This document shows positions 1 to 54,020 of a stretch of DNA of 54,020 nt, piece after piece; positions within the stretch are counted from its first letter, which is position 1; every line of letters starts with the position of its first letter. The position numbers were made by a program, and so were the translations under genes. The DNA is from Actinomycetes bacterium (lineage in GTDB: Bacteria; Actinomycetota; Acidimicrobiia; Acidimicrobiales; RAAP-2): NCBI GenBank assembly GCA_021844425.1, contig JAKBTL010000033.1, positions 1-54,020 on the forward strand. Reading direction: 5' to 3'. The notes under the pieces were generated by a model. It had not been told where the DNA came from and ran no database searches. It worked only from the letters and a program-made list of their open reading frames with translations.

Positions 1-51
1 GAAGCGGAACCGCAGGGTGGCGCTCCCCGTGTCGAGAGTTGCCTGCGTCAT
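1..51 (-). CDS. N-terminal fragment of an unidentified protein (clipped by window edge)
   Basis: A minus-strand reading frame opens with ATG at 51-49 and stays open to the window edge, giving 17 residues that begin MTQATLDTG. A purine-rich Shine-Dalgarno-like stretch (GAGGAGGAC on the minus strand) lies just upstream, which supports a real start. It would be the next gene after hemY in the same direction, separated from it by the 10-bp tandem repeat. The fragment is too short to assign a family. A heme-related function is possible from its position only. Confidence 0.45.
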   Translation of the reverse strand, partial: MTQATLDTGSATLRFRF

Positions 52-70
52 GTCTCGTCCTCCTCGTCGT

Positions 71-148
71 CCCTCGGTCTCCCTCGGTCTCCCTCGGTCT
101 CCCTCGGTCTCCCTCGGTCTCCCTCGGTCTCCCTCGATCTCCCTCGAT
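71..148. repeat. 10-bp tandem repeat, about 7.8 copies
   Basis: The unit CCCTCGGTCT occurs six times without change (71-130), then once as CCCTCGATCT (131-140) and once as a partial copy (141-148). It fills most of the gap between the hemY stop and the start of the clipped left-edge gene. The unit length is not a multiple of three and the tract is non-coding on the strand of the flanking genes. Confidence 0.9.
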
Positions 149-186
149 GCGGAGTCGCGCGCTTCTTTCCCCCGAAGCGGCGCGCC

Positions 187-1674
187 TCAGGCTGTGCTCG
201 GCGCCGGTACGCCGGTCACCTGCGCGAGGACCTCCTTCGCCGCAGCCCTGCCGCTCGCGATGCACGCCGGGATGCCGATCCCGTGGTACGCGGCGCCTGC
301 GACCGCCACGGCCCCGAGGCGACGGACGGACGCCTCGGCGCTGGCGACGCGCAGGGGATGGTGCACCCGGTACTGCGGCAGCGCGTCGTCCCAGCGCGTC
401 ACGACCGCGTCGAGCGGCTCGCCGCCCGCGTCGACGAGCGCGGCGAGCTCGTGGACCACCCGTCGCACGAGCTCCGCGTCGGACATCGACCGGTGACGTG
501 TGTCGCCGCTCCTTCCCACCGAGGCGCGCAGGAGCCTCACCCCAGGCCGCTCGAGGTGGGGCCACTTGGCCCACAGGTACGTGCAGGCGGTCACGAGGAA
601 CGGCTCGCCGCGTGCGAGCCCCGCCGCGTCGGCGACCTGACGGGGCACGGGCGTCGTGCGGGGGACGAGGAGGCCGGTCCCGAAGAGGTCGTCGGGCAGC
701 GCCTCGCGCGAGAAGGCCAGGGTCACCACCGCCACCGACGCGTAGTCGAGCGCTCGCAGCATCCCCGAGGCCTGGACGTCGTGGGGAGCGAGGAGCTCGG
801 CTGCCGGGCCGGCCGGGGTCGCCAGCACTACGCCGTCCGCGTGGAGGTGCCCCTCCGTGGTCCGGAGCACCCAGCCGGCGCCGTCACGCTCCATCGCCTC
901 GACCGGCTGGGATAGGCGGACGTCGACCTGCCGCTCGACCAGCCGCTCGACCAGCCGCTCGACGAGCGACCCGAGGCCGTCGCGAAGCGCCCAGAAGAGC
1001 GGCTCCCCTCCGGGCTCGGGGGCCTGGGCGCCGAGCCGCCGGAGGGCTCGCATGAAGCTCGAGCGTTCCTGCGCGGCAGTGAGGAGCGCAGGGAAGACGG
1101 CCGCCACGCTCGCGTCCTCGACGCCGCCGGCGTGGATGCCGCCGACGAGGGGGTCGACGAGGCGGTCGACCACCTGACTCCCGAGCTTTCGGCTGACGAG
1201 GGGCCCGATCGAGCGGTCACCGAGCGGCCCGCGCGTGTCGGGCCGGGGGACGACGAGGTCGCTTGCGAGCCGGAGGGTGCCACCGACAGACAGGATCCCC
1301 GAGCGCGCGACGGGGAGCAGCTTCGTGGGCACGCCGAGCACGAGCCCTTCGGGGAGAGGGCGGCGCCTCCCCCGAGCCCACACCGCGGCACCCGAGGCGC
1401 CCACCGGGACGAGGTCGTCGCCCAGACCGACCTCCCGGCACAGCTCCGCCGCCTCGGGGCGCCGGGCGAGGAAACCGTCGGGTCCGGCCTCGACCGGTCC
1501 TCCGCACAGCTCGACGGTGCGCAGCTTCCCACCGAACCTCTGGTCGGCTTCGAGGAGCACGACCGACGGTGATCCAGGCCCTGGGCCGGCGGCGCCGCCG
1601 GTGAGCTCCCATGCTGCAGCGAGCCCCGCGATGCCACCACCGACCACAGACACGACGGGCCGATCGGGGGTCAT
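187..1674 (-). CDS. hemY: Protoporphyrinogen/coproporphyrinogen III oxidase, HemY/CgoX family
   Basis: A 495-residue FAD-dependent oxidase that removes six electrons from a porphyrinogen; in actinobacteria this family normally acts on coproporphyrinogen III. The N-terminus carries the dinucleotide-binding motif VVGGGIAGLAAA (about residues 10-21) followed by an acidic strand end (LLEADQRFGGK). The C-terminus has the second FAD-contact motif around GIGIPACIASGRAAA. The ATG at 1674-1672 overlaps the hemH stop as ATGA, so it is translationally coupled as the third gene of hemE-hemH-hemY. An in-frame 12-bp repeat at about 931-966 encodes LVERLVERLVER. Whether it acts in the coproporphyrin-dependent or the protoporphyrin-dependent route is inference; hemQ/chdC is not seen in the window. 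Confidence 0.93.
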   Translation of the reverse strand: MTPDRPVVSVVGGGIAGLAAAWELTGGAAGPGPGSPSVVLLEADQRFGGKLRTVELCGGPVEAGPDGFLARRPEAAELCREVGLGDDLVPVGASGAAVWARGRRRPLPEGLVLGVPTKLLPVARSGILSVGGTLRLASDLVVPRPDTRGPLGDRSIGPLVSRKLGSQVVDRLVDPLVGGIHAGGVEDASVAAVFPALLTAAQERSSFMRALRRLGAQAPEPGGEPLFWALRDGLGSLVERLVERLVERQVDVRLSQPVEAMERDGAGWVLRTTEGHLHADGVVLATPAGPAAELLAPHDVQASGMLRALDYASVAVVTLAFSREALPDDLFGTGLLVPRTTPVPRQVADAAGLARGEPFLVTACTYLWAKWPHLERPGVRLLRASVGRSGDTRHRSMSDAELVRRVVHELAALVDAGGEPLDAVVTRWDDALPQYRVHHPLRVASAEASVRRLGAVAVAGAAYHGIGIPACIASGRAAAKEVLAQVTGVPAPSTA

Positions 1675-2690
1675 CCGGGCCCTCCCGGCTCCGCGGCGCC
1701 GGCAATCGTTGCGCGGACCGCACCGTCGACCGCGCCGTCGACCGCGCCGGCGATGACGCCGGCGACGACCGCGCAGAAGCGGGGGTCGGCGTCGAACGAC
1801 GCGGTACGGGCGAGCTCCAGACCCTCGGCCGCCGCGACGCCGTGCGCTTCGATGTCGACGTCGTAGAGCACCTCCAAGTGGTCGGAGACGAAGCCGATCG
1901 GGCACACCACGACGACGCTGCGGATCCCCGCGTGCTTCGACTCCGCGCCGATCTCGCGCAGTGCCTGGAGCAGGTCGGGGCCGATCCAGGGCTCCGGCGT
2001 CCGCCCTGCGCTCTGCCAGGCGACCCTCCACGAGACGCCCGCGGCGTCGAGACCTGCAGCCGCCGCCACCGCGGCGGCCGAGGCGGCGACCTGGCCAGGG
2101 TAGGGGTCTCCTGCGGTGACGACGCGCCGGGGGAGCGAGTGGGCGCTGAACAGCACGATCGTGCGGTCCGCAGGGTGGAGCCCGCCGAGGGTGGCACGGA
2201 CGCGTTCAGCCAGGAGCTCCGCGAAGCCCGGCGCGTCGTACCACTGGGGCACGCGTACCAGCGGTGGCTGGCGGGGCGTCGAGGCGAGCGCGTGCTCGGC
2301 GCGGTCGAGGTACTCGTCCGAGCCCATCGACGCGCGGTGCGGGGTGAGCACGAGGCCCACTACCCGGCGCACGCCGGCCGCCGCCAGCTCGAAGGCGGCG
2401 TCCTCGATGAACGGCTCGGTGTGCTTGGCGCCGAAGCGAACGAGGAACGCCCCTGGCTCGACGGCGTCGAGCGCAGCGGCGATGCCGGCGACCTGTGCCG
2501 CGGTGCGTTCGGCGAGTGGCGAGGTGCCGCCGATCGCGTCGTAGCGGCGCACCAGGTCCGCGAGCTGTTCGGGCGACGGGGGCCTGCCGCGGCGGATCCT
2601 CGTGTAGAACGCCTCGATCTCCGAGGGGCTGGCGGGCGTGCCATGCGCCATGAGCAGGACGCCGAGCGCACCAGGTGCAGGCCTGCTCAC
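1671..2690 (-). CDS. hemH: Ferrochelatase (HemH/CpfC family)
   Basis: A 339-residue ferrochelatase that inserts Fe2+ into a porphyrin; the actinobacterial enzyme usually takes coproporphyrin III. Recognisable family blocks are GVLLMAHGTP near the start, YDAIGGTSPL, the metal-ligand histidine in FSAHSLP (about residue 183) and the conserved FVSDHLEVLYDVDIE block (about residue 268). The GTG start at 2690-2688 overlaps the hemE stop (GTGA). Its own stop overlaps the hemY start. The C-terminal tail contains a short 12-bp repeat (1723-1746) encoding AVDGAVDGAV and ends in a Gly/Ala/Pro-rich stretch outside the catalytic fold. Confidence 0.95.
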   Translation of the reverse strand: MSRPAPGALGVLLMAHGTPASPSEIEAFYTRIRRGRPPSPEQLADLVRRYDAIGGTSPLAERTAAQVAGIAAALDAVEPGAFLVRFGAKHTEPFIEDAAFELAAAGVRRVVGLVLTPHRASMGSDEYLDRAEHALASTPRQPPLVRVPQWYDAPGFAELLAERVRATLGGLHPADRTIVLFSAHSLPRRVVTAGDPYPGQVAASAAAVAAAAGLDAAGVSWRVAWQSAGRTPEPWIGPDLLQALREIGAESKHAGIRSVVVVCPIGFVSDHLEVLYDVDIEAHGVAAAEGLELARTASFDADPRFCAVVAGVIAGAVDGAVDGAVRATIAGAAEPGGPG

Positions 2691-3796
2691 CGGGGAAGGA
2701 CTCCGGCACGGCCTTCTGCGTGGACGAGCTCCACGAGCGCGGAGAGTATCCCCGGATCGGTCTCAGGGAGCACGCCGTGCCCCAGGTTGAAGATGTGCCC
2801 GGGTGCGGGCCCTGCTCGCCGGAGCACGTCTCGTGCCTCTTCGGCCACCACCTCCCAGGGGGCGAGGCAGATCGCCGGGTCGAGGTTGCCCTGGACCGCG
2901 TGCCGTGGACCGAGCCGCGCTCTGGCCGAGTCCAGCGGCACCCTCCAGTCCACTCCGACCGCCTGCGCGCCGGCCCGGGCCATGAGGCCGAGCAGCTCAC
3001 CGGTGCCGACGCCGAAGAGGATGCGAGGCACTCCCAGGGCGTCGACGGTTTCGAACACCCGTTGCGTCGCTGGCAGCGCGAACCGTGCATACTCGGCCGG
3101 GGAGAGGGCGCCTGCCCAGCTGTCGAAGAGCTGCACGACCGAGGCGCCGGCGCGGACCTGCGCGGCGAGCGACGCGGCCGCCATGTCGGCCAGCCGCTCG
3201 ACGAGAGCGTGCCAGACGAAAGGGTCGGCGTGCATGAGCGACTTCACCCGGGCGAACGTGCGCGACGGTCCCCCCTCCACGAGGTAGCTCGCGACGGTGA
3301 AGGGCGCGCCGGCGAAGCCGATGAGCGGCACGTCCGGGCCCAGCTCGCGCGCCACGAGCGCGGCCGCCTCCCCGACGTAGGGGGCGTCCTCCTCGGGGAC
3401 GAACGCACGCAGCCGGCCGAGGTCCTCCTTCGAGGAGAACGGCTCGGCGACGACCGGACCGCGACCGGGCTTGACTTCGACGCCGAATCCGATCGCGTGG
3501 ATCGGGACCACGATGTCGGAGAAGAGGATCGCTGCGTCCACCCCGTAGCGGCGTACCGGCTGAAGGGTCAGCTCGGCGGCGAGGGAGGGGTCCGAGATCG
3601 CCGCGAGCACGTCGCCCGAGCCGCGTGCGGCGCGGTACTCGGGAAGCGAGCGCCCTGCCTGACGCATGAACCACACAGGGGTGTGGGGCACAGGCTGGCG
3701 CCGACAGGCGAGCACCAAGGGCGCCGCCCCGCGCAGGGCGCCTGCGAGGTTCCCGGCGTCGGTCCCGGGCGCTGTGCGAGGGCTGGGGGCGGGCAT
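2687..3796 (-). CDS. hemE: Uroporphyrinogen decarboxylase
   Basis: A 369-residue enzyme that decarboxylates the four acetate side chains of uroporphyrinogen III to give coproporphyrinogen III. The family signature FMRQAGRSLPEYR lies at residues 43-55, the catalytic aspartate sits in LFSDI (about residue 94), and the GFAGAPFT and VVQLFDSWAG blocks follow. It is the first gene of the heme operon, and its stop overlaps the hemH start. The ATG at 3796-3794 is chosen because the conserved core begins soon after it. An in-frame GTG at 3832 would add 12 residues, and neither start has a convincing Shine-Dalgarno site. The gene is divergent from the helD-like gene. Confidence 0.95.
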   Translation of the reverse strand: MPAPSPRTAPGTDAGNLAGALRGAAPLVLACRRQPVPHTPVWFMRQAGRSLPEYRAARGSGDVLAAISDPSLAAELTLQPVRRYGVDAAILFSDIVVPIHAIGFGVEVKPGRGPVVAEPFSSKEDLGRLRAFVPEEDAPYVGEAAALVARELGPDVPLIGFAGAPFTVASYLVEGGPSRTFARVKSLMHADPFVWHALVERLADMAAASLAAQVRAGASVVQLFDSWAGALSPAEYARFALPATQRVFETVDALGVPRILFGVGTGELLGLMARAGAQAVGVDWRVPLDSARARLGPRHAVQGNLDPAICLAPWEVVAEEARDVLRRAGPAPGHIFNLGHGVLPETDPGILSALVELVHAEGRAGVLPR

Positions 3797-3861
3797 GCGG
3801 CGATCATCGCAGCCCGTGGGGCCCTCCACCACCGCGGGACGTGACGGCGAGGCGCGAGCGC

Positions 3862-3949
3862 CCCCCCTCGCGTCCCCCTCGCGCCCCCCTCGCGCCCCCC
3901 TCGCGCCCCCCTCGCGCCCCCCTCGCGCCCCCCTCGCGCCCCCCTCGCG
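3862..3949. repeat. 11-bp C-rich tandem repeat, 8 copies, in the hemE/helD divergent gap
   Basis: The unit CCCCCCTCGCG is repeated eight times from 3862 to 3949; the second copy begins with T instead of C. It lies in the 208-bp gap between the divergent starts of hemE (3796) and the helicase (4005), so it sits where both promoters must be. Eleven base pairs is close to one helical turn, so all copies present the same DNA face. No clear -10 or -35 elements were identified around it. Confidence 0.9.
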
Positions 3950-3987
3950 CCTTGCCCCAGTAGACTGGCTCGTTCGCTCGTCCGCTC

Positions 3988-3994
3988 GGGAGGA
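3988..3994 (+). promoter_or_regulatory. Shine-Dalgarno site that sets the helD-like start
   Basis: GGGAGGA ends ten bases before the GTG at 4005. The same frame stays open far upstream through the 11-bp repeat, but those residues are low-complexity Pro/Arg repeats, so this site supports the GTG at 4005. Confidence 0.6.
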
Positions 3995-4004
3995 CTTCGA
4001 CGAC

Positions 4005-6368
4005 GTGACCCAAGAGCAGGACGTCCAGGAAGAGCAGTGGTTCCTGGACCGGGCTTACGAAGGCCTCGAGTCGATGCGTGCCGAGGCAACCCGGATGCTC
4101 GAGTCGGTGCTCGACGTCGGGCGGGGCGGGACCTTCCAATCGCGCACCGAGCGCGACATCGTCGTGCGGACGAGCATGGCACGGCTCGCGCAGCTCGACA
4201 TCGGAGACCAGGCCCTGTGCTTCGGACGGATCGACCGGGTGCCCGAGCCCGGTCTCGACCAGGGTGAGACGTTCCACATCGGTCGGCTGGCGGTGTCGGG
4301 CCCCGACCACGAGCCGCTGGTGGTGGACTGGCGTGCCCCGGTCGCCGAGCCGTTCTACCGCGCGACCGGGCTCGATCCCCAGGGCCTCGCCCGTCGGCGT
4401 CATCTCGCGGTCAGCGCAAGGACCGTCACCGGGGTAGAAGACGAGTACTTCGCCTCCGGCGCCGTCGCGCCCGGGGAGACCGCGCCGGCACCGGAGGCCA
4501 TCGCTCTCGGCGGGCCAGGCGCGCTGCTCTCCGCGCTCAGCCAGGCACGCACCGGGTACATGGGCGACATCGTCGCCACGATCCAACGCGAGCAGGACGA
4601 GATCATTCGTTCGCCGCTGGGCGGGCTCCTCATGGTGCAGGGCGGGCCGGGGACGGGCAAGACCGCCGTCGCCTTGCACCGCGCCGCCTACCTCCTCTAC
4701 ACCCACCGCTTCCCCCTCGAGCGCCAGGGCGTGCTGGTCGTCGGGCCGAACCCGCTCTTCCTCCGCTACATCGAGCGGGTACTGCCTTCTCTCGGGGAGA
4801 CCGGCGTCACGCTGTCGACGGTCGCGGGCCTGGTCCCCGAGATCCGGGTCCGCTCGGTCGACCGGCCTTCGGTCGCCCGCCTGAAAGGCGACGCGCGGAT
4901 GGCGAGGGTGCTCTCGAAGGCGGTGCGGACGCGCGAGCGTGGGCTGCGCCAGGACCTCGAGGTGGCGTTCGGGACGACCACCTTGCGGTTGACTGCCTCG
5001 GAGACCCGCGAGATCGTCTCATCGGCGCGCCGCCGGCCAGGGCCGCACAACGGCCGCCGTCGGTTCGTGGAGCACCAGGTGCTCCAGCGGCTCGCCGAGC
5101 AGTACGACCGAGCCCGCCGCCGCGAGCTGGCGGGGCGGTCCGGTCCGCCCCTGCGCACCGTGGCTGCTCGGGACCCGCGCCGAGGAGACACCGGCAGGCT
5201 CGACATCGACGGGCTCGACACCGGCGCGGACCTGAGCGAGCTTCGAAGGCAGATCCGAAGGAGCCCCGTCGTCGCAGAAGCGCTCGACCGGATGTGGCCG
5301 CGCCTCGCGCCGCACGAGCTCGTCCACGACCTCTTCGGGGCGCGCCCGCTGCTCGCCGCGGCGGGGAGCGGCATTCTCTCGGACGCGGAGGCGGCGATGC
5401 TCTACCGTCCGCGCAGCGCGTCGCTCGACCAGGTGCCCTGGACGGCCGGGGACGCTGCGTTGGTCGACGAGGCGCGGGCCCTGCTCGGCCCTCGCCGGTC
5501 GCGCCCGCGCCAGCGGTCCGCGACGCCCGACCGCGCCGAGCAGCTCCGCGCGGAGCACGGCTTCTGGCCGGCGGGCCTCAGCACGAGCCCGCTTCCTGGC
5601 GCGAGCCCCAACGGCGCAGCCCCTGAGGAGGTACGTGCCTACGGCCACATCGTGGTCGACGAAGCCCAGGACCTGTCGCCGATGCAGCTGCGCATGCTTG
5701 CCCGTCGCTCGATCTCGGGGTCGATGACCGTCGTGGGCGACATCGCCCAGGCGACCGGCCCGTGGGCACCCGTAGGCTGGGAGGACGTGGAGCGGCACCT
5801 GAGCCCGGCCCGCCGTGCTCGGGTGGCGGAGCTCTCCGTGGGCTATCGCACGCCGGCCGAGGTCATGGACGTCGCAGCGGGGGTGCTCGCGGCGGCCGCG
5901 CCGGGGCTGCGAGCGCCGACCCCTGTGCGGCGTTCGGGGGAAGCGCCGAGGGCCTGGAGGTCGACGCCCGAGGAGCTGGCTGCGACGACCGTGCAGGTGG
6001 CGTCGGCCGAGCTCGCCGAGGTCGCCGGCGGGCGCGTCGCGGTCTTGGTCCCCGCTGCGGCGGCCGCCGAGGTCGTCAGCGCCCTCGAGGCTGCCGGGCT
6101 GGACGCGGTCGATCCCAGGGACCCCGACGGTCCCGGGCTCGCAGCGCCGCTCGTGGTGCTGCCTGCCGCCGAGTCCCACGGGCTCGAGTTCGACTCCGTC
6201 GTGGTGGTCGAGCCCGCGGCGATCGTGGCCGGGGAAGCGGAGGACGCCGCCCCCCGGCAGGCGACGACGGCGGGCAGCCGCGCGCTCTACGTGGCCCTCA
6301 CCCGCCCCACCCGCCGGCTGACGGTCGTGCACGCGCTGGACCTGCCTCGTGGCCTCGAGCTCCCCTGA
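4005..6368 (+). CDS. HelD-type superfamily 1 helicase/RNA polymerase recycling factor
   Basis: A 787-residue protein with the layout of the HelD group of UvrD-like ATPases. In Gram-positive bacteria these bind RNA polymerase and release it from nucleic acid. The N-terminal part (EQWFLDRAYEGLESM, then the DWRAPVAEPFY block) is typical of HelD, not of UvrD or PcrA. Walker A GGPGTGKT is at about residue 213, Walker B/Q-type VVDEAQDLSP at about 549, and the C-terminal motif ALYVALTRP at about 760. Start chosen at GTG 4005 with GGGAGGA upstream. The length fits HelD (roughly 700-800 residues). It stands alone between the heme operon and the respiratory genes. A plain DNA helicase role is the main alternative. 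Confidence 0.85.
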   Translation: MTQEQDVQEEQWFLDRAYEGLESMRAEATRMLESVLDVGRGGTFQSRTERDIVVRTSMARLAQLDIGDQALCFGRIDRVPEPGLDQGETFHIGRLAVSGPDHEPLVVDWRAPVAEPFYRATGLDPQGLARRRHLAVSARTVTGVEDEYFASGAVAPGETAPAPEAIALGGPGALLSALSQARTGYMGDIVATIQREQDEIIRSPLGGLLMVQGGPGTGKTAVALHRAAYLLYTHRFPLERQGVLVVGPNPLFLRYIERVLPSLGETGVTLSTVAGLVPEIRVRSVDRPSVARLKGDARMARVLSKAVRTRERGLRQDLEVAFGTTTLRLTASETREIVSSARRRPGPHNGRRRFVEHQVLQRLAEQYDRARRRELAGRSGPPLRTVAARDPRRGDTGRLDIDGLDTGADLSELRRQIRRSPVVAEALDRMWPRLAPHELVHDLFGARPLLAAAGSGILSDAEAAMLYRPRSASLDQVPWTAGDAALVDEARALLGPRRSRPRQRSATPDRAEQLRAEHGFWPAGLSTSPLPGASPNGAAPEEVRAYGHIVVDEAQDLSPMQLRMLARRSISGSMTVVGDIAQATGPWAPVGWEDVERHLSPARRARVAELSVGYRTPAEVMDVAAGVLAAAAPGLRAPTPVRRSGEAPRAWRSTPEELAATTVQVASAELAEVAGGRVAVLVPAAAAAEVVSALEAAGLDAVDPRDPDGPGLAAPLVVLPAAESHGLEFDSVVVVEPAAIVAGEAEDAAPRQATTAGSRALYVALTRPTRRLTVVHALDLPRGLELP

Positions 6369-6479
6369 TCTGCGGCGTTCGACCAGGGAATCCCGGGCGC
6401 AGTCGGGGACGCAGGGCGCGTGGCGCCGCTGTGCAGGTGGTTGGCGCCACAAGGGCGGCGTCGACTAGTACATAGGCCC

Positions 6480-7076
6480 GTGAGTCAGGCCATCTCGGTG
6501 CCGCGTCCGGGTAAGCCCGCTCGGGTGGTGCACGACCGTCCGCCGATGCTGGCGGTGGGCGTCATGATCTGGCTCGGCTCCGAGCTCATGTTCTTCAGCG
6601 GCCTGTTCGCCGCTTTCTTCACCATCCGGGCCAACGACCACCCCTGGCCGCCCGTGGGCACCCATCTCGACGTGGTGCAGGCCGGGATCTTCACGGCGAT
6701 CCTCGTCTCCTCGAGCTTCACCATGCAGTACGCGGTGTTCCTCGAGGAGCGCCTCGACCGCCGCGGGGCGCGCACGTGGATCGCGGCGACCATGGTGCTC
6801 GGCCTCATGTTCCTCGGGAACCAGTTCTACGAGTGGGTCACCCAGACCACCCGGTGGGACACGAACGCCTACGGGTCGCTCTTCTACATCATGTCGGGCC
6901 TCCACGGCCTGCACGTCTTCATCGGGATCGTCGCGATGGTGTTCCTGCTCGGGCGCATGAAGGGGCCGGCAGGCGACCCCGGCGAGCTCTCGGTCTTCCA
7001 GGGCGTCAGCTACTACTGGCACTTCGTCGACATCGTGTGGATCGGGCTCTACAGTTGCCTGTTCCTGCTGAGGTAG
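6480..7076 (+). CDS. ctaE: Cytochrome c oxidase subunit III
   Basis: A 198-residue membrane protein of the aa3-type terminal oxidase. Five hydrophobic segments are visible, matching the short actinobacterial form that lacks the first two helices of proteobacterial subunit III. Typical blocks are MIWLGSELMFFSGLFAAFF and GLHGLHVFIGIVAM. It is the first gene of ctaE-qcrC-qcrA-qcrB, the usual actinobacterial order that places this subunit with the bcc complex and reflects a bcc-aa3 supercomplex. The GTG at 6480 is chosen over an upstream in-frame start because the extra residues are Arg-rich and unlike the family. No strong Shine-Dalgarno site is visible. Confidence 0.93.
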   Translation: MSQAISVPRPGKPARVVHDRPPMLAVGVMIWLGSELMFFSGLFAAFFTIRANDHPWPPVGTHLDVVQAGIFTAILVSSSFTMQYAVFLEERLDRRGARTWIAATMVLGLMFLGNQFYEWVTQTTRWDTNAYGSLFYIMSGLHGLHVFIGIVAMVFLLGRMKGPAGDPGELSVFQGVSYYWHFVDIVWIGLYSCLFLLR

Positions 7077-7086
7077 GAGCGGCGAC

Positions 7087-8073
7087 GTGATCCGTCGACT
7101 GACGAGGAACCGGTTCGCGCTGCCTGCTGCGCTGCTGGTGGCCGTCGCCTTGGGCAGCATCCTCTCCCTGTCCTCCGCCGCGCAGGCGGCGCCAAGAGGC
7201 GCGACACACGCCGCGCCGACACCCGGCGCCACCCGCTTCGTCAACACAAAGCCGAGGGTGACACCCCACGCGACAGCGTGCCTGAGGGACGCCGAGCGGA
7301 TCGGGTACAAGTCGCCGCCTGACAGCGGCTCGCCCCAGAACAGCACACCGGCCTACCTGCGGTGCTCTCACGGCAAGGTGGTGCAGTACGGGGACACAGC
7401 CATCACGTACCGCGTCCCTCCCTCCTCGTACATCGCGGCGGGGCACAAGCTCTTCGAGGAGAACTGCTCGAGCTGCCACCTCCCGACAGCCCAGGGGAGC
7501 GCGGCCGCTCCTTCGCTGATCGGCGTCGGGCCCGCGACGGTCGACTTCTGGGTGAACACCGGGCGCATGCCCGCAGCGACCACGCTGCAGGTCCAGGCAA
7601 AGCAGAAGCCGCCGCGCCTCACCGACAAGCAGGCCGAAGAGGTGGCCGCGTGGATCAACTCGCTCACACCCTCGGCGCCGTACATCCCTGACGTGCACCT
7701 GAAGAAGGCGAACCTGGCGAAGGGTGCGACACTCTTCGCCCTGAACTGCACCGCCTGCCACACGATCACCGGCGCGGGCGATGAGCTCGCCTACGGGACC
7801 TACGCCCCGAGCCTGCACTTCGCGACAGCGACGCAGGTGGCGGAGGCGATCCGCACCGGGCCCGGGAACATGCCGCGTTTCACCGGGAACCTCTCCGACG
7901 CGCAGGTGCGCGACATCGTCGCCTACGTCACCGAGAAGATCCAGCACCCCACCAATCGGGGCGGCTTCGGCCTGGGCGGCGTCGGCCCGGTCGCCGAGGG
8001 CTTCGTGGCGCTGCTCTTCGGCGTCGGCGGGCTCATGCTGGTGTCCTTCTGGATCGGAGACAGGTCGTCGTGA
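7087..8073 (+). CDS. qcrC: Diheme cytochrome c subunit of the bcc complex
   Basis: A 328-residue membrane-anchored cytochrome c that passes electrons from the bcc complex to the oxidase. Two heme-binding motifs are present, CSSCH at residues 127-131 and CTACH at 221-225, each heading a cytochrome c domain. An N-terminal signal/anchor helix (about residues 12-36) and a C-terminal helix (GFVALLFGVGGLMLVSFW) place both domains outside the cell. The GTG start follows AGGAG at the end of ctaE. About 90 residues separate the signal segment from the first heme, longer than I expect for QcrC. This part contains two extra cysteines (in TACLRD and LRCSHG). Confidence 0.92.
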   Translation: MIRRLTRNRFALPAALLVAVALGSILSLSSAAQAAPRGATHAAPTPGATRFVNTKPRVTPHATACLRDAERIGYKSPPDSGSPQNSTPAYLRCSHGKVVQYGDTAITYRVPPSSYIAAGHKLFEENCSSCHLPTAQGSAAAPSLIGVGPATVDFWVNTGRMPAATTLQVQAKQKPPRLTDKQAEEVAAWINSLTPSAPYIPDVHLKKANLAKGATLFALNCTACHTITGAGDELAYGTYAPSLHFATATQVAEAIRTGPGNMPRFTGNLSDAQVRDIVAYVTEKIQHPTNRGGFGLGGVGPVAEGFVALLFGVGGLMLVSFWIGDRSS

Positions 8074-8098
8074 CCGAGCCTTGCGAGGTGCCACGAGG

Positions 8099-9142
8099 AT
8101 GAGCGAGTCGGAGGAACCCCGTGTGGGCGGCGAAGCCGCGGTGACGTTCCCCGCCGGCGGGTCCGGCGGTACGGGGACAGGCGACGGCCACGGCCCGCAC
8201 ACCGCGACGTTGCCGGTCGCTCGCGCCGACGATCCACACCTCCGGGAGGCGACGCGCTACCCGCGGCGCGTCGAGGCGATCGTGGGGTTGTCGTTCCTCG
8301 TCGGCATCGCGGGGATCTGCGCGTTCGGCGGCGCCTACGTCGAGCGCGCGGGCACGCAGGCTTACGCTGCGACCCTGTTCGTGGGGCTCTTCTTCCTGGG
8401 CTTCGGGCTGACCGCGTGGGGCAAGTACCTGATGCCCCGGGGGCCCTTCGTCGAGGAGCGCCATTCGCTCGAGTCCTCTCCGAGCGAGCAGCGGGCGATG
8501 GCGGCCGCGCTCGTCGAGCGGACCGGCATCGTGGTCAGGCGGCGCAAGTTCCTAGGAGGGCTCTTGGTCACCGGCCTCGGGCTCTTCGGCGTCGTGGCCG
8601 CGTTCCCGCTCTTGCGCTCGCTCGGACCGAGACCACGCGGAAGCCTCTTCACGACGAACTGGAAGAAGGGGTCGCTGCTCGTCGACCTGAACGGAAAGCC
8701 TGTCCACCGCACAGACATGCAAGTCGGCGGGATCCTCACGGTCTTCCCGAAGGGGAAAGAGACAACATTGACAGCGCAGGCGGTCGACCAGACCGTGCTG
8801 ATCCGGGTCCAGTCGGAGACGCTCGTCACCATGAAGGCGCGTGCGGACTGGGCTCCCGATGGCTATGTGGCCTACTCGAAGGTCTGCACCCACCTCGGCT
8901 GCCCCGTCGGCCTCTACGAGCAGCAGCTCGAGCTGCTGGTCTGCCCTTGTCACCAGTCGATGTTCAACGTGCGCGACGGGGCGTTCCCGGTCTTCGGGCC
9001 CGCGCCGCGTCCGCTTCCCCAGCTGCCGATCTACTTCGACTCCACAGGGTTCCTCCGGGCGCGATCGGGCTACGACCAGCCGATCGGCCCGGGCTTCTGG
9101 GAGCGGTCGACAATCGGGAACGGCAAGGCGAGCAACACATGA
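8099..9142 (+). CDS. qcrA: Rieske iron-sulfur subunit of the bcc complex
   Basis: A 347-residue protein with hydrophobic segments in the N-terminal half and a C-terminal Rieske domain. The 2Fe-2S cluster ligands are in CTHLGC (Cys at about 263) and CPCHQS (Cys at about 282), with both His ligands present. Several N-terminal membrane helices are typical of actinobacterial QcrA; proteobacterial Rieske proteins have one. The start is ATG 8099, 25 bases after qcrC, with only a weak upstream purine stretch. It lies between qcrC and qcrB in the expected order and takes electrons from menaquinol at the outer face. Confidence 0.94.
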   Translation: MSESEEPRVGGEAAVTFPAGGSGGTGTGDGHGPHTATLPVARADDPHLREATRYPRRVEAIVGLSFLVGIAGICAFGGAYVERAGTQAYAATLFVGLFFLGFGLTAWGKYLMPRGPFVEERHSLESSPSEQRAMAAALVERTGIVVRRRKFLGGLLVTGLGLFGVVAAFPLLRSLGPRPRGSLFTTNWKKGSLLVDLNGKPVHRTDMQVGGILTVFPKGKETTLTAQAVDQTVLIRVQSETLVTMKARADWAPDGYVAYSKVCTHLGCPVGLYEQQLELLVCPCHQSMFNVRDGAFPVFGPAPRPLPQLPIYFDSTGFLRARSGYDQPIGPGFWERSTIGNGKASNT

Positions 9143-9188
9143 GCTCCCGCGCGCACGCCGTTGACCGGAGAAGCACGGAGATGACCGG

Positions 9189-10760
9189 ATGGCGCTGATC
9201 GAGAGGCGGCCTCGCACCCGCCGTGAGGCACGTCGGGAACTCGGCCCCTACGGCCGTGTCCAGAAGGCCGTCAACGAGCTCGACGAGCGGATCGGCATCG
9301 CCCGAGGTGGACGGATCCTCCTCGACAAGATCTTCCCCGACCACTGGTCGTTCATGCTCGGGGAGATCGCGCTCTACTCGTTCATCGTGCTCGTGGCGAC
9401 GGGGATCTTCCTCACCCTCTACTACGTGCCTTCGCAAGCCATCGTCGTCTACCACGGCGTCTACAAGCCGCTCGACGGCGTTCGAATGTCGCAGGCCTAC
9501 GAGTCGACGGTCAACCTCTCGTTCGCGGTGCGCGCAGGCCTCCTCATGCGCCAGGTGCACCACTGGGCGGCCGACGTCTTCATCGGGTCGATCGTCGTCC
9601 ACATGGCCCGCATCTTCTTCACGGGCGCGTTCCGCAAGCCGCGGGAGCTCAACTGGACCATCGGGATCATCCTCTTGATCCTCGCGATCTTGAACGGGTT
9701 CATCGGGTACTCGCTCCCCGACGACCTGATCTCGGGAACCGGCATCCGGATCGGGTACTCGATCCTGCTCTCCATCCCGTTCGTCGGTAGCTACCTCGCC
9801 TTCTTCCTCTTCGGCGGCCCCTATCCAGGGCACATCATCATCGAGCGCTTCTACATCCTCCACGTCCTGATCCTGCCGCTTCTCATCATCGGGCTGATCG
9901 GCGCGCACCTCACCCTCCTCGTCCGCCAGAAGCACACCCAGTTCCCCGGCAAGGGGAGGACCGAGCACAACGTCGTGGGGTCCCCGCTCTTCCCGCAGTT
10001 CGCCGCCAAGACGACCGGGTTCATGCTCATGGTGACCGGCGTCCTGGGCGTCCTCGGGGGATTCGCACAGATCAACCCCATCTGGCAGTTCGGGCCCTAC
10101 GAGCCGACGAAGATCTCCTACGCCGTCCAGCCGGACTGGTACATGGGCTTCTTGGACGGCGCGCTGCGCATCATGCCGTCGTGGCAGTGGACCGCCTGGG
10201 GGCACACGATCCCCTGGGAGGTGTTCCTCCCTGGGGTCGTCTTCCCGGGGCTCGTGTTCAACCTCTGCCTCGCCTGGCCGATGATCGAGCGGCGCTTCAC
10301 GGACGACTACGTGATGCACAACTTGCTCGACCGCCCTCGCGACCGGCCCAAGCGCACCGCCGCGGGAGCGGCGATGATCGCACTCCTCTTCACCGTCTTC
10401 GCCGCGAGCTCGACCGACGTGCTCGCGAACTACTTCCACGTCTCGCTGAACGAGGTGCTCTGGTTCTTCCGGGTCGTGGTGATCGTGGTGCCGATCATCG
10501 TCGGGGTGGTCACCTGGAGGATCTGCATCGAGCTGCAGCACGTGCCAGGCGCGGTGAAGCGCAAGAGGGCCATGGTCGTCTCGAGGACCCCCGAGGGTGA
10601 GTACGTGGCTGCTCCCGCGCCCGAGCGTCCGGGCGACGAGCACCACGAGCTCGAGCCGGAGCCCGTCCCCGTGCGGATCGAGCTCGAGCCCGAGACGGTG
10701 GGGGCGTCGGCCACCACGGCGCCGACCGGCGAGTCGGGGGTGCGGCGGGTCCTCAGGTAG
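9189..10760 (+). CDS. qcrB: Cytochrome b subunit of the bcc complex
   Basis: A 523-residue integral membrane protein that holds two b hemes and the quinol sites. Heme ligands are in MRQVHHWAADVFIGSIVVH and in the later helix FYILHVLILPLLIIGLIGAH. The quinol-oxidation motif appears as PDWYMGF, the actinobacterial form of PEWY. Cytochrome b N- and C-terminal helices are both in one chain, followed by an acidic, Pro-rich cytoplasmic tail of about 70 residues. Its stop lies 8 bp inside the convergent MFS gene. Last gene of ctaE-qcrCAB. Confidence 0.95.
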   Translation: MALIERRPRTRREARRELGPYGRVQKAVNELDERIGIARGGRILLDKIFPDHWSFMLGEIALYSFIVLVATGIFLTLYYVPSQAIVVYHGVYKPLDGVRMSQAYESTVNLSFAVRAGLLMRQVHHWAADVFIGSIVVHMARIFFTGAFRKPRELNWTIGIILLILAILNGFIGYSLPDDLISGTGIRIGYSILLSIPFVGSYLAFFLFGGPYPGHIIIERFYILHVLILPLLIIGLIGAHLTLLVRQKHTQFPGKGRTEHNVVGSPLFPQFAAKTTGFMLMVTGVLGVLGGFAQINPIWQFGPYEPTKISYAVQPDWYMGFLDGALRIMPSWQWTAWGHTIPWEVFLPGVVFPGLVFNLCLAWPMIERRFTDDYVMHNLLDRPRDRPKRTAAGAAMIALLFTVFAASSTDVLANYFHVSLNEVLWFFRVVVIVVPIIVGVVTWRICIELQHVPGAVKRKRAMVVSRTPEGEYVAAPAPERPGDEHHELEPEPVPVRIELEPETVGASATTAPTGESGVRRVLR

Positions 10761-11883
10761 CGCGTCGGTGCTCGCGCAGGGCCATGGCGAGCGCGAGCGC
10801 GGCGAAGCCTGCCCCGAGCGCGCACACTCCCGTCCAGCCGTCCGCGGCGAAGACCGCGCCCGTCGCGCCCGACGCGAGCGCACCGCCGGCGAAGAAGCAG
10901 GTCATGTAGGCGCTGTTCACCCGGCTCCGAGCTTCGGGCACGGCCTCGTAGATCACCGCCTGGCTCGTGATGTGCATGCTCTGCTCGCCGACGTCGAGAA
11001 CGACGATGCCGACGAGCAGCGCGGCGAGCGAGGTGCGACCGAAGGCGAGCGCGCCGTACGAGCCGAGGGTGAGGATGGCGGCGAGCAGCGTCGAGAGCCG
11101 CGTGCGGCGCGCGTCGGCGAGCTTCCCCGCGAGGTTCGCCGCGGCGACGCCCGCCACGCCTGCGAGGCCGAAGAGCCCGATGACGAGGCTCGAGTAGTGG
11201 TACGGAGGCCCGGAGAGCAAGAAGGCGAGCGCGGTCCACAGCACGGAGAAGGACCCGAAGACGGTGGCGCCGTAGGCGGCACGCTGCCGGACGATCGGCT
11301 CGTCGAGGAACAGGCGTAGGGTCCCCGAGACGAGCTCGCGGTAGGGCAGCGCTTGGCGCGGTCGCTCCTCGGGGAGCACGACGGCGAGCACGACGGCGAG
11401 CACCGCCATGAGCGCAGCGGAGACCCAGTAGATCGCCCGCCAGCCCAGGAGATCCGCGACGGCGCCCGCAAGCGTCCGGGCCAGCAGTATCCCGGTGAGG
11501 AGCCCGGTCATGAGGCGGGCGACCACGCGTCCGCGCCGAGCCGGTTCGGCGAGGTCGGCGGCGAAGGGGACCATGACCTGGCCGCCCACCGTGGCGAGCC
11601 CGGTGCCAAGCACCGCGAGCTCGAAGACCCAGAGCGAGGGCGCGAGCGCGCAGAGGACCAGCCCACCGACCGCGAGCGCGTACAGCGCGGCGAGGAGCCG
11701 GCGGCGCGGGTGGCGGTCCCCGAGAGGCAGGACGAACACGAGCGCAGCTGCGAACCCGGCTTGCGAGCACGTGACGACGAGGGAAACCCCGGTCGTGCTG
11801 GCGTGGAAGCTCAGCGCGATCTGGTGGAGGAGCGGCTGCGCGTAGTAGAGGTTCGCGATGATCGCGCCGGTCGCCACGGCCAT
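10753..11883 (-). CDS. Major facilitator superfamily transporter, DHA1-like
   Basis: A roughly 376-residue membrane protein with about twelve hydrophobic segments. The opening AIIANLYYAQPLLHQIA is characteristic of the YnfM/arabinose-efflux-like drug:H+ antiporter branch, and the loop after helix 2 has the usual GDRHPRRR motif. The substrate cannot be read from sequence. The ATG at 11883 is used; an in-frame GTG at 11892 would add three residues, and neither has a clear Shine-Dalgarno site. It follows ctaF by 125 bp on the same strand and converges on qcrB with an 8-bp overlap. A small in-frame repeat encodes VLAVVLAVVLP. Confidence 0.85.
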   Translation of the reverse strand: MAVATGAIIANLYYAQPLLHQIALSFHASTTGVSLVVTCSQAGFAAALVFVLPLGDRHPRRRLLAALYALAVGGLVLCALAPSLWVFELAVLGTGLATVGGQVMVPFAADLAEPARRGRVVARLMTGLLTGILLARTLAGAVADLLGWRAIYWVSAALMAVLAVVLAVVLPEERPRQALPYRELVSGTLRLFLDEPIVRQRAAYGATVFGSFSVLWTALAFLLSGPPYHYSSLVIGLFGLAGVAGVAAANLAGKLADARRTRLSTLLAAILTLGSYGALAFGRTSLAALLVGIVVLDVGEQSMHITSQAVIYEAVPEARSRVNSAYMTCFFAGGALASGATGAVFAADGWTGVCALGAGFAALALAMALREHRRAT

Positions 11884-12008
11884 GAGGAGCACCAGGCGCG
11901 GGGAGAGGGCCTGCGTGCTGGGGGTTCCCAGGTGGTTCCCGTGTGCCTCCGAGGGAGCCTCGGGTTCCCGCCCGCTCCGTGACGCGGGATGGGTGTTCCC
12001 CGAGGAGC

Positions 12009-12446
12009 TCAGTAGCGGCCGCCGCGGCGGCTCTCGGCGGTCACGCCGATGAGCGCGATGAGGATCACCGACACGCCGACCAGCGCCAGCCAGGTGCCGA
12101 AGACGAACGCGAGCAGTAGGACGAAGGCCCCTGCGGCCAGGGTGATCGGCCAGATGCTCGACCCGGGGAAGGAGCTGACCACGCCGGCGCCGTCCGCGAT
12201 CGTCGCGTCGTCGCGGTCCTCGGGGCGTGTGCCAACGGCGCGGTCGGTCCTGCCCCAGAAGAAGTACTTGCTGCCCTGGAAACGGCGGTGCCAGAAGAAG
12301 TAGTACGCCCCGGGGACGAGCCCGAGCGTAGTGGCGCCGACGAGCATCAGGGTGCCTCCGTCCTCGTACGACGTGAACCAGTACGAGATCGCGATGATCC
12401 CGAAGAACACCCCGATGCCGATGAGGAACCTGGACTCGATCTTCAC
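12009..12446 (-). CDS. ctaF: Cytochrome c oxidase subunit IV (actinobacterial CtaF)
   Basis: A 145-residue protein with two N-terminal and two C-terminal hydrophobic segments. Its opening [19 protein letters not shown] and the YYFFWHRRF block match the small actinobacterial oxidase subunit IV. The GTG start at 12446 overlaps the ctaD stop (GTGA). It is the last gene of ctaC-ctaD-ctaF. The exact role of this subunit in the aa3 oxidase is structural by family knowledge. Confidence 0.9.
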
Positions 12447-14263
12447 GTCGCCGGCACCTGCTCCGCCGCACCTGGCGCGCCGTCACCGTGTCCGGAGGGT
12501 CCCGCGCCGTTGCCACCGCTGTAGGGGCCGTGGCCGTTCGGGTGACCACCGCGCCCGTGGTCGTAGCGGATCGTGGGCGCGTCAGGGTGGTTGTAGTCCC
12601 ACGTCGGCCGCTCCGAGCGGATGAGGGGGAGGTGCGTGTAGTTGTGGTGGGGCGGGGGCGACGTCGTGAACCACTCGAGCGTGTGCGCGTCCCACGGGTT
12701 GTCGCCTGCGGGGACCGGGTAGCGCCAGGAGACCCAGAAGTTCACCAGCAGGACGAGGAACGACACGGCGATCATGAAGGAGCCGACCGTCGAGACGTCG
12801 TTCCACACGTGCCAGCCGAGCCCGGTCGGGTAGCTCGCGACGCGCCGCGGCATGCCCGAGAGCCCGAGGACGTACATGGGGATGAAGGTCACCCAGAACC
12901 CGGCGAAGAGGAGCCAGAAGTGCAGCTTGCCGAGCCGCTCGTTCAGCATGCGGCCGAACATCTTCGGGTACCAGTAGTAGACGCCTGCGAAGCCGGCGAA
13001 GACCGCCGTGCCGAAGAGCACCTGATGGAAGTGTGCGACCACGAAGTACGTTGTGTGCACGAAGAAATCGATCGGCGGCGAGGCGAGCATGACCCCGGTG
13101 ACCCCGCCCATCAGGAAGGCGAAGAGGAAGCCGATCGACATGAGCATCGCCGTCGTGTAGACGAGCTGGCCTCGCCACATCGTGCCGATCCAGTTGAAGA
13201 ACTTGATGCCGGTCGGCACCGCGATGAGGAGGCTCATCAGCGAGAAGAACGGCAGGAGCACCGTGCCCGTCGTGAACATGTGGTGCGCCCACACCCCGGT
13301 CGAGAGCGCAGCGATGGCCATCGTCGCGAAGACCATCCCCTTGTAGCCGAAGACGGGCTTTCGTGAGAAGACGGGGAAGATCTCGGTCACAATGCCGAAG
13401 AAGGGCAGGGCGAGGATGTAGACCTCGGGATGGCCGAAGAACCAGAACAGGTTCTGCCACAGCACGGCCGAACCGCAGGCATGGACGTCCACCGCGCCCG
13501 CGACGGTGTGGCAGCCCGTGACCGCGTAGATCTTGGCTCCGAAGTGGCGGTCGGCGAACAACATGACCAGCGCGGCGGTGAGCACCGGGAAGGCGATGAG
13601 GATCAGGATGCCGGTGACCAGCATGTTCCACGTGAAGATCGGCATCCGGAACATCGTCATTCCCGGGGCGCGCAGGTAGAAGATGGTCGTGATGAGGTTG
13701 ACGCCGGTGAAGATCGCCGAGAACCCGGTCAGCACGAGCGCCATGATCCACATATCCGCGCCTACGCCCGGCGTGTAGGTCGTGGTGGACAGCGGCGCGT
13801 AGGCGACCCAGCCGAAGTCCGCCGCGCCGCCTGCGACCCCGAAGGTCAAGAGCATCATGATCGAGCCGCCCAGGTACAGCCAGTAGCTGAGCGCGTTCAG
13901 CCTGGGGAACGCCATGTCCGGAGCGCCGATCTGCAGCGGGACGATGTAGTTCGCGAGACCGCCGAAGGCGAAGGGGCCGGCGAACAGGTACAGCATGATG
14001 CTGCCGTGCATCGTGAACAGCTCGTTGTACTGCTGGAACGAGATGAACGTGCCGTGGGGTGTCGTGAGCTGCACCCGTATGCCGAGAGCGAGCAGACCGG
14101 CGATGTAGAAGAGCACGATCGAGGTGATCATGTAGCTGAGACCGATCACCTTGTGGTCGGTCGTCGTGATCCATTTCATGAGCCCGGTCGGGCCGTGCTC
14201 CTCGTGGGCGGCGGCATAGGCGGGCTCGCCGCCGGCGATCTGCGGAACGATGACGTCGGTCAC
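12443..14263 (-). CDS. ctaD: Cytochrome c oxidase subunit I
   Basis: A 606-residue heme-copper oxidase core subunit with the expected ligands. These are the heme a His in MHGSIM, the CuB His and cross-linked Tyr in [13 protein letters not shown], the CuB pair in WAHHMF, and the heme His residues in [10 protein letters not shown]. Twelve helices fit the length. A hydrophilic, His/Gly-rich tail follows the last helix. The GTG at 14263 is chosen since it overlaps the ctaC stop (GTGA) and gives the usual N-terminus before [12 protein letters not shown]. The TTDHK block and PEVY region mark it as type A, aa3-like. Confidence 0.96.
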
Positions 14264-15171
14264 GAGCCTGATCCCCCTGTCGTCGCTGTCGGCGCGGCGC
14301 GGCCGGTCGACCTCGCGAGCGCGGTCTTCTCGGCGTTGGAGATCGACGCCTCCGGGCCTGTCGAGTGGTGCGTGCTGACCCATGCGGCGAACTGGGCGGG
14401 GGTCACCACCTTCACCCGGAACCGCATGAGGGAGTGGTAGAGCCCGCAGAACTGCGTGCACTGGCCGCGGTAGGTGCCGAGTGTGTGGAGGTTCAGCGTG
14501 AACTTGTTGACGATCCCGGGCTGCGCGTAGCGGCTGAAGTCGAGGGCCGGGACGTAGAAGCCGTGGATGACGTCGTGGGACTCGAGGTAGATCCGCACGG
14601 TCTCGTTCTGGGGAAGGACCATCTCAGGGTCCTGCAGCTCGACGCCGATGACTGTGACGTTCTTTGTTGTGTAGTGGAAACGCCAGCCCCACTGGAACCC
14701 GGTGACCGTGACCGCCATCTTCGGCGCTGGCAGAGCGTCCACGTTGTTCTCGGTCACGAAGGTGAACCCGAAGAGGACGAGCACGATGATGATCGGGATC
14801 ACCGTGTAGAAGATCTCGATCAAGGTGTGGTATTGGAACTGCCGCGGCATCGCGTCGGAGCGCCGACGGTACCGGAGCACCGCCCAGGCGATCAGCGCGA
14901 AGACGATCACGAAGACCACCGCGCCGGTGATGAAGAAGCCCTGCCAGAGCTTCAGGGAGTCCTGCCCCTGGCTGGAGATCGCCCTGTGCGCCCCGAAGGT
15001 GGGCAGATTGCACCCCGCGAGGAGCAGCCCGCCGGCAGGCGCCACCAGGGCGACAAGCCAGCGCGGGCGACGCAGGCGGGGATGGCGGAGCTGCGGAGAC
15101 GAGCCCGTGGGCGCGGGCGACGGTCCTGGCGCGGACGCGGCGGAGGGGTTGCCTGACGGCGACTGATCCAC
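14260..15171 (-). CDS. ctaC: Cytochrome c oxidase subunit II (lipoprotein form)
   Basis: A 303-residue subunit that receives electrons at the CuA centre. The CuA ligands are visible in [12 protein letters not shown] and the upstream His in [13 protein letters not shown] lipobox LLLAGC places the lipidated cysteine at about residue 54 after an unusually long Pro/Ser-rich leader. Two membrane helices follow ([16 protein letters not shown] and [16 protein letters not shown]). The GTG start at 15171 lies at the head of ctaC-ctaD-ctaF. The roughly 30 hydrophilic residues before the signal core may mean that the true start is further in, but no better in-frame start was seen. Confidence 0.94.
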
Positions 15172-15355
15172 GATCCGGCAGACTAGCCAAACCGCTGCGG
15201 GAATTCGAAGTCGCAGGTCGAAGGAGTGCCGACTCTGTGGACGGCTTCGCGCCGTCGTGCGTCGGTCGGCGTGCGTCGGAAAGGCCGCGGCGGAGGTGGC
15301 GCGGCTTCAGGGAGCCGTCGACGAAGGCCCCCGCCCGGCAGGCTGAGCCCCCGAA

Positions 15356-15550
15356 CTAGGAAGCTGCAGTCTCGTCGGACGCGGCGGGCGAGTTCGACGA
15401 CGTCGTCCCTTCCTTCATACCCTTCTCGAACTCGCGCTTGGCCGAGCCGAGGTTCCGGGCAAGCTTCGGGATCGCTGCGCCGCCGAACAGCACGACGGCG
15501 ATCACGAGCAGGACGACGAGCAGATCTGGACCGAAGATGTCTGCCAACAT
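15356..15550 (-). CDS. tatA: Twin-arginine translocase subunit TatA family
   Basis: A 64-residue protein with one N-terminal membrane helix (LLVVLLVIAVVLFGGAAIP) followed by the amphipathic helix KLARNLGSAKREFEKGMKEG and a short Ser-rich tail, the standard TatA layout. ATG at 15550-15548 is preceded by GAAGGAGA on the minus strand. It would form the pore of the Tat export path; Tat exports folded proteins such as Rieske proteins, and qcrA is nearby. No tatC or tatB is in the window. A TatE/TatB-like paralogue cannot be excluded at this length. Confidence 0.9.
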   Translation of the reverse strand: MLADIFGPDLLVVLLVIAVVLFGGAAIPKLARNLGSAKREFEKGMKEGTTSSNSPAASDETAAS

Positions 15551-15607
15551 CGGTGTCTCCTTCTCGGCGGGTGGGCACTCGCCAGACCAAGGCTAACCTA
15601 CCTCGGA

Positions 15608-15667
15608 ACGTCGTGGTCGCCGGGCAGACGTCGTGGTCGCCGGGCAGACGTCGTGGTCGCCGGGCAG
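15608..15667. repeat. 20-bp tandem repeat, 3 copies
   Basis: The unit ACGTCGTGGTCGCCGGGCAG is present three times without change, and the next four bases (ACGT) start a fourth copy. It lies between the tatA start and the stop of the enoyl-CoA hydratase-like gene, so it would be in the upstream region of tatA. Confidence 0.9.
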
Positions 15668-15696
15668 ACGTCCCCGGCCTGCCTGTGAGCCGACGG

Positions 15697-16470
15697 TCAG
15701 CGACCCTGCCAATCGGGCCTGCGCTTCTCAGCGAAGGCGACAGAGCCCTCCATGGCGTCCGAGGAGCTGAAGACCACCCCCACCGCGTCGTCGGTGAGGC
15801 GCCAGCCCTCGGCCTCGTCGGCGTCGACGGCTCGCAGCATGACGGACTTCGAGTAGCGGACCGCAAGCGGTGCGTTCTCCGCGATCCGCTCCGCGAGGAC
15901 CAGCGCCTCCTCCATGAGCTGGTGGCGGGGCACGACGCGGTTGACGAGGCCCAGGGCGTACGCACGCTCGGCGTCGATGGGGTCCCCCGTGAGGGCGAGC
16001 TCGAGCGCGACCGAGAGCGGTAGGCGCCTCGGGAGACGGAAGAGGCCGCCGGCGCCTGCGATGAGCCCGCGCTTGACCTCGGGGATGCCGAAGGTCGCAT
16101 GGTCGGCGGCGACCGCCAGATCGCACGAGAGCACGATCTCGAGGCCGCCGGCAAGTGCTGCCCCGTTGACGGCCGCGACGATCGGCTTCGGGAAGCTACG
16201 GCGGGCGATCCCGGCGAAGCCGCCGGGCGCGTTCAAGACCTCCGCGCTCTCGCCGGCGGCGAAGGCCTTCAGGTCCAGCCCTGCCGAGAACGCCCTGTCG
16301 CCGCTGCCGGTGAGGACGACGACCCATGCACCGTCGTCCTCGGCGAGCTCGTCCAACGCCGAGGCGAGGCCTCGGCTCACGGCTCCGTTGATCGCGTTGC
16401 GAGCGTCGGGGCGATTGATCGTGAGGATCTCCACGTTGCCGCGCCGTTCCCTCAGGACCTCGTCTGCCAT
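15697..16470 (-). CDS. Enoyl-CoA hydratase/isomerase (crotonase) family protein
   Basis: A 257-residue crotonase-fold protein. The CoA/oxyanion-hole regions are visible as FSAGLDLKAF (about residue 62) and NGAALAGGLEIVLSCD (about residue 100), and the catalytic region reads PEVKRGLIAGAGG. In the crotonase paradigm the loop after PEVK supplies a Glu; here the PEVKRG glutamate is present and the second acidic position is not obvious. The ATG at 16470 follows GGAAGGAGAG. The gene stands alone between tatA and the GH1-like gene. Substrate (fatty acid, aromatic or amino-acid degradation) cannot be told from sequence. Confidence 0.88.
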   Translation of the reverse strand: MADEVLRERRGNVEILTINRPDARNAINGAVSRGLASALDELAEDDGAWVVVLTGSGDRAFSAGLDLKAFAAGESAEVLNAPGGFAGIARRSFPKPIVAAVNGAALAGGLEIVLSCDLAVAADHATFGIPEVKRGLIAGAGGLFRLPRRLPLSVALELALTGDPIDAERAYALGLVNRVVPRHQLMEEALVLAERIAENAPLAVRYSKSVMLRAVDADEAEGWRLTDDAVGVVFSSSDAMEGSVAFAEKRRPDWQGR

Positions 16471-16638
16471 GACTCTCCTTCCGAGCGCCGTCGGTCCGGT
16501 CGTGGTCGTACCTGCGTGCAGCCGGCACCGCACGACGTCGCGCCTCGTACCCGTCGGCAACGCTAGTCGTCCGGTCCGGACAGGGCCCGTGCGCTGGCGC
16601 ACGCGCCGCACCGAGCGGCCCGTCCGCAGGCCGAGGTC

Positions 16639-18036
16639 GTGCCATGCTTCTCGGCTGTGCGCCAATTCCTCTTCGGTCTGAGCGCTGCAGGCTCCCGGCT
16701 GGAGGGCGGGTTCAACGGCCGCGGCGAGCCGGCGAACCAGTGGACGGCGTGGGAGCGCGCGGGCAAGGTTCCTGCCGCTCGTGAAGGCGCGCGGGTCTGG
16801 GCCGACCCCGATCGCGTGCTCGAGCTGGCTACGGACGCCGGCGCGGGCGCTCTAGCGCTCTCCGTTGAATGGGCGAGGATCGAGCCTGAGCCAGGGCGCG
16901 TCGACGAGGGCGCCGTCGCACGGTACGCGGCGACCTTCGCGTCTGCGGCCGCCCGCGGGATCACCCCGATCGCGGTCCTCCACGACGTCGCGAACCCGGC
17001 CTGGCTCGGCGAGGAGTTCTGGCTGACCCCGGGATCCCCAGACCGGTTCGCCGACCACGTCGCGAGGCTCGTCGGCTCGCTCGCTTCCTCGTGCCGCCAC
17101 TGGGTGACGCTGCGCCAGCCGAACCTCGTCGCGCTCGCGGGGTGGGTCGACGGCCGGCATCCCCCCCGTCGGCTCGGCGCGCTGGCGGACGCGTGGGCCG
17201 TCGTCGACAACCTCCTCTCAGCGCACCTGCTCGCGTACGGCGCGATCCATGACCTCGAGCCCGACGCCCAGGTCCTCCTCGGCCTCCGGGCGTCGCCCTC
17301 CTACGACTGGCACCGGCTCATGGTCGACCTCCTGTGCGCCCCCGCTCTCGGGGTCGCGCGCGACGCCCTCGACCCGTGGATCGCAGAGCGGCGCTCGCGC
17401 CACGACGCCGTATCGCCCCCCGCCAGCCTTGGAGACCTGGCGTGGCGTCGCGTCGCCGGGGCCACGTCGCCGTTCGGCGCGGGGAGGCTAGGTCGTCCCT
17501 CGCCGCGGCGCGTGCTGGACCTCGCCTACCGGCTCTCTGCCGAGCGAGGCGTCACGCCGCCGGCCCCGAACGGGTCCGCCCCGTCAGGGGGGCCGAGGTA
17601 CCTGGTCGACGCGCTGCTCGTCGGATGGTTGCCGCCGCACGCGAGGGCGACCCTCCCCGGTGTGGCGCGCCCGGGCGCTTCGGCGCGCGCGCCGCGCCCG
17701 TGGGAGGTCGGGCCGGATCCAGGTGGGCTCACGGTGTGGTGCCGGGAACATGCCCGCGCGGCACCGGGGCTCCCCGTGTGGGTGGAGGACGGGTTCGCGA
17801 CCTTGGGCGGCGCGCCTCGTGCGGACGGCTGGGACCGGCGCTCCTACATCCGAGCGCAGGTTCGCGCGCTCCAATCCGAGGTGCTCGAGTCCGACGGCTC
17901 CGGCGCAGGACCCCAGATCGCCGGCTACCTGTACCACGCGCCCGAGGGCGGCGGGGATCCCACATGGCCTGACGCCGACTTCGGTCTCGGCGGTGACGCT
18001 CCGGGCCTGGGGCGCTTCGTCGAGGCGCGTCACTAG
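16639..18036 (+). CDS. GH1-like (beta-glucosidase fold) protein with altered acid/base residue
   Basis: A 465-residue protein resembling glycoside hydrolase family 1. Conserved blocks are FLFGLSAAGSRLEGGFNGRG (like the FxWGxA..QxEG opening), LALSVEWARIEPEPG (like YRFSxxWxRIxP) and WVTLRQPN at about residues 155-162. In active GH1 enzymes that last block reads T(F/L)NEP and supplies the acid/base Glu; here it is TLRQP with Gln at about residue 160. The nucleophile block VEDGFA keeps Glu at about residue 383 where TENG is usual. Start is GTG 16639; GTG 16657 is equally possible and gives MRQFLFG. It lies 11 bp upstream of the GH31 gene. It may be non-hydrolytic, a transglycosidase, or work on substrates with good leaving groups. 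Confidence 0.7.
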   Translation: MPCFSAVRQFLFGLSAAGSRLEGGFNGRGEPANQWTAWERAGKVPAAREGARVWADPDRVLELATDAGAGALALSVEWARIEPEPGRVDEGAVARYAATFASAAARGITPIAVLHDVANPAWLGEEFWLTPGSPDRFADHVARLVGSLASSCRHWVTLRQPNLVALAGWVDGRHPPRRLGALADAWAVVDNLLSAHLLAYGAIHDLEPDAQVLLGLRASPSYDWHRLMVDLLCAPALGVARDALDPWIAERRSRHDAVSPPASLGDLAWRRVAGATSPFGAGRLGRPSPRRVLDLAYRLSAERGVTPPAPNGSAPSGGPRYLVDALLVGWLPPHARATLPGVARPGASARAPRPWEVGPDPGGLTVWCREHARAAPGLPVWVEDGFATLGGAPRADGWDRRSYIRAQVRALQSEVLESDGSGAGPQIAGYLYHAPEGGGDPTWPDADFGLGGDAPGLGRFVEARH

Positions 18037-18047
18037 CCTCGCCGGCG

Positions 18048-20597
18048 ATGCATCCAGCCCTCCGCACCCTCACGCACACCGCCGCCGCCGCTCGGATCCT
18101 CTCGAGGCTCGGTCCCCGGACCGTGGCCGCGGTGCTCTTGAACACCGTCGAGATGGCGGCGGCCGCCCGCCCAGAGCCCCCCGGGCGTCCGGTACCGAGG
18201 GACCCCGGGGAGATGCTCGGAGCCGAGCCCGTGCTCGACGCGCGTCCCGCCGGGCACGGGCGGCGTCAGCCGGTACCTGTGGGCGTAGTGTGCCGCTTCG
18301 CGCGAGCCGAGGTCGAGGTCCGGTTCCTCGCCGACGACGTCGTGCGGATCAGCTGGGGTCCCGGCGAGCCGCCGATGCCCTGGGCTCTTGCGGGGGATCC
18401 TCTGACCGAGCCCCCGGGACCCCTCGGGGAGGTGGAGGTGACGACGGGGGCTCCCGGGCCGAGCGCGGCGACCGCCGCGCTCACCGTGCGTGCGTGCCCC
18501 GACGGGTCGATCCTGCTGCTCGGGCCGGCAGGTGACGTGCTCCGCCACGAGCTGCCCCCTCTCCGGGTGGGTGAGGTCCGGGTGCACCGGCACCTCCTGC
18601 GCGCCGGCGAGGCGCTCGCGGGGCTCGGCGAGCAGGCTGGTGAGCTGGCGCTCTCCGGGCGCCACCGGCTGTGGAACCGGGACCCGGGCGGCGGATGGGG
18701 GCCGGGCACCGATCCGCTCTACTGCGTCGTCCCCGTCGTGGTCGGAATGCATTCGACCGGGAGCCTCCTCACTTTCTTCGAGAACGCGGCCGAAGGCGAA
18801 GTGGAGATCTTCTCAGGTGCGACGTCGGGGCTCGGACCGGCGCGCGTGGAGGCGCGCTTCGCCTCGGGGATGCTCCGCCACTACGTCGCCGTCGGGTCGC
18901 TCTCGACGGTGCTCGAGCGCTACTCCGCGCTCACCGGCCGGGCGCCCCTCCCCCCGCGTTGGGCCCTCGGCTACCACCAGTCGCGCTGGGGCTACGCGAC
19001 CGGCGCCCGCGTCCGGGAGGTGGCGCAGGGCTTCCGCGACGAAGGGCTGCCGCTCAGCGCGTTGTACCTGGACATCGACTACATGGACGGCTACCGGGTC
19101 TTCACCGTGGACAAGGGGCGGTTCCCCCAGCTGAGCGGGCTCTCCGAGGAGCTCGCTCAGGCGGGGACGCGGACGGTCGCGATCGTCGACCCGGGAGTGA
19201 AGGCCGACCCCGCATACGACGTCTACGCCGAAGGTGCAGCGCACTTCGTGCGGTCGCGCGACGGCGGAGTGCTCCACGGGGTGGTGTGGCCGGGGCGCGT
19301 CGCGTTCTGCGACTTCACGGACGACGATGCCCGCCGGTGGTGGAGCGGCCTCTACGGGCGGCTCCTCGACGACGGGGTGGGTGGCGTCTGGCACGACATG
19401 AACGAGCCGGCGTCGTTCTCCCTCTCAGGGGACCAGACGCTCCCCCGAGACGCCCAGCACGCCGCAGGGGACCACCGCAGCTGCCACAACGTCTACGGGC
19501 TGCTCATGGCCGAGGCGGGAGCGGCCGCGCTACGAGCGGCGAGGCCTGATCGCCGGCCGTTCGTGCTCTCTCGCGCTGGCTGGGCTGGCCTGCAGCGGTG
19601 GTCCTGGATCTGGACGGGGGACGCCGAGACGAGCTGGGCGTCGTTGCGTCAGCAGGTGGCGACCGTGCTCGGACTGGGACTGTCCGGCATCCCTTTCAGC
19701 GGGCCGGACATCGGAGGGTTCACCGGGACGCCGACCGACGAGCTGTACGTGCGGTGGCTCGAGCTGGCCGTGTTCCTGCCGCTGTGCCGCACGCACTGCG
19801 TCAGCTCTGCGGCGCCCCGTGAGCCGTGGGAGCTCCCCGACCCTGCCCGAGCGCTCGTGGGCGCGCTCGTGCGGTTCCGCTATCGGCTCCTTCCCTACCT
19901 CTACACCCTCGCGGAGGAGACGACCCGGACCGGGGCCCCGCTGGTCCGTCCTCCCGGTTGGCCCGAGGCCGTGGACGCCACGGCGTCGCTCGACGAGCTG
20001 CTCCTCGGCGACGGCCTGCTCGTCGCGCCGGTCACGATCCCCGGCGCGCGGGCACGGCGCGTGGTCCTTCCCGAGGGGGAATGGGCCCCTTGGGCGCCCC
20101 TGGCGGGCGACGGGGACCGTGTCGGCGCCGCGACGTGCCAGCGTGCCGTGCACGCCGACGCCCCCCTTGGCGCCCCCACCGTGTTCATCCGCGGGGGAAC
20201 GGTCCTTCCTCTCGACGACGGTCCGTACGTCGACGGCGTGCTCGGGCCCGGCCACCAGCCGCGGCTCGTCGCGCTCCACTGCGTTCCCGACCGCTCCGGG
20301 CGCGCGCGGGGCACTCTCTTCGACGACGCCGGCGACGGCGACGGCCCGCACCGCCGCCACCGGTTCACGTTGACGCCGGGTGCGGGGGGGCTGCGCACGC
20401 TGCGTTGGGAACGGGAGGGCGACTACCCCGACCCCGAGCGGGTACGGGTCGTCGTCCACGGGAAGGCCGCCGCTGGCGTGCGCGCGGACGGCGCCGAAGC
20501 GCCCTGCGACGTGCGCCGGCAGCGGGACCCGCACGGCGCCACCACGGTCGCGACCGTGGTCGAGTGCGCGCCGTTCGAGACGCTGGAGCTCCTCTGA
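18048..20597 (+). CDS. Glycoside hydrolase family 31 alpha-glycosidase
   Basis: An 849-residue protein with a GH31 catalytic domain. The nucleophile lies in WHDMNEP (Asp at about residue 450) and the acid/base in TGDAETSW (Asp at about 525). Further family blocks are YHQSRWGY, LDIDYMDGYRVFTVD and SGPDIGGFTG. An N-terminal beta-sandwich (about 60-270) and C-terminal beta domains (about 640-849) complete the usual GH31 shape. No signal peptide is evident, so a cytoplasmic site is likely. It starts 11 bp after the GH1-like gene and is probably co-transcribed. Likely alpha-glucosidase; alpha-xylosidase or another specificity cannot be excluded. Confidence 0.92.
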   Translation: MHPALRTLTHTAAAARILSRLGPRTVAAVLLNTVEMAAAARPEPPGRPVPRDPGEMLGAEPVLDARPAGHGRRQPVPVGVVCRFARAEVEVRFLADDVVRISWGPGEPPMPWALAGDPLTEPPGPLGEVEVTTGAPGPSAATAALTVRACPDGSILLLGPAGDVLRHELPPLRVGEVRVHRHLLRAGEALAGLGEQAGELALSGRHRLWNRDPGGGWGPGTDPLYCVVPVVVGMHSTGSLLTFFENAAEGEVEIFSGATSGLGPARVEARFASGMLRHYVAVGSLSTVLERYSALTGRAPLPPRWALGYHQSRWGYATGARVREVAQGFRDEGLPLSALYLDIDYMDGYRVFTVDKGRFPQLSGLSEELAQAGTRTVAIVDPGVKADPAYDVYAEGAAHFVRSRDGGVLHGVVWPGRVAFCDFTDDDARRWWSGLYGRLLDDGVGGVWHDMNEPASFSLSGDQTLPRDAQHAAGDHRSCHNVYGLLMAEAGAAALRAARPDRRPFVLSRAGWAGLQRWSWIWTGDAETSWASLRQQVATVLGLGLSGIPFSGPDIGGFTGTPTDELYVRWLELAVFLPLCRTHCVSSAAPREPWELPDPARALVGALVRFRYRLLPYLYTLAEETTRTGAPLVRPPGWPEAVDATASLDELLLGDGLLVAPVTIPGARARRVVLPEGEWAPWAPLAGDGDRVGAATCQRAVHADAPLGAPTVFIRGGTVLPLDDGPYVDGVLGPGHQPRLVALHCVPDRSGRARGTLFDDAGDGDGPHRRHRFTLTPGAGGLRTLRWEREGDYPDPERVRVVVHGKAAAGVRADGAEAPCDVRRQRDPHGATTVATVVECAPFETLELL

Positions 20598-20616
20598 CCG
20601 GTTGGGCGTAAAGCGC

Positions 20617-21429
20617 CTAGGTGATGTCGCGACGGAACGTCGTGAAGTAGCCGACCACCGCAGTGCCGACGCCCCAGATGACGAGGGCGATCGCCCCGAG
20701 CCACCAGCTGAGGAGCACGTGCGCTGTCGTCACGGCGCTGGCCCCTCCCGGCCCGCGCGCCGCCACCCCTCCTGCGATCGCCTCCGTTGCCCGTGTCGGG
20801 AGGAAGTTCACGTCCATGTGCGCGAGCGAGCCGAAGATCGCCACGACGATCGGTTCGAGGACGAGGGTGAGCCCGAGCGCGATGATCACTCCGGCGATCT
20901 GGTTGCGCACCAAGGTGCCGATCCCCATGCCGTACACGGCGAGGAGCACGTAGGCCGCGAGCATGCCTGGCAGGACGGGGCCCACCTGGTGCAGCAGCGC
21001 CGCGACCGAGCCGCCTTCGGCAACGAGGAGGGGGATGCCCATGGCGCCGATCATGGCGAACGACGCGACGCCCATGAAGAGCGCCCAGAGCGCCGACGCG
21101 AGCACCTTCGCGCTGAGCACGTCCGCACGGCGCGGATGGGCCAGGAGCGTCGAGGTGAGCACACGGTGGCGGTACTCCGTGGTGATGGACAGCACCCCGA
21201 CCACGGGGGCCATCACGATCGCCGCCGTGTAGCCGGCGCCCATCAGCCGACGGAGACCAACCACCGTCGTCGGTGCGGAGAAGTGCACCACGCCGTTGCT
21301 TCCGTTGATGAACGACGTGGTGATGCCGAGCCCGGTGAGCAGCAGGACGACCGCGACGCACACCCAGGCGCCGGGCGTGGTGCGGAACTTGAAGAGCTCG
21401 GCGCGTACGAGCCGAGGCGTGAAGGTCAT
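20617..21429 (-). CDS. ABC-2 type transporter permease
   Basis: A 270-residue membrane protein with about six hydrophobic segments. The N-terminus LVRAELFKFRTTPGAWV and the STEYRHRVLTSTLLAHPRR-like loop (ITTEYRHRVLTSTLL) are typical of the ABC-2 permeases paired with drug or lipid export ATPases. The ATG at 21429 overlaps the upstream ATPase stop (ATGA), so the two are translationally coupled. It converges on the GH31 gene with 19 bp between stops. Substrate unknown. Confidence 0.88.
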   Translation of the reverse strand: MTFTPRLVRAELFKFRTTPGAWVCVAVVLLLTGLGITTSFINGSNGVVHFSAPTTVVGLRRLMGAGYTAAIVMAPVVGVLSITTEYRHRVLTSTLLAHPRRADVLSAKVLASALWALFMGVASFAMIGAMGIPLLVAEGGSVAALLHQVGPVLPGMLAAYVLLAVYGMGIGTLVRNQIAGVIIALGLTLVLEPIVVAIFGSLAHMDVNFLPTRATEAIAGGVAARGPGGASAVTTAHVLLSWWLGAIALVIWGVGTAVVGYFTTFRRDIT

Positions 21430-22376
21430 CGTGCCGCCATCTCGACCGGCGGCCTTCGAGCGGTCATCGATGTCGTGAGCTCGAGGAAGAGGCTCTCGAG
21501 GTCCTGGTTCACCTGGACGAGCTCGTAGACGACGATGCCGTTCGACGCGATGAGCGGTCCGAGCGTCTCGGGGGTCGCCCCGTCGACGAAGAGGACGTCC
21601 TCGCCCACCGGTCGGGGCGCGAGCCCGGCGTCGTGGGCGACCGCCGCCAGCCGGTCGCGCTCTGGGGTGCGCACGCGCATCGACGACCTGGACCGGCTCG
21701 TGAGCAGCGAGAGCGGACCCTGCACCCGCAGCCGGCCGCGCGACACGATCACCACGTCGTCGACCGTCTGGGCCATCTCGGCCAGGACGTGGGAGGACAC
21801 GAGCACCGTGCGCCCCTCGGCCGCGAGGTGGCGGAGGAGGTCGCGCAGCCAGGCGATCCCCTGGGGATCGAGGCCGTTCGACGGCTCGTCGAGGATGAGG
21901 ACGCCGGGATCGCCGAGGAGGGCGCCTGCGAGCTGCAGCCGCTGGCGCATGCCGAGCGAGTACCCACCTACCTTCCGCCTGGCGTCAGCGGTGAGCCCGA
22001 CGAGCTCGAGCATCGGGTCGATCCGCGAGATTTCGATCCCGGACTCGATCGCCAGCATCTCGAGGTGCGCGCGGGCGCGCCGCGACGGGTGGAAGTTCGT
22101 GGCCTCGAGCACTGCGCCGACCTGGCGGGCGGGCTCGGGGATGTCGCGGTAGCGACGACCGCCGATCGAGCAGGTCCCCGACGTCGCAGAGGCAAGGTCG
22201 AGCAGGATCCGCAGGGTCGTGGTCTTTCCCGCGCCGTTGGGCCCGAGGAACCCGGTGACGCGTCCGGGCTCGACGGTGAAGCTCAGGTCGTCGATCGCGG
22301 TGAGGGAGCCGAACCGCTTCGTGAGGCCTCGGACCTCGACGGTGGCGCCGCGAACGGGCCTGCTCACAGTCGGCAC
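21426..22376 (-). CDS. ABC transporter ATP-binding protein (ABC-2 exporter type)
   Basis: A 316-residue ATPase. Walker A is GFLGPNGAGKTTT (about residues 43-55), the signature is YSLGMRQRLQLAGALLG, Walker B is VLILDEPSNGLDP, and the H-loop is SSHVLAEM. A C-terminal extension of about 90 residues follows the nucleotide-binding domain, as in daunorubicin/bacitracin-type exporters. Start is GTG 22376; a second in-frame GTG three codons later is also possible. The upstream broken ogt gene, if its frame is restored, would end only 9 bp before this start, so this pair could be read through from the hopanoid operon. A link to hopanoid export is speculative. Confidence 0.92.
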   Translation of the reverse strand: MPTVSRPVRGATVEVRGLTKRFGSLTAIDDLSFTVEPGRVTGFLGPNGAGKTTTLRILLDLASATSGTCSIGGRRYRDIPEPARQVGAVLEATNFHPSRRARAHLEMLAIESGIEISRIDPMLELVGLTADARRKVGGYSLGMRQRLQLAGALLGDPGVLILDEPSNGLDPQGIAWLRDLLRHLAAEGRTVLVSSHVLAEMAQTVDDVVIVSRGRLRVQGPLSLLTSRSRSSMRVRTPERDRLAAVAHDAGLAPRPVGEDVLFVDGATPETLGPLIASNGIVVYELVQVNQDLESLFLELTTSMTARRPPVEMAAR

Positions 22377-22385
22377 GGATTGACG

Positions 22386-22831
22386 TTACCCCGAAGGATG
22401 TCCGAGATCGGGCCGCGGTGTCGTGCTCGTCCGCCGAGACCCCGGCGCGGTGGTGACGACCGATCGCGCCGCGCCTTCGAACGCCATAAGGGGCCACTTG
22501 GTGTCCGCTCCGCCCGCGTAGCCCCCGGCCCCCCGTTCGTAGCGACCATCCGGTGGCACGCGATGGCGACCGGGAGCGGGTTGGCGCCGCTTGCCTGCCC
22601 GTCTGCCCGGGACGCGTCCGGCCGGCCCACGCGGCGGGCGGGCTCTCCGTAGGTGATCGTCACGCCGTAGGGGATGTCGGCGAGCGCCCTCCTCACCTCG
22701 AGATGGAAGGCGGTCCCGCGCGGCGCGCCCGGGAGGGAGAACGCGCGAGGTCGTCGTGCGGCCCGGCTAGCCCCGGCCGGCAGCGCCCGAGCGCAACGCG
22801 CGGCGCGCAGCGTCGGCGATCCCGCAGGCAT
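22386..22831 (-). pseudogene. ogt: Truncated and frameshifted O6-methylguanine-DNA methyltransferase-like gene
   Basis: The minus strand encodes the C-terminal domain of an Ogt/MGMT-type protein: GTAFHLEVRRALADIPYG, then ANPLPVAIACHRMV with the active-site Cys in ACHR (PCHR is usual). After NGGPG the family sequence continues in another frame as GYAGGADTKWPLMAFEGA, so one base is missing or extra in the C/G-run at about 22522-22534. The unshifted frame runs on to 22364; the restored frame stops at 22386. The usual N-terminal domain of about 80 residues is mostly absent. The first candidate start (ATG 22831) overlaps the dxs end by 65 bp. A sequencing error in the homopolymer run could also explain the shift but not the short N-terminus. 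Confidence 0.7.
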
Positions 22832-24680
22832 CGAGGCCGTGGGCCGCCAGGATCTCGTCGGGTTTGCCGTGGGGGAGGTACGCGAGCGGCAGGCCGCAGG
22901 TGGCGACGGCGGGCTGCGGCGAAGAGGTGCCGAAGGCGCCGCTCCTGAGCGCGATCGCGACGGCCGAACCGACGCCTCCCTCGGCGATGCCGTCCTCGGC
23001 GGTCACGACCGCGGCGTGGGACCGTGCGTCGGCGAGCATCTCGGGATCGAGGGGGCTCGCGACCCGGACGTCCCACACCGTCGCCGCCACTCCCTCTCCG
23101 CCGAGCACCTGGGCAGCCTGCTCGCACGCCTCGAGGAGCTTGCCCACCCCGAGGAGGCACACCGAGCCGTCGCCGGGCGCGAGGCGACGCGCCCGGAGCC
23201 CCGAGCCGGTCTCGGACGCCCGGCGGGCGGGCGTCTTGGGCCACCTGATGGCGACGGGCCCGCCAGTGTGCTCCAAGGCGTCGTGGAGCATGACCTCGAC
23301 CTCCTCGTACGACGACGGGGCGAGCACGGTCATCCCCGGGACCTTGGTGAGCAGCGCCAGGTCGAAGATCCCGTGGTGGCTCGGGCCGTCGTCCCCGGTC
23401 ACCCCCGCGCGGTCGAGGCAGAGCACGACCGGGAGGCGGTGGAGACCGACGTCGTAGAGCACCTGGTCCCACGCGCGGTTGAGGAAGGTGGAGTACACGG
23501 CGACCACGGGTCGCAGCCCGCCCATCGCCATGCCTGCGGCGGCCGTCATGGCGTGCTGCTCGGCGATCCCCACGTCGACCAGCCTGTCGCCGTAGCGAAC
23601 GGCGAAGGGGATGAGGCCCGTCGGCCCGGTCATCGCCGCGGTGACTGCGACCAGCTCGGGCCGTGAGGCGGCCTCACGCACGAGCGCCGCACCGAACGCG
23701 TCCGTGTACGTCGGCACGCTGCCCTTGGGGACCCGGGGAAGACCGGTCGCGGCGTCGAAGGGGGAGACGTCGTGGAGGCGCTTCTCCGCGTCGCGCTCCG
23801 CGGGCGCGTAGTCGCGGCCCTTCACGGTGTGGACGTGCACCACGACGGGGCCACGGGCTGCGGCTGCGTCACCGAGCGCGGCTTCGAGCGCGTCGAGGTC
23901 GTGGCCGTCGACCGGGCCGATGTAGGAGAAGCCCAGTGCCTCGAAGAAGGCGGAGGGCGCCGGCGATCCCGGTGCCCGCGATCCCGCGCTGGTGCCGTCG
24001 GCTGCAGCCGCCGTCGTGAGCGGGGAGACCGTCGGTGCGTACGACCGGCCGTTGTCGTTCAGGACGACGACGACGCGGCGCCGCGTGACCCCGATGTTGT
24101 TCAGCCCCTCGTAGGCGAGCCCCCCGGTCAGCGCTCCGTCGCCGACCACTGCGACGACGTGGTGGCGCTCGCCCCGCGCGTCGCGGGCGCGCGCGAGCCC
24201 GTCCGCGTAGCCGAGCGCGGTCGACGCGTGGCTGTTCTCGACCAGGTCGTGCGCGGACTCGGCGCGGTTCGGGTAGCCCGAGAGACCGCCGGCCTTCCGG
24301 AGCCGCGCGAAGCCCTCCGCCCTCCCGGTCAACACCTTGTGGACGTATGCCTGGTGGCCCGTGTCCCAGACGATCGGGTCAGAGGGCGAGTCGAAGACCC
24401 GGTGGAGCGCGATCGAGAGCTCGACCGCTCCGAGGTTCGATCCAAGGTGTCCTCCCGTTCGTGACACCGAGGCGACGAGGAATCGCCGGATCTCCGTCGC
24501 GAGCCGGTCGAGCGCGGGCCGGTCCATCACGCGAAGCCGCGCCGGGGTGAGGTCCCGGAGCACGTCCGGGACGCGCACGCTGTCGGGGGCGTGCCCGTTG
24601 CCGTTCGCGGCCGGGGGCTCGTCTGCGGTCGCGACCGCCGACGTGTCGGGCTGCACCGAGATGTCGTGGAGCGTCGTCAC
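22767..24680 (-). CDS. dxs: 1-deoxy-D-xylulose-5-phosphate synthase
   Basis: A 637-residue thiamine-diphosphate enzyme that makes DXP from pyruvate and glyceraldehyde 3-phosphate, the entry step of the MEP isoprenoid pathway. Blocks seen: GGHLGSNLGAVELSIALH and WDTGHQAYVHKVLTGR in the N-terminal domain, the TPP motif GDGALTGGLAYEGLNN, then VDGHD, DVGIAEQHAMTAAAGMA and DRAGVTGDDGPSHHG in the pyrimidine-binding domain, and a C-terminal transketolase domain. The GTG at 24680 lies 5 bp after the hpnH stop and is the only wider gap in the hopanoid operon. About 30 low-complexity residues precede the conserved start. Placement points to precursor supply dedicated to hopanoids. Confidence 0.95.
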   Translation of the reverse strand: MTTLHDISVQPDTSAVATADEPPAANGNGHAPDSVRVPDVLRDLTPARLRVMDRPALDRLATEIRRFLVASVSRTGGHLGSNLGAVELSIALHRVFDSPSDPIVWDTGHQAYVHKVLTGRAEGFARLRKAGGLSGYPNRAESAHDLVENSHASTALGYADGLARARDARGERHHVVAVVGDGALTGGLAYEGLNNIGVTRRRVVVVLNDNGRSYAPTVSPLTTAAAADGTSAGSRAPGSPAPSAFFEALGFSYIGPVDGHDLDALEAALGDAAAARGPVVVHVHTVKGRDYAPAERDAEKRLHDVSPFDAATGLPRVPKGSVPTYTDAFGAALVREAASRPELVAVTAAMTGPTGLIPFAVRYGDRLVDVGIAEQHAMTAAAGMAMGGLRPVVAVYSTFLNRAWDQVLYDVGLHRLPVVLCLDRAGVTGDDGPSHHGIFDLALLTKVPGMTVLAPSSYEEVEVMLHDALEHTGGPVAIRWPKTPARRASETGSGLRARRLAPGDGSVCLLGVGKLLEACEQAAQVLGGEGVAATVWDVRVASPLDPEMLADARSHAAVVTAEDGIAEGGVGSAVAIALRSGAFGTSSPQPAVATCGLPLAYLPHGKPDEILAAHGLDACGIADAARRALRSGAAGRG

Positions 24681-24685
24681 GCCGG

Positions 24686-25690
24686 TCAGTGGGTGCTCAC
24701 GAGCGCGCGCAACGACTCGCGCAGGGACCCCATCGAGGCGATCACCGCCGACGGCTCGTAGCCGCAGTGCGCCATGCAATTGGCGCAGCGAGGATCTCTC
24801 CCTCTGCCGTACTTCGACCAGTCGGTCGTCTCGACGAGCTCCTTGTAGGACGAGACGTACCCGTCGGACATGAGGTAGCAGGGCCGCTGCCACCCCAGCA
24901 CCGAGTAGCTCGGGATTCCCCACGCGGTGCACTGGAAGTCCCGCTTTCCCTCGAGGAAGTCGAGGAAGAGCGGCGAGTGGTTCAGTCGCCACTTCCTACG
25001 CTTGCCGGCGAAAGCCTCCTTGAAGAGCTGCCTCGTCTGCTCCACCCCGAGGAAGTGCTCCTGGTCCGGAGCCTTCTCGTACGCGTAGGCGGGCGAGATC
25101 ATCATCGCGTCGACCTCGAGCTCGTCGTTCAAGAAGTCGAGGAGGTCGCGCACCGTCTTCGGGGAGTCGGTGTTGAAGAACGTCGAGTTGGTCGTCACCC
25201 GGAACCCCCGGCGCTTGGCCTCCCCGATCGCCTCGACCGCGGTGTCGAAGACCCCGTCTCGGTCGACTGCGGCATCGTGGCGCTCCCGCAGCCCGTCCAC
25301 GTGGACGACGAAGGAGAAGTACTCGCTCGGGGTGAACTTGTCGAGCCGGCGCTTGAGGAGCACGGCGTTCGTGCAGAGGTACACGTAGACCTTGCGCCGC
25401 ACGAGCGCCTGCACGATCTCGGAGATCTGGGGGTGCAAGAGCGGCTCGCCGCCAGCGATCGAGACCATGGGCGTGCCGCTCTCCTCGACCGCGTTCACCA
25501 CGTCGTCGACGGAGAGCCGCTTTCGCAGGATCTCGGTGGGATGCTGGATCTTCCCGCAGCCCGGGCAGGAGAGATTGCAGGAGAACAGCGGCTCGATCTC
25601 GACGATCAGCGGGTAGTACTTCCGGCCCTTCAGCCGCTGTCGGAGGAGATGGGAGCCGATCTTCAAGTTCTGCTTCAACGGAATAGGCAT
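24686..25690 (-). CDS. hpnH: Adenosyl-hopene transferase, radical SAM (HpnH)
   Basis: A 334-residue radical SAM enzyme. By family knowledge it joins the 5'-deoxyadenosyl group to hopene to give adenosylhopane, the first step of C35 side-chain building. The cluster ligands are in CNLSCPGC (Cys 38, 42, 45), followed by SIAGGEPLLHP. A C-terminal Cys group is present (CANCMAHCGYEPSA). The N-terminus MPIPLKQNLKIGSHLLRQ is typical of HpnH. Its ATG at 25690 overlaps the stop of the HpnG-IspH gene (TGATG). It sits directly after the gene whose HpnG part would act on its product. Confidence 0.95.
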   Translation of the reverse strand: MPIPLKQNLKIGSHLLRQRLKGRKYYPLIVEIEPLFSCNLSCPGCGKIQHPTEILRKRLSVDDVVNAVEESGTPMVSIAGGEPLLHPQISEIVQALVRRKVYVYLCTNAVLLKRRLDKFTPSEYFSFVVHVDGLRERHDAAVDRDGVFDTAVEAIGEAKRRGFRVTTNSTFFNTDSPKTVRDLLDFLNDELEVDAMMISPAYAYEKAPDQEHFLGVEQTRQLFKEAFAGKRRKWRLNHSPLFLDFLEGKRDFQCTAWGIPSYSVLGWQRPCYLMSDGYVSSYKELVETTDWSKYGRGRDPRCANCMAHCGYEPSAVIASMGSLRESLRALVSTH

Positions 25691-27249
25691 CAGCGCACCT
25701 GTGGGGGGAGGGCGAATCGGACGGATTCTGACGTAGTCCTGCGTTCGCCGACGTCGATCGGGCCGAGCGCGGAGAGCGCTCGGACCACGTCGGCGACGAG
25801 GGACTCGGGGGCGGACGCACCAGCGGTGATCCCGACGGTTGCCGCTCCGTCGAGCCACGAGAGGCGGAGCTGGCCGGCGTCCTCCACCAGCTCCGCACGG
25901 CAACCTTCCCGCCGGGCTACCTCGACCAGCCTCGCCGTGTTCGAGGAGTTGGCCGAGCCGACGACGAGCAGCAGATCGCACTCGCTGGCGATCGCCCGCA
26001 CCGCGTCCTGGCGGTTCTGCGTCGCGTAGCAGATGTCGTCGGCGCTCGGACCGACGAGCCCGGGGAACTTCGAGCGCAGCGCATCGACGATCTCGGCGGT
26101 TTCGTCGGTGGCGAGCGTCGTCTGCGTGAGGTACGCGACCGGCGCGTCGTCGCCCAGGTCGAGCTCGGCGACGTCGTCGGGCGTGGCCACGACGTGCATC
26201 CGGTCGGGCGCCTCCCCGTAGGTCCCGATCACCTCCTCGTGGTCGTCGTGTCCGACGAGGACGATGTCGTACCCGCGCGCAGCATAGCGACGCGCCTCGT
26301 GGTGCACCTTGGCGACCAGCGGGCACGTGGCGTCGATCACGGTGAAACCATGGCGTGCCGCGGCCTCGCTTCGGACGTCGGGGGAGACGCCGTGGGCGGC
26401 GAGCACCACCGTCGCGCCGTCTGGGACCTCGTCGAGCTCCTCGACGAAGACCGCACCCATCGCGGCGAGCCGCCCCACCACGTGGGTGTTGTGGACGATC
26501 TGGCGGCGGACGTAGACGGGCGCCCCGTGGCGCTCGAGCGCCCGCTCGACGATCTCGATCGCCCGCTCCACGCCCGCGCAGAACGACCGCGGCGACGCGA
26601 GCACGACACGGCGGCTGCGGCAGGCGCGTGCCCAGCGCTCGATCGGCCCTCTCACCCCGGCGAGCGACGTGGAGGCGCGTCGGGCGTCGACCGCCGACAT
26701 CGCCCCAGGGCCGGCCAGCTCCTCGACCGCCCGCACGACGGCAAGCGGGCGCTCGCGATCGGCCAGCGCGGCAGCCCACGCGGAGTCGTGGTCGATGACC
26801 AGCGCCCCGAGGCGCACGAGCTCGCTCCGGACGACACGGCGATGCGACGCAGGCTCCCGGGAGGCACCGGGGCTCTGGGAAGCCCCGAGGCTCTCGTCGC
26901 ACGCTTCGCTTGTCGAGACGACGGGGCCGACGGCGACCACGTGGCCGTCCCGGCGCAGCTCGTCGGCGAGCAGCGACGCCGAGGGGAGCCGGCGCACGAG
27001 CCGTGGCGCGGCCCCGGGGCCGGCCGTCCACAGCTCCGACGCGACCACGAGCTGGCCGGGCAGGAGCCCCGGGATGAGCCTCTCCGCCGTGCCCGTGACC
27101 GCGATCGCGGTGCCAGGCGCGAGCGTGGGCAGGAGCCGAGCGACGGCGTCGGCCACCGACGCAGCCCCGGTCCCCGTGACGATCGTGCGCGCGCCCATGG
27201 CGCGCGCCTCCAGGTGCGTCGGCGCGAGGACGACGACGTCGTCACTCAT
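25690..27249 (-). CDS. ispH: Fusion of HpnG-like nucleosidase/phosphorylase and IspH (HMBPP reductase)
   Basis: A 519-residue two-domain protein. Residues 1 to about 205 resemble the hopanoid-associated HpnG phosphorylase/nucleosidase group: VLAPTHLEARAMGA, TGTGAASVADAV, AIAVTGTAERLIPGLLPGQLVVASE, and LVIDHDSAWAA where the family has an MES(A) block. Residues from about 214 form a full IspH: FCAGVERA (Cys 224), AAHGVSP, DATCPLVAKVHHEA (Cys 309), DICYATQNRQ (Cys 407) and AGASAPESLV, so all three cluster cysteines are present. HpnG removes adenine from adenosylhopane; IspH makes IPP and DMAPP. No stop or start separates the two parts. ATG 27249 overlaps the shc end by 8 bp. Asp replaces Glu in the ribose-binding block, so HpnG activity is less certain than IspH activity. 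Confidence 0.88.
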   Translation of the reverse strand: MSDDVVVLAPTHLEARAMGARTIVTGTGAASVADAVARLLPTLAPGTAIAVTGTAERLIPGLLPGQLVVASELWTAGPGAAPRLVRRLPSASLLADELRRDGHVVAVGPVVSTSEACDESLGASQSPGASREPASHRRVVRSELVRLGALVIDHDSAWAAALADRERPLAVVRAVEELAGPGAMSAVDARRASTSLAGVRGPIERWARACRSRRVVLASPRSFCAGVERAIEIVERALERHGAPVYVRRQIVHNTHVVGRLAAMGAVFVEELDEVPDGATVVLAAHGVSPDVRSEAAARHGFTVIDATCPLVAKVHHEARRYAARGYDIVLVGHDDHEEVIGTYGEAPDRMHVVATPDDVAELDLGDDAPVAYLTQTTLATDETAEIVDALRSKFPGLVGPSADDICYATQNRQDAVRAIASECDLLLVVGSANSSNTARLVEVARREGCRAELVEDAGQLRLSWLDGAATVGITAGASAPESLVADVVRALSALGPIDVGERRTTSESVRFALPPQVR

Positions 27250-29251
27250 GGGGACCGCCTCCGTGCACGAACCGGCCGAGTGCGGTGACCGGGAAGACGA
27301 GCCGGTACAGGTGGTAGTTGATGTAGAAGTCGCCGGGGAACCCCGTCCCCGTGAACCACGGCTCGTCCCACGTCCCGTCGGGGCGCTGCGTGGCGCAGAG
27401 GAACTCGACGCCTCGGCGCGTCGACGGCCGCTCGGCCTCGCCTGCGGCCAGGAGGGCGAGCAGCGCCCACGCCGTCTGCGACGCGGTCGAGGCGCCTCTT
27501 CCTGCCCAGGAAGGGTCGTCGTAGGAGCGAAGGTCCTCACCCCATCCGCCGTCGTCGTTCTGATGGGCGCAGAGCCACTCGACCGCCCGACGCACTGCCC
27601 TATGCGCCGTCGGCACGCCGGCTGCCACGAGCGCGGGGACCGCCGCGCCCGTGCCGTACACGTAGTTCGCCCCCCAGCGTCCGAACCACGACCCGTCGGG
27701 CTCCTGGTGCTCGAGGAGCCAGGCGACCCCGCGCTCCAGCGCGGCACGGTCCGACCGGCGGCCTGCCACCTCGAGGGCGGCGAGCATCTCGACGACGTGT
27801 GCGGTGACGTCGGCGCTCGGCGGGTCGATGAGCTCGCCGAAGTCGCAGAACGGCAGCTTGCGGCAGAGCTCGCGCGTGTTGTCGACGTCGAACGCGGCCC
27901 AGCCGCCGTCGCTGCACTGCATGCCGAGGACCCAGGCGGTCGCGCGAGCGACGGCGCCGCGGTCGTCCTCGGAGCAGCGCAGCAGCGAGAGCACCACCTC
28001 CGCCGTGTCGTCGATGTCGGGGTAGTGGTCGTTGGCGAACTCGAAGGCCCATCCCCCGGGGGAGAGGCGCGGGCGGCGCACCTTCCAGTCTCCGTCGACG
28101 GTGACCTCTTCGTCGACCAGCCAGCGCGCCGCGGTGCGCAGCGCGGGATCGTCGGGGGAGAGCCCCGCGTCTGCCAGCGCGATGACCCCGAGCGCGGTGT
28201 CCCACACCGGGGACTGGCAGGCCTCGAGCCGGCGCCCGCGCTCGTCTCGAATGGTGAACCCCTCGAGGCCGTCGAGCGCGGCAGCGAGCACGGGGTGTGT
28301 GAGCGCGTAGCCCCGTAGGTGGAGCGCGATGATCGAGTACACCCAGGGCGGCTGGATCCCGCCCCATCCGCCGTCGGCCTCTTGCCGCTCGACGATCCAG
28401 CACTCCGCCTTGCGCAGCGCGGCCTCGCGCAGCGCGCGCACCGGCCGGCGCGCGTACCGCCGTGCGAGCGCGTCCGCCCGCTCGAGAGCCCCCTCCCGGG
28501 TGAAGAGCCGGTGGGACGGGAGCGGCGGGAGGCCCGTGCGGAGCTCTTCGACCTCGATGCCGAGGTCTCTGACCGGACGGTACGTGCTCACGATCGTGAG
28601 CGCGACGACGGTCTGGCGGGCCCAGCAGCCGAAGTCGTAGATGTTGAGCGGCAGCCACGACGGGAACAGCATCAGCTCGGGCGGCAGCACGGGGATGTCG
28701 TCCCACGGCCATTTCCCGAAGAGGGCGAGCCACATCTTGGTGAAGACGCGGGCCCGCTCGAGCCCGCCGTGCGCGCGGATGAAGGCGCGGGCGGAGGCCA
28801 TGTGCGGGGCGTCGGGAGGGTCGCCCGCGAGCCGCAGCGCGACGTAGGCCTCGATGGTCGTCGACAGGTCACCCGGGCCGCCCAGGTAGTTGGCCCAGGT
28901 CCCGTCCTCGCGTTGGTTGGTCCGGATCCAGCGCGCCGTGCCGGCAGTGTCCTCTTCGGTTCGGATGCCGAGGAATTGGCGAAGCAGGAGGTCCTCCGCG
29001 TCCATGGTGACGTTCGTCTCGAGCTCGCCTTTCCACCACCCGCTCTCGTGCTGGAGGGCGACCAGCGCATCGGTCGCCCTCTTCAGCGCGTGGGCCGCGG
29101 ACATCGTGGGCGCCGCATCGGTCCTGGACGTAGTCGGCGCGGCGGCCTCCACCAGCACCCCCTCTCGCCCGGGCGCGCTCGGGTCCGTCGTCGTCATCGG
29201 GTCCGTCGTCGTCATCGGGTCCGTCGTCGTCATCGGGTCCGTCGTCGTCAT
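27242..29251 (-). CDS. shc: Squalene-hopene cyclase
   Basis: A 669-residue class II triterpene cyclase that turns squalene into hopene. The protonating DXDD motif is DIDDTA (about residues 411-414). At least five QW repeats are visible, including QEADGGWGG, QCSDGGWAAF, QEPDGSWFG, QNDDGGWGE and QRPDGTWDEPWFTG. Length fits the family. The start region is unusual: four in-frame ATG codons lie 18 bp apart (29251, 29233, 29215, 29197) in a perfect repeat that encodes MTTTDP each time. The ATG at 29251 overlaps the upstream stop (ATGA) and is reported here. The enzyme is membrane-associated by family knowledge. Between the prenyl synthase and the HpnG-IspH gene in the hopanoid operon. Confidence 0.96.
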   Translation of the reverse strand: MTTTDPMTTTDPMTTTDPMTTTDPSAPGREGVLVEAAAPTTSRTDAAPTMSAAHALKRATDALVALQHESGWWKGELETNVTMDAEDLLLRQFLGIRTEEDTAGTARWIRTNQREDGTWANYLGGPGDLSTTIEAYVALRLAGDPPDAPHMASARAFIRAHGGLERARVFTKMWLALFGKWPWDDIPVLPPELMLFPSWLPLNIYDFGCWARQTVVALTIVSTYRPVRDLGIEVEELRTGLPPLPSHRLFTREGALERADALARRYARRPVRALREAALRKAECWIVERQEADGGWGGIQPPWVYSIIALHLRGYALTHPVLAAALDGLEGFTIRDERGRRLEACQSPVWDTALGVIALADAGLSPDDPALRTAARWLVDEEVTVDGDWKVRRPRLSPGGWAFEFANDHYPDIDDTAEVVLSLLRCSEDDRGAVARATAWVLGMQCSDGGWAAFDVDNTRELCRKLPFCDFGELIDPPSADVTAHVVEMLAALEVAGRRSDRAALERGVAWLLEHQEPDGSWFGRWGANYVYGTGAAVPALVAAGVPTAHRAVRRAVEWLCAHQNDDGGWGEDLRSYDDPSWAGRGASTASQTAWALLALLAAGEAERPSTRRGVEFLCATQRPDGTWDEPWFTGTGFPGDFYINYHLYRLVFPVTALGRFVHGGGPHE
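29180..29251 (-). repeat. 18-bp tandem repeat, 4 copies, carrying four shc start codons
   Basis: Four identical 18-bp units run from 29180 to 29251. On the minus strand each reads ATGACGACGACGGACCCG and encodes MTTTDP. The first ATG overlaps the stop of the polyprenyl synthase gene. Every copy is therefore a possible translation start in the same frame. Confidence 0.95.
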
Positions 29252-30264
29252 CGGTCCCTCGCCGTCACGTAACGTGCGATCTCCACCAGCTGCTCCTTGG
29301 ATCTCGTCTCGATGTCCACGAGGTCGAGCGCATCGAGCGCCGCCCGCAGGTGCTCGTCGGCGATCGCGGTCACCGCGTCGCGCACGCCCGCTTCCTCCAT
29401 GAGCGCGGTCGCCCGAGCGACGTCGCCAGGTCCGAGCGGGCGCGAGAGGATCGCCGACAGCTCGTCCGCCACGGCGCCGCCTCGCTCGAAGGCCACCGCG
29501 ACGGGGAGGGCCTTCTTGCGAGCCAGCAGGTCGGCGCCGACGGGCTTGCCGGTGACGGCGGGCTCTCCCCAGACCCCGAGCATGTCGTCGACGGCCTGGA
29601 ACGCGATCCCGAGGTGCTCGCCGTAGTCGCCCAGCGCGTCGGCCGTTGTCTCGTCCGCGCCCCCGAGCACCGCGCCGATGGCGCACGACGCCGCCAGGAG
29701 CGCGCCGGTCTTGCCACGTTCCATCTCGAGGCACTCGTCGACGGTGACCCGGCCACGCGACTCGAAGGCCATGTCCGCGGCCTGTCCAGCGATCATCTGC
29801 TGGTTGGCGTCGGCGAGCCGCCGAGCGGCCTCCACGCGTCGAGCGGTCGGGATGTCGAGCAGCACCTGCATCGCCAGCCCGGCAAGCGCGTCCCCGGCCA
29901 CGATCGCGATGCTCTCGCCGAATTTGGCCCACACCGTCGGGCGGTGCCGGCGTTCCCGGTCGCGGTCGATGATGTCGTCGTGGAGGAGCGAGTAGTTGTG
30001 CACGAGCTCGATCGCGACCGCGGCGGGCACGGCGCTGTCGTCGCAACCCCCCGCGGCGTGCGCGGCGAGGAGGACGAGCCCCGCACGGACGAACTTGGCG
30101 CCTCCTGCGAGGTGGTGGCGAACGGGCTCTCGGAGCGCGGGGTCGAGCCGGTCGACCGCTGCCGCCAGCGCTGGGGTGACCACCTCCGAGGCGCGGACCA
30201 GCGCGCGGGGCACCTGCACCGCGGAGGCCCTCGCGGGGGTCGGCGACGCGATGGGCGCGCTCAC
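29248..30264 (-). CDS. Polyprenyl (farnesyl/geranylgeranyl) diphosphate synthase
   Basis: A 338-residue trans-prenyltransferase. The first aspartate-rich motif is DDIID (residues 96-100) and the second is DDMLG (226-230), a form common in actinobacterial short-chain synthases. GGAKFVRAGL stands where GGKRxRP is usual. GTG start at 30264 overlaps the hpnE stop (GTGA), and its own stop overlaps the shc start. In this operon it most likely makes farnesyl diphosphate for squalene synthesis; chain length cannot be settled from sequence alone. Confidence 0.9.
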   Translation of the reverse strand: MSAPIASPTPARASAVQVPRALVRASEVVTPALAAAVDRLDPALREPVRHHLAGGAKFVRAGLVLLAAHAAGGCDDSAVPAAVAIELVHNYSLLHDDIIDRDRERRHRPTVWAKFGESIAIVAGDALAGLAMQVLLDIPTARRVEAARRLADANQQMIAGQAADMAFESRGRVTVDECLEMERGKTGALLAASCAIGAVLGGADETTADALGDYGEHLGIAFQAVDDMLGVWGEPAVTGKPVGADLLARKKALPVAVAFERGGAVADELSAILSRPLGPGDVARATALMEEAGVRDAVTAIADEHLRAALDALDLVDIETRSKEQLVEIARYVTARDR

Positions 30265-31655
30265 GCGGGCGCCCCCTCCAGCCGTTGCGGGATCCCTTCC
30301 GACCGGATCGACTCGAGAGCCGCGCCGGCTGCGGCCGTCCCCGAGCGCACCGCGCCTTCCATGGTCGCCGGCCAGCCGGTCGCGCACCATGCCCCCGCGA
30401 CGAAGACACCAGGGCACCGGGTGGCAGGGGGGGGCCGGAGCGCCGCGGTGCCGGGCACGGCGCGGAACGTTGCTGCGTGCTCGCGGGTGACCACGGCGTC
30501 GACGAGCGCGGCGTCCTTGGCCTTCGAGAAGAGCTCGCCGAGGGCCGCGTGGAACGTGCGGATCAGCTCGTCGGGACGGGACCCCGCGTAGGCGCTCGCG
30601 TCGGAGAGCGACACGACGAGGCACTGGCCGCCGCGCGACGCGGGGATGCCCGCGGCGTCCGTGTGGTCGAAGACGTACTGGACGGGCGAGCCGACGGCGG
30701 CGGCCAGCGGCAAGTCGGTGACCAAGCGGTCGAAGACGAGATGGACGTTGACGATGGGCGACCGGCCGAGACCCGAGAGGTCGCCGAGAGCCCCTGGGGG
30801 GAGGACCGCCGGCGCGGCCTCGTGGGAGAGCGCGACGACGACGGCGTCCGCGTCGAGCCGCCGGCCGCCGGCGAGGACGGCGAGGCGGGGTGCGCCGCCC
30901 GCGCGCACCTCCACGACCTCTGCGGGAGAGCCGAGCACGAGCTCGACGCCGGCCGCCTCGAGCGCCCGCTTGCCGTGCTCCCCGTGGAGCTCGCCGAGCG
31001 GCACCGCCGACCACCCGATGTCCGCGCCGTCGACGGTGTCGAGCAGTCCGGTGCGGAAGACCTTTGCCGCGAGCGCGAGGGATGCCTCCGCCGAGCCGAC
31101 GTTCACGGTTGGCAGCACCACGAGGTCCCAGAGCCGCTCGATCGCGTGACTCGACTGGCCCCGTCGAGCCAGCCAGTCCCCGAACGCCACGTCGTCGAGC
31201 GCCGGGTCGTCGAGTGTGAGCGCGCGCAGGTCGAGCACCGGCCGGAGCAGCCGCGCGCGCTCGGCGAGCGACAGATGCCCGTAGCCGAGGAGCGACCGGC
31301 CGAGGTGGAAGGGCGAGGGGAGCGGCGCCGGGGTCCGCGCGATCCGGGCGCGCCGGCCGGACGGGGCGAGCACGGGGATGTCGAGCGCCGCCTGGAGGCG
31401 GACCTTGTCCGCCGCGCCGATGCGCTCGAGAAAGGCTCGGTAGGCCGTGCAGCAGCGGAGGAAGACGTGCTGGCCGTTGTCGAAGGAGAGCCCGTTGCGC
31501 CGGAAGGACCAGGTGAGACCGCCGAGGCGCCGCCGCCTCTCCACGAGCGCGACCTCTGCGCCGGCGTCCGCGGCGGCGAGTGCGGCCGACATGCCGGCGA
31601 GCCCCCCGCCGACGACGACGACGCGCCCCGCCACCCTCGGTGTGGTCGTGCTCAC
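30261..31655 (-). CDS. hpnE: Hydroxysqualene dehydroxylase (HpnE)
   Basis: A 464-residue FAD-dependent amine oxidase/phytoene desaturase-like protein. The FAD motif VVVGGGLAGMSAALAAADAG is near the N-terminus, followed by ALVERRRRLGG; the C-terminal FAD block is PGVFVAGAWCATGWPATMEGAV. In the HpnCDE route it reduces hydroxysqualene to squalene. GTG start at 31655 overlaps the hpnD stop (GTGA). Position between hpnD and the prenyl synthase supports HpnE and not a carotenoid desaturase. Confidence 0.93.
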   Translation of the reverse strand: MSTTTPRVAGRVVVVGGGLAGMSAALAAADAGAEVALVERRRRLGGLTWSFRRNGLSFDNGQHVFLRCCTAYRAFLERIGAADKVRLQAALDIPVLAPSGRRARIARTPAPLPSPFHLGRSLLGYGHLSLAERARLLRPVLDLRALTLDDPALDDVAFGDWLARRGQSSHAIERLWDLVVLPTVNVGSAEASLALAAKVFRTGLLDTVDGADIGWSAVPLGELHGEHGKRALEAAGVELVLGSPAEVVEVRAGGAPRLAVLAGGRRLDADAVVVALSHEAAPAVLPPGALGDLSGLGRSPIVNVHLVFDRLVTDLPLAAAVGSPVQYVFDHTDAAGIPASRGGQCLVVSLSDASAYAGSRPDELIRTFHAALGELFSKAKDAALVDAVVTREHAATFRAVPGTAALRPPPATRCPGVFVAGAWCATGWPATMEGAVRSGTAAAGAALESIRSEGIPQRLEGAPA

Positions 31656-32539
31656 GCGGCTCTCCGCTCGCGGCCGGCGGAGGTGGCGCCGCGGTGCGAG
31701 ACGAGGCAGGACGCAGCGACCCACAGCTTCTCCGAGGCCGGGACCGAGACGCGGCCGCGGGTGACGGCCATCGGGTCTCGGGCGATCCGGCGCAGGAGCC
31801 GCAGGTAGATGCCCGCCATCGCGCCCACGCACGCCTGGCTGCGCCGATCGAGCATCGGCAGGAGCAGGAGGCCGCGGGCGAACCACTCCTCGGCGCGCCC
31901 GCACTCGAACGCGACGAGCCGACCGAGCGCACCGTCGTCGGAGAGGTCCGGAGGGCAGTCGTTGGCGGCGGCGTCGGCGGACGGGAGGTAGACGCGTCCG
32001 CGCCGCCCGTCCTCCTTCACGTCGCGCAGGATGTTCGTGAGCTGGAGCGCGACGCCGAGGTCGTCCGCGAGCCCGCTCGCCCCTGGCTCGCCGGCCGCGC
32101 GGAAGATCGCGAGTGACAACCTGCCGATCGAGCCCGCGACCCGCCGGCAGTAGACGACGAGATCGTCGATGGTCGCGTACGTCGTGCCTACGACGTCCAT
32201 CTCGCATCCGTCGACGAGGTCGCCGAACGCATCCATCGGAAGGCCGTAGCGGTTCTTCGCGTCGTCGATCGCCAGCAGGACCGGGTCCTGCGTCGGTTCT
32301 CCGACCGTCGCGAGCTGCTTGCGGACCTGTGCGAGGTCCTCGAGCTTGCGTTCGGGCGGCGCCTCACCATCGCCGATGTCGTCGATGCGCCGAGCGAGCG
32401 CGTAGACCGCGGAGAGCGCCCGGCGCTCGGGCGGGCGGAGCAGTCGGATCCCGTACGCGAAGTTCTTGGCCTCGCGCCGGGTGATCGCCTCGCACTCCGA
32501 GTAGGCGCGGTCGAGGGCCGGAGCTGCGGGGGCGGTCAT
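31652..32539 (-). CDS. hpnD: Presqualene diphosphate synthase (HpnD)
   Basis: A 295-residue squalene/phytoene synthase-family protein. The two Mg-binding aspartate motifs are DDIGD (residues 53-57) and DVKED (173-177), with GRVYLP following the second. The opening RREAKNFAYGIRLLRPPERRAL is HpnD-like. It condenses two farnesyl diphosphates to presqualene diphosphate. ATG at 32539 overlaps the hpnC stop (ATGA). Confidence 0.93.
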   Translation of the reverse strand: MTAPAAPALDRAYSECEAITRREAKNFAYGIRLLRPPERRALSAVYALARRIDDIGDGEAPPERKLEDLAQVRKQLATVGEPTQDPVLLAIDDAKNRYGLPMDAFGDLVDGCEMDVVGTTYATIDDLVVYCRRVAGSIGRLSLAIFRAAGEPGASGLADDLGVALQLTNILRDVKEDGRRGRVYLPSADAAANDCPPDLSDDGALGRLVAFECGRAEEWFARGLLLLPMLDRRSQACVGAMAGIYLRLLRRIARDPMAVTRGRVSVPASEKLWVAASCLVSHRGATSAGRERRAA

Positions 32540-33471
32540 GGGAAGGCTCCTGGACCGGCGGCTCGGGCTCCGGGCCGGGCTCCGGGCCGGAGCACCGGGA
32601 TGTGGGCCCTCTGCGAGGCGAGCAGGACGAGCGCGAGGCGGGCGGCGAAGCGCCCGGGGCGTGGGCGGCATCGGTGCGCGAGCACGTCGAAGCTGGCCGC
32701 GTCGATGTCGTCGAGGGCCGCCATGCCGCCTGCCGCGAAGGCGGCGACGGCGACGCGGGGCCGAAGGGGGAGGCTGGCGGCAAGGGGCGCTCCGGAGAAG
32801 AGGAGACGTCGGGCCCGTGCCGCCTCCAGCGCGACCACACGTCGGAGCGCGGGGCCCGCCTGCGGGGCCGCAAGGTCTGACTCTTCGCATCCCTCCGCCA
32901 GCAGGTCCACGAGGGGGAGGTAGATGCGGTCCTGGCGAAGATCCTCTGCGACGTCCTGGAGGTGCTCGACGACCTGGAGCCCGGTGCACACGTCGTCCGA
33001 GAGGGCCACCCGATCGGGGGTGGCGGCCCCGAAGATCTCGAGCACGAGCCTGCCGACAGGGTTGGCGGAAAGCCGGCAGTAGCCGACCAGGTCGTCGAAG
33101 GTCTCGTAGCGTCGGACGACCTGGTCCTGGCGGTTCGCCTCGATGAGGTCGAAGAAGGGCTGGAGCGGCAGCCGCCGCGCGGCGATCGTCGCGCCGACCC
33201 GTCGCATGACAGGGTGGGACGCCTCGCCGCCCGCGGCCCGGAGGAGCTCGTGCTCGAGCCACTCGAGCTGGGCGAGCCGGTCACCGCCGGCCGTGTCCCC
33301 GACGTCGTCGGTGAGCCGCGCGAAGCCGTAGATCGCCATGAGATCCGCACGCAACGCGCCGGGAAGAAGCCGCGAGGCGACGGGAAAATTCTCGCTCGTC
33401 GCTTGTGCGTAGACCGTGCGCGCGGCCGGGAGGTCGGGGTGTGGTGGCGATCCTGTCGTCGTAAAGATCAC
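32536..33471 (-). CDS. hpnC: Hydroxysqualene synthase (HpnC)
   Basis: A 311-residue squalene/phytoene synthase-family protein. Motifs are DDVGD (residues 55-59) and DVAED (173-177). The ENFPVASRLLP block near the N-terminus is typical of HpnC and separates it from HpnD. It turns presqualene diphosphate into hydroxysqualene. It is the first gene of the hopanoid operon. The GTG start at 33471 is preceded by AAGGAG (33483-33478), and the 9-bp tandem repeat begins only eight bases further upstream. A Pro/Arg/Gly-rich tail of about 20 residues ends the protein. Confidence 0.93.
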   Translation of the reverse strand: MIFTTTGSPPHPDLPAARTVYAQATSENFPVASRLLPGALRADLMAIYGFARLTDDVGDTAGGDRLAQLEWLEHELLRAAGGEASHPVMRRVGATIAARRLPLQPFFDLIEANRQDQVVRRYETFDDLVGYCRLSANPVGRLVLEIFGAATPDRVALSDDVCTGLQVVEHLQDVAEDLRQDRIYLPLVDLLAEGCEESDLAAPQAGPALRRVVALEAARARRLLFSGAPLAASLPLRPRVAVAAFAAGGMAALDDIDAASFDVLAHRCRPRPGRFAARLALVLLASQRAHIPVLRPGARPGARAAGPGAFP

Positions 33472-33490
33472 CCACTGCTCCTTGGCTCGT

Positions 33491-33571
33491 GATTCAGGTG
33501 ATTCAGGTGATTCAGGTGATTCAGGTGATTCAGGTGATTCAGGTGATTCAGGTGATTCAGGTGATTCAGGT
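33491..33571. repeat. 9-bp tandem repeat, 9 perfect copies, upstream of the hopanoid operon
   Basis: The unit GATTCAGGT is repeated nine times without change, 81 bp in total. It begins eight bases beyond the hpnC Shine-Dalgarno site, so it lies in the 5' leader or promoter of the whole hopanoid operon. It is less GC-rich than its surroundings. Copy-number change would shift promoter spacing or leader length in 9-base steps. Confidence 0.95.
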
Positions 33572-34160
33572 CTTCGTCCCGGTCGTCAGTTCCCGTCTTC
33601 GTCCCGCTCTATCTCTCTCTTCGTCTGCGAGCCTCCCGGCGCGTCTCGGAGCGTCCGGTCGGAACGCTCCGTTGGAATGGGCACGAGGCGAAGCGTGACC
33701 AGCCGCACGATAGTGCCAGCTTAAGAGCAATGCACCCGCTCGTCGTGCCCATCGAACGCTCGTATGCGGCGGCGCGTCGCCCAGTTACGGACGACGGCTG
33801 CCGTGCACAGTGAGCGCTGAGGGCGACAAAACAAACGCTCGTCCGGCTCCGATTTGCGCCTATTGGCTCGCTCGCTCGTCGAGGCGTCCCGAACGCACGC
33901 AGTCGCCCGCCGTCGGCGGGTTCTCGGGGCAGGCTCTTGCCAGGATCCCGGGCCCTGCCCCAGGCCGGGATGTCAGGACGGCAGGCGCTGGCGAGGCGCC
34001 CACGAAACGCCTGCGAGGCGCCGGGCACGTGCTCGCCAGGCGCTCGCAGTAGTCGATGCATTCCCTGTTTCAAGCCCCGTGCGACCGGGTATGTGGCAGC
34101 GACGAGACGGACCGGTCGCGGGTACCACCCCGAGACGGACGAAGCGGGAGGCAGACGACG
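33572..34160. other. Non-coding gap with several inverted repeats between hpnC and the HTH gene
   Basis: No convincing gene was found here; open frames on both strands are Arg/Ser-rich and lack good starts. The right half is rich in dyads. There is a 7-bp perfect inverted repeat at 33906-33920 (CCCGCCG/CGGCGGG), an 8-bp pair GGGGCAGG (33926-33933) with CCTGCCCC (33954-33961), and a longer imperfect pair, GCGCTGGCGAG near 33985 with CTCGCCAGGCGC near 34033. On the plus strand these would lie in the leader of the HTH gene at 34161. It must also hold the divergent promoters, which I could not place. Confidence 0.5.
34146..34151 (+). promoter_or_regulatory. Shine-Dalgarno site that sets the HTH gene start
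   Basis: GGGAGG ends nine bases before ATG 34161. The reading frame is open further upstream, but this site favours the internal ATG. Confidence 0.65.
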
Positions 34161-34655
34161 ATGTCGCAGCACCTTGGCGACAGCGGACAGCGCGTCCTCC
34201 CCGACCGGGAGGACGCGTCGATGAACGGACTACGCGCGGCGGGTGCAGAGATCCACGGAGCCGCCCTTCCCGACGCGCTCGCCGAGACGGGCAGCAGCAG
34301 GGCGCAGGGCACGACGGGCAGCGACGACGTGACGATGCGCGCGCTCGACGCGCTGTCGGGCGCCCTCGCCGAGCTGCGCCGTGACACCCAACTGCTGGAG
34401 GAGCGCCTGGAGGCGCTACGCCGCCGTCGCTCGGAAGGACGCGCCTGGCGAGACATCCTGAGCGACGAGGAGCCACCCGGGGCGATGCAGGTCGTGAGCC
34501 GCATGCTCGCCTGCCTCGCGAAGGCGAGCGGCGCGTTGCGCAAGGAGCTCGTGGACTCCCTGCGGCGGGAGGGGGTGAGCATTCCCGCGATCGCCAAGCT
34601 GTTCGGAGTCACCCACCAGCGCATCTCGAACCTGCTTCGGCGGCCGCCCGACTAG
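34161..34655 (+). CDS. Helix-turn-helix DNA-binding protein
   Basis: A 164-residue protein. The last 30 residues form a helix-turn-helix, GVSIPAIAKLFGVTHQRISNLLRR, similar to the HTH of sigma region 4 or of Trp-repressor-like small regulators. The middle part (ALDALSGALAELRRDTQLLEERLEALRRRRSEG) is likely coiled coil, and the first 60 residues look disordered. It is transcribed away from the hopanoid operon, with 689 bp between starts, and ends 70 bp before pntAA. Whether it regulates either neighbour, or itself through the inverted repeats upstream, is unknown. Confidence 0.7.
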   Translation: MSQHLGDSGQRVLPDREDASMNGLRAAGAEIHGAALPDALAETGSSRAQGTTGSDDVTMRALDALSGALAELRRDTQLLEERLEALRRRRSEGRAWRDILSDEEPPGAMQVVSRMLACLAKASGALRKELVDSLRREGVSIPAIAKLFGVTHQRISNLLRRPPD

Positions 34656-34725
34656 TCGGCGAGCCTTCGCGGGTCCGGGCCGACGGCATTTCGGCAGAAG
34701 GGCGCGTACCTGCTAGAACGCTCCC

Positions 34726-35856
34726 ATGAAATTGGCGATACCCGCGGAGACGGTCGCGGGAGAACGTCGGGTCGCAGTCGTGCCGGACGTCGCCAAGCGC
34801 CTTGTCGCCGCGGGGTGGTCGGTCTCGGTCCAGTCCGGCGCCGGACTCGAGGCCGCGTTCACGGACGCCGACTACGTGGCTGCCGGCGTCGAGGTGGCCC
34901 CGGACGCCACCGCGTGCCTTGCCGGCGCTGCCGCCGTGGTCCGGGTGCAGCCCCCCAGCGTGGGAGACGCCGAGCTCATCCCTGAGAGCGCCCTCGTGCT
35001 GAGCTTTCTCCAGCCCGCTGCCGCCCTCGAGGCGCTGCGTGTGCTCGCTGCCAAGCGCTGCAGCGTCTTCAGCTTCGACCTCCTCCCTCGCATCAGCCGG
35101 GCGCAGTCGATGGACGCCCTCTCCTCGCAGGCGACGGTCTCGGGGTATCGGGCCGCGCTCACGGCGGCGACCCGTCTCGGCCGCTTCTTCCCGATGCTCA
35201 TGACGGCGGCAGGGACGATCCCTCCGGCCAAGGTGCTCGTCATGGGCGCGGGGGTCGCCGGCCTCCAGGCCATCGCGACCTGCCGGCGCCTCGGCGCGGT
35301 CGTCCGCGCCTACGACGTGCGAGCTGCGGCGAAGGAGGAGGCGGAGAGCCTGGGCGCCACCTTCGTGGACCTCGGGGTCAGCGCGGAAGGCGCCGGGGGG
35401 TACGCACGCGAGCTCACGCCCGAGGAGCTCGCCGCTCAGCAGCGTGCGCTTTCCGACGAGGTGACGAGAGCGGACGCCGTCGTCACCACGGCAGCCGTGC
35501 CGGGGCGACCCGCTCCGATCCTCGTGACCAGAGAGATGGTCGAAGGGATGGCGACGGGTGCGGTCGTGGTCGACATGGCGGCGGACTCCGGCGGCAACTG
35601 CGAGGTCACCGAGCGCGGCAGCGACGTGGTGGTGAGCGGCACCACGGTCGTGGGGATGTCGAACCCTCCGTCGGGCATGCCGACCCATGCCAGCTCGCTC
35701 TACGCGCGCAACGTCGTCAACATCCTCGCCCTGCTCTCCTCCGACGGAGCAGTGGCGCCCGACTGGGACGACGAGATCGTGGCTGGCACGTGCGTCCTGC
35801 GGGACGGGATGCCAGAGCACACCCCGACCGCCGAGCTGCTCGGGGGCGAACCATGA
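34726..35856 (+). CDS. pntAA: NAD(P) transhydrogenase subunit alpha part 1 (NAD-binding)
   Basis: A 376-residue soluble subunit of the proton-translocating transhydrogenase, with the alanine dehydrogenase/PNT fold. The N-terminal block KLAIPAETVAGERRVAVVPD and the dinucleotide motif VLVMGAGVAGLQAIATCRRLGA (about residues 168-189) are clear, and so is RAYDVR after it. ATG at 34726. Its stop overlaps the pntAB start (ATGA). First of three genes pntAA-pntAB-pntB. The enzyme couples the proton gradient to NADPH formation. Confidence 0.95.
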   Translation: MKLAIPAETVAGERRVAVVPDVAKRLVAAGWSVSVQSGAGLEAAFTDADYVAAGVEVAPDATACLAGAAAVVRVQPPSVGDAELIPESALVLSFLQPAAALEALRVLAAKRCSVFSFDLLPRISRAQSMDALSSQATVSGYRAALTAATRLGRFFPMLMTAAGTIPPAKVLVMGAGVAGLQAIATCRRLGAVVRAYDVRAAAKEEAESLGATFVDLGVSAEGAGGYARELTPEELAAQQRALSDEVTRADAVVTTAAVPGRPAPILVTREMVEGMATGAVVVDMAADSGGNCEVTERGSDVVVSGTTVVGMSNPPSGMPTHASSLYARNVVNILALLSSDGAVAPDWDDEIVAGTCVLRDGMPEHTPTAELLGGEP

Positions 35857-36194
35857 CGGGCATCGTCTGGTACCTCACCATCTTCGTGCTCGCTGCCTTC
35901 GTCGGGTACGAGGTGATCTCGAAGGTCCCGAGCATCCTGCACACGCCCCTCATGTCCGGGTCGAACGCGATCCACGGGATCGTCCTCGTCGGAGCCCTGT
36001 TCATCATGGGGGAGGCGACCGGCACCGCGCAGCTCGTCCTCGGCTTCGTCACCGTGTTCCTCGCGACGCTCAACATCGTCGGCGGCTTCGTCGTGACCGA
36101 CCGGATGCTCGAGATGTTCCGTGCGAAGCCCGAGCGCTCGCCGGCGCCGGTGTCACCGGCCGCATCCCAGGAGCGGGAGGACGGCTCTTCGTGA
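35853..36194 (+). CDS. pntAB: NAD(P) transhydrogenase subunit alpha part 2 (membrane)
   Basis: A 113-residue membrane subunit with three hydrophobic helices and the conserved block ISKVPSILHTPLMSGSNAIHG, where the transhydrogenase alpha membrane domain is recognised. A short charged tail follows. Start ATG 35853 overlaps the pntAA stop, and its stop overlaps the pntB GTG, so all three subunits are coupled. Confidence 0.95.
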   Translation: MTGIVWYLTIFVLAAFVGYEVISKVPSILHTPLMSGSNAIHGIVLVGALFIMGEATGTAQLVLGFVTVFLATLNIVGGFVVTDRMLEMFRAKPERSPAPVSPAASQEREDGSS

Positions 36195-37621
36195 TCCTCG
36201 GCTACACCGCGGTGTCGTTCCCGCTGTCGACCTGGCGATCTGCCATCTTCCTAGTCGCCATCATCGGCTTCGTCCTGGCGCTCAAGGGGCTGAGCTCGCC
36301 CCGTCACGCGCGCCCGGGCAACCTCCTCGGAGCCGCGGCTGCGCTGGTCGCGGTCGGCATGACCTTCTCCGCGGGAACGGTGAACCACTCCGCGCGCAAC
36401 CTCGGGCTCGCCCTGGGCGCGATGGCGCTGGGCACGGCGGTGGCCGTGCCCGCCGCTCGCCTCGTGAAGATGACCGCGATGCCTCAGATGGTCGCCATCT
36501 TCAACGGTGTGGGAGGCGGAGCGGCGGCGCTGATCTCGGTCACCGAGCTCTTGCACGTCCACTCGACCGGCGTGAGCCCGGCGACCTACGTGATCGTCGA
36601 GGCGCTGCTCGGCGTCCTCATCGGCTGCGTCTCGTTTGCCGGGAGCGCGATCTCGTTCGCCAAGCTGCAGGAGCTCATGGCGACGCGTCCGATCGTCTAC
36701 CCTGCCCAGCAGCCCATCAACGCGCTCGTGGGGGCGGGGATCGTCGCGTTGTTCGTGACGGGGGTCGTCACCGGTTCGGTGGCCTACGCGTTCGGGGTCC
36801 TCGGGCTCTCGCTCGTCCTCGGTGTGGTGTTCACCCTGCCCATCGGCGGCGCGGACGTGCCGGTGCTCATCTCCCTGCTCAACGCGTTCACGGGCCTCGC
36901 GGTCGCCGCGTCGGGCTTCACCCTCGGGAACCCGCTCCTCATCGTCGCCGGCACGCTCGTCGGCGCGTCCGGCACGCTGCTCACCCGTCTCATGAGCAAG
37001 GCGATGGGGCGATCGCTCCCGAACATCCTCTTCAGCGCGTTCGGCGCGGTCGTCACCGCGACCGGGACCACGGAAGGGCTCGACGGGAAGTCCGTCAAGA
37101 CCGCGACCCCCGAGGACGTGGGCGTGCTCCTCGCCTACGCCAGGAAGGTCGCGATCATCCCCGGCTACGGGCTCGCCGTCGCCCAGGCCCAGCACGTGGT
37201 GAAGGAGCTCGCCGACGAGCTGACCTCGAGAGGGGTGGACGTCTTCTACGCGATCCATCCCGTCGCGGGCCGGATGCCCGGCCACATGAACGTGCTCCTG
37301 GCAGAGGCGAACGTGCCCTACGACGAGCTGAAGGAGATGGACGAGGCCAATCCGGAGATGCCGACGACCGATGTCGCGCTCGTCGTCGGCGCGAACGACA
37401 CCGTCAATCCCGCGGCGGTGAGCTCCCCCGGCAGCCCGATCTACGGGATGCCGATCGTCCACGCCGACGAGGCCCAGCACATCGTGTTCCTGAAGCGCTC
37501 CATGCGGCCTGGCTTCGCCGGCATCGACAACGCGCTGCTCTTCGACGACAAGACCGTGATGTTGTTCGGCGACGCGAAGGAGACGCTCCAGAAGCTCGTC
37601 GGCGCGGTGAAGGCGGCGTGA
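36191..37621 (+). CDS. pntB: NAD(P) transhydrogenase subunit beta
   Basis: A 476-residue subunit with about eight membrane helices (residues 10-270) and a C-terminal NADP-binding domain. Clear blocks are MTAMPQMVAIFNGVGGGAAA, IPGYGLAVAQAQH, IHPVAGRMPGHMNVLLAEA, and VVGANDTVNPAA, all standard PntB. GTG start at 36191 overlaps the pntAB stop. Final gene of the three-gene transhydrogenase operon. Confidence 0.96.
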   Translation: MILGYTAVSFPLSTWRSAIFLVAIIGFVLALKGLSSPRHARPGNLLGAAAALVAVGMTFSAGTVNHSARNLGLALGAMALGTAVAVPAARLVKMTAMPQMVAIFNGVGGGAAALISVTELLHVHSTGVSPATYVIVEALLGVLIGCVSFAGSAISFAKLQELMATRPIVYPAQQPINALVGAGIVALFVTGVVTGSVAYAFGVLGLSLVLGVVFTLPIGGADVPVLISLLNAFTGLAVAASGFTLGNPLLIVAGTLVGASGTLLTRLMSKAMGRSLPNILFSAFGAVVTATGTTEGLDGKSVKTATPEDVGVLLAYARKVAIIPGYGLAVAQAQHVVKELADELTSRGVDVFYAIHPVAGRMPGHMNVLLAEANVPYDELKEMDEANPEMPTTDVALVVGANDTVNPAAVSSPGSPIYGMPIVHADEAQHIVFLKRSMRPGFAGIDNALLFDDKTVMLFGDAKETLQKLVGAVKAA

Positions 37622-37696
37622 GGGGCCGGTGCCTGGTGCCTGATGGGTCGTTCGGCCCTAGCCGACGCCACGCATCGCTCGTAGCGTCGGTCGCGC

Positions 37697-38218
37697 ATGG
37701 TGGCAGGAGAATCGTCTGACGCGGACAGGACGCCAGCGGTCTTCCTGAGAGACTTCGTCGACGTGGACCAGCCGCGCCAGCTCGTGAGCGAACGCCTGTC
37801 AACGGGGCAGAGCTGGTTCGGACGTCTCGCGAGCGCCGCAGGCGACGACACCGAGAGCCAGCTCGTGAGGCTGGGCCTGACCGCGCTCGGTGGCCTCGAC
37901 CTCGTCACCCGGGAGGTCCGCGTCCGCATGGGGACCCCCACCTCGCTCGAGGAGGGGGTGGTCGTTCCGCTGCGGTGGGAGGACGGCCGGCGGCCGAACC
38001 TCTTCCCGGTGCTCGACGGCAACCTGGAAGTGGCGTCCGTCGGGCCGAACCAGAGCCGGCTCATTCTCGACGCGACCTATCGTCCTCCCTTCGACGGGGT
38101 TGGCAGGGCGCTGGACCGGGCGCTCCTCCACCGCGTCGCCGAGTCGACGGTCCGTTCGTTCCTGCGCAAAGTCGCCGAGACGCTGCAGGACTGGCCGAAG
38201 GACGACGCCGGTACCTGA
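37697..38218 (+). CDS. Uncharacterised protein, possibly SRPBCC fold
   Basis: A 173-residue protein with no firm family match. The second half (LFPVLDGNLEVASVGPNQSRLILDATYRPPF, given here as two linked blocks, followed by a long C-terminal helix [20 protein letters not shown]) looks like an SRPBCC/polyketide cyclase-type domain: antiparallel strands and a final helix. The ATG at 37697 lies 75 bp after pntB. No catalytic residues can be named. It might bind a hydrophobic ligand. Confidence 0.6.
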   Translation: MVAGESSDADRTPAVFLRDFVDVDQPRQLVSERLSTGQSWFGRLASAAGDDTESQLVRLGLTALGGLDLVTREVRVRMGTPTSLEEGVVVPLRWEDGRRPNLFPVLDGNLEVASVGPNQSRLILDATYRPPFDGVGRALDRALLHRVAESTVRSFLRKVAETLQDWPKDDAGT

Positions 38219-38222
38219 CCGG

Positions 38223-38278
38223 CCCGTGGCACGGTGCCCGTGGCACGGTGCCTGGAGCACGGTGCCTGGAGCACGGTG
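38223..38278. repeat. 14-bp tandem repeat, 4 copies (two subtypes)
   Basis: Two copies of CCCGTGGCACGGTG are followed by two of CCTGGAGCACGGTG, covering 38223-38278. They lie just after the stop of the preceding gene and about 120 bp before the UbiB-family start. Each unit contains a small dyad around GCACGGTGC. No gene covers them on either strand. Confidence 0.85.
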
Positions 38279-38401
38279 CTCTGGCTAGGCTCGGCCCGCC
38301 GCGCACTGCGCGCGGGACCACGCCATGACGCCGCACCTCCCCTCGCCACTCGCGCTTCGTGCGCCGCTCGCAGTTTGCTCGACGGCGATGACGGCGAGTT
38401 G

Positions 38402-39910
38402 ATGGCGGACCCCGATTCCAAGCAGGGCTCCGTCGCGCAGTCCTCGCCCTCCGCCGACGGGCTCGGAGCGTCGGTCCCCCGCGTCCACCGGCGCCATCTG
38501 CCGCGTCCAGCCCGCCACCAGCTCGTCGCCCGGAGCGCGAGGATCGCGCGATCTGGGATGCGGCGCCTCGGACCGCTCTCAGCCCGGCAGCTCGTGCACG
38601 CGCGCGACGGGAAAGGCCTTCTCCCCGCGGCGGTCGCCGCGCGGGCGCTCCGGGAGATGTTCGAGGACCTCGGCGGGACCTTCATGAAATTCGGCCAGCT
38701 GGTGGCGTCCTCACCCGGACTGTTCGGCGAGGCCGTCGCGGAGGAATTCCGTGCGTGCCTCGACACCGGACCCCCCGTCGCCTTCGAGGCCGTGCGAGAG
38801 TGCATCGAGGCGGACCTCGGTATGGACCTGCAGGAGGCCTTCGCGGACCTCGACCCCGAGCCGATCGGCCGTGCCTCGATCGCGGTGGTCTATCAGGGAC
38901 ACCTGCATGACGGCCGGGAGGTCGCGGTCAAAGTCCTGCGCCCTGGTATCGAGCTCGAGGTCGCAGCCGACCTCACGCTGATGGTGCCCCTTGCGGAGCT
39001 CGTCGCGAGGGAGACGGGGGAGCAGATCGCAGGCTCGGTGCTCCAGCTGCTCGACGGGCTCCGCCAGCAGCTCGGTGAGGAGCTCGATCTGCGCAACGAG
39101 GCACGGGCGCTCGCGCACTTCCGGGCGCTCCTCGCCCGGTCCCGCCTCGATCGCCTCGTCGTTCCCGAGCCGTACCCGGAGCTGTCGGGGCAGAACGTGC
39201 TCACGATGGAGCTGCTCCACGGCGTGGCGATCGACGACCTCTCGGCGGCCGCAGCGCGCGGGCAGGACCCCGCACCGCTCGTCGAACAGGTCGTCAGGGC
39301 CTTCTTCACCACGACGGTCCGGTGGGGCGCGTTCCACGGGGACCTGCACGCGGGCAACATGCTGCTCCTCGACGACGGGCGCCTCGGCATCATCGACTGG
39401 GGCATCGTGGGCAGGCTTGACAGCGACACGCACCGTTTCGTCGTCCGCTTGCTCGACGCCGCGCTCGGCGACGAGGATGCGTGGCCCGACATCACTGCGC
39501 ACCTCACGCGCGTCTACGGCAGGGCGATCCAGGTGGGCCTCGGGATGAGCGACGACGAGCTGACGGCGTTCCTGAGAGGGATCGTCGAGCCCGCGCTGAC
39601 GCGGCCGTTCGGCGAGGTGAGCCTCGCGACCATGCTCGAGGCGCCGCTCGTGCAGGCGGCGAAGGCACGCGGAGCACGCGCACACCAGAAGCCGCTGCGG
39701 TCGGTGCTGCTGCGCCTGCGCACGAACCGCAGGATGCGGCGCCTGGCCGATGAGGCCGGCGGGCTCATGTCCGACTTCACACGCGGTGCGTTCCTGCTGG
39801 CCAAGCAGTTCATGTACTTCGAGCGCTACGGGAAGCTCTTCCTCTCCGACCGGCCGATCCTTGCGGATCGGGAGCTCCTCGCTGCGCTCGTCGCAGAGGC
39901 ACGGGTGTGA
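38402..39910 (+). CDS. UbiB/ABC1/ADCK-family atypical protein kinase
   Basis: A 502-residue protein. The family signature KFGQ is at residues 96-99, the Ala-rich P-loop equivalent reads PIGRASIAVVYQG, the invariant Lys lies in VAVKVLRPG, the catalytic loop is HGDLHAGNM (about 313) and the DFG equivalent is IIDWG (about 331). In bacteria that use ubiquinone this family supports quinone synthesis. Here menaquinone is expected from the bcc genes, so the role is open; links to prenyl-lipid handling are plausible. ATG 38402 has only a weak upstream purine stretch. No operon partner on the same strand within 180 bp upstream. Confidence 0.88.
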   Translation: MADPDSKQGSVAQSSPSADGLGASVPRVHRRHLPRPARHQLVARSARIARSGMRRLGPLSARQLVHARDGKGLLPAAVAARALREMFEDLGGTFMKFGQLVASSPGLFGEAVAEEFRACLDTGPPVAFEAVRECIEADLGMDLQEAFADLDPEPIGRASIAVVYQGHLHDGREVAVKVLRPGIELEVAADLTLMVPLAELVARETGEQIAGSVLQLLDGLRQQLGEELDLRNEARALAHFRALLARSRLDRLVVPEPYPELSGQNVLTMELLHGVAIDDLSAAAARGQDPAPLVEQVVRAFFTTTVRWGAFHGDLHAGNMLLLDDGRLGIIDWGIVGRLDSDTHRFVVRLLDAALGDEDAWPDITAHLTRVYGRAIQVGLGMSDDELTAFLRGIVEPALTRPFGEVSLATMLEAPLVQAAKARGARAHQKPLRSVLLRLRTNRRMRRLADEAGGLMSDFTRGAFLLAKQFMYFERYGKLFLSDRPILADRELLAALVAEARV

Positions 39911-39948
39911 GGGCCGGGACCCGCCCCCCCAGCCCACCGCGACGGTGC

Positions 39949-40422
39949 TCAGCTGGACGCCGCAGGCCCGCTTGTGGCGGCCGGCGCGCCGGTTGCAGCG
40001 GCCTGCGGGGGGAGGTCGCTTCCGCAGTACCTGCACTTGGTGGCTGCGAGAGGCAGTGTGCCCGAGAGACAGTAGGGGCAGGTCGTCGCCGGTGCCGGCT
40101 CGCCGAACACGCTCACCCCGCGCCGAGCCTGCACGTGCTTGTAAGGGATGATGACGGCGAAGTACACCACGGCCATGAAGACGAGGAAGTAGACCACCGC
40201 GGAGACGAACGCCCCCACGTCGAGGAAGGTGCTCGTGCTGCCGGCCGAGCCGAGCTGCACGCCGAGGGCGATCGGGTGGTTGCCCTGCGCCCGGTTGACG
40301 AGAGGGCTGATGATCGCTGTCGTGAACGTCTTGATGAGGCCGCTCAATGCCAGCGCCACCACCAGGCCGACGGCAGCGACGACGACATCGCCTCGGGCCA
40401 GGAAGTTCCGGAAACCTCGCAT
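39949..40422 (-). CDS. mscL: Large-conductance mechanosensitive channel with C-terminal zinc ribbon
   Basis: A 157-residue membrane protein. The N-terminus MRGFRNFLARGDVVVAAVGL and first helix VVALALSGLIKTF are typical of MscL, and the second helix is FVSAVVYFLVFMAVVYFAVI. In place of the usual C-terminal helix bundle there is a zinc-ribbon-like Cys pattern, C115-x2-C118 and C130-x2-C133 (TTCPYC and TKCRYC), followed by an Ala/Pro tail. ATG at 40422 is set by GAGGAGGG at 40434-40427. MscL opens under membrane tension to release solutes. Transcribed against the genes on both sides. Confidence 0.88.
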   Translation of the reverse strand: MRGFRNFLARGDVVVAAVGLVVALALSGLIKTFTTAIISPLVNRAQGNHPIALGVQLGSAGSTSTFLDVGAFVSAVVYFLVFMAVVYFAVIIPYKHVQARRGVSVFGEPAPATTCPYCLSGTLPLAATKCRYCGSDLPPQAAATGAPAATSGPAASS

Positions 40423-40426
40423 CGCA

Positions 40427-40434
40427 CCCTCCTC
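40427..40434 (-). promoter_or_regulatory. Shine-Dalgarno site that sets the mscL start
   Basis: The minus strand reads GAGGAGGG four bases before the ATG at 40422. It selects this start over an in-frame ATG 14 codons upstream. Confidence 0.7.
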
Positions 40435-40562
40435 ATTCGAGCTCTTTCCGAGCTTCTGCCGCACCGACGTGCGACACAGATCTTGCCTCGGGACCTCCGG
40501 AGGTGGCCGGTATGCTGCTCGTCCGCAGGCCGAGGCGCCATGGGCTCGACGGGAGGTTGCGG

Positions 40563-40760
40563 GTGAAGGTCGTTGTCGATTTCGACGTGTGCGCGAGCAA
40601 CGCAGTCTGCATGGGGATCGTGCCCGAGGTCTTCGAGGTGCGCGACGACGGGTTCCTCTACGTGCTGGACGAGCACCCGCCTGAGGCGCTGCGAGACCGG
40701 CTCCGTGAGGCGGTGCGCAGCTGCCCGACCGGAGCGATCACGCTTGTCGACGACGACTGA
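40563..40760 (+). CDS. Small single-cluster ferredoxin
   Basis: A 65-residue ferredoxin. Cysteines are at 10, 16 and 54 in the pattern C-x5-C...C-P, which fits the 3Fe-4S (or three-Cys 4Fe-4S) ferredoxins of actinobacteria that often serve cytochromes P450. The fourth usual Cys position between the first two is Asn/Ala. The GTG start at 40563 follows GGGAGG. It ends 7 bp before gltX. No P450 or ferredoxin reductase is nearby. Confidence 0.88.
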   Translation: MKVVVDFDVCASNAVCMGIVPEVFEVRDDGFLYVLDEHPPEALRDRLREAVRSCPTGAITLVDDD

Positions 40761-40767
40761 GCGAGGC

Positions 40768-42249
40768 GTGGCCGCTCCCCGGGTACGTTTCGCACCGTCG
40801 CCGACGGGGTTCTTCCACGTCGGGAGCGGGCGCACCGCCCTGTACAACTGGCTCTTCGCACGGCGCCACGGTGGCGTGTTCATTCTTCGGATCGAGGACA
40901 CCGACACCGAGAGGAACCGCGAGGAGTGGGTGGAAGGGATCGTCGAGGCGATGGCGTGGCTCGGCATGGAGCCCGACGAGGGCCCGTACCGCCAGTCGGC
41001 ACGAGCCGAGCGTTACCGGGCGGCGATCGACGCCCTCTGGGACTCCGGCTACCTCTACGCGTGCGACTGCACCCGCGAGGCGGTGCAAGCCCGCACTCCC
41101 GAGCACGCGACCCCCGGGTATGACGGGTTCTGCCGGGAGCGGGGCCTTTCCAGAGAGGGGAACGCCCTGCGGTTCCTTACGCCCGACGTAGGCGATACCC
41201 AGGTCCACGACGTGGTCCGCGGGGCGGTCACGTTCCGCAACGAGACGATGGAGGACTTCGTCGTCGCCCGCTCGAACGGAGAACCGCTCTTCGTGCTCGC
41301 CAACATCGTCGACGACCGCGACATGCGGATCACCCACGTGATCCGTGGCGAGGAGCTCCTGCCGAGCGCGCCGAAGGCGATCCTCATCTGGCGCGCGCTC
41401 GACGAGGTGGCGAAGACCGACGCCGCCTGGCGCGCGGCGAACGACCTGCCGGTCTGGGCGCACCTGCCCACGCTGGTCAACGAGCAGCGCAAGAAGCTCT
41501 CGAAGCGCCGCGATCCCGTGGCCGTCGAGTCGTACCGCGACCAGGGCTACCTCCCAGAGGCGCTGCGCAACTATCTGGCGCTCCTCGGGTGGAGCCCGCC
41601 CGGCGGCGAGGAGAAGGTCCCGCTCGAGGTGCTCATCGAGAACTTCGCGCTGGAGGAAGTCAACCACTCTCCCGCCTTCTTCGACGTGAAGAAGCTCACC
41701 CACATGAACGGCGAGTACCTCCGAGAGCTGTCTGTGGGCGAGTTCGTCGAGCGGGTCCGGCCGTGGGTGGACCCCGCCACCGAGAGGGCTGCGGGCCGTT
41801 GGGTCCCCGGGACTGCCGCACCGCCGCCCTGGCCGCCTGAGTGCTTCGATGCCGGCGTCTTCCTCCGCCTCGCCCCGCTCGTCCAGGAGCGGGTCGCGGT
41901 GCTCGGCGATGCCCCCGGGCTCGTCGACTTCGTCTTCCTCTCCGACCCCCCCTTCGACGAGACCTCATGGGCCAAGGCGATCGGCGGAGACGCAGGCGCG
42001 GTCGCATTGATCGAGGATGCGATCGGCGCGTTCGAGCACACCGAGTGGAGCGCGAGCGCGCTGCGCGACGCCACGAGCGCTATCGGGGAGAGGGCGGGCC
42101 GGAAGCTCGCCAAGGCACAGGCGCCGATCCGTGTCGCGGTCACGGGCCGCACGGTCGGGCCGCCGCTCTTCGAGTCGCTCGAAGTGCTCGGTCGCGACGA
42201 GGTGCTGCGACGCCTCAGGCGTGCGCTCGAGTGCGCACGCGCGACGTGA
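40768..42249 (+). CDS. gltX: Glutamyl-tRNA synthetase
   Basis: A 493-residue class I synthetase that loads glutamate onto tRNA-Glu (and, in bacteria lacking GlnRS, also tRNA-Gln). The HIGH motif appears as HVGS (residues 17-20) within RFAPSPTGFFHVGSGRTALY, and KMSKS as KLSKR (about 244-248). A long alpha-helical C-terminal anticodon domain follows. GTG start at 40768, seven bases after the ferredoxin stop. The genes for tRNA-Gln and tRNA-Glu lie about 0.8 kb downstream in the same direction. Confidence 0.95.
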   Translation: MAAPRVRFAPSPTGFFHVGSGRTALYNWLFARRHGGVFILRIEDTDTERNREEWVEGIVEAMAWLGMEPDEGPYRQSARAERYRAAIDALWDSGYLYACDCTREAVQARTPEHATPGYDGFCRERGLSREGNALRFLTPDVGDTQVHDVVRGAVTFRNETMEDFVVARSNGEPLFVLANIVDDRDMRITHVIRGEELLPSAPKAILIWRALDEVAKTDAAWRAANDLPVWAHLPTLVNEQRKKLSKRRDPVAVESYRDQGYLPEALRNYLALLGWSPPGGEEKVPLEVLIENFALEEVNHSPAFFDVKKLTHMNGEYLRELSVGEFVERVRPWVDPATERAAGRWVPGTAAPPPWPPECFDAGVFLRLAPLVQERVAVLGDAPGLVDFVFLSDPPFDETSWAKAIGGDAGAVALIEDAIGAFEHTEWSASALRDATSAIGERAGRKLAKAQAPIRVAVTGRTVGPPLFESLEVLGRDEVLRRLRRALECARAT

Positions 42250-42258
42250 ACGGATGCG

Positions 42259-43056
42259 GTGTTCGTCCTCCGCTGGGTCACCGCACCGCTCCGCTGGGCG
42301 GTCAAGATCCTCGTGCTGCTCGTCGCAGCCGCGGCCGTCTACTACGCGGTCACCCTCGTGCAGGTCTGGCTCACGTCGCGCCGGTACGACCCCGTCAGCG
42401 CGCAGGCGATCGTCGTCATGGGGTCCGCCCAGTACAACGGCATCCCCTCGCCGGACCTGCGGGCGCGCCTTGACGAGGCCCTCCTCCTCTTCCAGAGGGG
42501 CTACGCCCACCTGATCGTCTGCACGGGCTCCAAGGAACCCGGGGACGCCTATACCGAAGCCGAGACGGGCCGTGCGTACCTCGTCGGCAAAGGGGTGCCC
42601 GCGGCGGACATCCTCGAAGCGGGCGGGCGGGACACCTGGACGAATCTCGCGCTGGCCGCCGACCTGCTCCGGCCGCGCGGCGACACGGACGTGCTCATCG
42701 TGACGGATCCGTTCCACGAATATCGTTCGATGGCGGTCGCGACCGACGTCGGGCTCACGCCCCACCCCACGCCGACGCAGACCTCGCCCATCAAGGGGAC
42801 GGCCGTGATCCCCTACTTCCTCAGGACAGCGGCAGCCGTCGCTCTTGGCCGCATCGTCGGCTTCGAGCGGCTCCACGCCCTCGGCGAGCTGGCCGTCGCC
42901 GCCGTGCCGCCGTCCGCAGCCGTGCCGCCGTCCGCAGCCGTGCCGCCGTCCGCAGCCGTGCCGCCGTCCGCAGCCGTGCCGCCGTCCGCAGCCGTGCAGC
43001 GACGAAGCGCGTCTCACGCCGCTCGCACCGGTCCCTCCCCGGCTCGGGTAACCTGA
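42259..43056 (+). CDS. YdcF/SanA-like (DUF218) membrane protein
   Basis: A 265-residue protein with one N-terminal membrane helix (VKILVLLVAAAAVYYAVTLV) and a DUF218/YdcF domain: AIVVMGSAQYNGIPSP, LIVCTGSKEPGD, then TWTNLALAADLL and VLIVTDPFHEYRS. This family is linked to envelope functions, but its reaction is not established. The C-terminus holds five exact copies of an 18-bp repeat giving an AVPPSA pattern, then a basic tail. GTG start at 42259, nine bases after gltX. Confidence 0.82.
   Translation: MFVLRWVTAPLRWAVKILVLLVAAAAVYYAVTLVQVWLTSRRYDPVSAQAIVVMGSAQYNGIPSPDLRARLDEALLLFQRGYAHLIVCTGSKEPGDAYTEAETGRAYLVGKGVPAADILEAGGRDTWTNLALAADLLRPRGDTDVLIVTDPFHEYRSMAVATDVGLTPHPTPTQTSPIKGTAVIPYFLRTAAAVALGRIVGFERLHALGELAVAAVPPSAAVPPSAAVPPSAAVPPSAAVPPSAAVQRRSASHAARTGPSPARVT
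42901..42990 (+). repeat. 18-bp in-frame tandem repeat, 5 copies, in the YdcF-like gene
   Basis: The unit GCCGTGCCGCCGTCCGCA is repeated five times exactly and encodes AVPPSA each time. It forms a Pro-rich spacer near the C-terminus of the YdcF-like protein. Unit length keeps the reading frame if copy number changes. Confidence 0.95.
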
Positions 43057-43066
43057 TCTCGCCCGT

Positions 43067-43138
43067 TCGGGGGTGGTGTAATCGGCAACACGACAGGTTC
43101 TGGCCCTGTTATTGGGGGTTCGAGTCCTCCCCCCCGAG
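43067..43138 (+). tRNA. tRNA-Gln (anticodon CTG)
   Basis: A 72-base cloverleaf. The acceptor stem TCGGGGG pairs with CCCCCGA, the D stem GTGT with ACAC, the anticodon stem ACAGG with CCTGT around loop TTCTGGC, and the T stem GGGGG with CCTCC (one G-U) around TTCGAGT. Anticodon CTG reads CAG. The 3' CCA is not encoded. Confidence 0.95.
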
Positions 43139-43170
43139 CTGAGCAGGCGCGCCCCGGCGCACCTGCGCTC

Positions 43171-43246
43171 GGCCCCATCGTCTAGAGGCCTAGGACACCA
43201 CCCTCTCAAGGTGGAGACACGGGTTCGAACCCCGTTGGGGCTGCCA
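43171..43246 (+). tRNA. tRNA-Glu (anticodon CTC)
   Basis: A 76-base cloverleaf with encoded CCA at 43244-43246. Acceptor GGCCCCA pairs with TGGGGCT (one G-U), anticodon stem CCACC with GGTGG around CTCTCAA, and the T arm is GGGTTCGAACCCC-like. Anticodon CTC reads GAG. A tyrosine recombinase gene starts 144 bp downstream, so the 3' half of this tRNA is the natural candidate for an integration site. Confidence 0.95.
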
Positions 43247-43389
43247 GGTAACTTTCCCGAAAGCCCAGCTCAGACGCCATTTCGGCTTACCCACTGATGA
43301 CCGCTGGTGACCCCCGTGTACCCCCGCTACGGTCACGCTAAGTCCCGCGAAGGTCCCGCCAGGACGACCCGAGAGGTATCGTTGCCGGC

Positions 43390-44685
43390 ATGGGGAGACG
43401 AGCGTTCGGGCACGTGCGGGCGCGTCCGGATGGGACGTGGGATGCCGAGTACATCTCGAGCGGTCGGAGAGTGGTCCGGCACGGGTTCATGTCCGAGGCC
43501 GACGCCGAGGCGTGGCTCGAATCCGAGCGCGCGAACCGGGTTCCGAAGAAGCGACGGGCCCGATCGAGCACTTGGGGAACCGTGCTGCCGTCCCCGTCCG
43601 GGTACCGGATCCGTCATCCCCGACCGGGCGGCGGTCCTCCCGTCAACCGCCCGGAGCGCTTCGAGTCCAAGCGCGACGCTGACGCGTTCTTGGCGAACCT
43701 CAGGGTGCAGTTCGGCAAAGGCCTGCTGAAGGTCGACTCCGCCGACGAGACGGTGCTCGAGTTCGCGACCTCGTGGCTTGCGACCGCCACGGTCCGGGGC
43801 TCTACGCACGACAAGTACGTGCAGTACGTGGCTCGATACATCGCGCCGGTGCCGATTGACGAGCTCTCGGGCGACAAGCGCGCCCGGAAGTCCTCGCCCT
43901 ACCTCCCGGTGAGTCTGGCGCACACGCCGCTGCGCAAGCTGACGGCCGAGCAGGTGGGCCGCTGGTTCGCCATGATCCGTGCGGACGTGCCCACCACGGC
44001 AGCCGGTGCATACCGGCTGCTTGCAACGATGTGCAGGGACGCCGTCCGGCTCGGCAAGCTCGACAGCAGTCCATGCGTGCTCCGGGGGGCGCACAAGGAG
44101 TCGGCTCCCGAGGCGCGCACCATCCCGGTTGCCGACATCGCCCGGCTCGCGGACGCGATGCCGGCGAAGCTGCGGCTCACGGTGCTGCTCGGCGGGTGGT
44201 GCGGGCTGCGGCGTGAGGAGGTTCTGGGGCTGCAAGTGGGCGACGTCGACTCGTCGAGTCCGGACCATCCACGCCTGACCATCCGGCGGTCATGGACCCG
44301 GGGACACGGCGTTCTCGGCGTCGGCCCCACGAAGAACGGTGAACAGCGGACGATCGAGGTGCCGGCACCCGCGGTGGAAGCCCTCCGGCACCACCTGGCC
44401 GCGCACGCCGGAAGTCCGTGGCTCTTCCCGGGCGGGAGGGGAGCTGTCGACCCTCGGGTTCTCGACCGCCAGTGGCGCCTCGCCACCAACGCGCTCGGGC
44501 TGCCGGCGTACCGGTTCCACGAGCTGCGCCACACGGCGCTCACCAACTTCGGCAAGACGGGCGCCACGGTGGCCGAGATCAAGTCGTTCGGCGGGCACGC
44601 GACCATTGCCGCAGCGGCCCGCTACTGGCACGACACCGGAGAGCGGTCCCGAGAGCTCGCAGACCGGCTCGGAGCGATGGCGTAG
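43390..44685 (+). CDS. Tyrosine-type site-specific recombinase (integrase)
   Basis: A 431-residue integrase. Catalytic residues are visible: Arg 274 in GWCGLRREE, the HELRH box (His 377, Arg 380), His 403 in GGHATIAAA, and Tyr 412 in ARYWHD. The N-terminal part has two similar stretches (GHVRARPDGTWDAEYIS with EADAEAWLESERAN, and GTVLPSPSGYRIRHP with KRDADAFLANLRVQ), which look like a duplicated arm-binding domain. A central SAM-like core-binding domain lies at about residues 115-220. It begins 144 bp after tRNA-Glu and reads toward the CRISPR-Cas operon, as in islands that insert at tRNA 3' ends. No excisionase gene was seen. Confidence 0.92.
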   Translation: MGRRAFGHVRARPDGTWDAEYISSGRRVVRHGFMSEADAEAWLESERANRVPKKRRARSSTWGTVLPSPSGYRIRHPRPGGGPPVNRPERFESKRDADAFLANLRVQFGKGLLKVDSADETVLEFATSWLATATVRGSTHDKYVQYVARYIAPVPIDELSGDKRARKSSPYLPVSLAHTPLRKLTAEQVGRWFAMIRADVPTTAAGAYRLLATMCRDAVRLGKLDSSPCVLRGAHKESAPEARTIPVADIARLADAMPAKLRLTVLLGGWCGLRREEVLGLQVGDVDSSSPDHPRLTIRRSWTRGHGVLGVGPTKNGEQRTIEVPAPAVEALRHHLAAHAGSPWLFPGGRGAVDPRVLDRQWRLATNALGLPAYRFHELRHTALTNFGKTGATVAEIKSFGGHATIAAAARYWHDTGERSRELADRLGAMA

Positions 44686-45017
44686 GCGCAGCATTCTGAG
44701 GACTCATCGGGTCCAAGAAGGTGCAGGACTGCTCGGCCGGCGAATTGCCGGCTCTACGTTCCCCTTCGCATGGCGTAGGGCCTCGGGCCCGACGCGCCAG
44801 CGCGACGTAAGCCCCCATGGGGTGCCATGCGAGACCACGGGGCATCATGGAGCTGATGCCGACGGACAGGGGGCATCTGGGCAGGGATGGCTCGAGTCGG
44901 CCTACACAGGCCCAAGCGCCGCTCGAGGGGCGTTCCAGGTGGTTTCCAGTGCGGTCGTCACAACCGGGTGGTATGCCAGACCAAGTTACCCAGCGTCAGG
45001 ACCGACAAGGAGGGGGC
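44686..45017. other. Gap between integrase and the cas operon, presumed cas promoter region
   Basis: No gene is supported in these 332 bases. The cas7 frame is open upstream to 44817, but those residues are unlike the family. A perfect inverted repeat GCCGGC-GAATT-GCCGGC lies at 44736-44752 and a CCCCATGGGG palindrome near 44814. Neither is followed by a T-run. The cas operon promoter should be here but I could not identify its elements. Confidence 0.5.
45007..45013 (+). promoter_or_regulatory. Shine-Dalgarno site that sets the csb1 start
   Basis: AAGGAGG lies four bases before ATG 45018, the strongest such site in the window. It fixes the csb1 start despite in-frame upstream ATGs at 44817, 44847, 44856 and 44973. 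Confidence 0.8.
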
Positions 45018-46199
45018 ATGGCTGTGAGATTGACGGCGGAGCGGCTGGTCTCGGCAGCTCAGGACGACAGCGCCGATGCAGGCATCACTATCCGAGCCGA
45101 ACTCGAACCGCTCGGGGGTGACGGGACGCCGGTGAAGCCGGCGGCCTATGGAGGCGGCCAGTTCCAGCACGGACGCCGGTGGGTGGGCAGCGGAGAAGAT
45201 CGCCACCCGGTGGACATCTTGGTGATCGACAACGAGCCCAGCCAGGCGAACCGACTTGAGGCGGCGCTCCAGGACAAGCGCGATGTGCTCGGCCTCCCGG
45301 ACATCGTGCTGGACCTCTCCTCGGCAGGAACGCTGCCACCTCACTTGCCCCGAGAGATCTCGATGTTCCAGTTCCCGCACCGCAATGCGGATGCGTACTT
45401 ACGTGACTCGATGGTGGACGGGACGCCCTTTGCAACGTCTGAGGTTGGCGAGGCGATCTTCGAGGCGACTGCTGCGAGCGCGGATGCCCTGCTTGCGTGG
45501 TGCCCTCAGGCACCGCTGTTCGGCTTCTGGCAGTCGCACCTAGGCAAGAAGCGGAGCCAGGCGAAGAAGGCGCGGTCGTGGGCGAGCGAGATCATCGGAC
45601 TTGAACCGGCAGCCGACGACGTTCGACGCCTCGGTACGAAGGGTGACCCGATCAACCTGAATGCAGAAGAGCAAGTCCTCGTCAATGAGGACGATATGTC
45701 GGTTTGGGAGTTCGGTGAGAAGCCGGAGAAGGGCGAAAAGCGTGACAAGCTGGCGAAAGTGGGTCACGGTCAAGTGCCGTTCCCCGAGGACCGACAAGCG
45801 CTCTCGGGAGTTTCCTTCCGCCAGATTCTTCAGCAGGCGACCGTGTCGTTCGCATCGCTTCGGACGGTGAGGACGAGCAGCGGTGCGCCGGAGGCACGTG
45901 CGGTGCTCGCGGCGCTCGGCCTGGTGGCACACGTTGCCGCGTTCGCTCGAGCTTTCACCTTGCGCTCCGGTGCGGATCTGCGCCCCAAGACGGTGTCGTG
46001 GCGGTGGCTCGGGGCACGAGGTGACGAGGACCTCGAAGTACCCGACTTCGAAGCCATGGCAGCGATCTTCAGCGAATGCGTCGCGCAGGCCGAAGTTGCA
46101 GGGGTCCCGGTTGGTTCCCAGTGGAAGGAGCACCGCCTCACCGTTTCGCCCTCGCCGTCCCTTCTCCAAGCCATCAAGAAGTCCTGGCCTGCGACTTAG
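45018..46199 (+). CDS. csb1: Type I-G CRISPR Cas7 (Csb1/GSU0053 family)
   Basis: A 393-residue RAMP protein of the Csb1 family, the backbone subunit that coats the crRNA in type I-G (formerly I-U) Cascade. Family-like blocks are LTAERLVSAAQDDSADAGI, IRAELEPLGGDGTPVKPAAYG with the following aromatic-rich stretch, LVIDNEPSQANRLEAAL, and LFGFWQSHLGKKRSQ. ATG 45018 is set by AAGGAGG. It is the first gene of a seven-gene cas operon and ends 5 bp before csb2. Being first, with the strongest ribosome site, suits the several copies per complex that Cas7 needs. Confidence 0.88.
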   Translation: MAVRLTAERLVSAAQDDSADAGITIRAELEPLGGDGTPVKPAAYGGGQFQHGRRWVGSGEDRHPVDILVIDNEPSQANRLEAALQDKRDVLGLPDIVLDLSSAGTLPPHLPREISMFQFPHRNADAYLRDSMVDGTPFATSEVGEAIFEATAASADALLAWCPQAPLFGFWQSHLGKKRSQAKKARSWASEIIGLEPAADDVRRLGTKGDPINLNAEEQVLVNEDDMSVWEFGEKPEKGEKRDKLAKVGHGQVPFPEDRQALSGVSFRQILQQATVSFASLRTVRTSSGAPEARAVLAALGLVAHVAAFARAFTLRSGADLRPKTVSWRWLGARGDEDLEVPDFEAMAAIFSECVAQAEVAGVPVGSQWKEHRLTVSPSPSLLQAIKKSWPAT

Positions 46200-46204
46200 A
46201 TCCA

Positions 46205-47665
46205 ATGCTCACCATCTCTGTGGAACTGCTGCACGGGACCATCCGGGCCGGGTCTCCGGACGACACCGTGCTGGCTGGGCGCGACCCCACCGGCGAATGG
46301 CCACCGAGCCCTGCGCGTCTCTTCAGTGCCTTCGTTGCAGCGGACGGAACGAGGTCGCGCTGCATGGTCACGTCCGGGGATGAGCTCGAGTGGTTCGAGG
46401 CTCTCGAGCCACCGATCATCGTCGCTTCGGGCCCTGAAGACGTCCTCAGCTCACCGTTGAACAGCCGCTACGTGGTGATGAACAAGGGTGCGGATGGCGC
46501 AGTTCAGGAGTACCCGGCGCGAATTGCGAAAGAGATCCGCCCCGGGGTTCGTCAGGCACCCAAGGATCCGTCGATAACCTATGTATGGCCCAACGCCGTC
46601 CCGTCCGCTGACCACCTCGGCGCGCTCTCACGCCGGGCGGGACGCATCGGATACCTCGGCTGTGCCGACTCGCCGGTCCGAGTCACGGTGACGGAGGCAC
46701 CGAGCCTGCCGGATGCATTCGTGTGGCGTCCGGACCACTCTGGTTCTCACACCCTGCCCGTTCCGTTCCCGGGCTTCCTCGACGCGCTGGATCGCGCCTA
46801 CGACGCGTGGTGTGCGGGTCAGCCGGTCCGCCGCTCGTGGGTGCTGACGCGTCGGGCTCGTTACCGCTCGCCGAGTTCGCTCGACAGTCCTGTCGTGGCG
46901 TCGACGCGCCAGATGATCTGGTTGCGTTTCGAACGAGCGATATCTGGGCGTCACCTCCTCACCATGACCGAGACCCTTAGGGCGGCGGTGCTCGATCACG
47001 TACAGCGTCTCGCTCCCGAGGTGGCGCTTCCGGCGGTTCTCCATGGCCACCGCCCGCCGGGAGAACGGGGCAGTCAGGCCGACTTTCTCGGCCTACTCGA
47101 CGTCGGTCACGCCCGCGCGACGGGACGGCTCATGGGTGCGGCCATCTCGCTCCCGGCTGATGCCGACCCGGCATTGGTCCAACTGGTCAGGACGGCGGTG
47201 GCGCGTCTTGCGAGCGCTGAGCTCGTTGGGCCTGTCGGTCGTCCCGAGGAGACTGCCAGCTTCCATCTGAAGGTTGGCCTCTATGGCGGCGAGCGCAGAC
47301 CCTGGGCAGCCGTGCCTGAGCGTTGGATGGGACCCTCGAAGGCCTGGCTGAGCGCGACGCCTGTTGTGCACGAGCGGTGGAGCAAACGCGGCCCACAACT
47401 CGAAGAAGTCGCGCGCTGGTGTATCCACGCCGGCATTCCCGAAGCGGCGAAACTGGTAAAGGTGCGCCTTTCGCGTCATCCGATCGTGGCAGGCGGTATG
47501 GACCTCCCAGCCACAAGGGTGTTCCGCGCGAAGCAGGATCGTCGCCCGTACTCTCACATGGCCTTGTTGTTCGACCGCCTCGTCGAAGGTCCCATCGTGG
47601 TCGGGCGCAGTCGTCAGTACGGGTTCGGCCTTTTCGTTCCCGCGCCGAGCGAGCCCATGTCATGA
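46205..47665 (+). CDS. csb2: Type I-G CRISPR Cas5/Cas6-type protein (Csb2/GSU0054 family)
   Basis: A 486-residue protein of the Csb2 family, described as a Cas5-Cas6 fusion that caps and processes crRNA. The N-terminus MLTISVELLHGTIRAG with GEWPPSPARLFSAFVAA matches the WPPSPxRLL(R)AL signature. The C-terminus GPIVVGRSRQYGFGLFVP resembles the Gly-rich loop of Cas6-type RAMPs. ATG 46205 is chosen; upstream in-frame residues lie inside csb1. Its stop overlaps the cas3 start (ATGA). No separate cas6 exists in the window, which agrees with this protein doing crRNA processing. Confidence 0.88.
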   Translation: MLTISVELLHGTIRAGSPDDTVLAGRDPTGEWPPSPARLFSAFVAADGTRSRCMVTSGDELEWFEALEPPIIVASGPEDVLSSPLNSRYVVMNKGADGAVQEYPARIAKEIRPGVRQAPKDPSITYVWPNAVPSADHLGALSRRAGRIGYLGCADSPVRVTVTEAPSLPDAFVWRPDHSGSHTLPVPFPGFLDALDRAYDAWCAGQPVRRSWVLTRRARYRSPSSLDSPVVASTRQMIWLRFERAISGRHLLTMTETLRAAVLDHVQRLAPEVALPAVLHGHRPPGERGSQADFLGLLDVGHARATGRLMGAAISLPADADPALVQLVRTAVARLASAELVGPVGRPEETASFHLKVGLYGGERRPWAAVPERWMGPSKAWLSATPVVHERWSKRGPQLEEVARWCIHAGIPEAAKLVKVRLSRHPIVAGGMDLPATRVFRAKQDRRPYSHMALLFDRLVEGPIVVGRSRQYGFGLFVPAPSEPMS

Positions 47666-50424
47666 TGGACGTCTCCTTCGACGACTTCTACCGGGCGGTG
47701 CACGGCCCTGGCCGCAAGCCGTTCCCATGGCAGCGCCGGCTCGCAGAGACGGTCGTCCAGTCCGGGTGGCCCGAAGAGATCGGCGTTCCGACCGGCCTTG
47801 GGAAGACCTGTTGCCTCGACGTCGCCGTCTGGGCAATGGCCACCGAACGTGACCGGCCCCCTTCGCTCCGCGTCATGCCCACGCGGATCTGGTATGTCGT
47901 CAACCGGCGGCTCCTGGTGGATGCCGCATGGGAGCACGGTGTCCACCTCGCAAGGCTTCTCGCCGATCCGACGGGCTCCTGGCCGCAGGATGCGGCGAAC
48001 ATGGCGGCGCTCGCCTCGGTCGGTCGAGCACTCGCTGAGCGCGGCGGCTCGGGGACGGGACCACTGCATGTCAGCCGGTTGCGCGGCAGCGCCGAGCTCG
48101 GTGGTCGTCCGCCTGATCCCTCTCAGCCGGCGATCATCTTCGCCACGGTCCCCATGTATGCCAGTCGCTGGCTGTTTCGGGGCTATGGCACGTCGGCCAC
48201 GATGCGCTCCGTCGACGCTGCGCTCGCCGGCACTGACAGCCTCGTGCTGTTGGACGAGGCTCACCTGTCCCGCCCGCTCTTGAATCTGGCCAAGCCAGTG
48301 GCTCAGTGCGACGTCGGGGATCCTTCGAACGTCCTGCCCGAACGAAGAGCGCGCCCCACGATTGTCAGCCTCACGGCGACCGGCGGAGCTTCACCCTCCT
48401 TCGTCCTCGATGACGCGGACCGCCAACATCCGCTCGTGCAAAGACGCCTTGGCGCGAAGAAGTCGGTGCGGCTGGTCACGAGCCCGAAGGCTGGTCTCGT
48501 CTCGACGATGGCCGCCGAAGCGCTCGGGCACCTCCAGGGGGACGTGCCGACGACGGTGGTGGTGTTTGCCAACTCCCCCGCGACGGCTCGGACGGTCCAC
48601 GGAGAGTTGTTGCGAAAAGGCGCACGCCGCAACGCACCGGCGGGTATCGATGTCGTTCTTCTCACCGGGCGCATTCGAGAACGCGAGGCGGCGGCGGTCC
48701 GAGCTCGGCTCACCGATCCCGGCCTCGGAGTCCCAGCCGGGCGGGACCGTGCCCTTCCGCGCGCCGGGCACCTCGTCGTGGTCGCCACGCAGACGCTTGA
48801 GGTTGGCGCGGACCTCGACTTCGACGTGCTCGTCACCGAGGCGTGCGGTGCCCGCGCACTCGTCCAACGCCTCGGCCGCCTCAATCGCCTTGGTGACCTC
48901 GACGACGCCGCCGGAGTGCTCGTCCTTGCTGAGGGGGAGAAGAGCTTCGGGATCTACCGAGATGAGCCGCTCGCCGTCTGGGCCCGCCTTTGCGATGCGG
49001 GAGTCGCAGGGTTGGTGGATCTCCGGCCTGAGCGGGCGAGCGAGATCGTCGGCTTGCCCGCCGACGTCGCCCCTCGCCACGGTGAGCTGCTTCCTGCACA
49101 CGTCTGGGAGTGGGCAAAGACGACGAGCGCACCGATGGGCGAGGCTCCACTGGAGCCCTTCTACGAGGGGCTCGTCGATCCCGACGCGACCGTGTCGGTC
49201 GTATGGCGGGCGATCATCCCCGAAGACGGCGCCGAGCTGCGCCCGGCGGTATCGGCCGAAGAGTCCGTCGATGTGCCCGTCTGGGAAGCACGCGACACCC
49301 TCGAGGCCTTCCCGCTGGCCGAGGTGGCCCGGCTGCGAACCGACCGAGTCTCCGTCGAACGAGTCGCGCCCAGGCGACTGCAGCCTGGTGACGTGGTACT
49401 GCTCCCGGCGAGCATCGGGCTCTACGACGAGTTCGGCTGGGCCCCTGGCAGGGAGGAAGCCGTGCTCGACCTCTCGCTGCTTCGGCCACCGGGGGTGCCG
49501 CTGGAGCCCAGAGCCATCGAGCTGCTGGTTGCCGACGGAGATCACCGAGACGTGGTGGACGGGATTGTGAAAGTCCTCGCCCATCCTCCCGGCTTCGACG
49601 ACGACGTGGACGGCGACGCGTTGGCTCGCGAGCTGCTTGGCGAGCTTCGGGCCGCGGGCCCCGGACCGCTTGTCGCAGCCGACGAGTGGTCCGCGCTCAT
49701 GGACGGTCTTCGCCCTGAAGTCGTCTACCGCGTGGACGAGCCCGTCGGCCGTCTCGTGCTGCTTCCCGCCTCGCACCGCACGGCCCAGGTCGATCTTCGT
49801 TCCGATGCCTTCGACGAGTTGAGCTTCACGGCAACCTCGACCGATCTTGCCCAGCATCTCGGGAGCGTCGGCGAGGTGGCGTCACGCATTGCCGTGCAGC
49901 TCGGGCTCCCCATGCACCTGGTGCAGGCGGTCGGTGCCGCCGGCCGTTTCCATGACACCGGCAAGGCGGATGCACGGTTCCAGCGATGGCTCGACCCCTT
50001 AGGTGCGGCGCAGGCACCGGTGGCGAAGTCGGCGGGTCGCCGCCAGGACTGGGAGCGCGACCGAGTCGCAGCTGGGTGGCCGAGGGGCGGGCGCCACGAG
50101 GAGCTTTCCCGAAGACTCGTGGCTGCGTACCTGCGGGTGCACGAGGTCGAATGGGACGCCGAGCTCGTCCTTCACCTCGTGGTCTCGCATCACGGCTACG
50201 GCCGTCCTCTCGTCCCAGGCGTGCGAGATGCCGGAGCCATGGCGGTGCGCGCAACGCTCGAGGGAGCTGACGTCGTCGCATCTGGCGATCTGCAAGAGAT
50301 CGACTGGGAACAGCCAGCCAGGTTCCGGCGCTGCTGCGAGCGCTACGGGTACTGGGGGCTCGCCCTCCTAGAGGCGATCGTCCGTCAGGCAGACCACGAA
50401 GTGAGTCGGGTGGCAGTCGCGTGA
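47662..50424 (+). CDS. cas3: Type I-G Cas3 helicase-nuclease with C-terminal HD domain
   Basis: A 920-residue effector nuclease. Superfamily 2 helicase motifs come first: GVPTGLGKT (residues 41-49), LLDEAH (Asp at 198) and QRLGRLNR (402-409). The HD nuclease domain is at the C-terminus: GRFHDTGKADARFQ (His 764, Asp 765) and SHHGYGRPL (about 842). HD after the helicase is the arrangement of type I-G Cas3 and the reverse of most Cas3 proteins. ATG 47662 overlaps the csb2 stop; a second ATG follows at once (47665). The 3' end overlaps the next gene as GTGA. It degrades DNA bound by Cascade. Confidence 0.93.
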   Translation: MMDVSFDDFYRAVHGPGRKPFPWQRRLAETVVQSGWPEEIGVPTGLGKTCCLDVAVWAMATERDRPPSLRVMPTRIWYVVNRRLLVDAAWEHGVHLARLLADPTGSWPQDAANMAALASVGRALAERGGSGTGPLHVSRLRGSAELGGRPPDPSQPAIIFATVPMYASRWLFRGYGTSATMRSVDAALAGTDSLVLLDEAHLSRPLLNLAKPVAQCDVGDPSNVLPERRARPTIVSLTATGGASPSFVLDDADRQHPLVQRRLGAKKSVRLVTSPKAGLVSTMAAEALGHLQGDVPTTVVVFANSPATARTVHGELLRKGARRNAPAGIDVVLLTGRIREREAAAVRARLTDPGLGVPAGRDRALPRAGHLVVVATQTLEVGADLDFDVLVTEACGARALVQRLGRLNRLGDLDDAAGVLVLAEGEKSFGIYRDEPLAVWARLCDAGVAGLVDLRPERASEIVGLPADVAPRHGELLPAHVWEWAKTTSAPMGEAPLEPFYEGLVDPDATVSVVWRAIIPEDGAELRPAVSAEESVDVPVWEARDTLEAFPLAEVARLRTDRVSVERVAPRRLQPGDVVLLPASIGLYDEFGWAPGREEAVLDLSLLRPPGVPLEPRAIELLVADGDHRDVVDGIVKVLAHPPGFDDDVDGDALARELLGELRAAGPGPLVAADEWSALMDGLRPEVVYRVDEPVGRLVLLPASHRTAQVDLRSDAFDELSFTATSTDLAQHLGSVGEVASRIAVQLGLPMHLVQAVGAAGRFHDTGKADARFQRWLDPLGAAQAPVAKSAGRRQDWERDRVAAGWPRGGRHEELSRRLVAAYLRVHEVEWDAELVLHLVVSHHGYGRPLVPGVRDAGAMAVRATLEGADVVASGDLQEIDWEQPARFRRCCERYGYWGLALLEAIVRQADHEVSRVAVA

Positions 50425-51278
50425 CCACTCGGTGCGACGCTCCGGGGCTGCCCGCAGACTGGCTCAACGGGTGGCTCGCGGCCATCGGTGCGACCGTCCT
50501 CGTGCCGGGCCTAAAGCTGCGATGGACCGACGACGTGGTGCCGTACGCCGTGTTCGAGGGCGACGTTCTTGACGTCGTGGATGCAGTTGCAAGCAAGTTG
50601 CCGACCGAATCGGAGCTCGCCAAGTCGGTGATCGCGCGACAGCGCGAGGAGTGCGCCGATTTCCCTCGCAACGTGTCCCTCGCTGCCTACCGAGAGCGTG
50701 CCAACCTCGAGCGCGAGGCACACAGCGTCCACCTCGCCGCGTCGGTGAGCGACCTGCGAGCAGATGCCGACCTCGAGAACCTCGACCACGGCGCGTTCGA
50801 TGTGGCGGCACCACGTGGCGAGACCTTGTGGTCGAGGGCAGTCAAGTGCGCGAGCTTGATCCCGAGCGATCAACGCGCACAGTGGGTGCGCGAGAGCTTC
50901 GGAGGGTTGGGACGGCGCGTGCAGGGGAACGGGGTGGGCTTCGACGCTCGGCGGCTTCCGGGGTCCGCGGACTCGACCGAGGTGTTCGCAGATCCGGTGG
51001 TGGAGCTCTTGGTGTTCGCCTCCCTGGCGCTCTTTCCGACGAGAGGAGATGGTCGCAAACGCGTTCGTCAGCGAGGATGGACGGACCGATCGACACGACC
51101 TGGTGCGTTTACGTGGATGGCGTGGCGTACCGCGCTCGACCGCTGGGCGATCGACGCGTTGCTGGACGCACCAGACGTGGATGAGCAGAATGTGGTAGCC
51201 CGCTACCGAGTCGTCCCGTACCGGTCTCGTGGGGATTCGGATACCACCAGGGCTTACTTCGCCGAGCGTGTGCTGTGA
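50421..51278 (+). CDS. Probable type I-G Cas8-like subunit (Csb3/GSU0052-type)
   Basis: A 285-residue protein with no strong motif that I can name. Position in a complete type I-G operon between cas3 and cas4 makes it the only candidate for the large/Cas8 subunit (the small form related to GSU0052/Csb3; Csx17-type large subunits are much longer). Visible features are an opening PADWLNGWLAAIGATVLVPG and a conserved-looking VVELLVFASLALFPTRG. Such Csb3 proteins often begin with a WLxALG-type segment, which fits. GTG 50421 overlaps the cas3 stop and its stop overlaps the cas4 GTG. The family call rests mainly on context. Confidence 0.7.
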   Translation: MTTRCDAPGLPADWLNGWLAAIGATVLVPGLKLRWTDDVVPYAVFEGDVLDVVDAVASKLPTESELAKSVIARQREECADFPRNVSLAAYRERANLEREAHSVHLAASVSDLRADADLENLDHGAFDVAAPRGETLWSRAVKCASLIPSDQRAQWVRESFGGLGRRVQGNGVGFDARRLPGSADSTEVFADPVVELLVFASLALFPTRGDGRKRVRQRGWTDRSTRPGAFTWMAWRTALDRWAIDALLDAPDVDEQNVVARYRVVPYRSRGDSDTTRAYFAERVL

Positions 51279-51892
51279 CTCCCGAGCCGGTCATCCCCAT
51301 CTCGGCGCTCGAGCACCACCTCTTCTGTCCTCGCCAGTGCGCCCTCATCCATGTGGACGGGCTCTGGGTAGAGAACCGCGCGATCGTCGCGGGCGTGCGG
51401 GCGCATCGACGTGTCGATGGGCCCGGAGGCCGGCGGGAGCGGGGGCGTCACGTCGTGCGTGCCGTACCGCTCTACTCGGACCGTCTGGGCCTTGTCGGGC
51501 GCGCAGATGGGATCGAGGTGCACGATGACGGCGCGCTCGTGCCGGTTGAGCACAAGGCCGGCGTTCGTCATGGACGAGCCGCTGAGGTGCAGCTCTGTGG
51601 TCAGACGTTCTGTCTCGAGGAGATGTTCACACGTCGGGTGTCCTACGGATTTGTCTGGTACGGAGGCACGCGTCGCAAAGAGCGTGTCGAGATGGACGCG
51701 ACGCTCCGGGATCTGACCGAGCGCACGATCGCAGAGATCCGAGGAAGCATGGTGAGTGGGGCGCTCCCAGGTCCGGTCGCGGACGAGCGCTGCAAGGAAT
51801 GCCAGCTCGAGTCGGTGTGCATGCCCAACGTCGTGATCCAGGGCGACGCGCTGGTGCGCTACCTCGATCGCGAGGTGCTCAGATGCCGTTGA
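51275..51892 (+). CDS. cas4: CRISPR adaptation exonuclease Cas4
   Basis: A 205-residue RecB-like nuclease. Cluster cysteines are at the N-terminus (FCPRQC, Cys 18) and C-terminus (RCKECQLESVC, Cys 173, 176, 182). The nuclease core has VPVEHKAG in place of the common VExKxG and QLCGQTFCLEEMF after it. It trims prespacers and helps choose PAM-adjacent spacers with Cas1-Cas2. In many type I-G loci cas4 and cas1 form one gene; here they are separate, with the cas4 stop 10 bp inside cas1. GTG 51275 overlaps the preceding stop. Confidence 0.93.
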   Translation: MTPEPVIPISALEHHLFCPRQCALIHVDGLWVENRAIVAGVRAHRRVDGPGGRRERGRHVVRAVPLYSDRLGLVGRADGIEVHDDGALVPVEHKAGVRHGRAAEVQLCGQTFCLEEMFTRRVSYGFVWYGGTRRKERVEMDATLRDLTERTIAEIRGSMVSGALPGPVADERCKECQLESVCMPNVVIQGDALVRYLDREVLRCR

Positions 51893-52905
51893 GAGGAACC
51901 TTGTATGTGACGGATCATCGCGCCCGGCTTCGCATGCACCGCGGCACGCTATTGGTTGAGCAGCCCGGATCTTCCCAGCGCGTGCCAATCGAAGCAATCG
52001 AAGGCGTGATTCTGACTGGACGAGCCGAGGTCAGCAACGACGCGCTAGGGGAACTGGTGCGGCGGGGGATCCGGGTGGCCGCCGTGTCTCGCACGGGTAG
52101 GCTGCGGTTCTCCGTCGGAGGTGCAACCTCTGGCAATGTGCAACTTCGGATCGCCCAGTTCCAGGCGTCGAGCGATCCACTGGCCACGGCGCGCCTTGCC
52201 CGGTGGTTCGTGGCCGGAAAGCTGGAGAACTGCCGCCGTTCGATCCAGCGGTGGTCGTGGGACGCCCGCGGTGACGCCCGCGCCGTGATGGAGCGAGAAG
52301 TGCAGGCGATCGGCGATCGGATCGCAGACCTCGGCGCGACGGCGGACGGGGACAGGATCCGAGGCATCGAGGGCGATGGCACCCGGCGATACTTCCGGTG
52401 TCTTTCGCTGCACCTCGAAGTGGGCGACGAAATGATGAATTTCGTCAGGCGCTCCCGTCGCCCACCCAGAGATCCAGCTAACGCTGTCTTGAGCTTCGTC
52501 TACGGCATTCTCCTTGCCGAAGTGGTCGGAGCCTGTGACGCAGTCGGCCTTGATCCGCAGGTCGGCTTTCTCCATCGACCGCGGCCGGGCCGGCCGGGGC
52601 TTGCACTCGACCTGCTCGAGGAGCTTCGTCCGGCCATCGCTGACCGCTTCTCGCTCGCGGTGCTGGGTCGTCGCCAAGTGCGCCGTGAGCATTTCCAGGT
52701 CGTCGGGGCTGGGCACTACTTCACTGACGATGGCCGCGCCGAGATCCTCGGTCTTTACGACGACTACCGAGCGGGCGAAGTCGAGCATCCTGTGCTCGGC
52801 AGACGCGTCAAGAGATGGATGGTGCCAACGATCCAAGCGACTCTCCTCGCCCGCCATCTGAGGGGGGACCTTCCCGTCTACCCGCCATTCGTGGCAGCGG
52901 CCTGA
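51883..52905 (+). CDS. cas1: CRISPR-associated endonuclease Cas1
   Basis: A 340-residue integrase of spacer DNA. Catalytic residues are in place: Glu 163 in IEGDGTRRYF, His 231 in GFLHRPRPGRPGLALDL, and Asp 243/Glu 246 in LDLLEELRP. ATG 51883 is chosen because the protein then starts MPLRGTLYVTDHRARL, a usual Cas1 opening; it lies 10 bp inside the cas4 end. The stop overlaps the cas2 ATG (TGATG). Confidence 0.95.
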   Translation: MPLRGTLYVTDHRARLRMHRGTLLVEQPGSSQRVPIEAIEGVILTGRAEVSNDALGELVRRGIRVAAVSRTGRLRFSVGGATSGNVQLRIAQFQASSDPLATARLARWFVAGKLENCRRSIQRWSWDARGDARAVMEREVQAIGDRIADLGATADGDRIRGIEGDGTRRYFRCLSLHLEVGDEMMNFVRRSRRPPRDPANAVLSFVYGILLAEVVGACDAVGLDPQVGFLHRPRPGRPGLALDLLEELRPAIADRFSLAVLGRRQVRREHFQVVGAGHYFTDDGRAEILGLYDDYRAGEVEHPVLGRRVKRWMVPTIQATLLARHLRGDLPVYPPFVAAA

Positions 52906-53216
52906 TGGACGTTCTAGTCACTTACGACGTTGCCACCGTTGACCGGGAAGGACAACGACGGCTCTCGCAAGTGGCTTCGATCTGCGAGCGTTACGGGACT
53001 CGCGTTCAGTACTCAGTCTTCGAATGTCGCCTCGATGCCGCGTTGCTCGAGAGGCTGAAGGGCGAACTCGCGGATGCGATCGATCCGTCGAAAGACGTGA
53101 TCGACGTGTATCGACTTGACCGGACTTTCGATGAGGTTCGGACGTCGCTGGGCCTCGCACGAAGCCCTCGAGGTTCAGGAGCGTGGATTTTTCGGGCGAG
53201 CCCGAACCTCCGGTGA
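52905..53216 (+). CDS. cas2: CRISPR-associated protein Cas2
   Basis: A 103-residue ferredoxin-fold protein that forms the centre of the Cas1-Cas2 integrase. The opening MDVLVTYDVATVDREGQRRL has the first-strand Asp, and ICERYGTRVQYSVFEC is the standard second block. ATG 52905 shares a base with the cas1 stop. It is the last cas gene, and the leader and array follow directly. A small hairpin (TTCGGGC-GA-GCCCGAA) lies near its 3' end at about 53191-53206. Confidence 0.95.
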   Translation: MDVLVTYDVATVDREGQRRLSQVASICERYGTRVQYSVFECRLDAALLERLKGELADAIDPSKDVIDVYRLDRTFDEVRTSLGLARSPRGSGAWIFRASPNLR

Positions 53217-53429
53217 TCCTTGTCATCTGAATAGAAAAGGCCTGGCTGGAAGGGTCGCACCCCCGATCAACCGAGGGCCCCCTCAAAGCTCGACGTTCTT
53301 GCCACGGCGACGTCGGTAGGGCGGACAGTCGAGGCGATGAGCGACATCGTCCATCTGACCAGGTAATATTTCCGTAGTATGTGTCATACGAGCGGCCCAA
53401 TAGCACAATTCCCACGTTGTGTCAAGAGG
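53217..53429 (+). promoter_or_regulatory. CRISPR leader between cas2 and the first repeat
   Basis: These 213 bases hold no supported gene. The last 80 are clearly richer in A and T than the window average. TAATAT at 53364-53369 is the best -10 candidate, and TATGTGTCATA just after (53378-53388) is a small dyad. Placement next to cas2, and repeats that are all intact from here on, make this the leader end where transcription and spacer gain occur. Confidence 0.7.
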
Positions 53430-54020
53430 GGCGTTGCCGGACGTGACGTCCGGCCTTCGTTGAGCGACCAAGACCGGCATCGCCTTCGGCGGCCAGATCA
53501 CGGCGTTGCCGGACGTGACGTCCGGCCTTCGTTGAGCGGCAGCGGGCGCCGTGCCCTCGTCGAGCGGCGTCCAGGGCGTTGCCGGACGTGACGTCCGGCC
53601 TTCGTTGAGCGGTGTTCGGCCGGGACGTTGAGACATACGCGCACGACGGCGTTGCCGGACGTGACGTCCGGCCTTCGTTGAGCGCATAACCACTCCGAGC
53701 ACGCTCTGCCCAACGGGCTCGGGCGTTGCCGGACGTGACGTCCGGCCTTCGTTGAGCGGTCGCTCCCCGTGACTGCGTGCGTGTAAGTGCCCAGGGCGTT
53801 GCCGGACGTGACGTCCGGCCTTCGTTGAGCGGCAGTCGCTGAACAGCGCCCGTGCGATCTCCGTCGTGGCGTTGCCGGACGTGACGTCCGGCCTTCGTTG
53901 AGCGGGGGCTGCCGATGGCGTGGATGACAAGCGGTTCGCAGGGCGTTGCCGGACGTGACGTCCGGCCTTCGTTGAGCGAAGGTCCTCAGCGTCTGCGGCC
54001 ACCCCATCCACGGCGGGCGT
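53430..54020 (+). CRISPR. Type I-G CRISPR array, 8 complete repeats, continuing past the window
   Basis: Identical 36-bp repeats start at 53431, 53503, 53576, 53649, 53723, 53796, 53869 and 53943; a ninth begins at about 54017 and is cut by the window end. Each begins GCGTTGCCGG and ends CCTTCGTTGAGCG. A G precedes every copy, so the unit may be 37 bp. Spacers are 36-38 bp (35-37 with the longer unit) and all differ. The repeat holds a perfect 19-base dyad, GCCGGACGT-G-ACGTCCGGC, which would form the crRNA hairpin. No repeat shows any change, which suggests an active or recently active array. Transcription is expected on the plus strand from the leader. Confidence 0.98.

Follow-up and report, generated by a model that had tools for sequence, protein, structure and literature searches.

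The window analysed here, a stretch of 54,020 nucleotides from an acidimicrobial genome (contig JAKBTL010000033.1 of assembly GCA_021844425.1), carries within a hopanoid operon a gene whose product joins a domain derived from the hopanoid enzyme HpnG to IspH. The explanation that we consider probable is an old hpnG-ispH fusion of which the HpnG half, in the clade of the window, is a poor nucleosidase at best, the protein being kept for its IspH. The fusion is not peculiar to the window genome: hopanoid operons of several actinobacterial lineages carry it. The architecture itself is known and, as far as our searches show, the additions made here are the link to the hopanoid operon and the decayed variant.

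According to this explanation, hpnG and an ispH gene of the operon would have been joined in frame within actinobacterial hopanoid operons. Most of the aligned carriers appear catalytically complete in both halves as judged by their residues, and one protein probably performs both steps, reducing HMBPP to IPP/DMAPP and removing adenine from adenosylhopane. In the genus of the window and one sister genus, the Met-Glu pair predicted to bind ribose has been lost, often together with the Asp predicted to protonate the purine, and the HpnG half would survive as a folded domain encoded at the 5' end of a gene whose product is preserved for IspH. Ribosylhopane would be supplied by another enzyme, possibly the free phosphorylase P0002 described below.

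The fused gene and its operon

On the minus strand, 25690-27249 is a single frame of 519 codons followed by a stop, without any stop between the halves, so that the HpnG-like domain and IspH reported by the first-pass annotation do lie in one uninterrupted protein (Table 1). The squalene-hopene cyclase gene runs 8 bases into the fused gene (CATGAGTGA).

Table 1. Coordinates of the fused gene, its parts and the neighbouring hopanoid genes in the window
Feature	Position	Strand	Basis or remark
Fused gene, 519 aa (HpnG-derived domain and IspH)	25690..27249, stop codon included	minus	frame reading
HpnG-derived domain of nucleoside-phosphorylase fold, residues 1-208, active-site signature lost	26626..27249	minus	profiles, alignment, tree, model
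IDHDSA block, residues 152-157	26779..26796	minus	D-[M/T]-E-S in 31/31 fusions outside the clade
Residue 177, Glu	26719..26721	minus	Asp in 31/31 intact fusions, aligned with Asp of RAISD in MTA nucleosidases
Variable-length loop, residues 112-140	26830..26916	minus	29 aa here; 10 aa in 31/31 intact fusions; 3-46 in the clade
IspH domain, residues 214-519	25693..26610	minus	retains the cluster cysteines and the active-site residues checked
hpnH (adenosylhopane synthase)	24740..25690	minus	NCBIfam; one-base overlap of its start with the stop of the fused gene (TGATG)
Squalene-hopene cyclase (shc), start unsure	27242..29197	minus	NCBIfam
Polyprenyl diphosphate synthase, start unsure	29248..30264	minus	NCBIfam, no cut-off reached
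hpnE, start unsure	30261..31637	minus	NCBIfam
hpnD	31652..32539	minus	NCBIfam, 270.1 bits, slightly below the cut-off of 278.6
hpnC	32536..33471	minus	NCBIfam
dxs, start unsure	22767..24578	minus	NCBIfam; downstream of hpnH

The same surroundings recur in relatives. Of 30 context loci, 22 combine a fusion whose N-half is in view with an hpnH match, L129 is cut inside the gene, and the remaining seven hold an unfused IspH, part of an IspH or no IspH match. In all but one of the 22, hpnH follows directly downstream, the exception being L033, where it lies about 4 kb off; the nearest mapped upstream gene is shc in 21 and hpnE in one (L031). With the window included, all 23 mapped fusion loci lie among hopanoid genes, 22 of them with hpnH directly downstream. 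In Streptomyces filipinensis the slot of the fusion, between shc and hpnH, is taken by a free hpnG of 213 aa, whose end, by eye, corresponds to the point where IspH starts in the fusions. HpnH scored above its cut-off in 30 of the 34 genomes searched, that of the window among them.

Distribution of the fusion

A sample of 396 genomes of the phylum contained at least five with a full-length fusion match, counting the window genome; this number is a lower bound, at most three candidates having been scored per genome. In the family of the window, 32 of 172 genomes yield a match beginning within the N-half, at or before model position 31; of these, 20 are intact and 12 belong to the decayed type. 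The gene of G033 is truncated where its contig ends, and G010 contains just a fragment of the N-half. A protein scan across contigs revealed a recognisable N-half in 6 of 80 loci among the matches listed, adding, again among these matches, Thermoleophilaceae, an actinomycetote, Pseudofrankia, Amycolatopsis, Flexivirga and Pseudonocardia. A Frankia tisae fusion (L191) was also found, and the tree places it among the other fusions. Cultured carriers of an intact fusion include Amycolatopsis saalfeldensis and Flexivirga meconopsidis Q11; proteomics has detected the HpnH of the latter (PMC10745605).

Of 55 loci, 12 were duplicates, and the 43 distinct fusions that remained, each from a different genome, were aligned; L018 (cut), L191 and the G010 fragment stand outside this alignment. 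They comprise 31 intact fusions from outside the clade of the window and the 12 of the clade, namely 11 from the genus of the window and one from genus g8. The first-pass annotation had reckoned with a sequencing correction that would part the two halves, and the recovery of 43 distinct fusions in as many genomes, including Amycolatopsis, Pseudonocardia, Flexivirga and Pseudofrankia, led us to reject an assembly artefact. Moreover, a phosphorylase-IspH fusion has already been published in Frankia, according to the portion of that report available (Rao et al. 2015, PMC4746011). We thus give virtually no credence to two genes joined by an assembly or sequencing error.

In Streptomonospora sp. 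PA3, an IspH (L036, 6001-6960 plus the upstream frame) bears a short, odd N-terminal extension which by eye resembles a remnant of an HpnG domain; profile support for it is absent (1.6 bits).

Origin and fold of the HpnG-derived half

Residues 1-208 descend from actinobacterial HpnG and fold as a nucleoside phosphorylase, as indicated by the profiles of relatives, the tree, the operon slot and the predicted structure. Taken alone, the window N-half gave no Pfam match at a limit of E 10, no match in a PDB search and, in NCBIfam, a single match to PRK07077 (phosphorylase) at E 0.027; the HpnG model TIGR03468 gave none at E 10, its curated cut-off being 187.1. The similarity claimed by the first-pass annotation was therefore not recovered from this copy by Pfam, and was found in its sisters: the three N-halves tested (L014, L016, L031) all match PF01048 above gathering, and score 78, 56 and 95 bits with TIGR03468. 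Scores below the cut-off are typical of this branch of HpnG, since free Streptomyces HpnG scores just 72-79 bits in three genomes.

When a profile of 22 intact N-halves was searched against the PDB, MTA/SAH nucleosidases were found (best 2.7e-14), VDMES aligning with VEME and RAVVD with RAISD of MTA nucleosidases. An AlphaFold2 model of the window N-half, built on the 43 fusions, has a pLDDT of 89.6 and a pTM of 0.88, and Foldseek assigns it to the nucleoside-phosphorylase fold (best E 1.1e-10, probability 1.00): the best 50 PDB matches listed are uridine phosphorylases, MTA/SAH nucleosidases, PNPs and futalosine hydrolase, with a TM over the query of 0.61-0.72. The model of the full-length fusion reaches a pLDDT of 89.1, residues 117-131 lying below 50.

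In a tree of 57 rows, which include 19 of the 31 intact fusions, L191 and 8 of the 12 decayed ones, the N-halves of the fusions and the free HpnG of actinobacteria form one group (97/80), and the eight decayed rows form a single clade (100/100). G352, of the same phylum as the window, pairs with the Thermoleophilaceae fusion (100/86). The tree does not establish that the fusion arose just once, a free Saccharopolyspora HpnG being placed among the fusions (83/85).

Contrasting fates of the two halves

The IspH half looks fully working, its activity being predicted from conserved residues. The first-pass annotation had described it as a complete IspH with three cluster cysteines, and this description stands: residues 215-494 match TIGR00216 at 321.5 bits, above the cut-off of 187.85, the Pfam LYTB match is at 1.8e-94, and the alignment of residues 214-519 with solved structures of IspH covers almost the full length (best 8.6e-96). 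C224, C309 and C407 are invariant in all 43 distinct fusions. Twelve cluster and active-site positions (Cys, His/Glu/Thr/Ser/Asn), named by what we take to be E. coli numbering, are all present in the window copy; 11 are invariant in the 43 fusions and the Ser226 position is kept in 42. The window genome may or may not also encode a separate IspH: the protein search gave one IspH match and the profile search counted two, of which the first is among the matches listed.

The HpnG half has followed another course. All 31 fusions outside the clade keep D-[M/T]-E-S, the following catalytic Asp and a 10-residue loop, and the complete active-site signature is kept in 31/31 intact fusions versus 0/12 in the clade. 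The Asp that the first-pass annotation had noticed in IDHDSA is indeed found where all 31 intact fusions have Glu: the window copy lacks the ribose-binding Glu and has Asp155, and in the clade this position is Asp in nine members and His, Ala and Gln in one each, Glu occurring in none. Met154 is lost in all 12. The catalytic Asp177 is kept in four, is Gly or a gap in three, and is Glu177 in the window copy. Glu14, which we take to match a catalytic Glu of MTA nucleosidase, is kept in six of the 12, including the window copy. The loop is exactly 10 aa long in 31/31 intact fusions versus 1/12 in the clade, in which it measures 3, 7, 10, 12, 16, 29, 29, 29, 34, 36, 46 and 46 residues; in two members it is extended by in-frame 18-base tandem repeats (L006 2654-2795, 7.9 copies; L008 1807-1906, 5.6 copies). 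The N-domain of L012 is 156 residues long, compared with 178-203 in intact fusions. The clade also has conserved residues of its own: Gln66 (12/12), Trp74 (11/12), Thr54 and each of Gly180, Pro181, Ala183 and Met184 (10/12).

Simple pairwise estimates of omega, made without a tree model, with residues 112-146 left out and dS limits of 0.03-1.2, gave medians over 55 pairs of the genus of the window of 0.49 for the N-half versus 0.17 for the IspH half. Five intact groups gave N-half medians of 0.31 (21 pairs), 0.13 (3 of 15 pairs, the others being beyond the dS limits), and 0.40, 0.16 and 0.29 (one pair each). The ratio of N-half to C-half dN is 2.01-6.60 in the genus and 0.82-2.74 in the intact groups, ranges that overlap. 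N-half omega is 0.63-0.82 among L005, L006 and L008, and 0.19-0.26 in the closest trio of the window (L001-L003). Constraint on the N-half is thus relaxed over the genus as a whole, yet it persists in this trio, where the N-half is not simply drifting, since its omega resembles that of close intact pairs (group g7, 0.15-0.21).

The suspicion of the first-pass annotation that the first domain may have changed activity would be borne out by the loss of Met154 and Glu155 throughout the clade, by Glu for Asp177 in this copy and by the decay of loop length. We conclude that the clade probably combines a working IspH with a compromised HpnG half, which may be inactive, retain weak activity or serve another purpose, and we infer a loss of adenosylhopane cleavage there. 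The proposal that the fusion joins two ends of one pathway, the making of IPP/DMAPP and the removal of adenine, would accordingly fit the intact relatives better and the window copy less well.

The adenosylhopane step

HpnG is regarded as a putative phosphorylase removing adenine from adenosylhopane, which is the sole side-chain hopanoid detected in Azospirillum brasilense and a major one in some bacteria, according to the part of the source available (PMC12583986). The decayed clade keeps hpnH and, in 12 of the 13 genomes of the genus (not G008), an HpnO candidate: which enzyme removes the adenine? This aminotransferase shares 56-60% of its residues with the HpnO candidate from the Streptomyces cluster, and its assignment rests on that homology; an HpnO model is absent from the best 25 NCBIfam matches listed for either protein. 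The candidate also occurs in G019 and in all 20 family genomes with an intact fusion, and outside the family 10 of the 12 fusion genomes searched have no HpnO-candidate match above 216 bits. The idea that the genus stops at adenosylhopane was rejected as stated: the absence of HpnO that it predicted failed. The presence of the candidate suggests that ribosylhopane may still be made in the genus, in which case another enzyme would cleave adenosylhopane, or the altered site would still work.

P0002, a free phosphorylase of 237 aa with intact VDMET and RAISD (L113 3786-4499, G000 contig C129), has HpnG as its best NCBIfam match, at 88 bits and under the cut-off. It is present in 13/13 genomes of the genus and in G019 versus 1/20 family genomes with an intact fusion, the one exception (G473) being 9% contaminated; this correlation with decay counts one clade, that is, one event or two rather than 13. 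Eleven further family genomes carry homologues at 32-43% identity. HpnH was found in G023 and G473 among them, and at E 1e-30 not in the other nine (G013, G016, G027, G034, G035, G472, G478, G496 and G516), several of these assemblies being incomplete. In the tree P0002 forms its own clade apart from HpnG, and its neighbours, by eye, look unrelated to hopanoids. By its distribution P0002 is a candidate for having taken over the HpnG step, with homologues occurring also where HpnH was not found.

In G014, an HpnO-like aminotransferase adjoins a sugar-epimerase-like gene, HpnA-like by eye (L269 3656-6300), on a contig different from that of the main hopanoid operon.

Alternative readings

The replacements at 155 (Glu by Asp) and 177 (Asp by Glu) are conservative, and this is a counterpoint to the explanation that we prefer. 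Full bifunctionality could persist if Asp155 and Glu177 replaced Glu and Asp with both halves remaining active, and it would agree with the low N-half omega in the closest trio (just 0.19-0.26), with the HpnO candidate in 12 of 13 genomes and with the retention of hpnH beside the fusion. We consider it rather unlikely: the Asp/Glu combination occurs in none of the 31 intact fusions, and other members of the clade have gone beyond exchanges of this kind, one member each having His, Ala or Gln as residue 155, three of the 12 Gly or a gap at position 177, and 11 of the 12 a loop of altered length, be it lengthened, shortened or expanded by repeats.

The HpnG half could also have taken on a new role as a non-catalytic partner, for example by sensing a ligand or by acting as a scaffold, either to IspH or to the SHC-HpnH step. 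The conserved residues proper to the clade (Gln66 12/12, Trp74 11/12, others 10/12), the high-confidence predicted fold and the constraint persisting in the closest trio are in its favour, but an omega of 0.63-0.82 among L005, L006 and L008 and the 156-residue domain of L012, compared with 178-203 residues in intact fusions, speak against it, and we find it improbable. A related proposal, which seems to us quite improbable, would make the half a folded pseudo-nucleosidase, perhaps binding adenosylhopane and regulating or localising IspH through the fusion; if true, isoprenoid supply would respond to events at the distal end of hopanoid synthesis.

Relation to known systems

Rao et al. (2015, Chem Sci, PMC4746011), in the portion available, describe a UDP/PNP phosphorylase-IspH fusion in Frankia sp. 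QA3, EUN1f and EAN1pec, class it among those confined to one species or to strains of that species, and consider such cases possibly random. As in the window protein, the phosphorylase domain precedes IspH; here, in contrast, hopanoid operons of several lineages are shown to contain the fusion, and the phosphorylase half of the window copy is decayed. Words starting with 'hopan' number 0 in their text by count. In the open PMC literature, as far as its texts were available, no paper was found linking this phosphorylase-IspH fusion to hopanoids, nor any combining the reductase name, nucleoside phosphorylase and hopanoid.

With HpnG (TIGR03468), the window N-half shares the slot between shc and hpnH, the fold and membership of the actinobacterial HpnG clade; it differs in being undetected by the model, in lacking the ribose-binding Glu and the catalytic Asp, and in being fused to IspH. 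The window protein shares with IspH/LytB (TIGR00216) the checked residues and a nearly full-length match, and adds an N-terminal domain of 208 residues. IspH-RPS1, as far as the available text describes it, is likewise IspH fused to another protein, the RPS1 partner being dispensable for IspH activity; the partner is a different one and, in the window protein, precedes IspH. The fused HpnCD of subdivision 2 Acidobacteria is also a fusion of hopanoid genes, other than those of the window, according to the accessible part of its description (PMC5462960).

A fusion once thought possibly random thus becomes a hopanoid-operon protein of several actinobacterial lineages, with a testable function. 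Hopanoids serve as biomarkers. Since adenosylhopane is a major one in some bacteria, the answer to which enzyme removes its adenine bears on who makes which. A survey that counted hpnG by its place in the operon would register the gene even where its active-site signature is lost.

Other features of the window

A methylated-DNA-cysteine methyltransferase gene adjoins the hopanoid operon (22364-22831, minus strand; TIGR00589, 61.8 bits). Further along, at 44817-52905, the window holds a type I-G (I-U, Dpsyc) CRISPR-Cas set with Cas7g, Cas56g, Cas3g, Cas4 and Cas1, in approximate frames, and a weak Cas8g match (28 bits).
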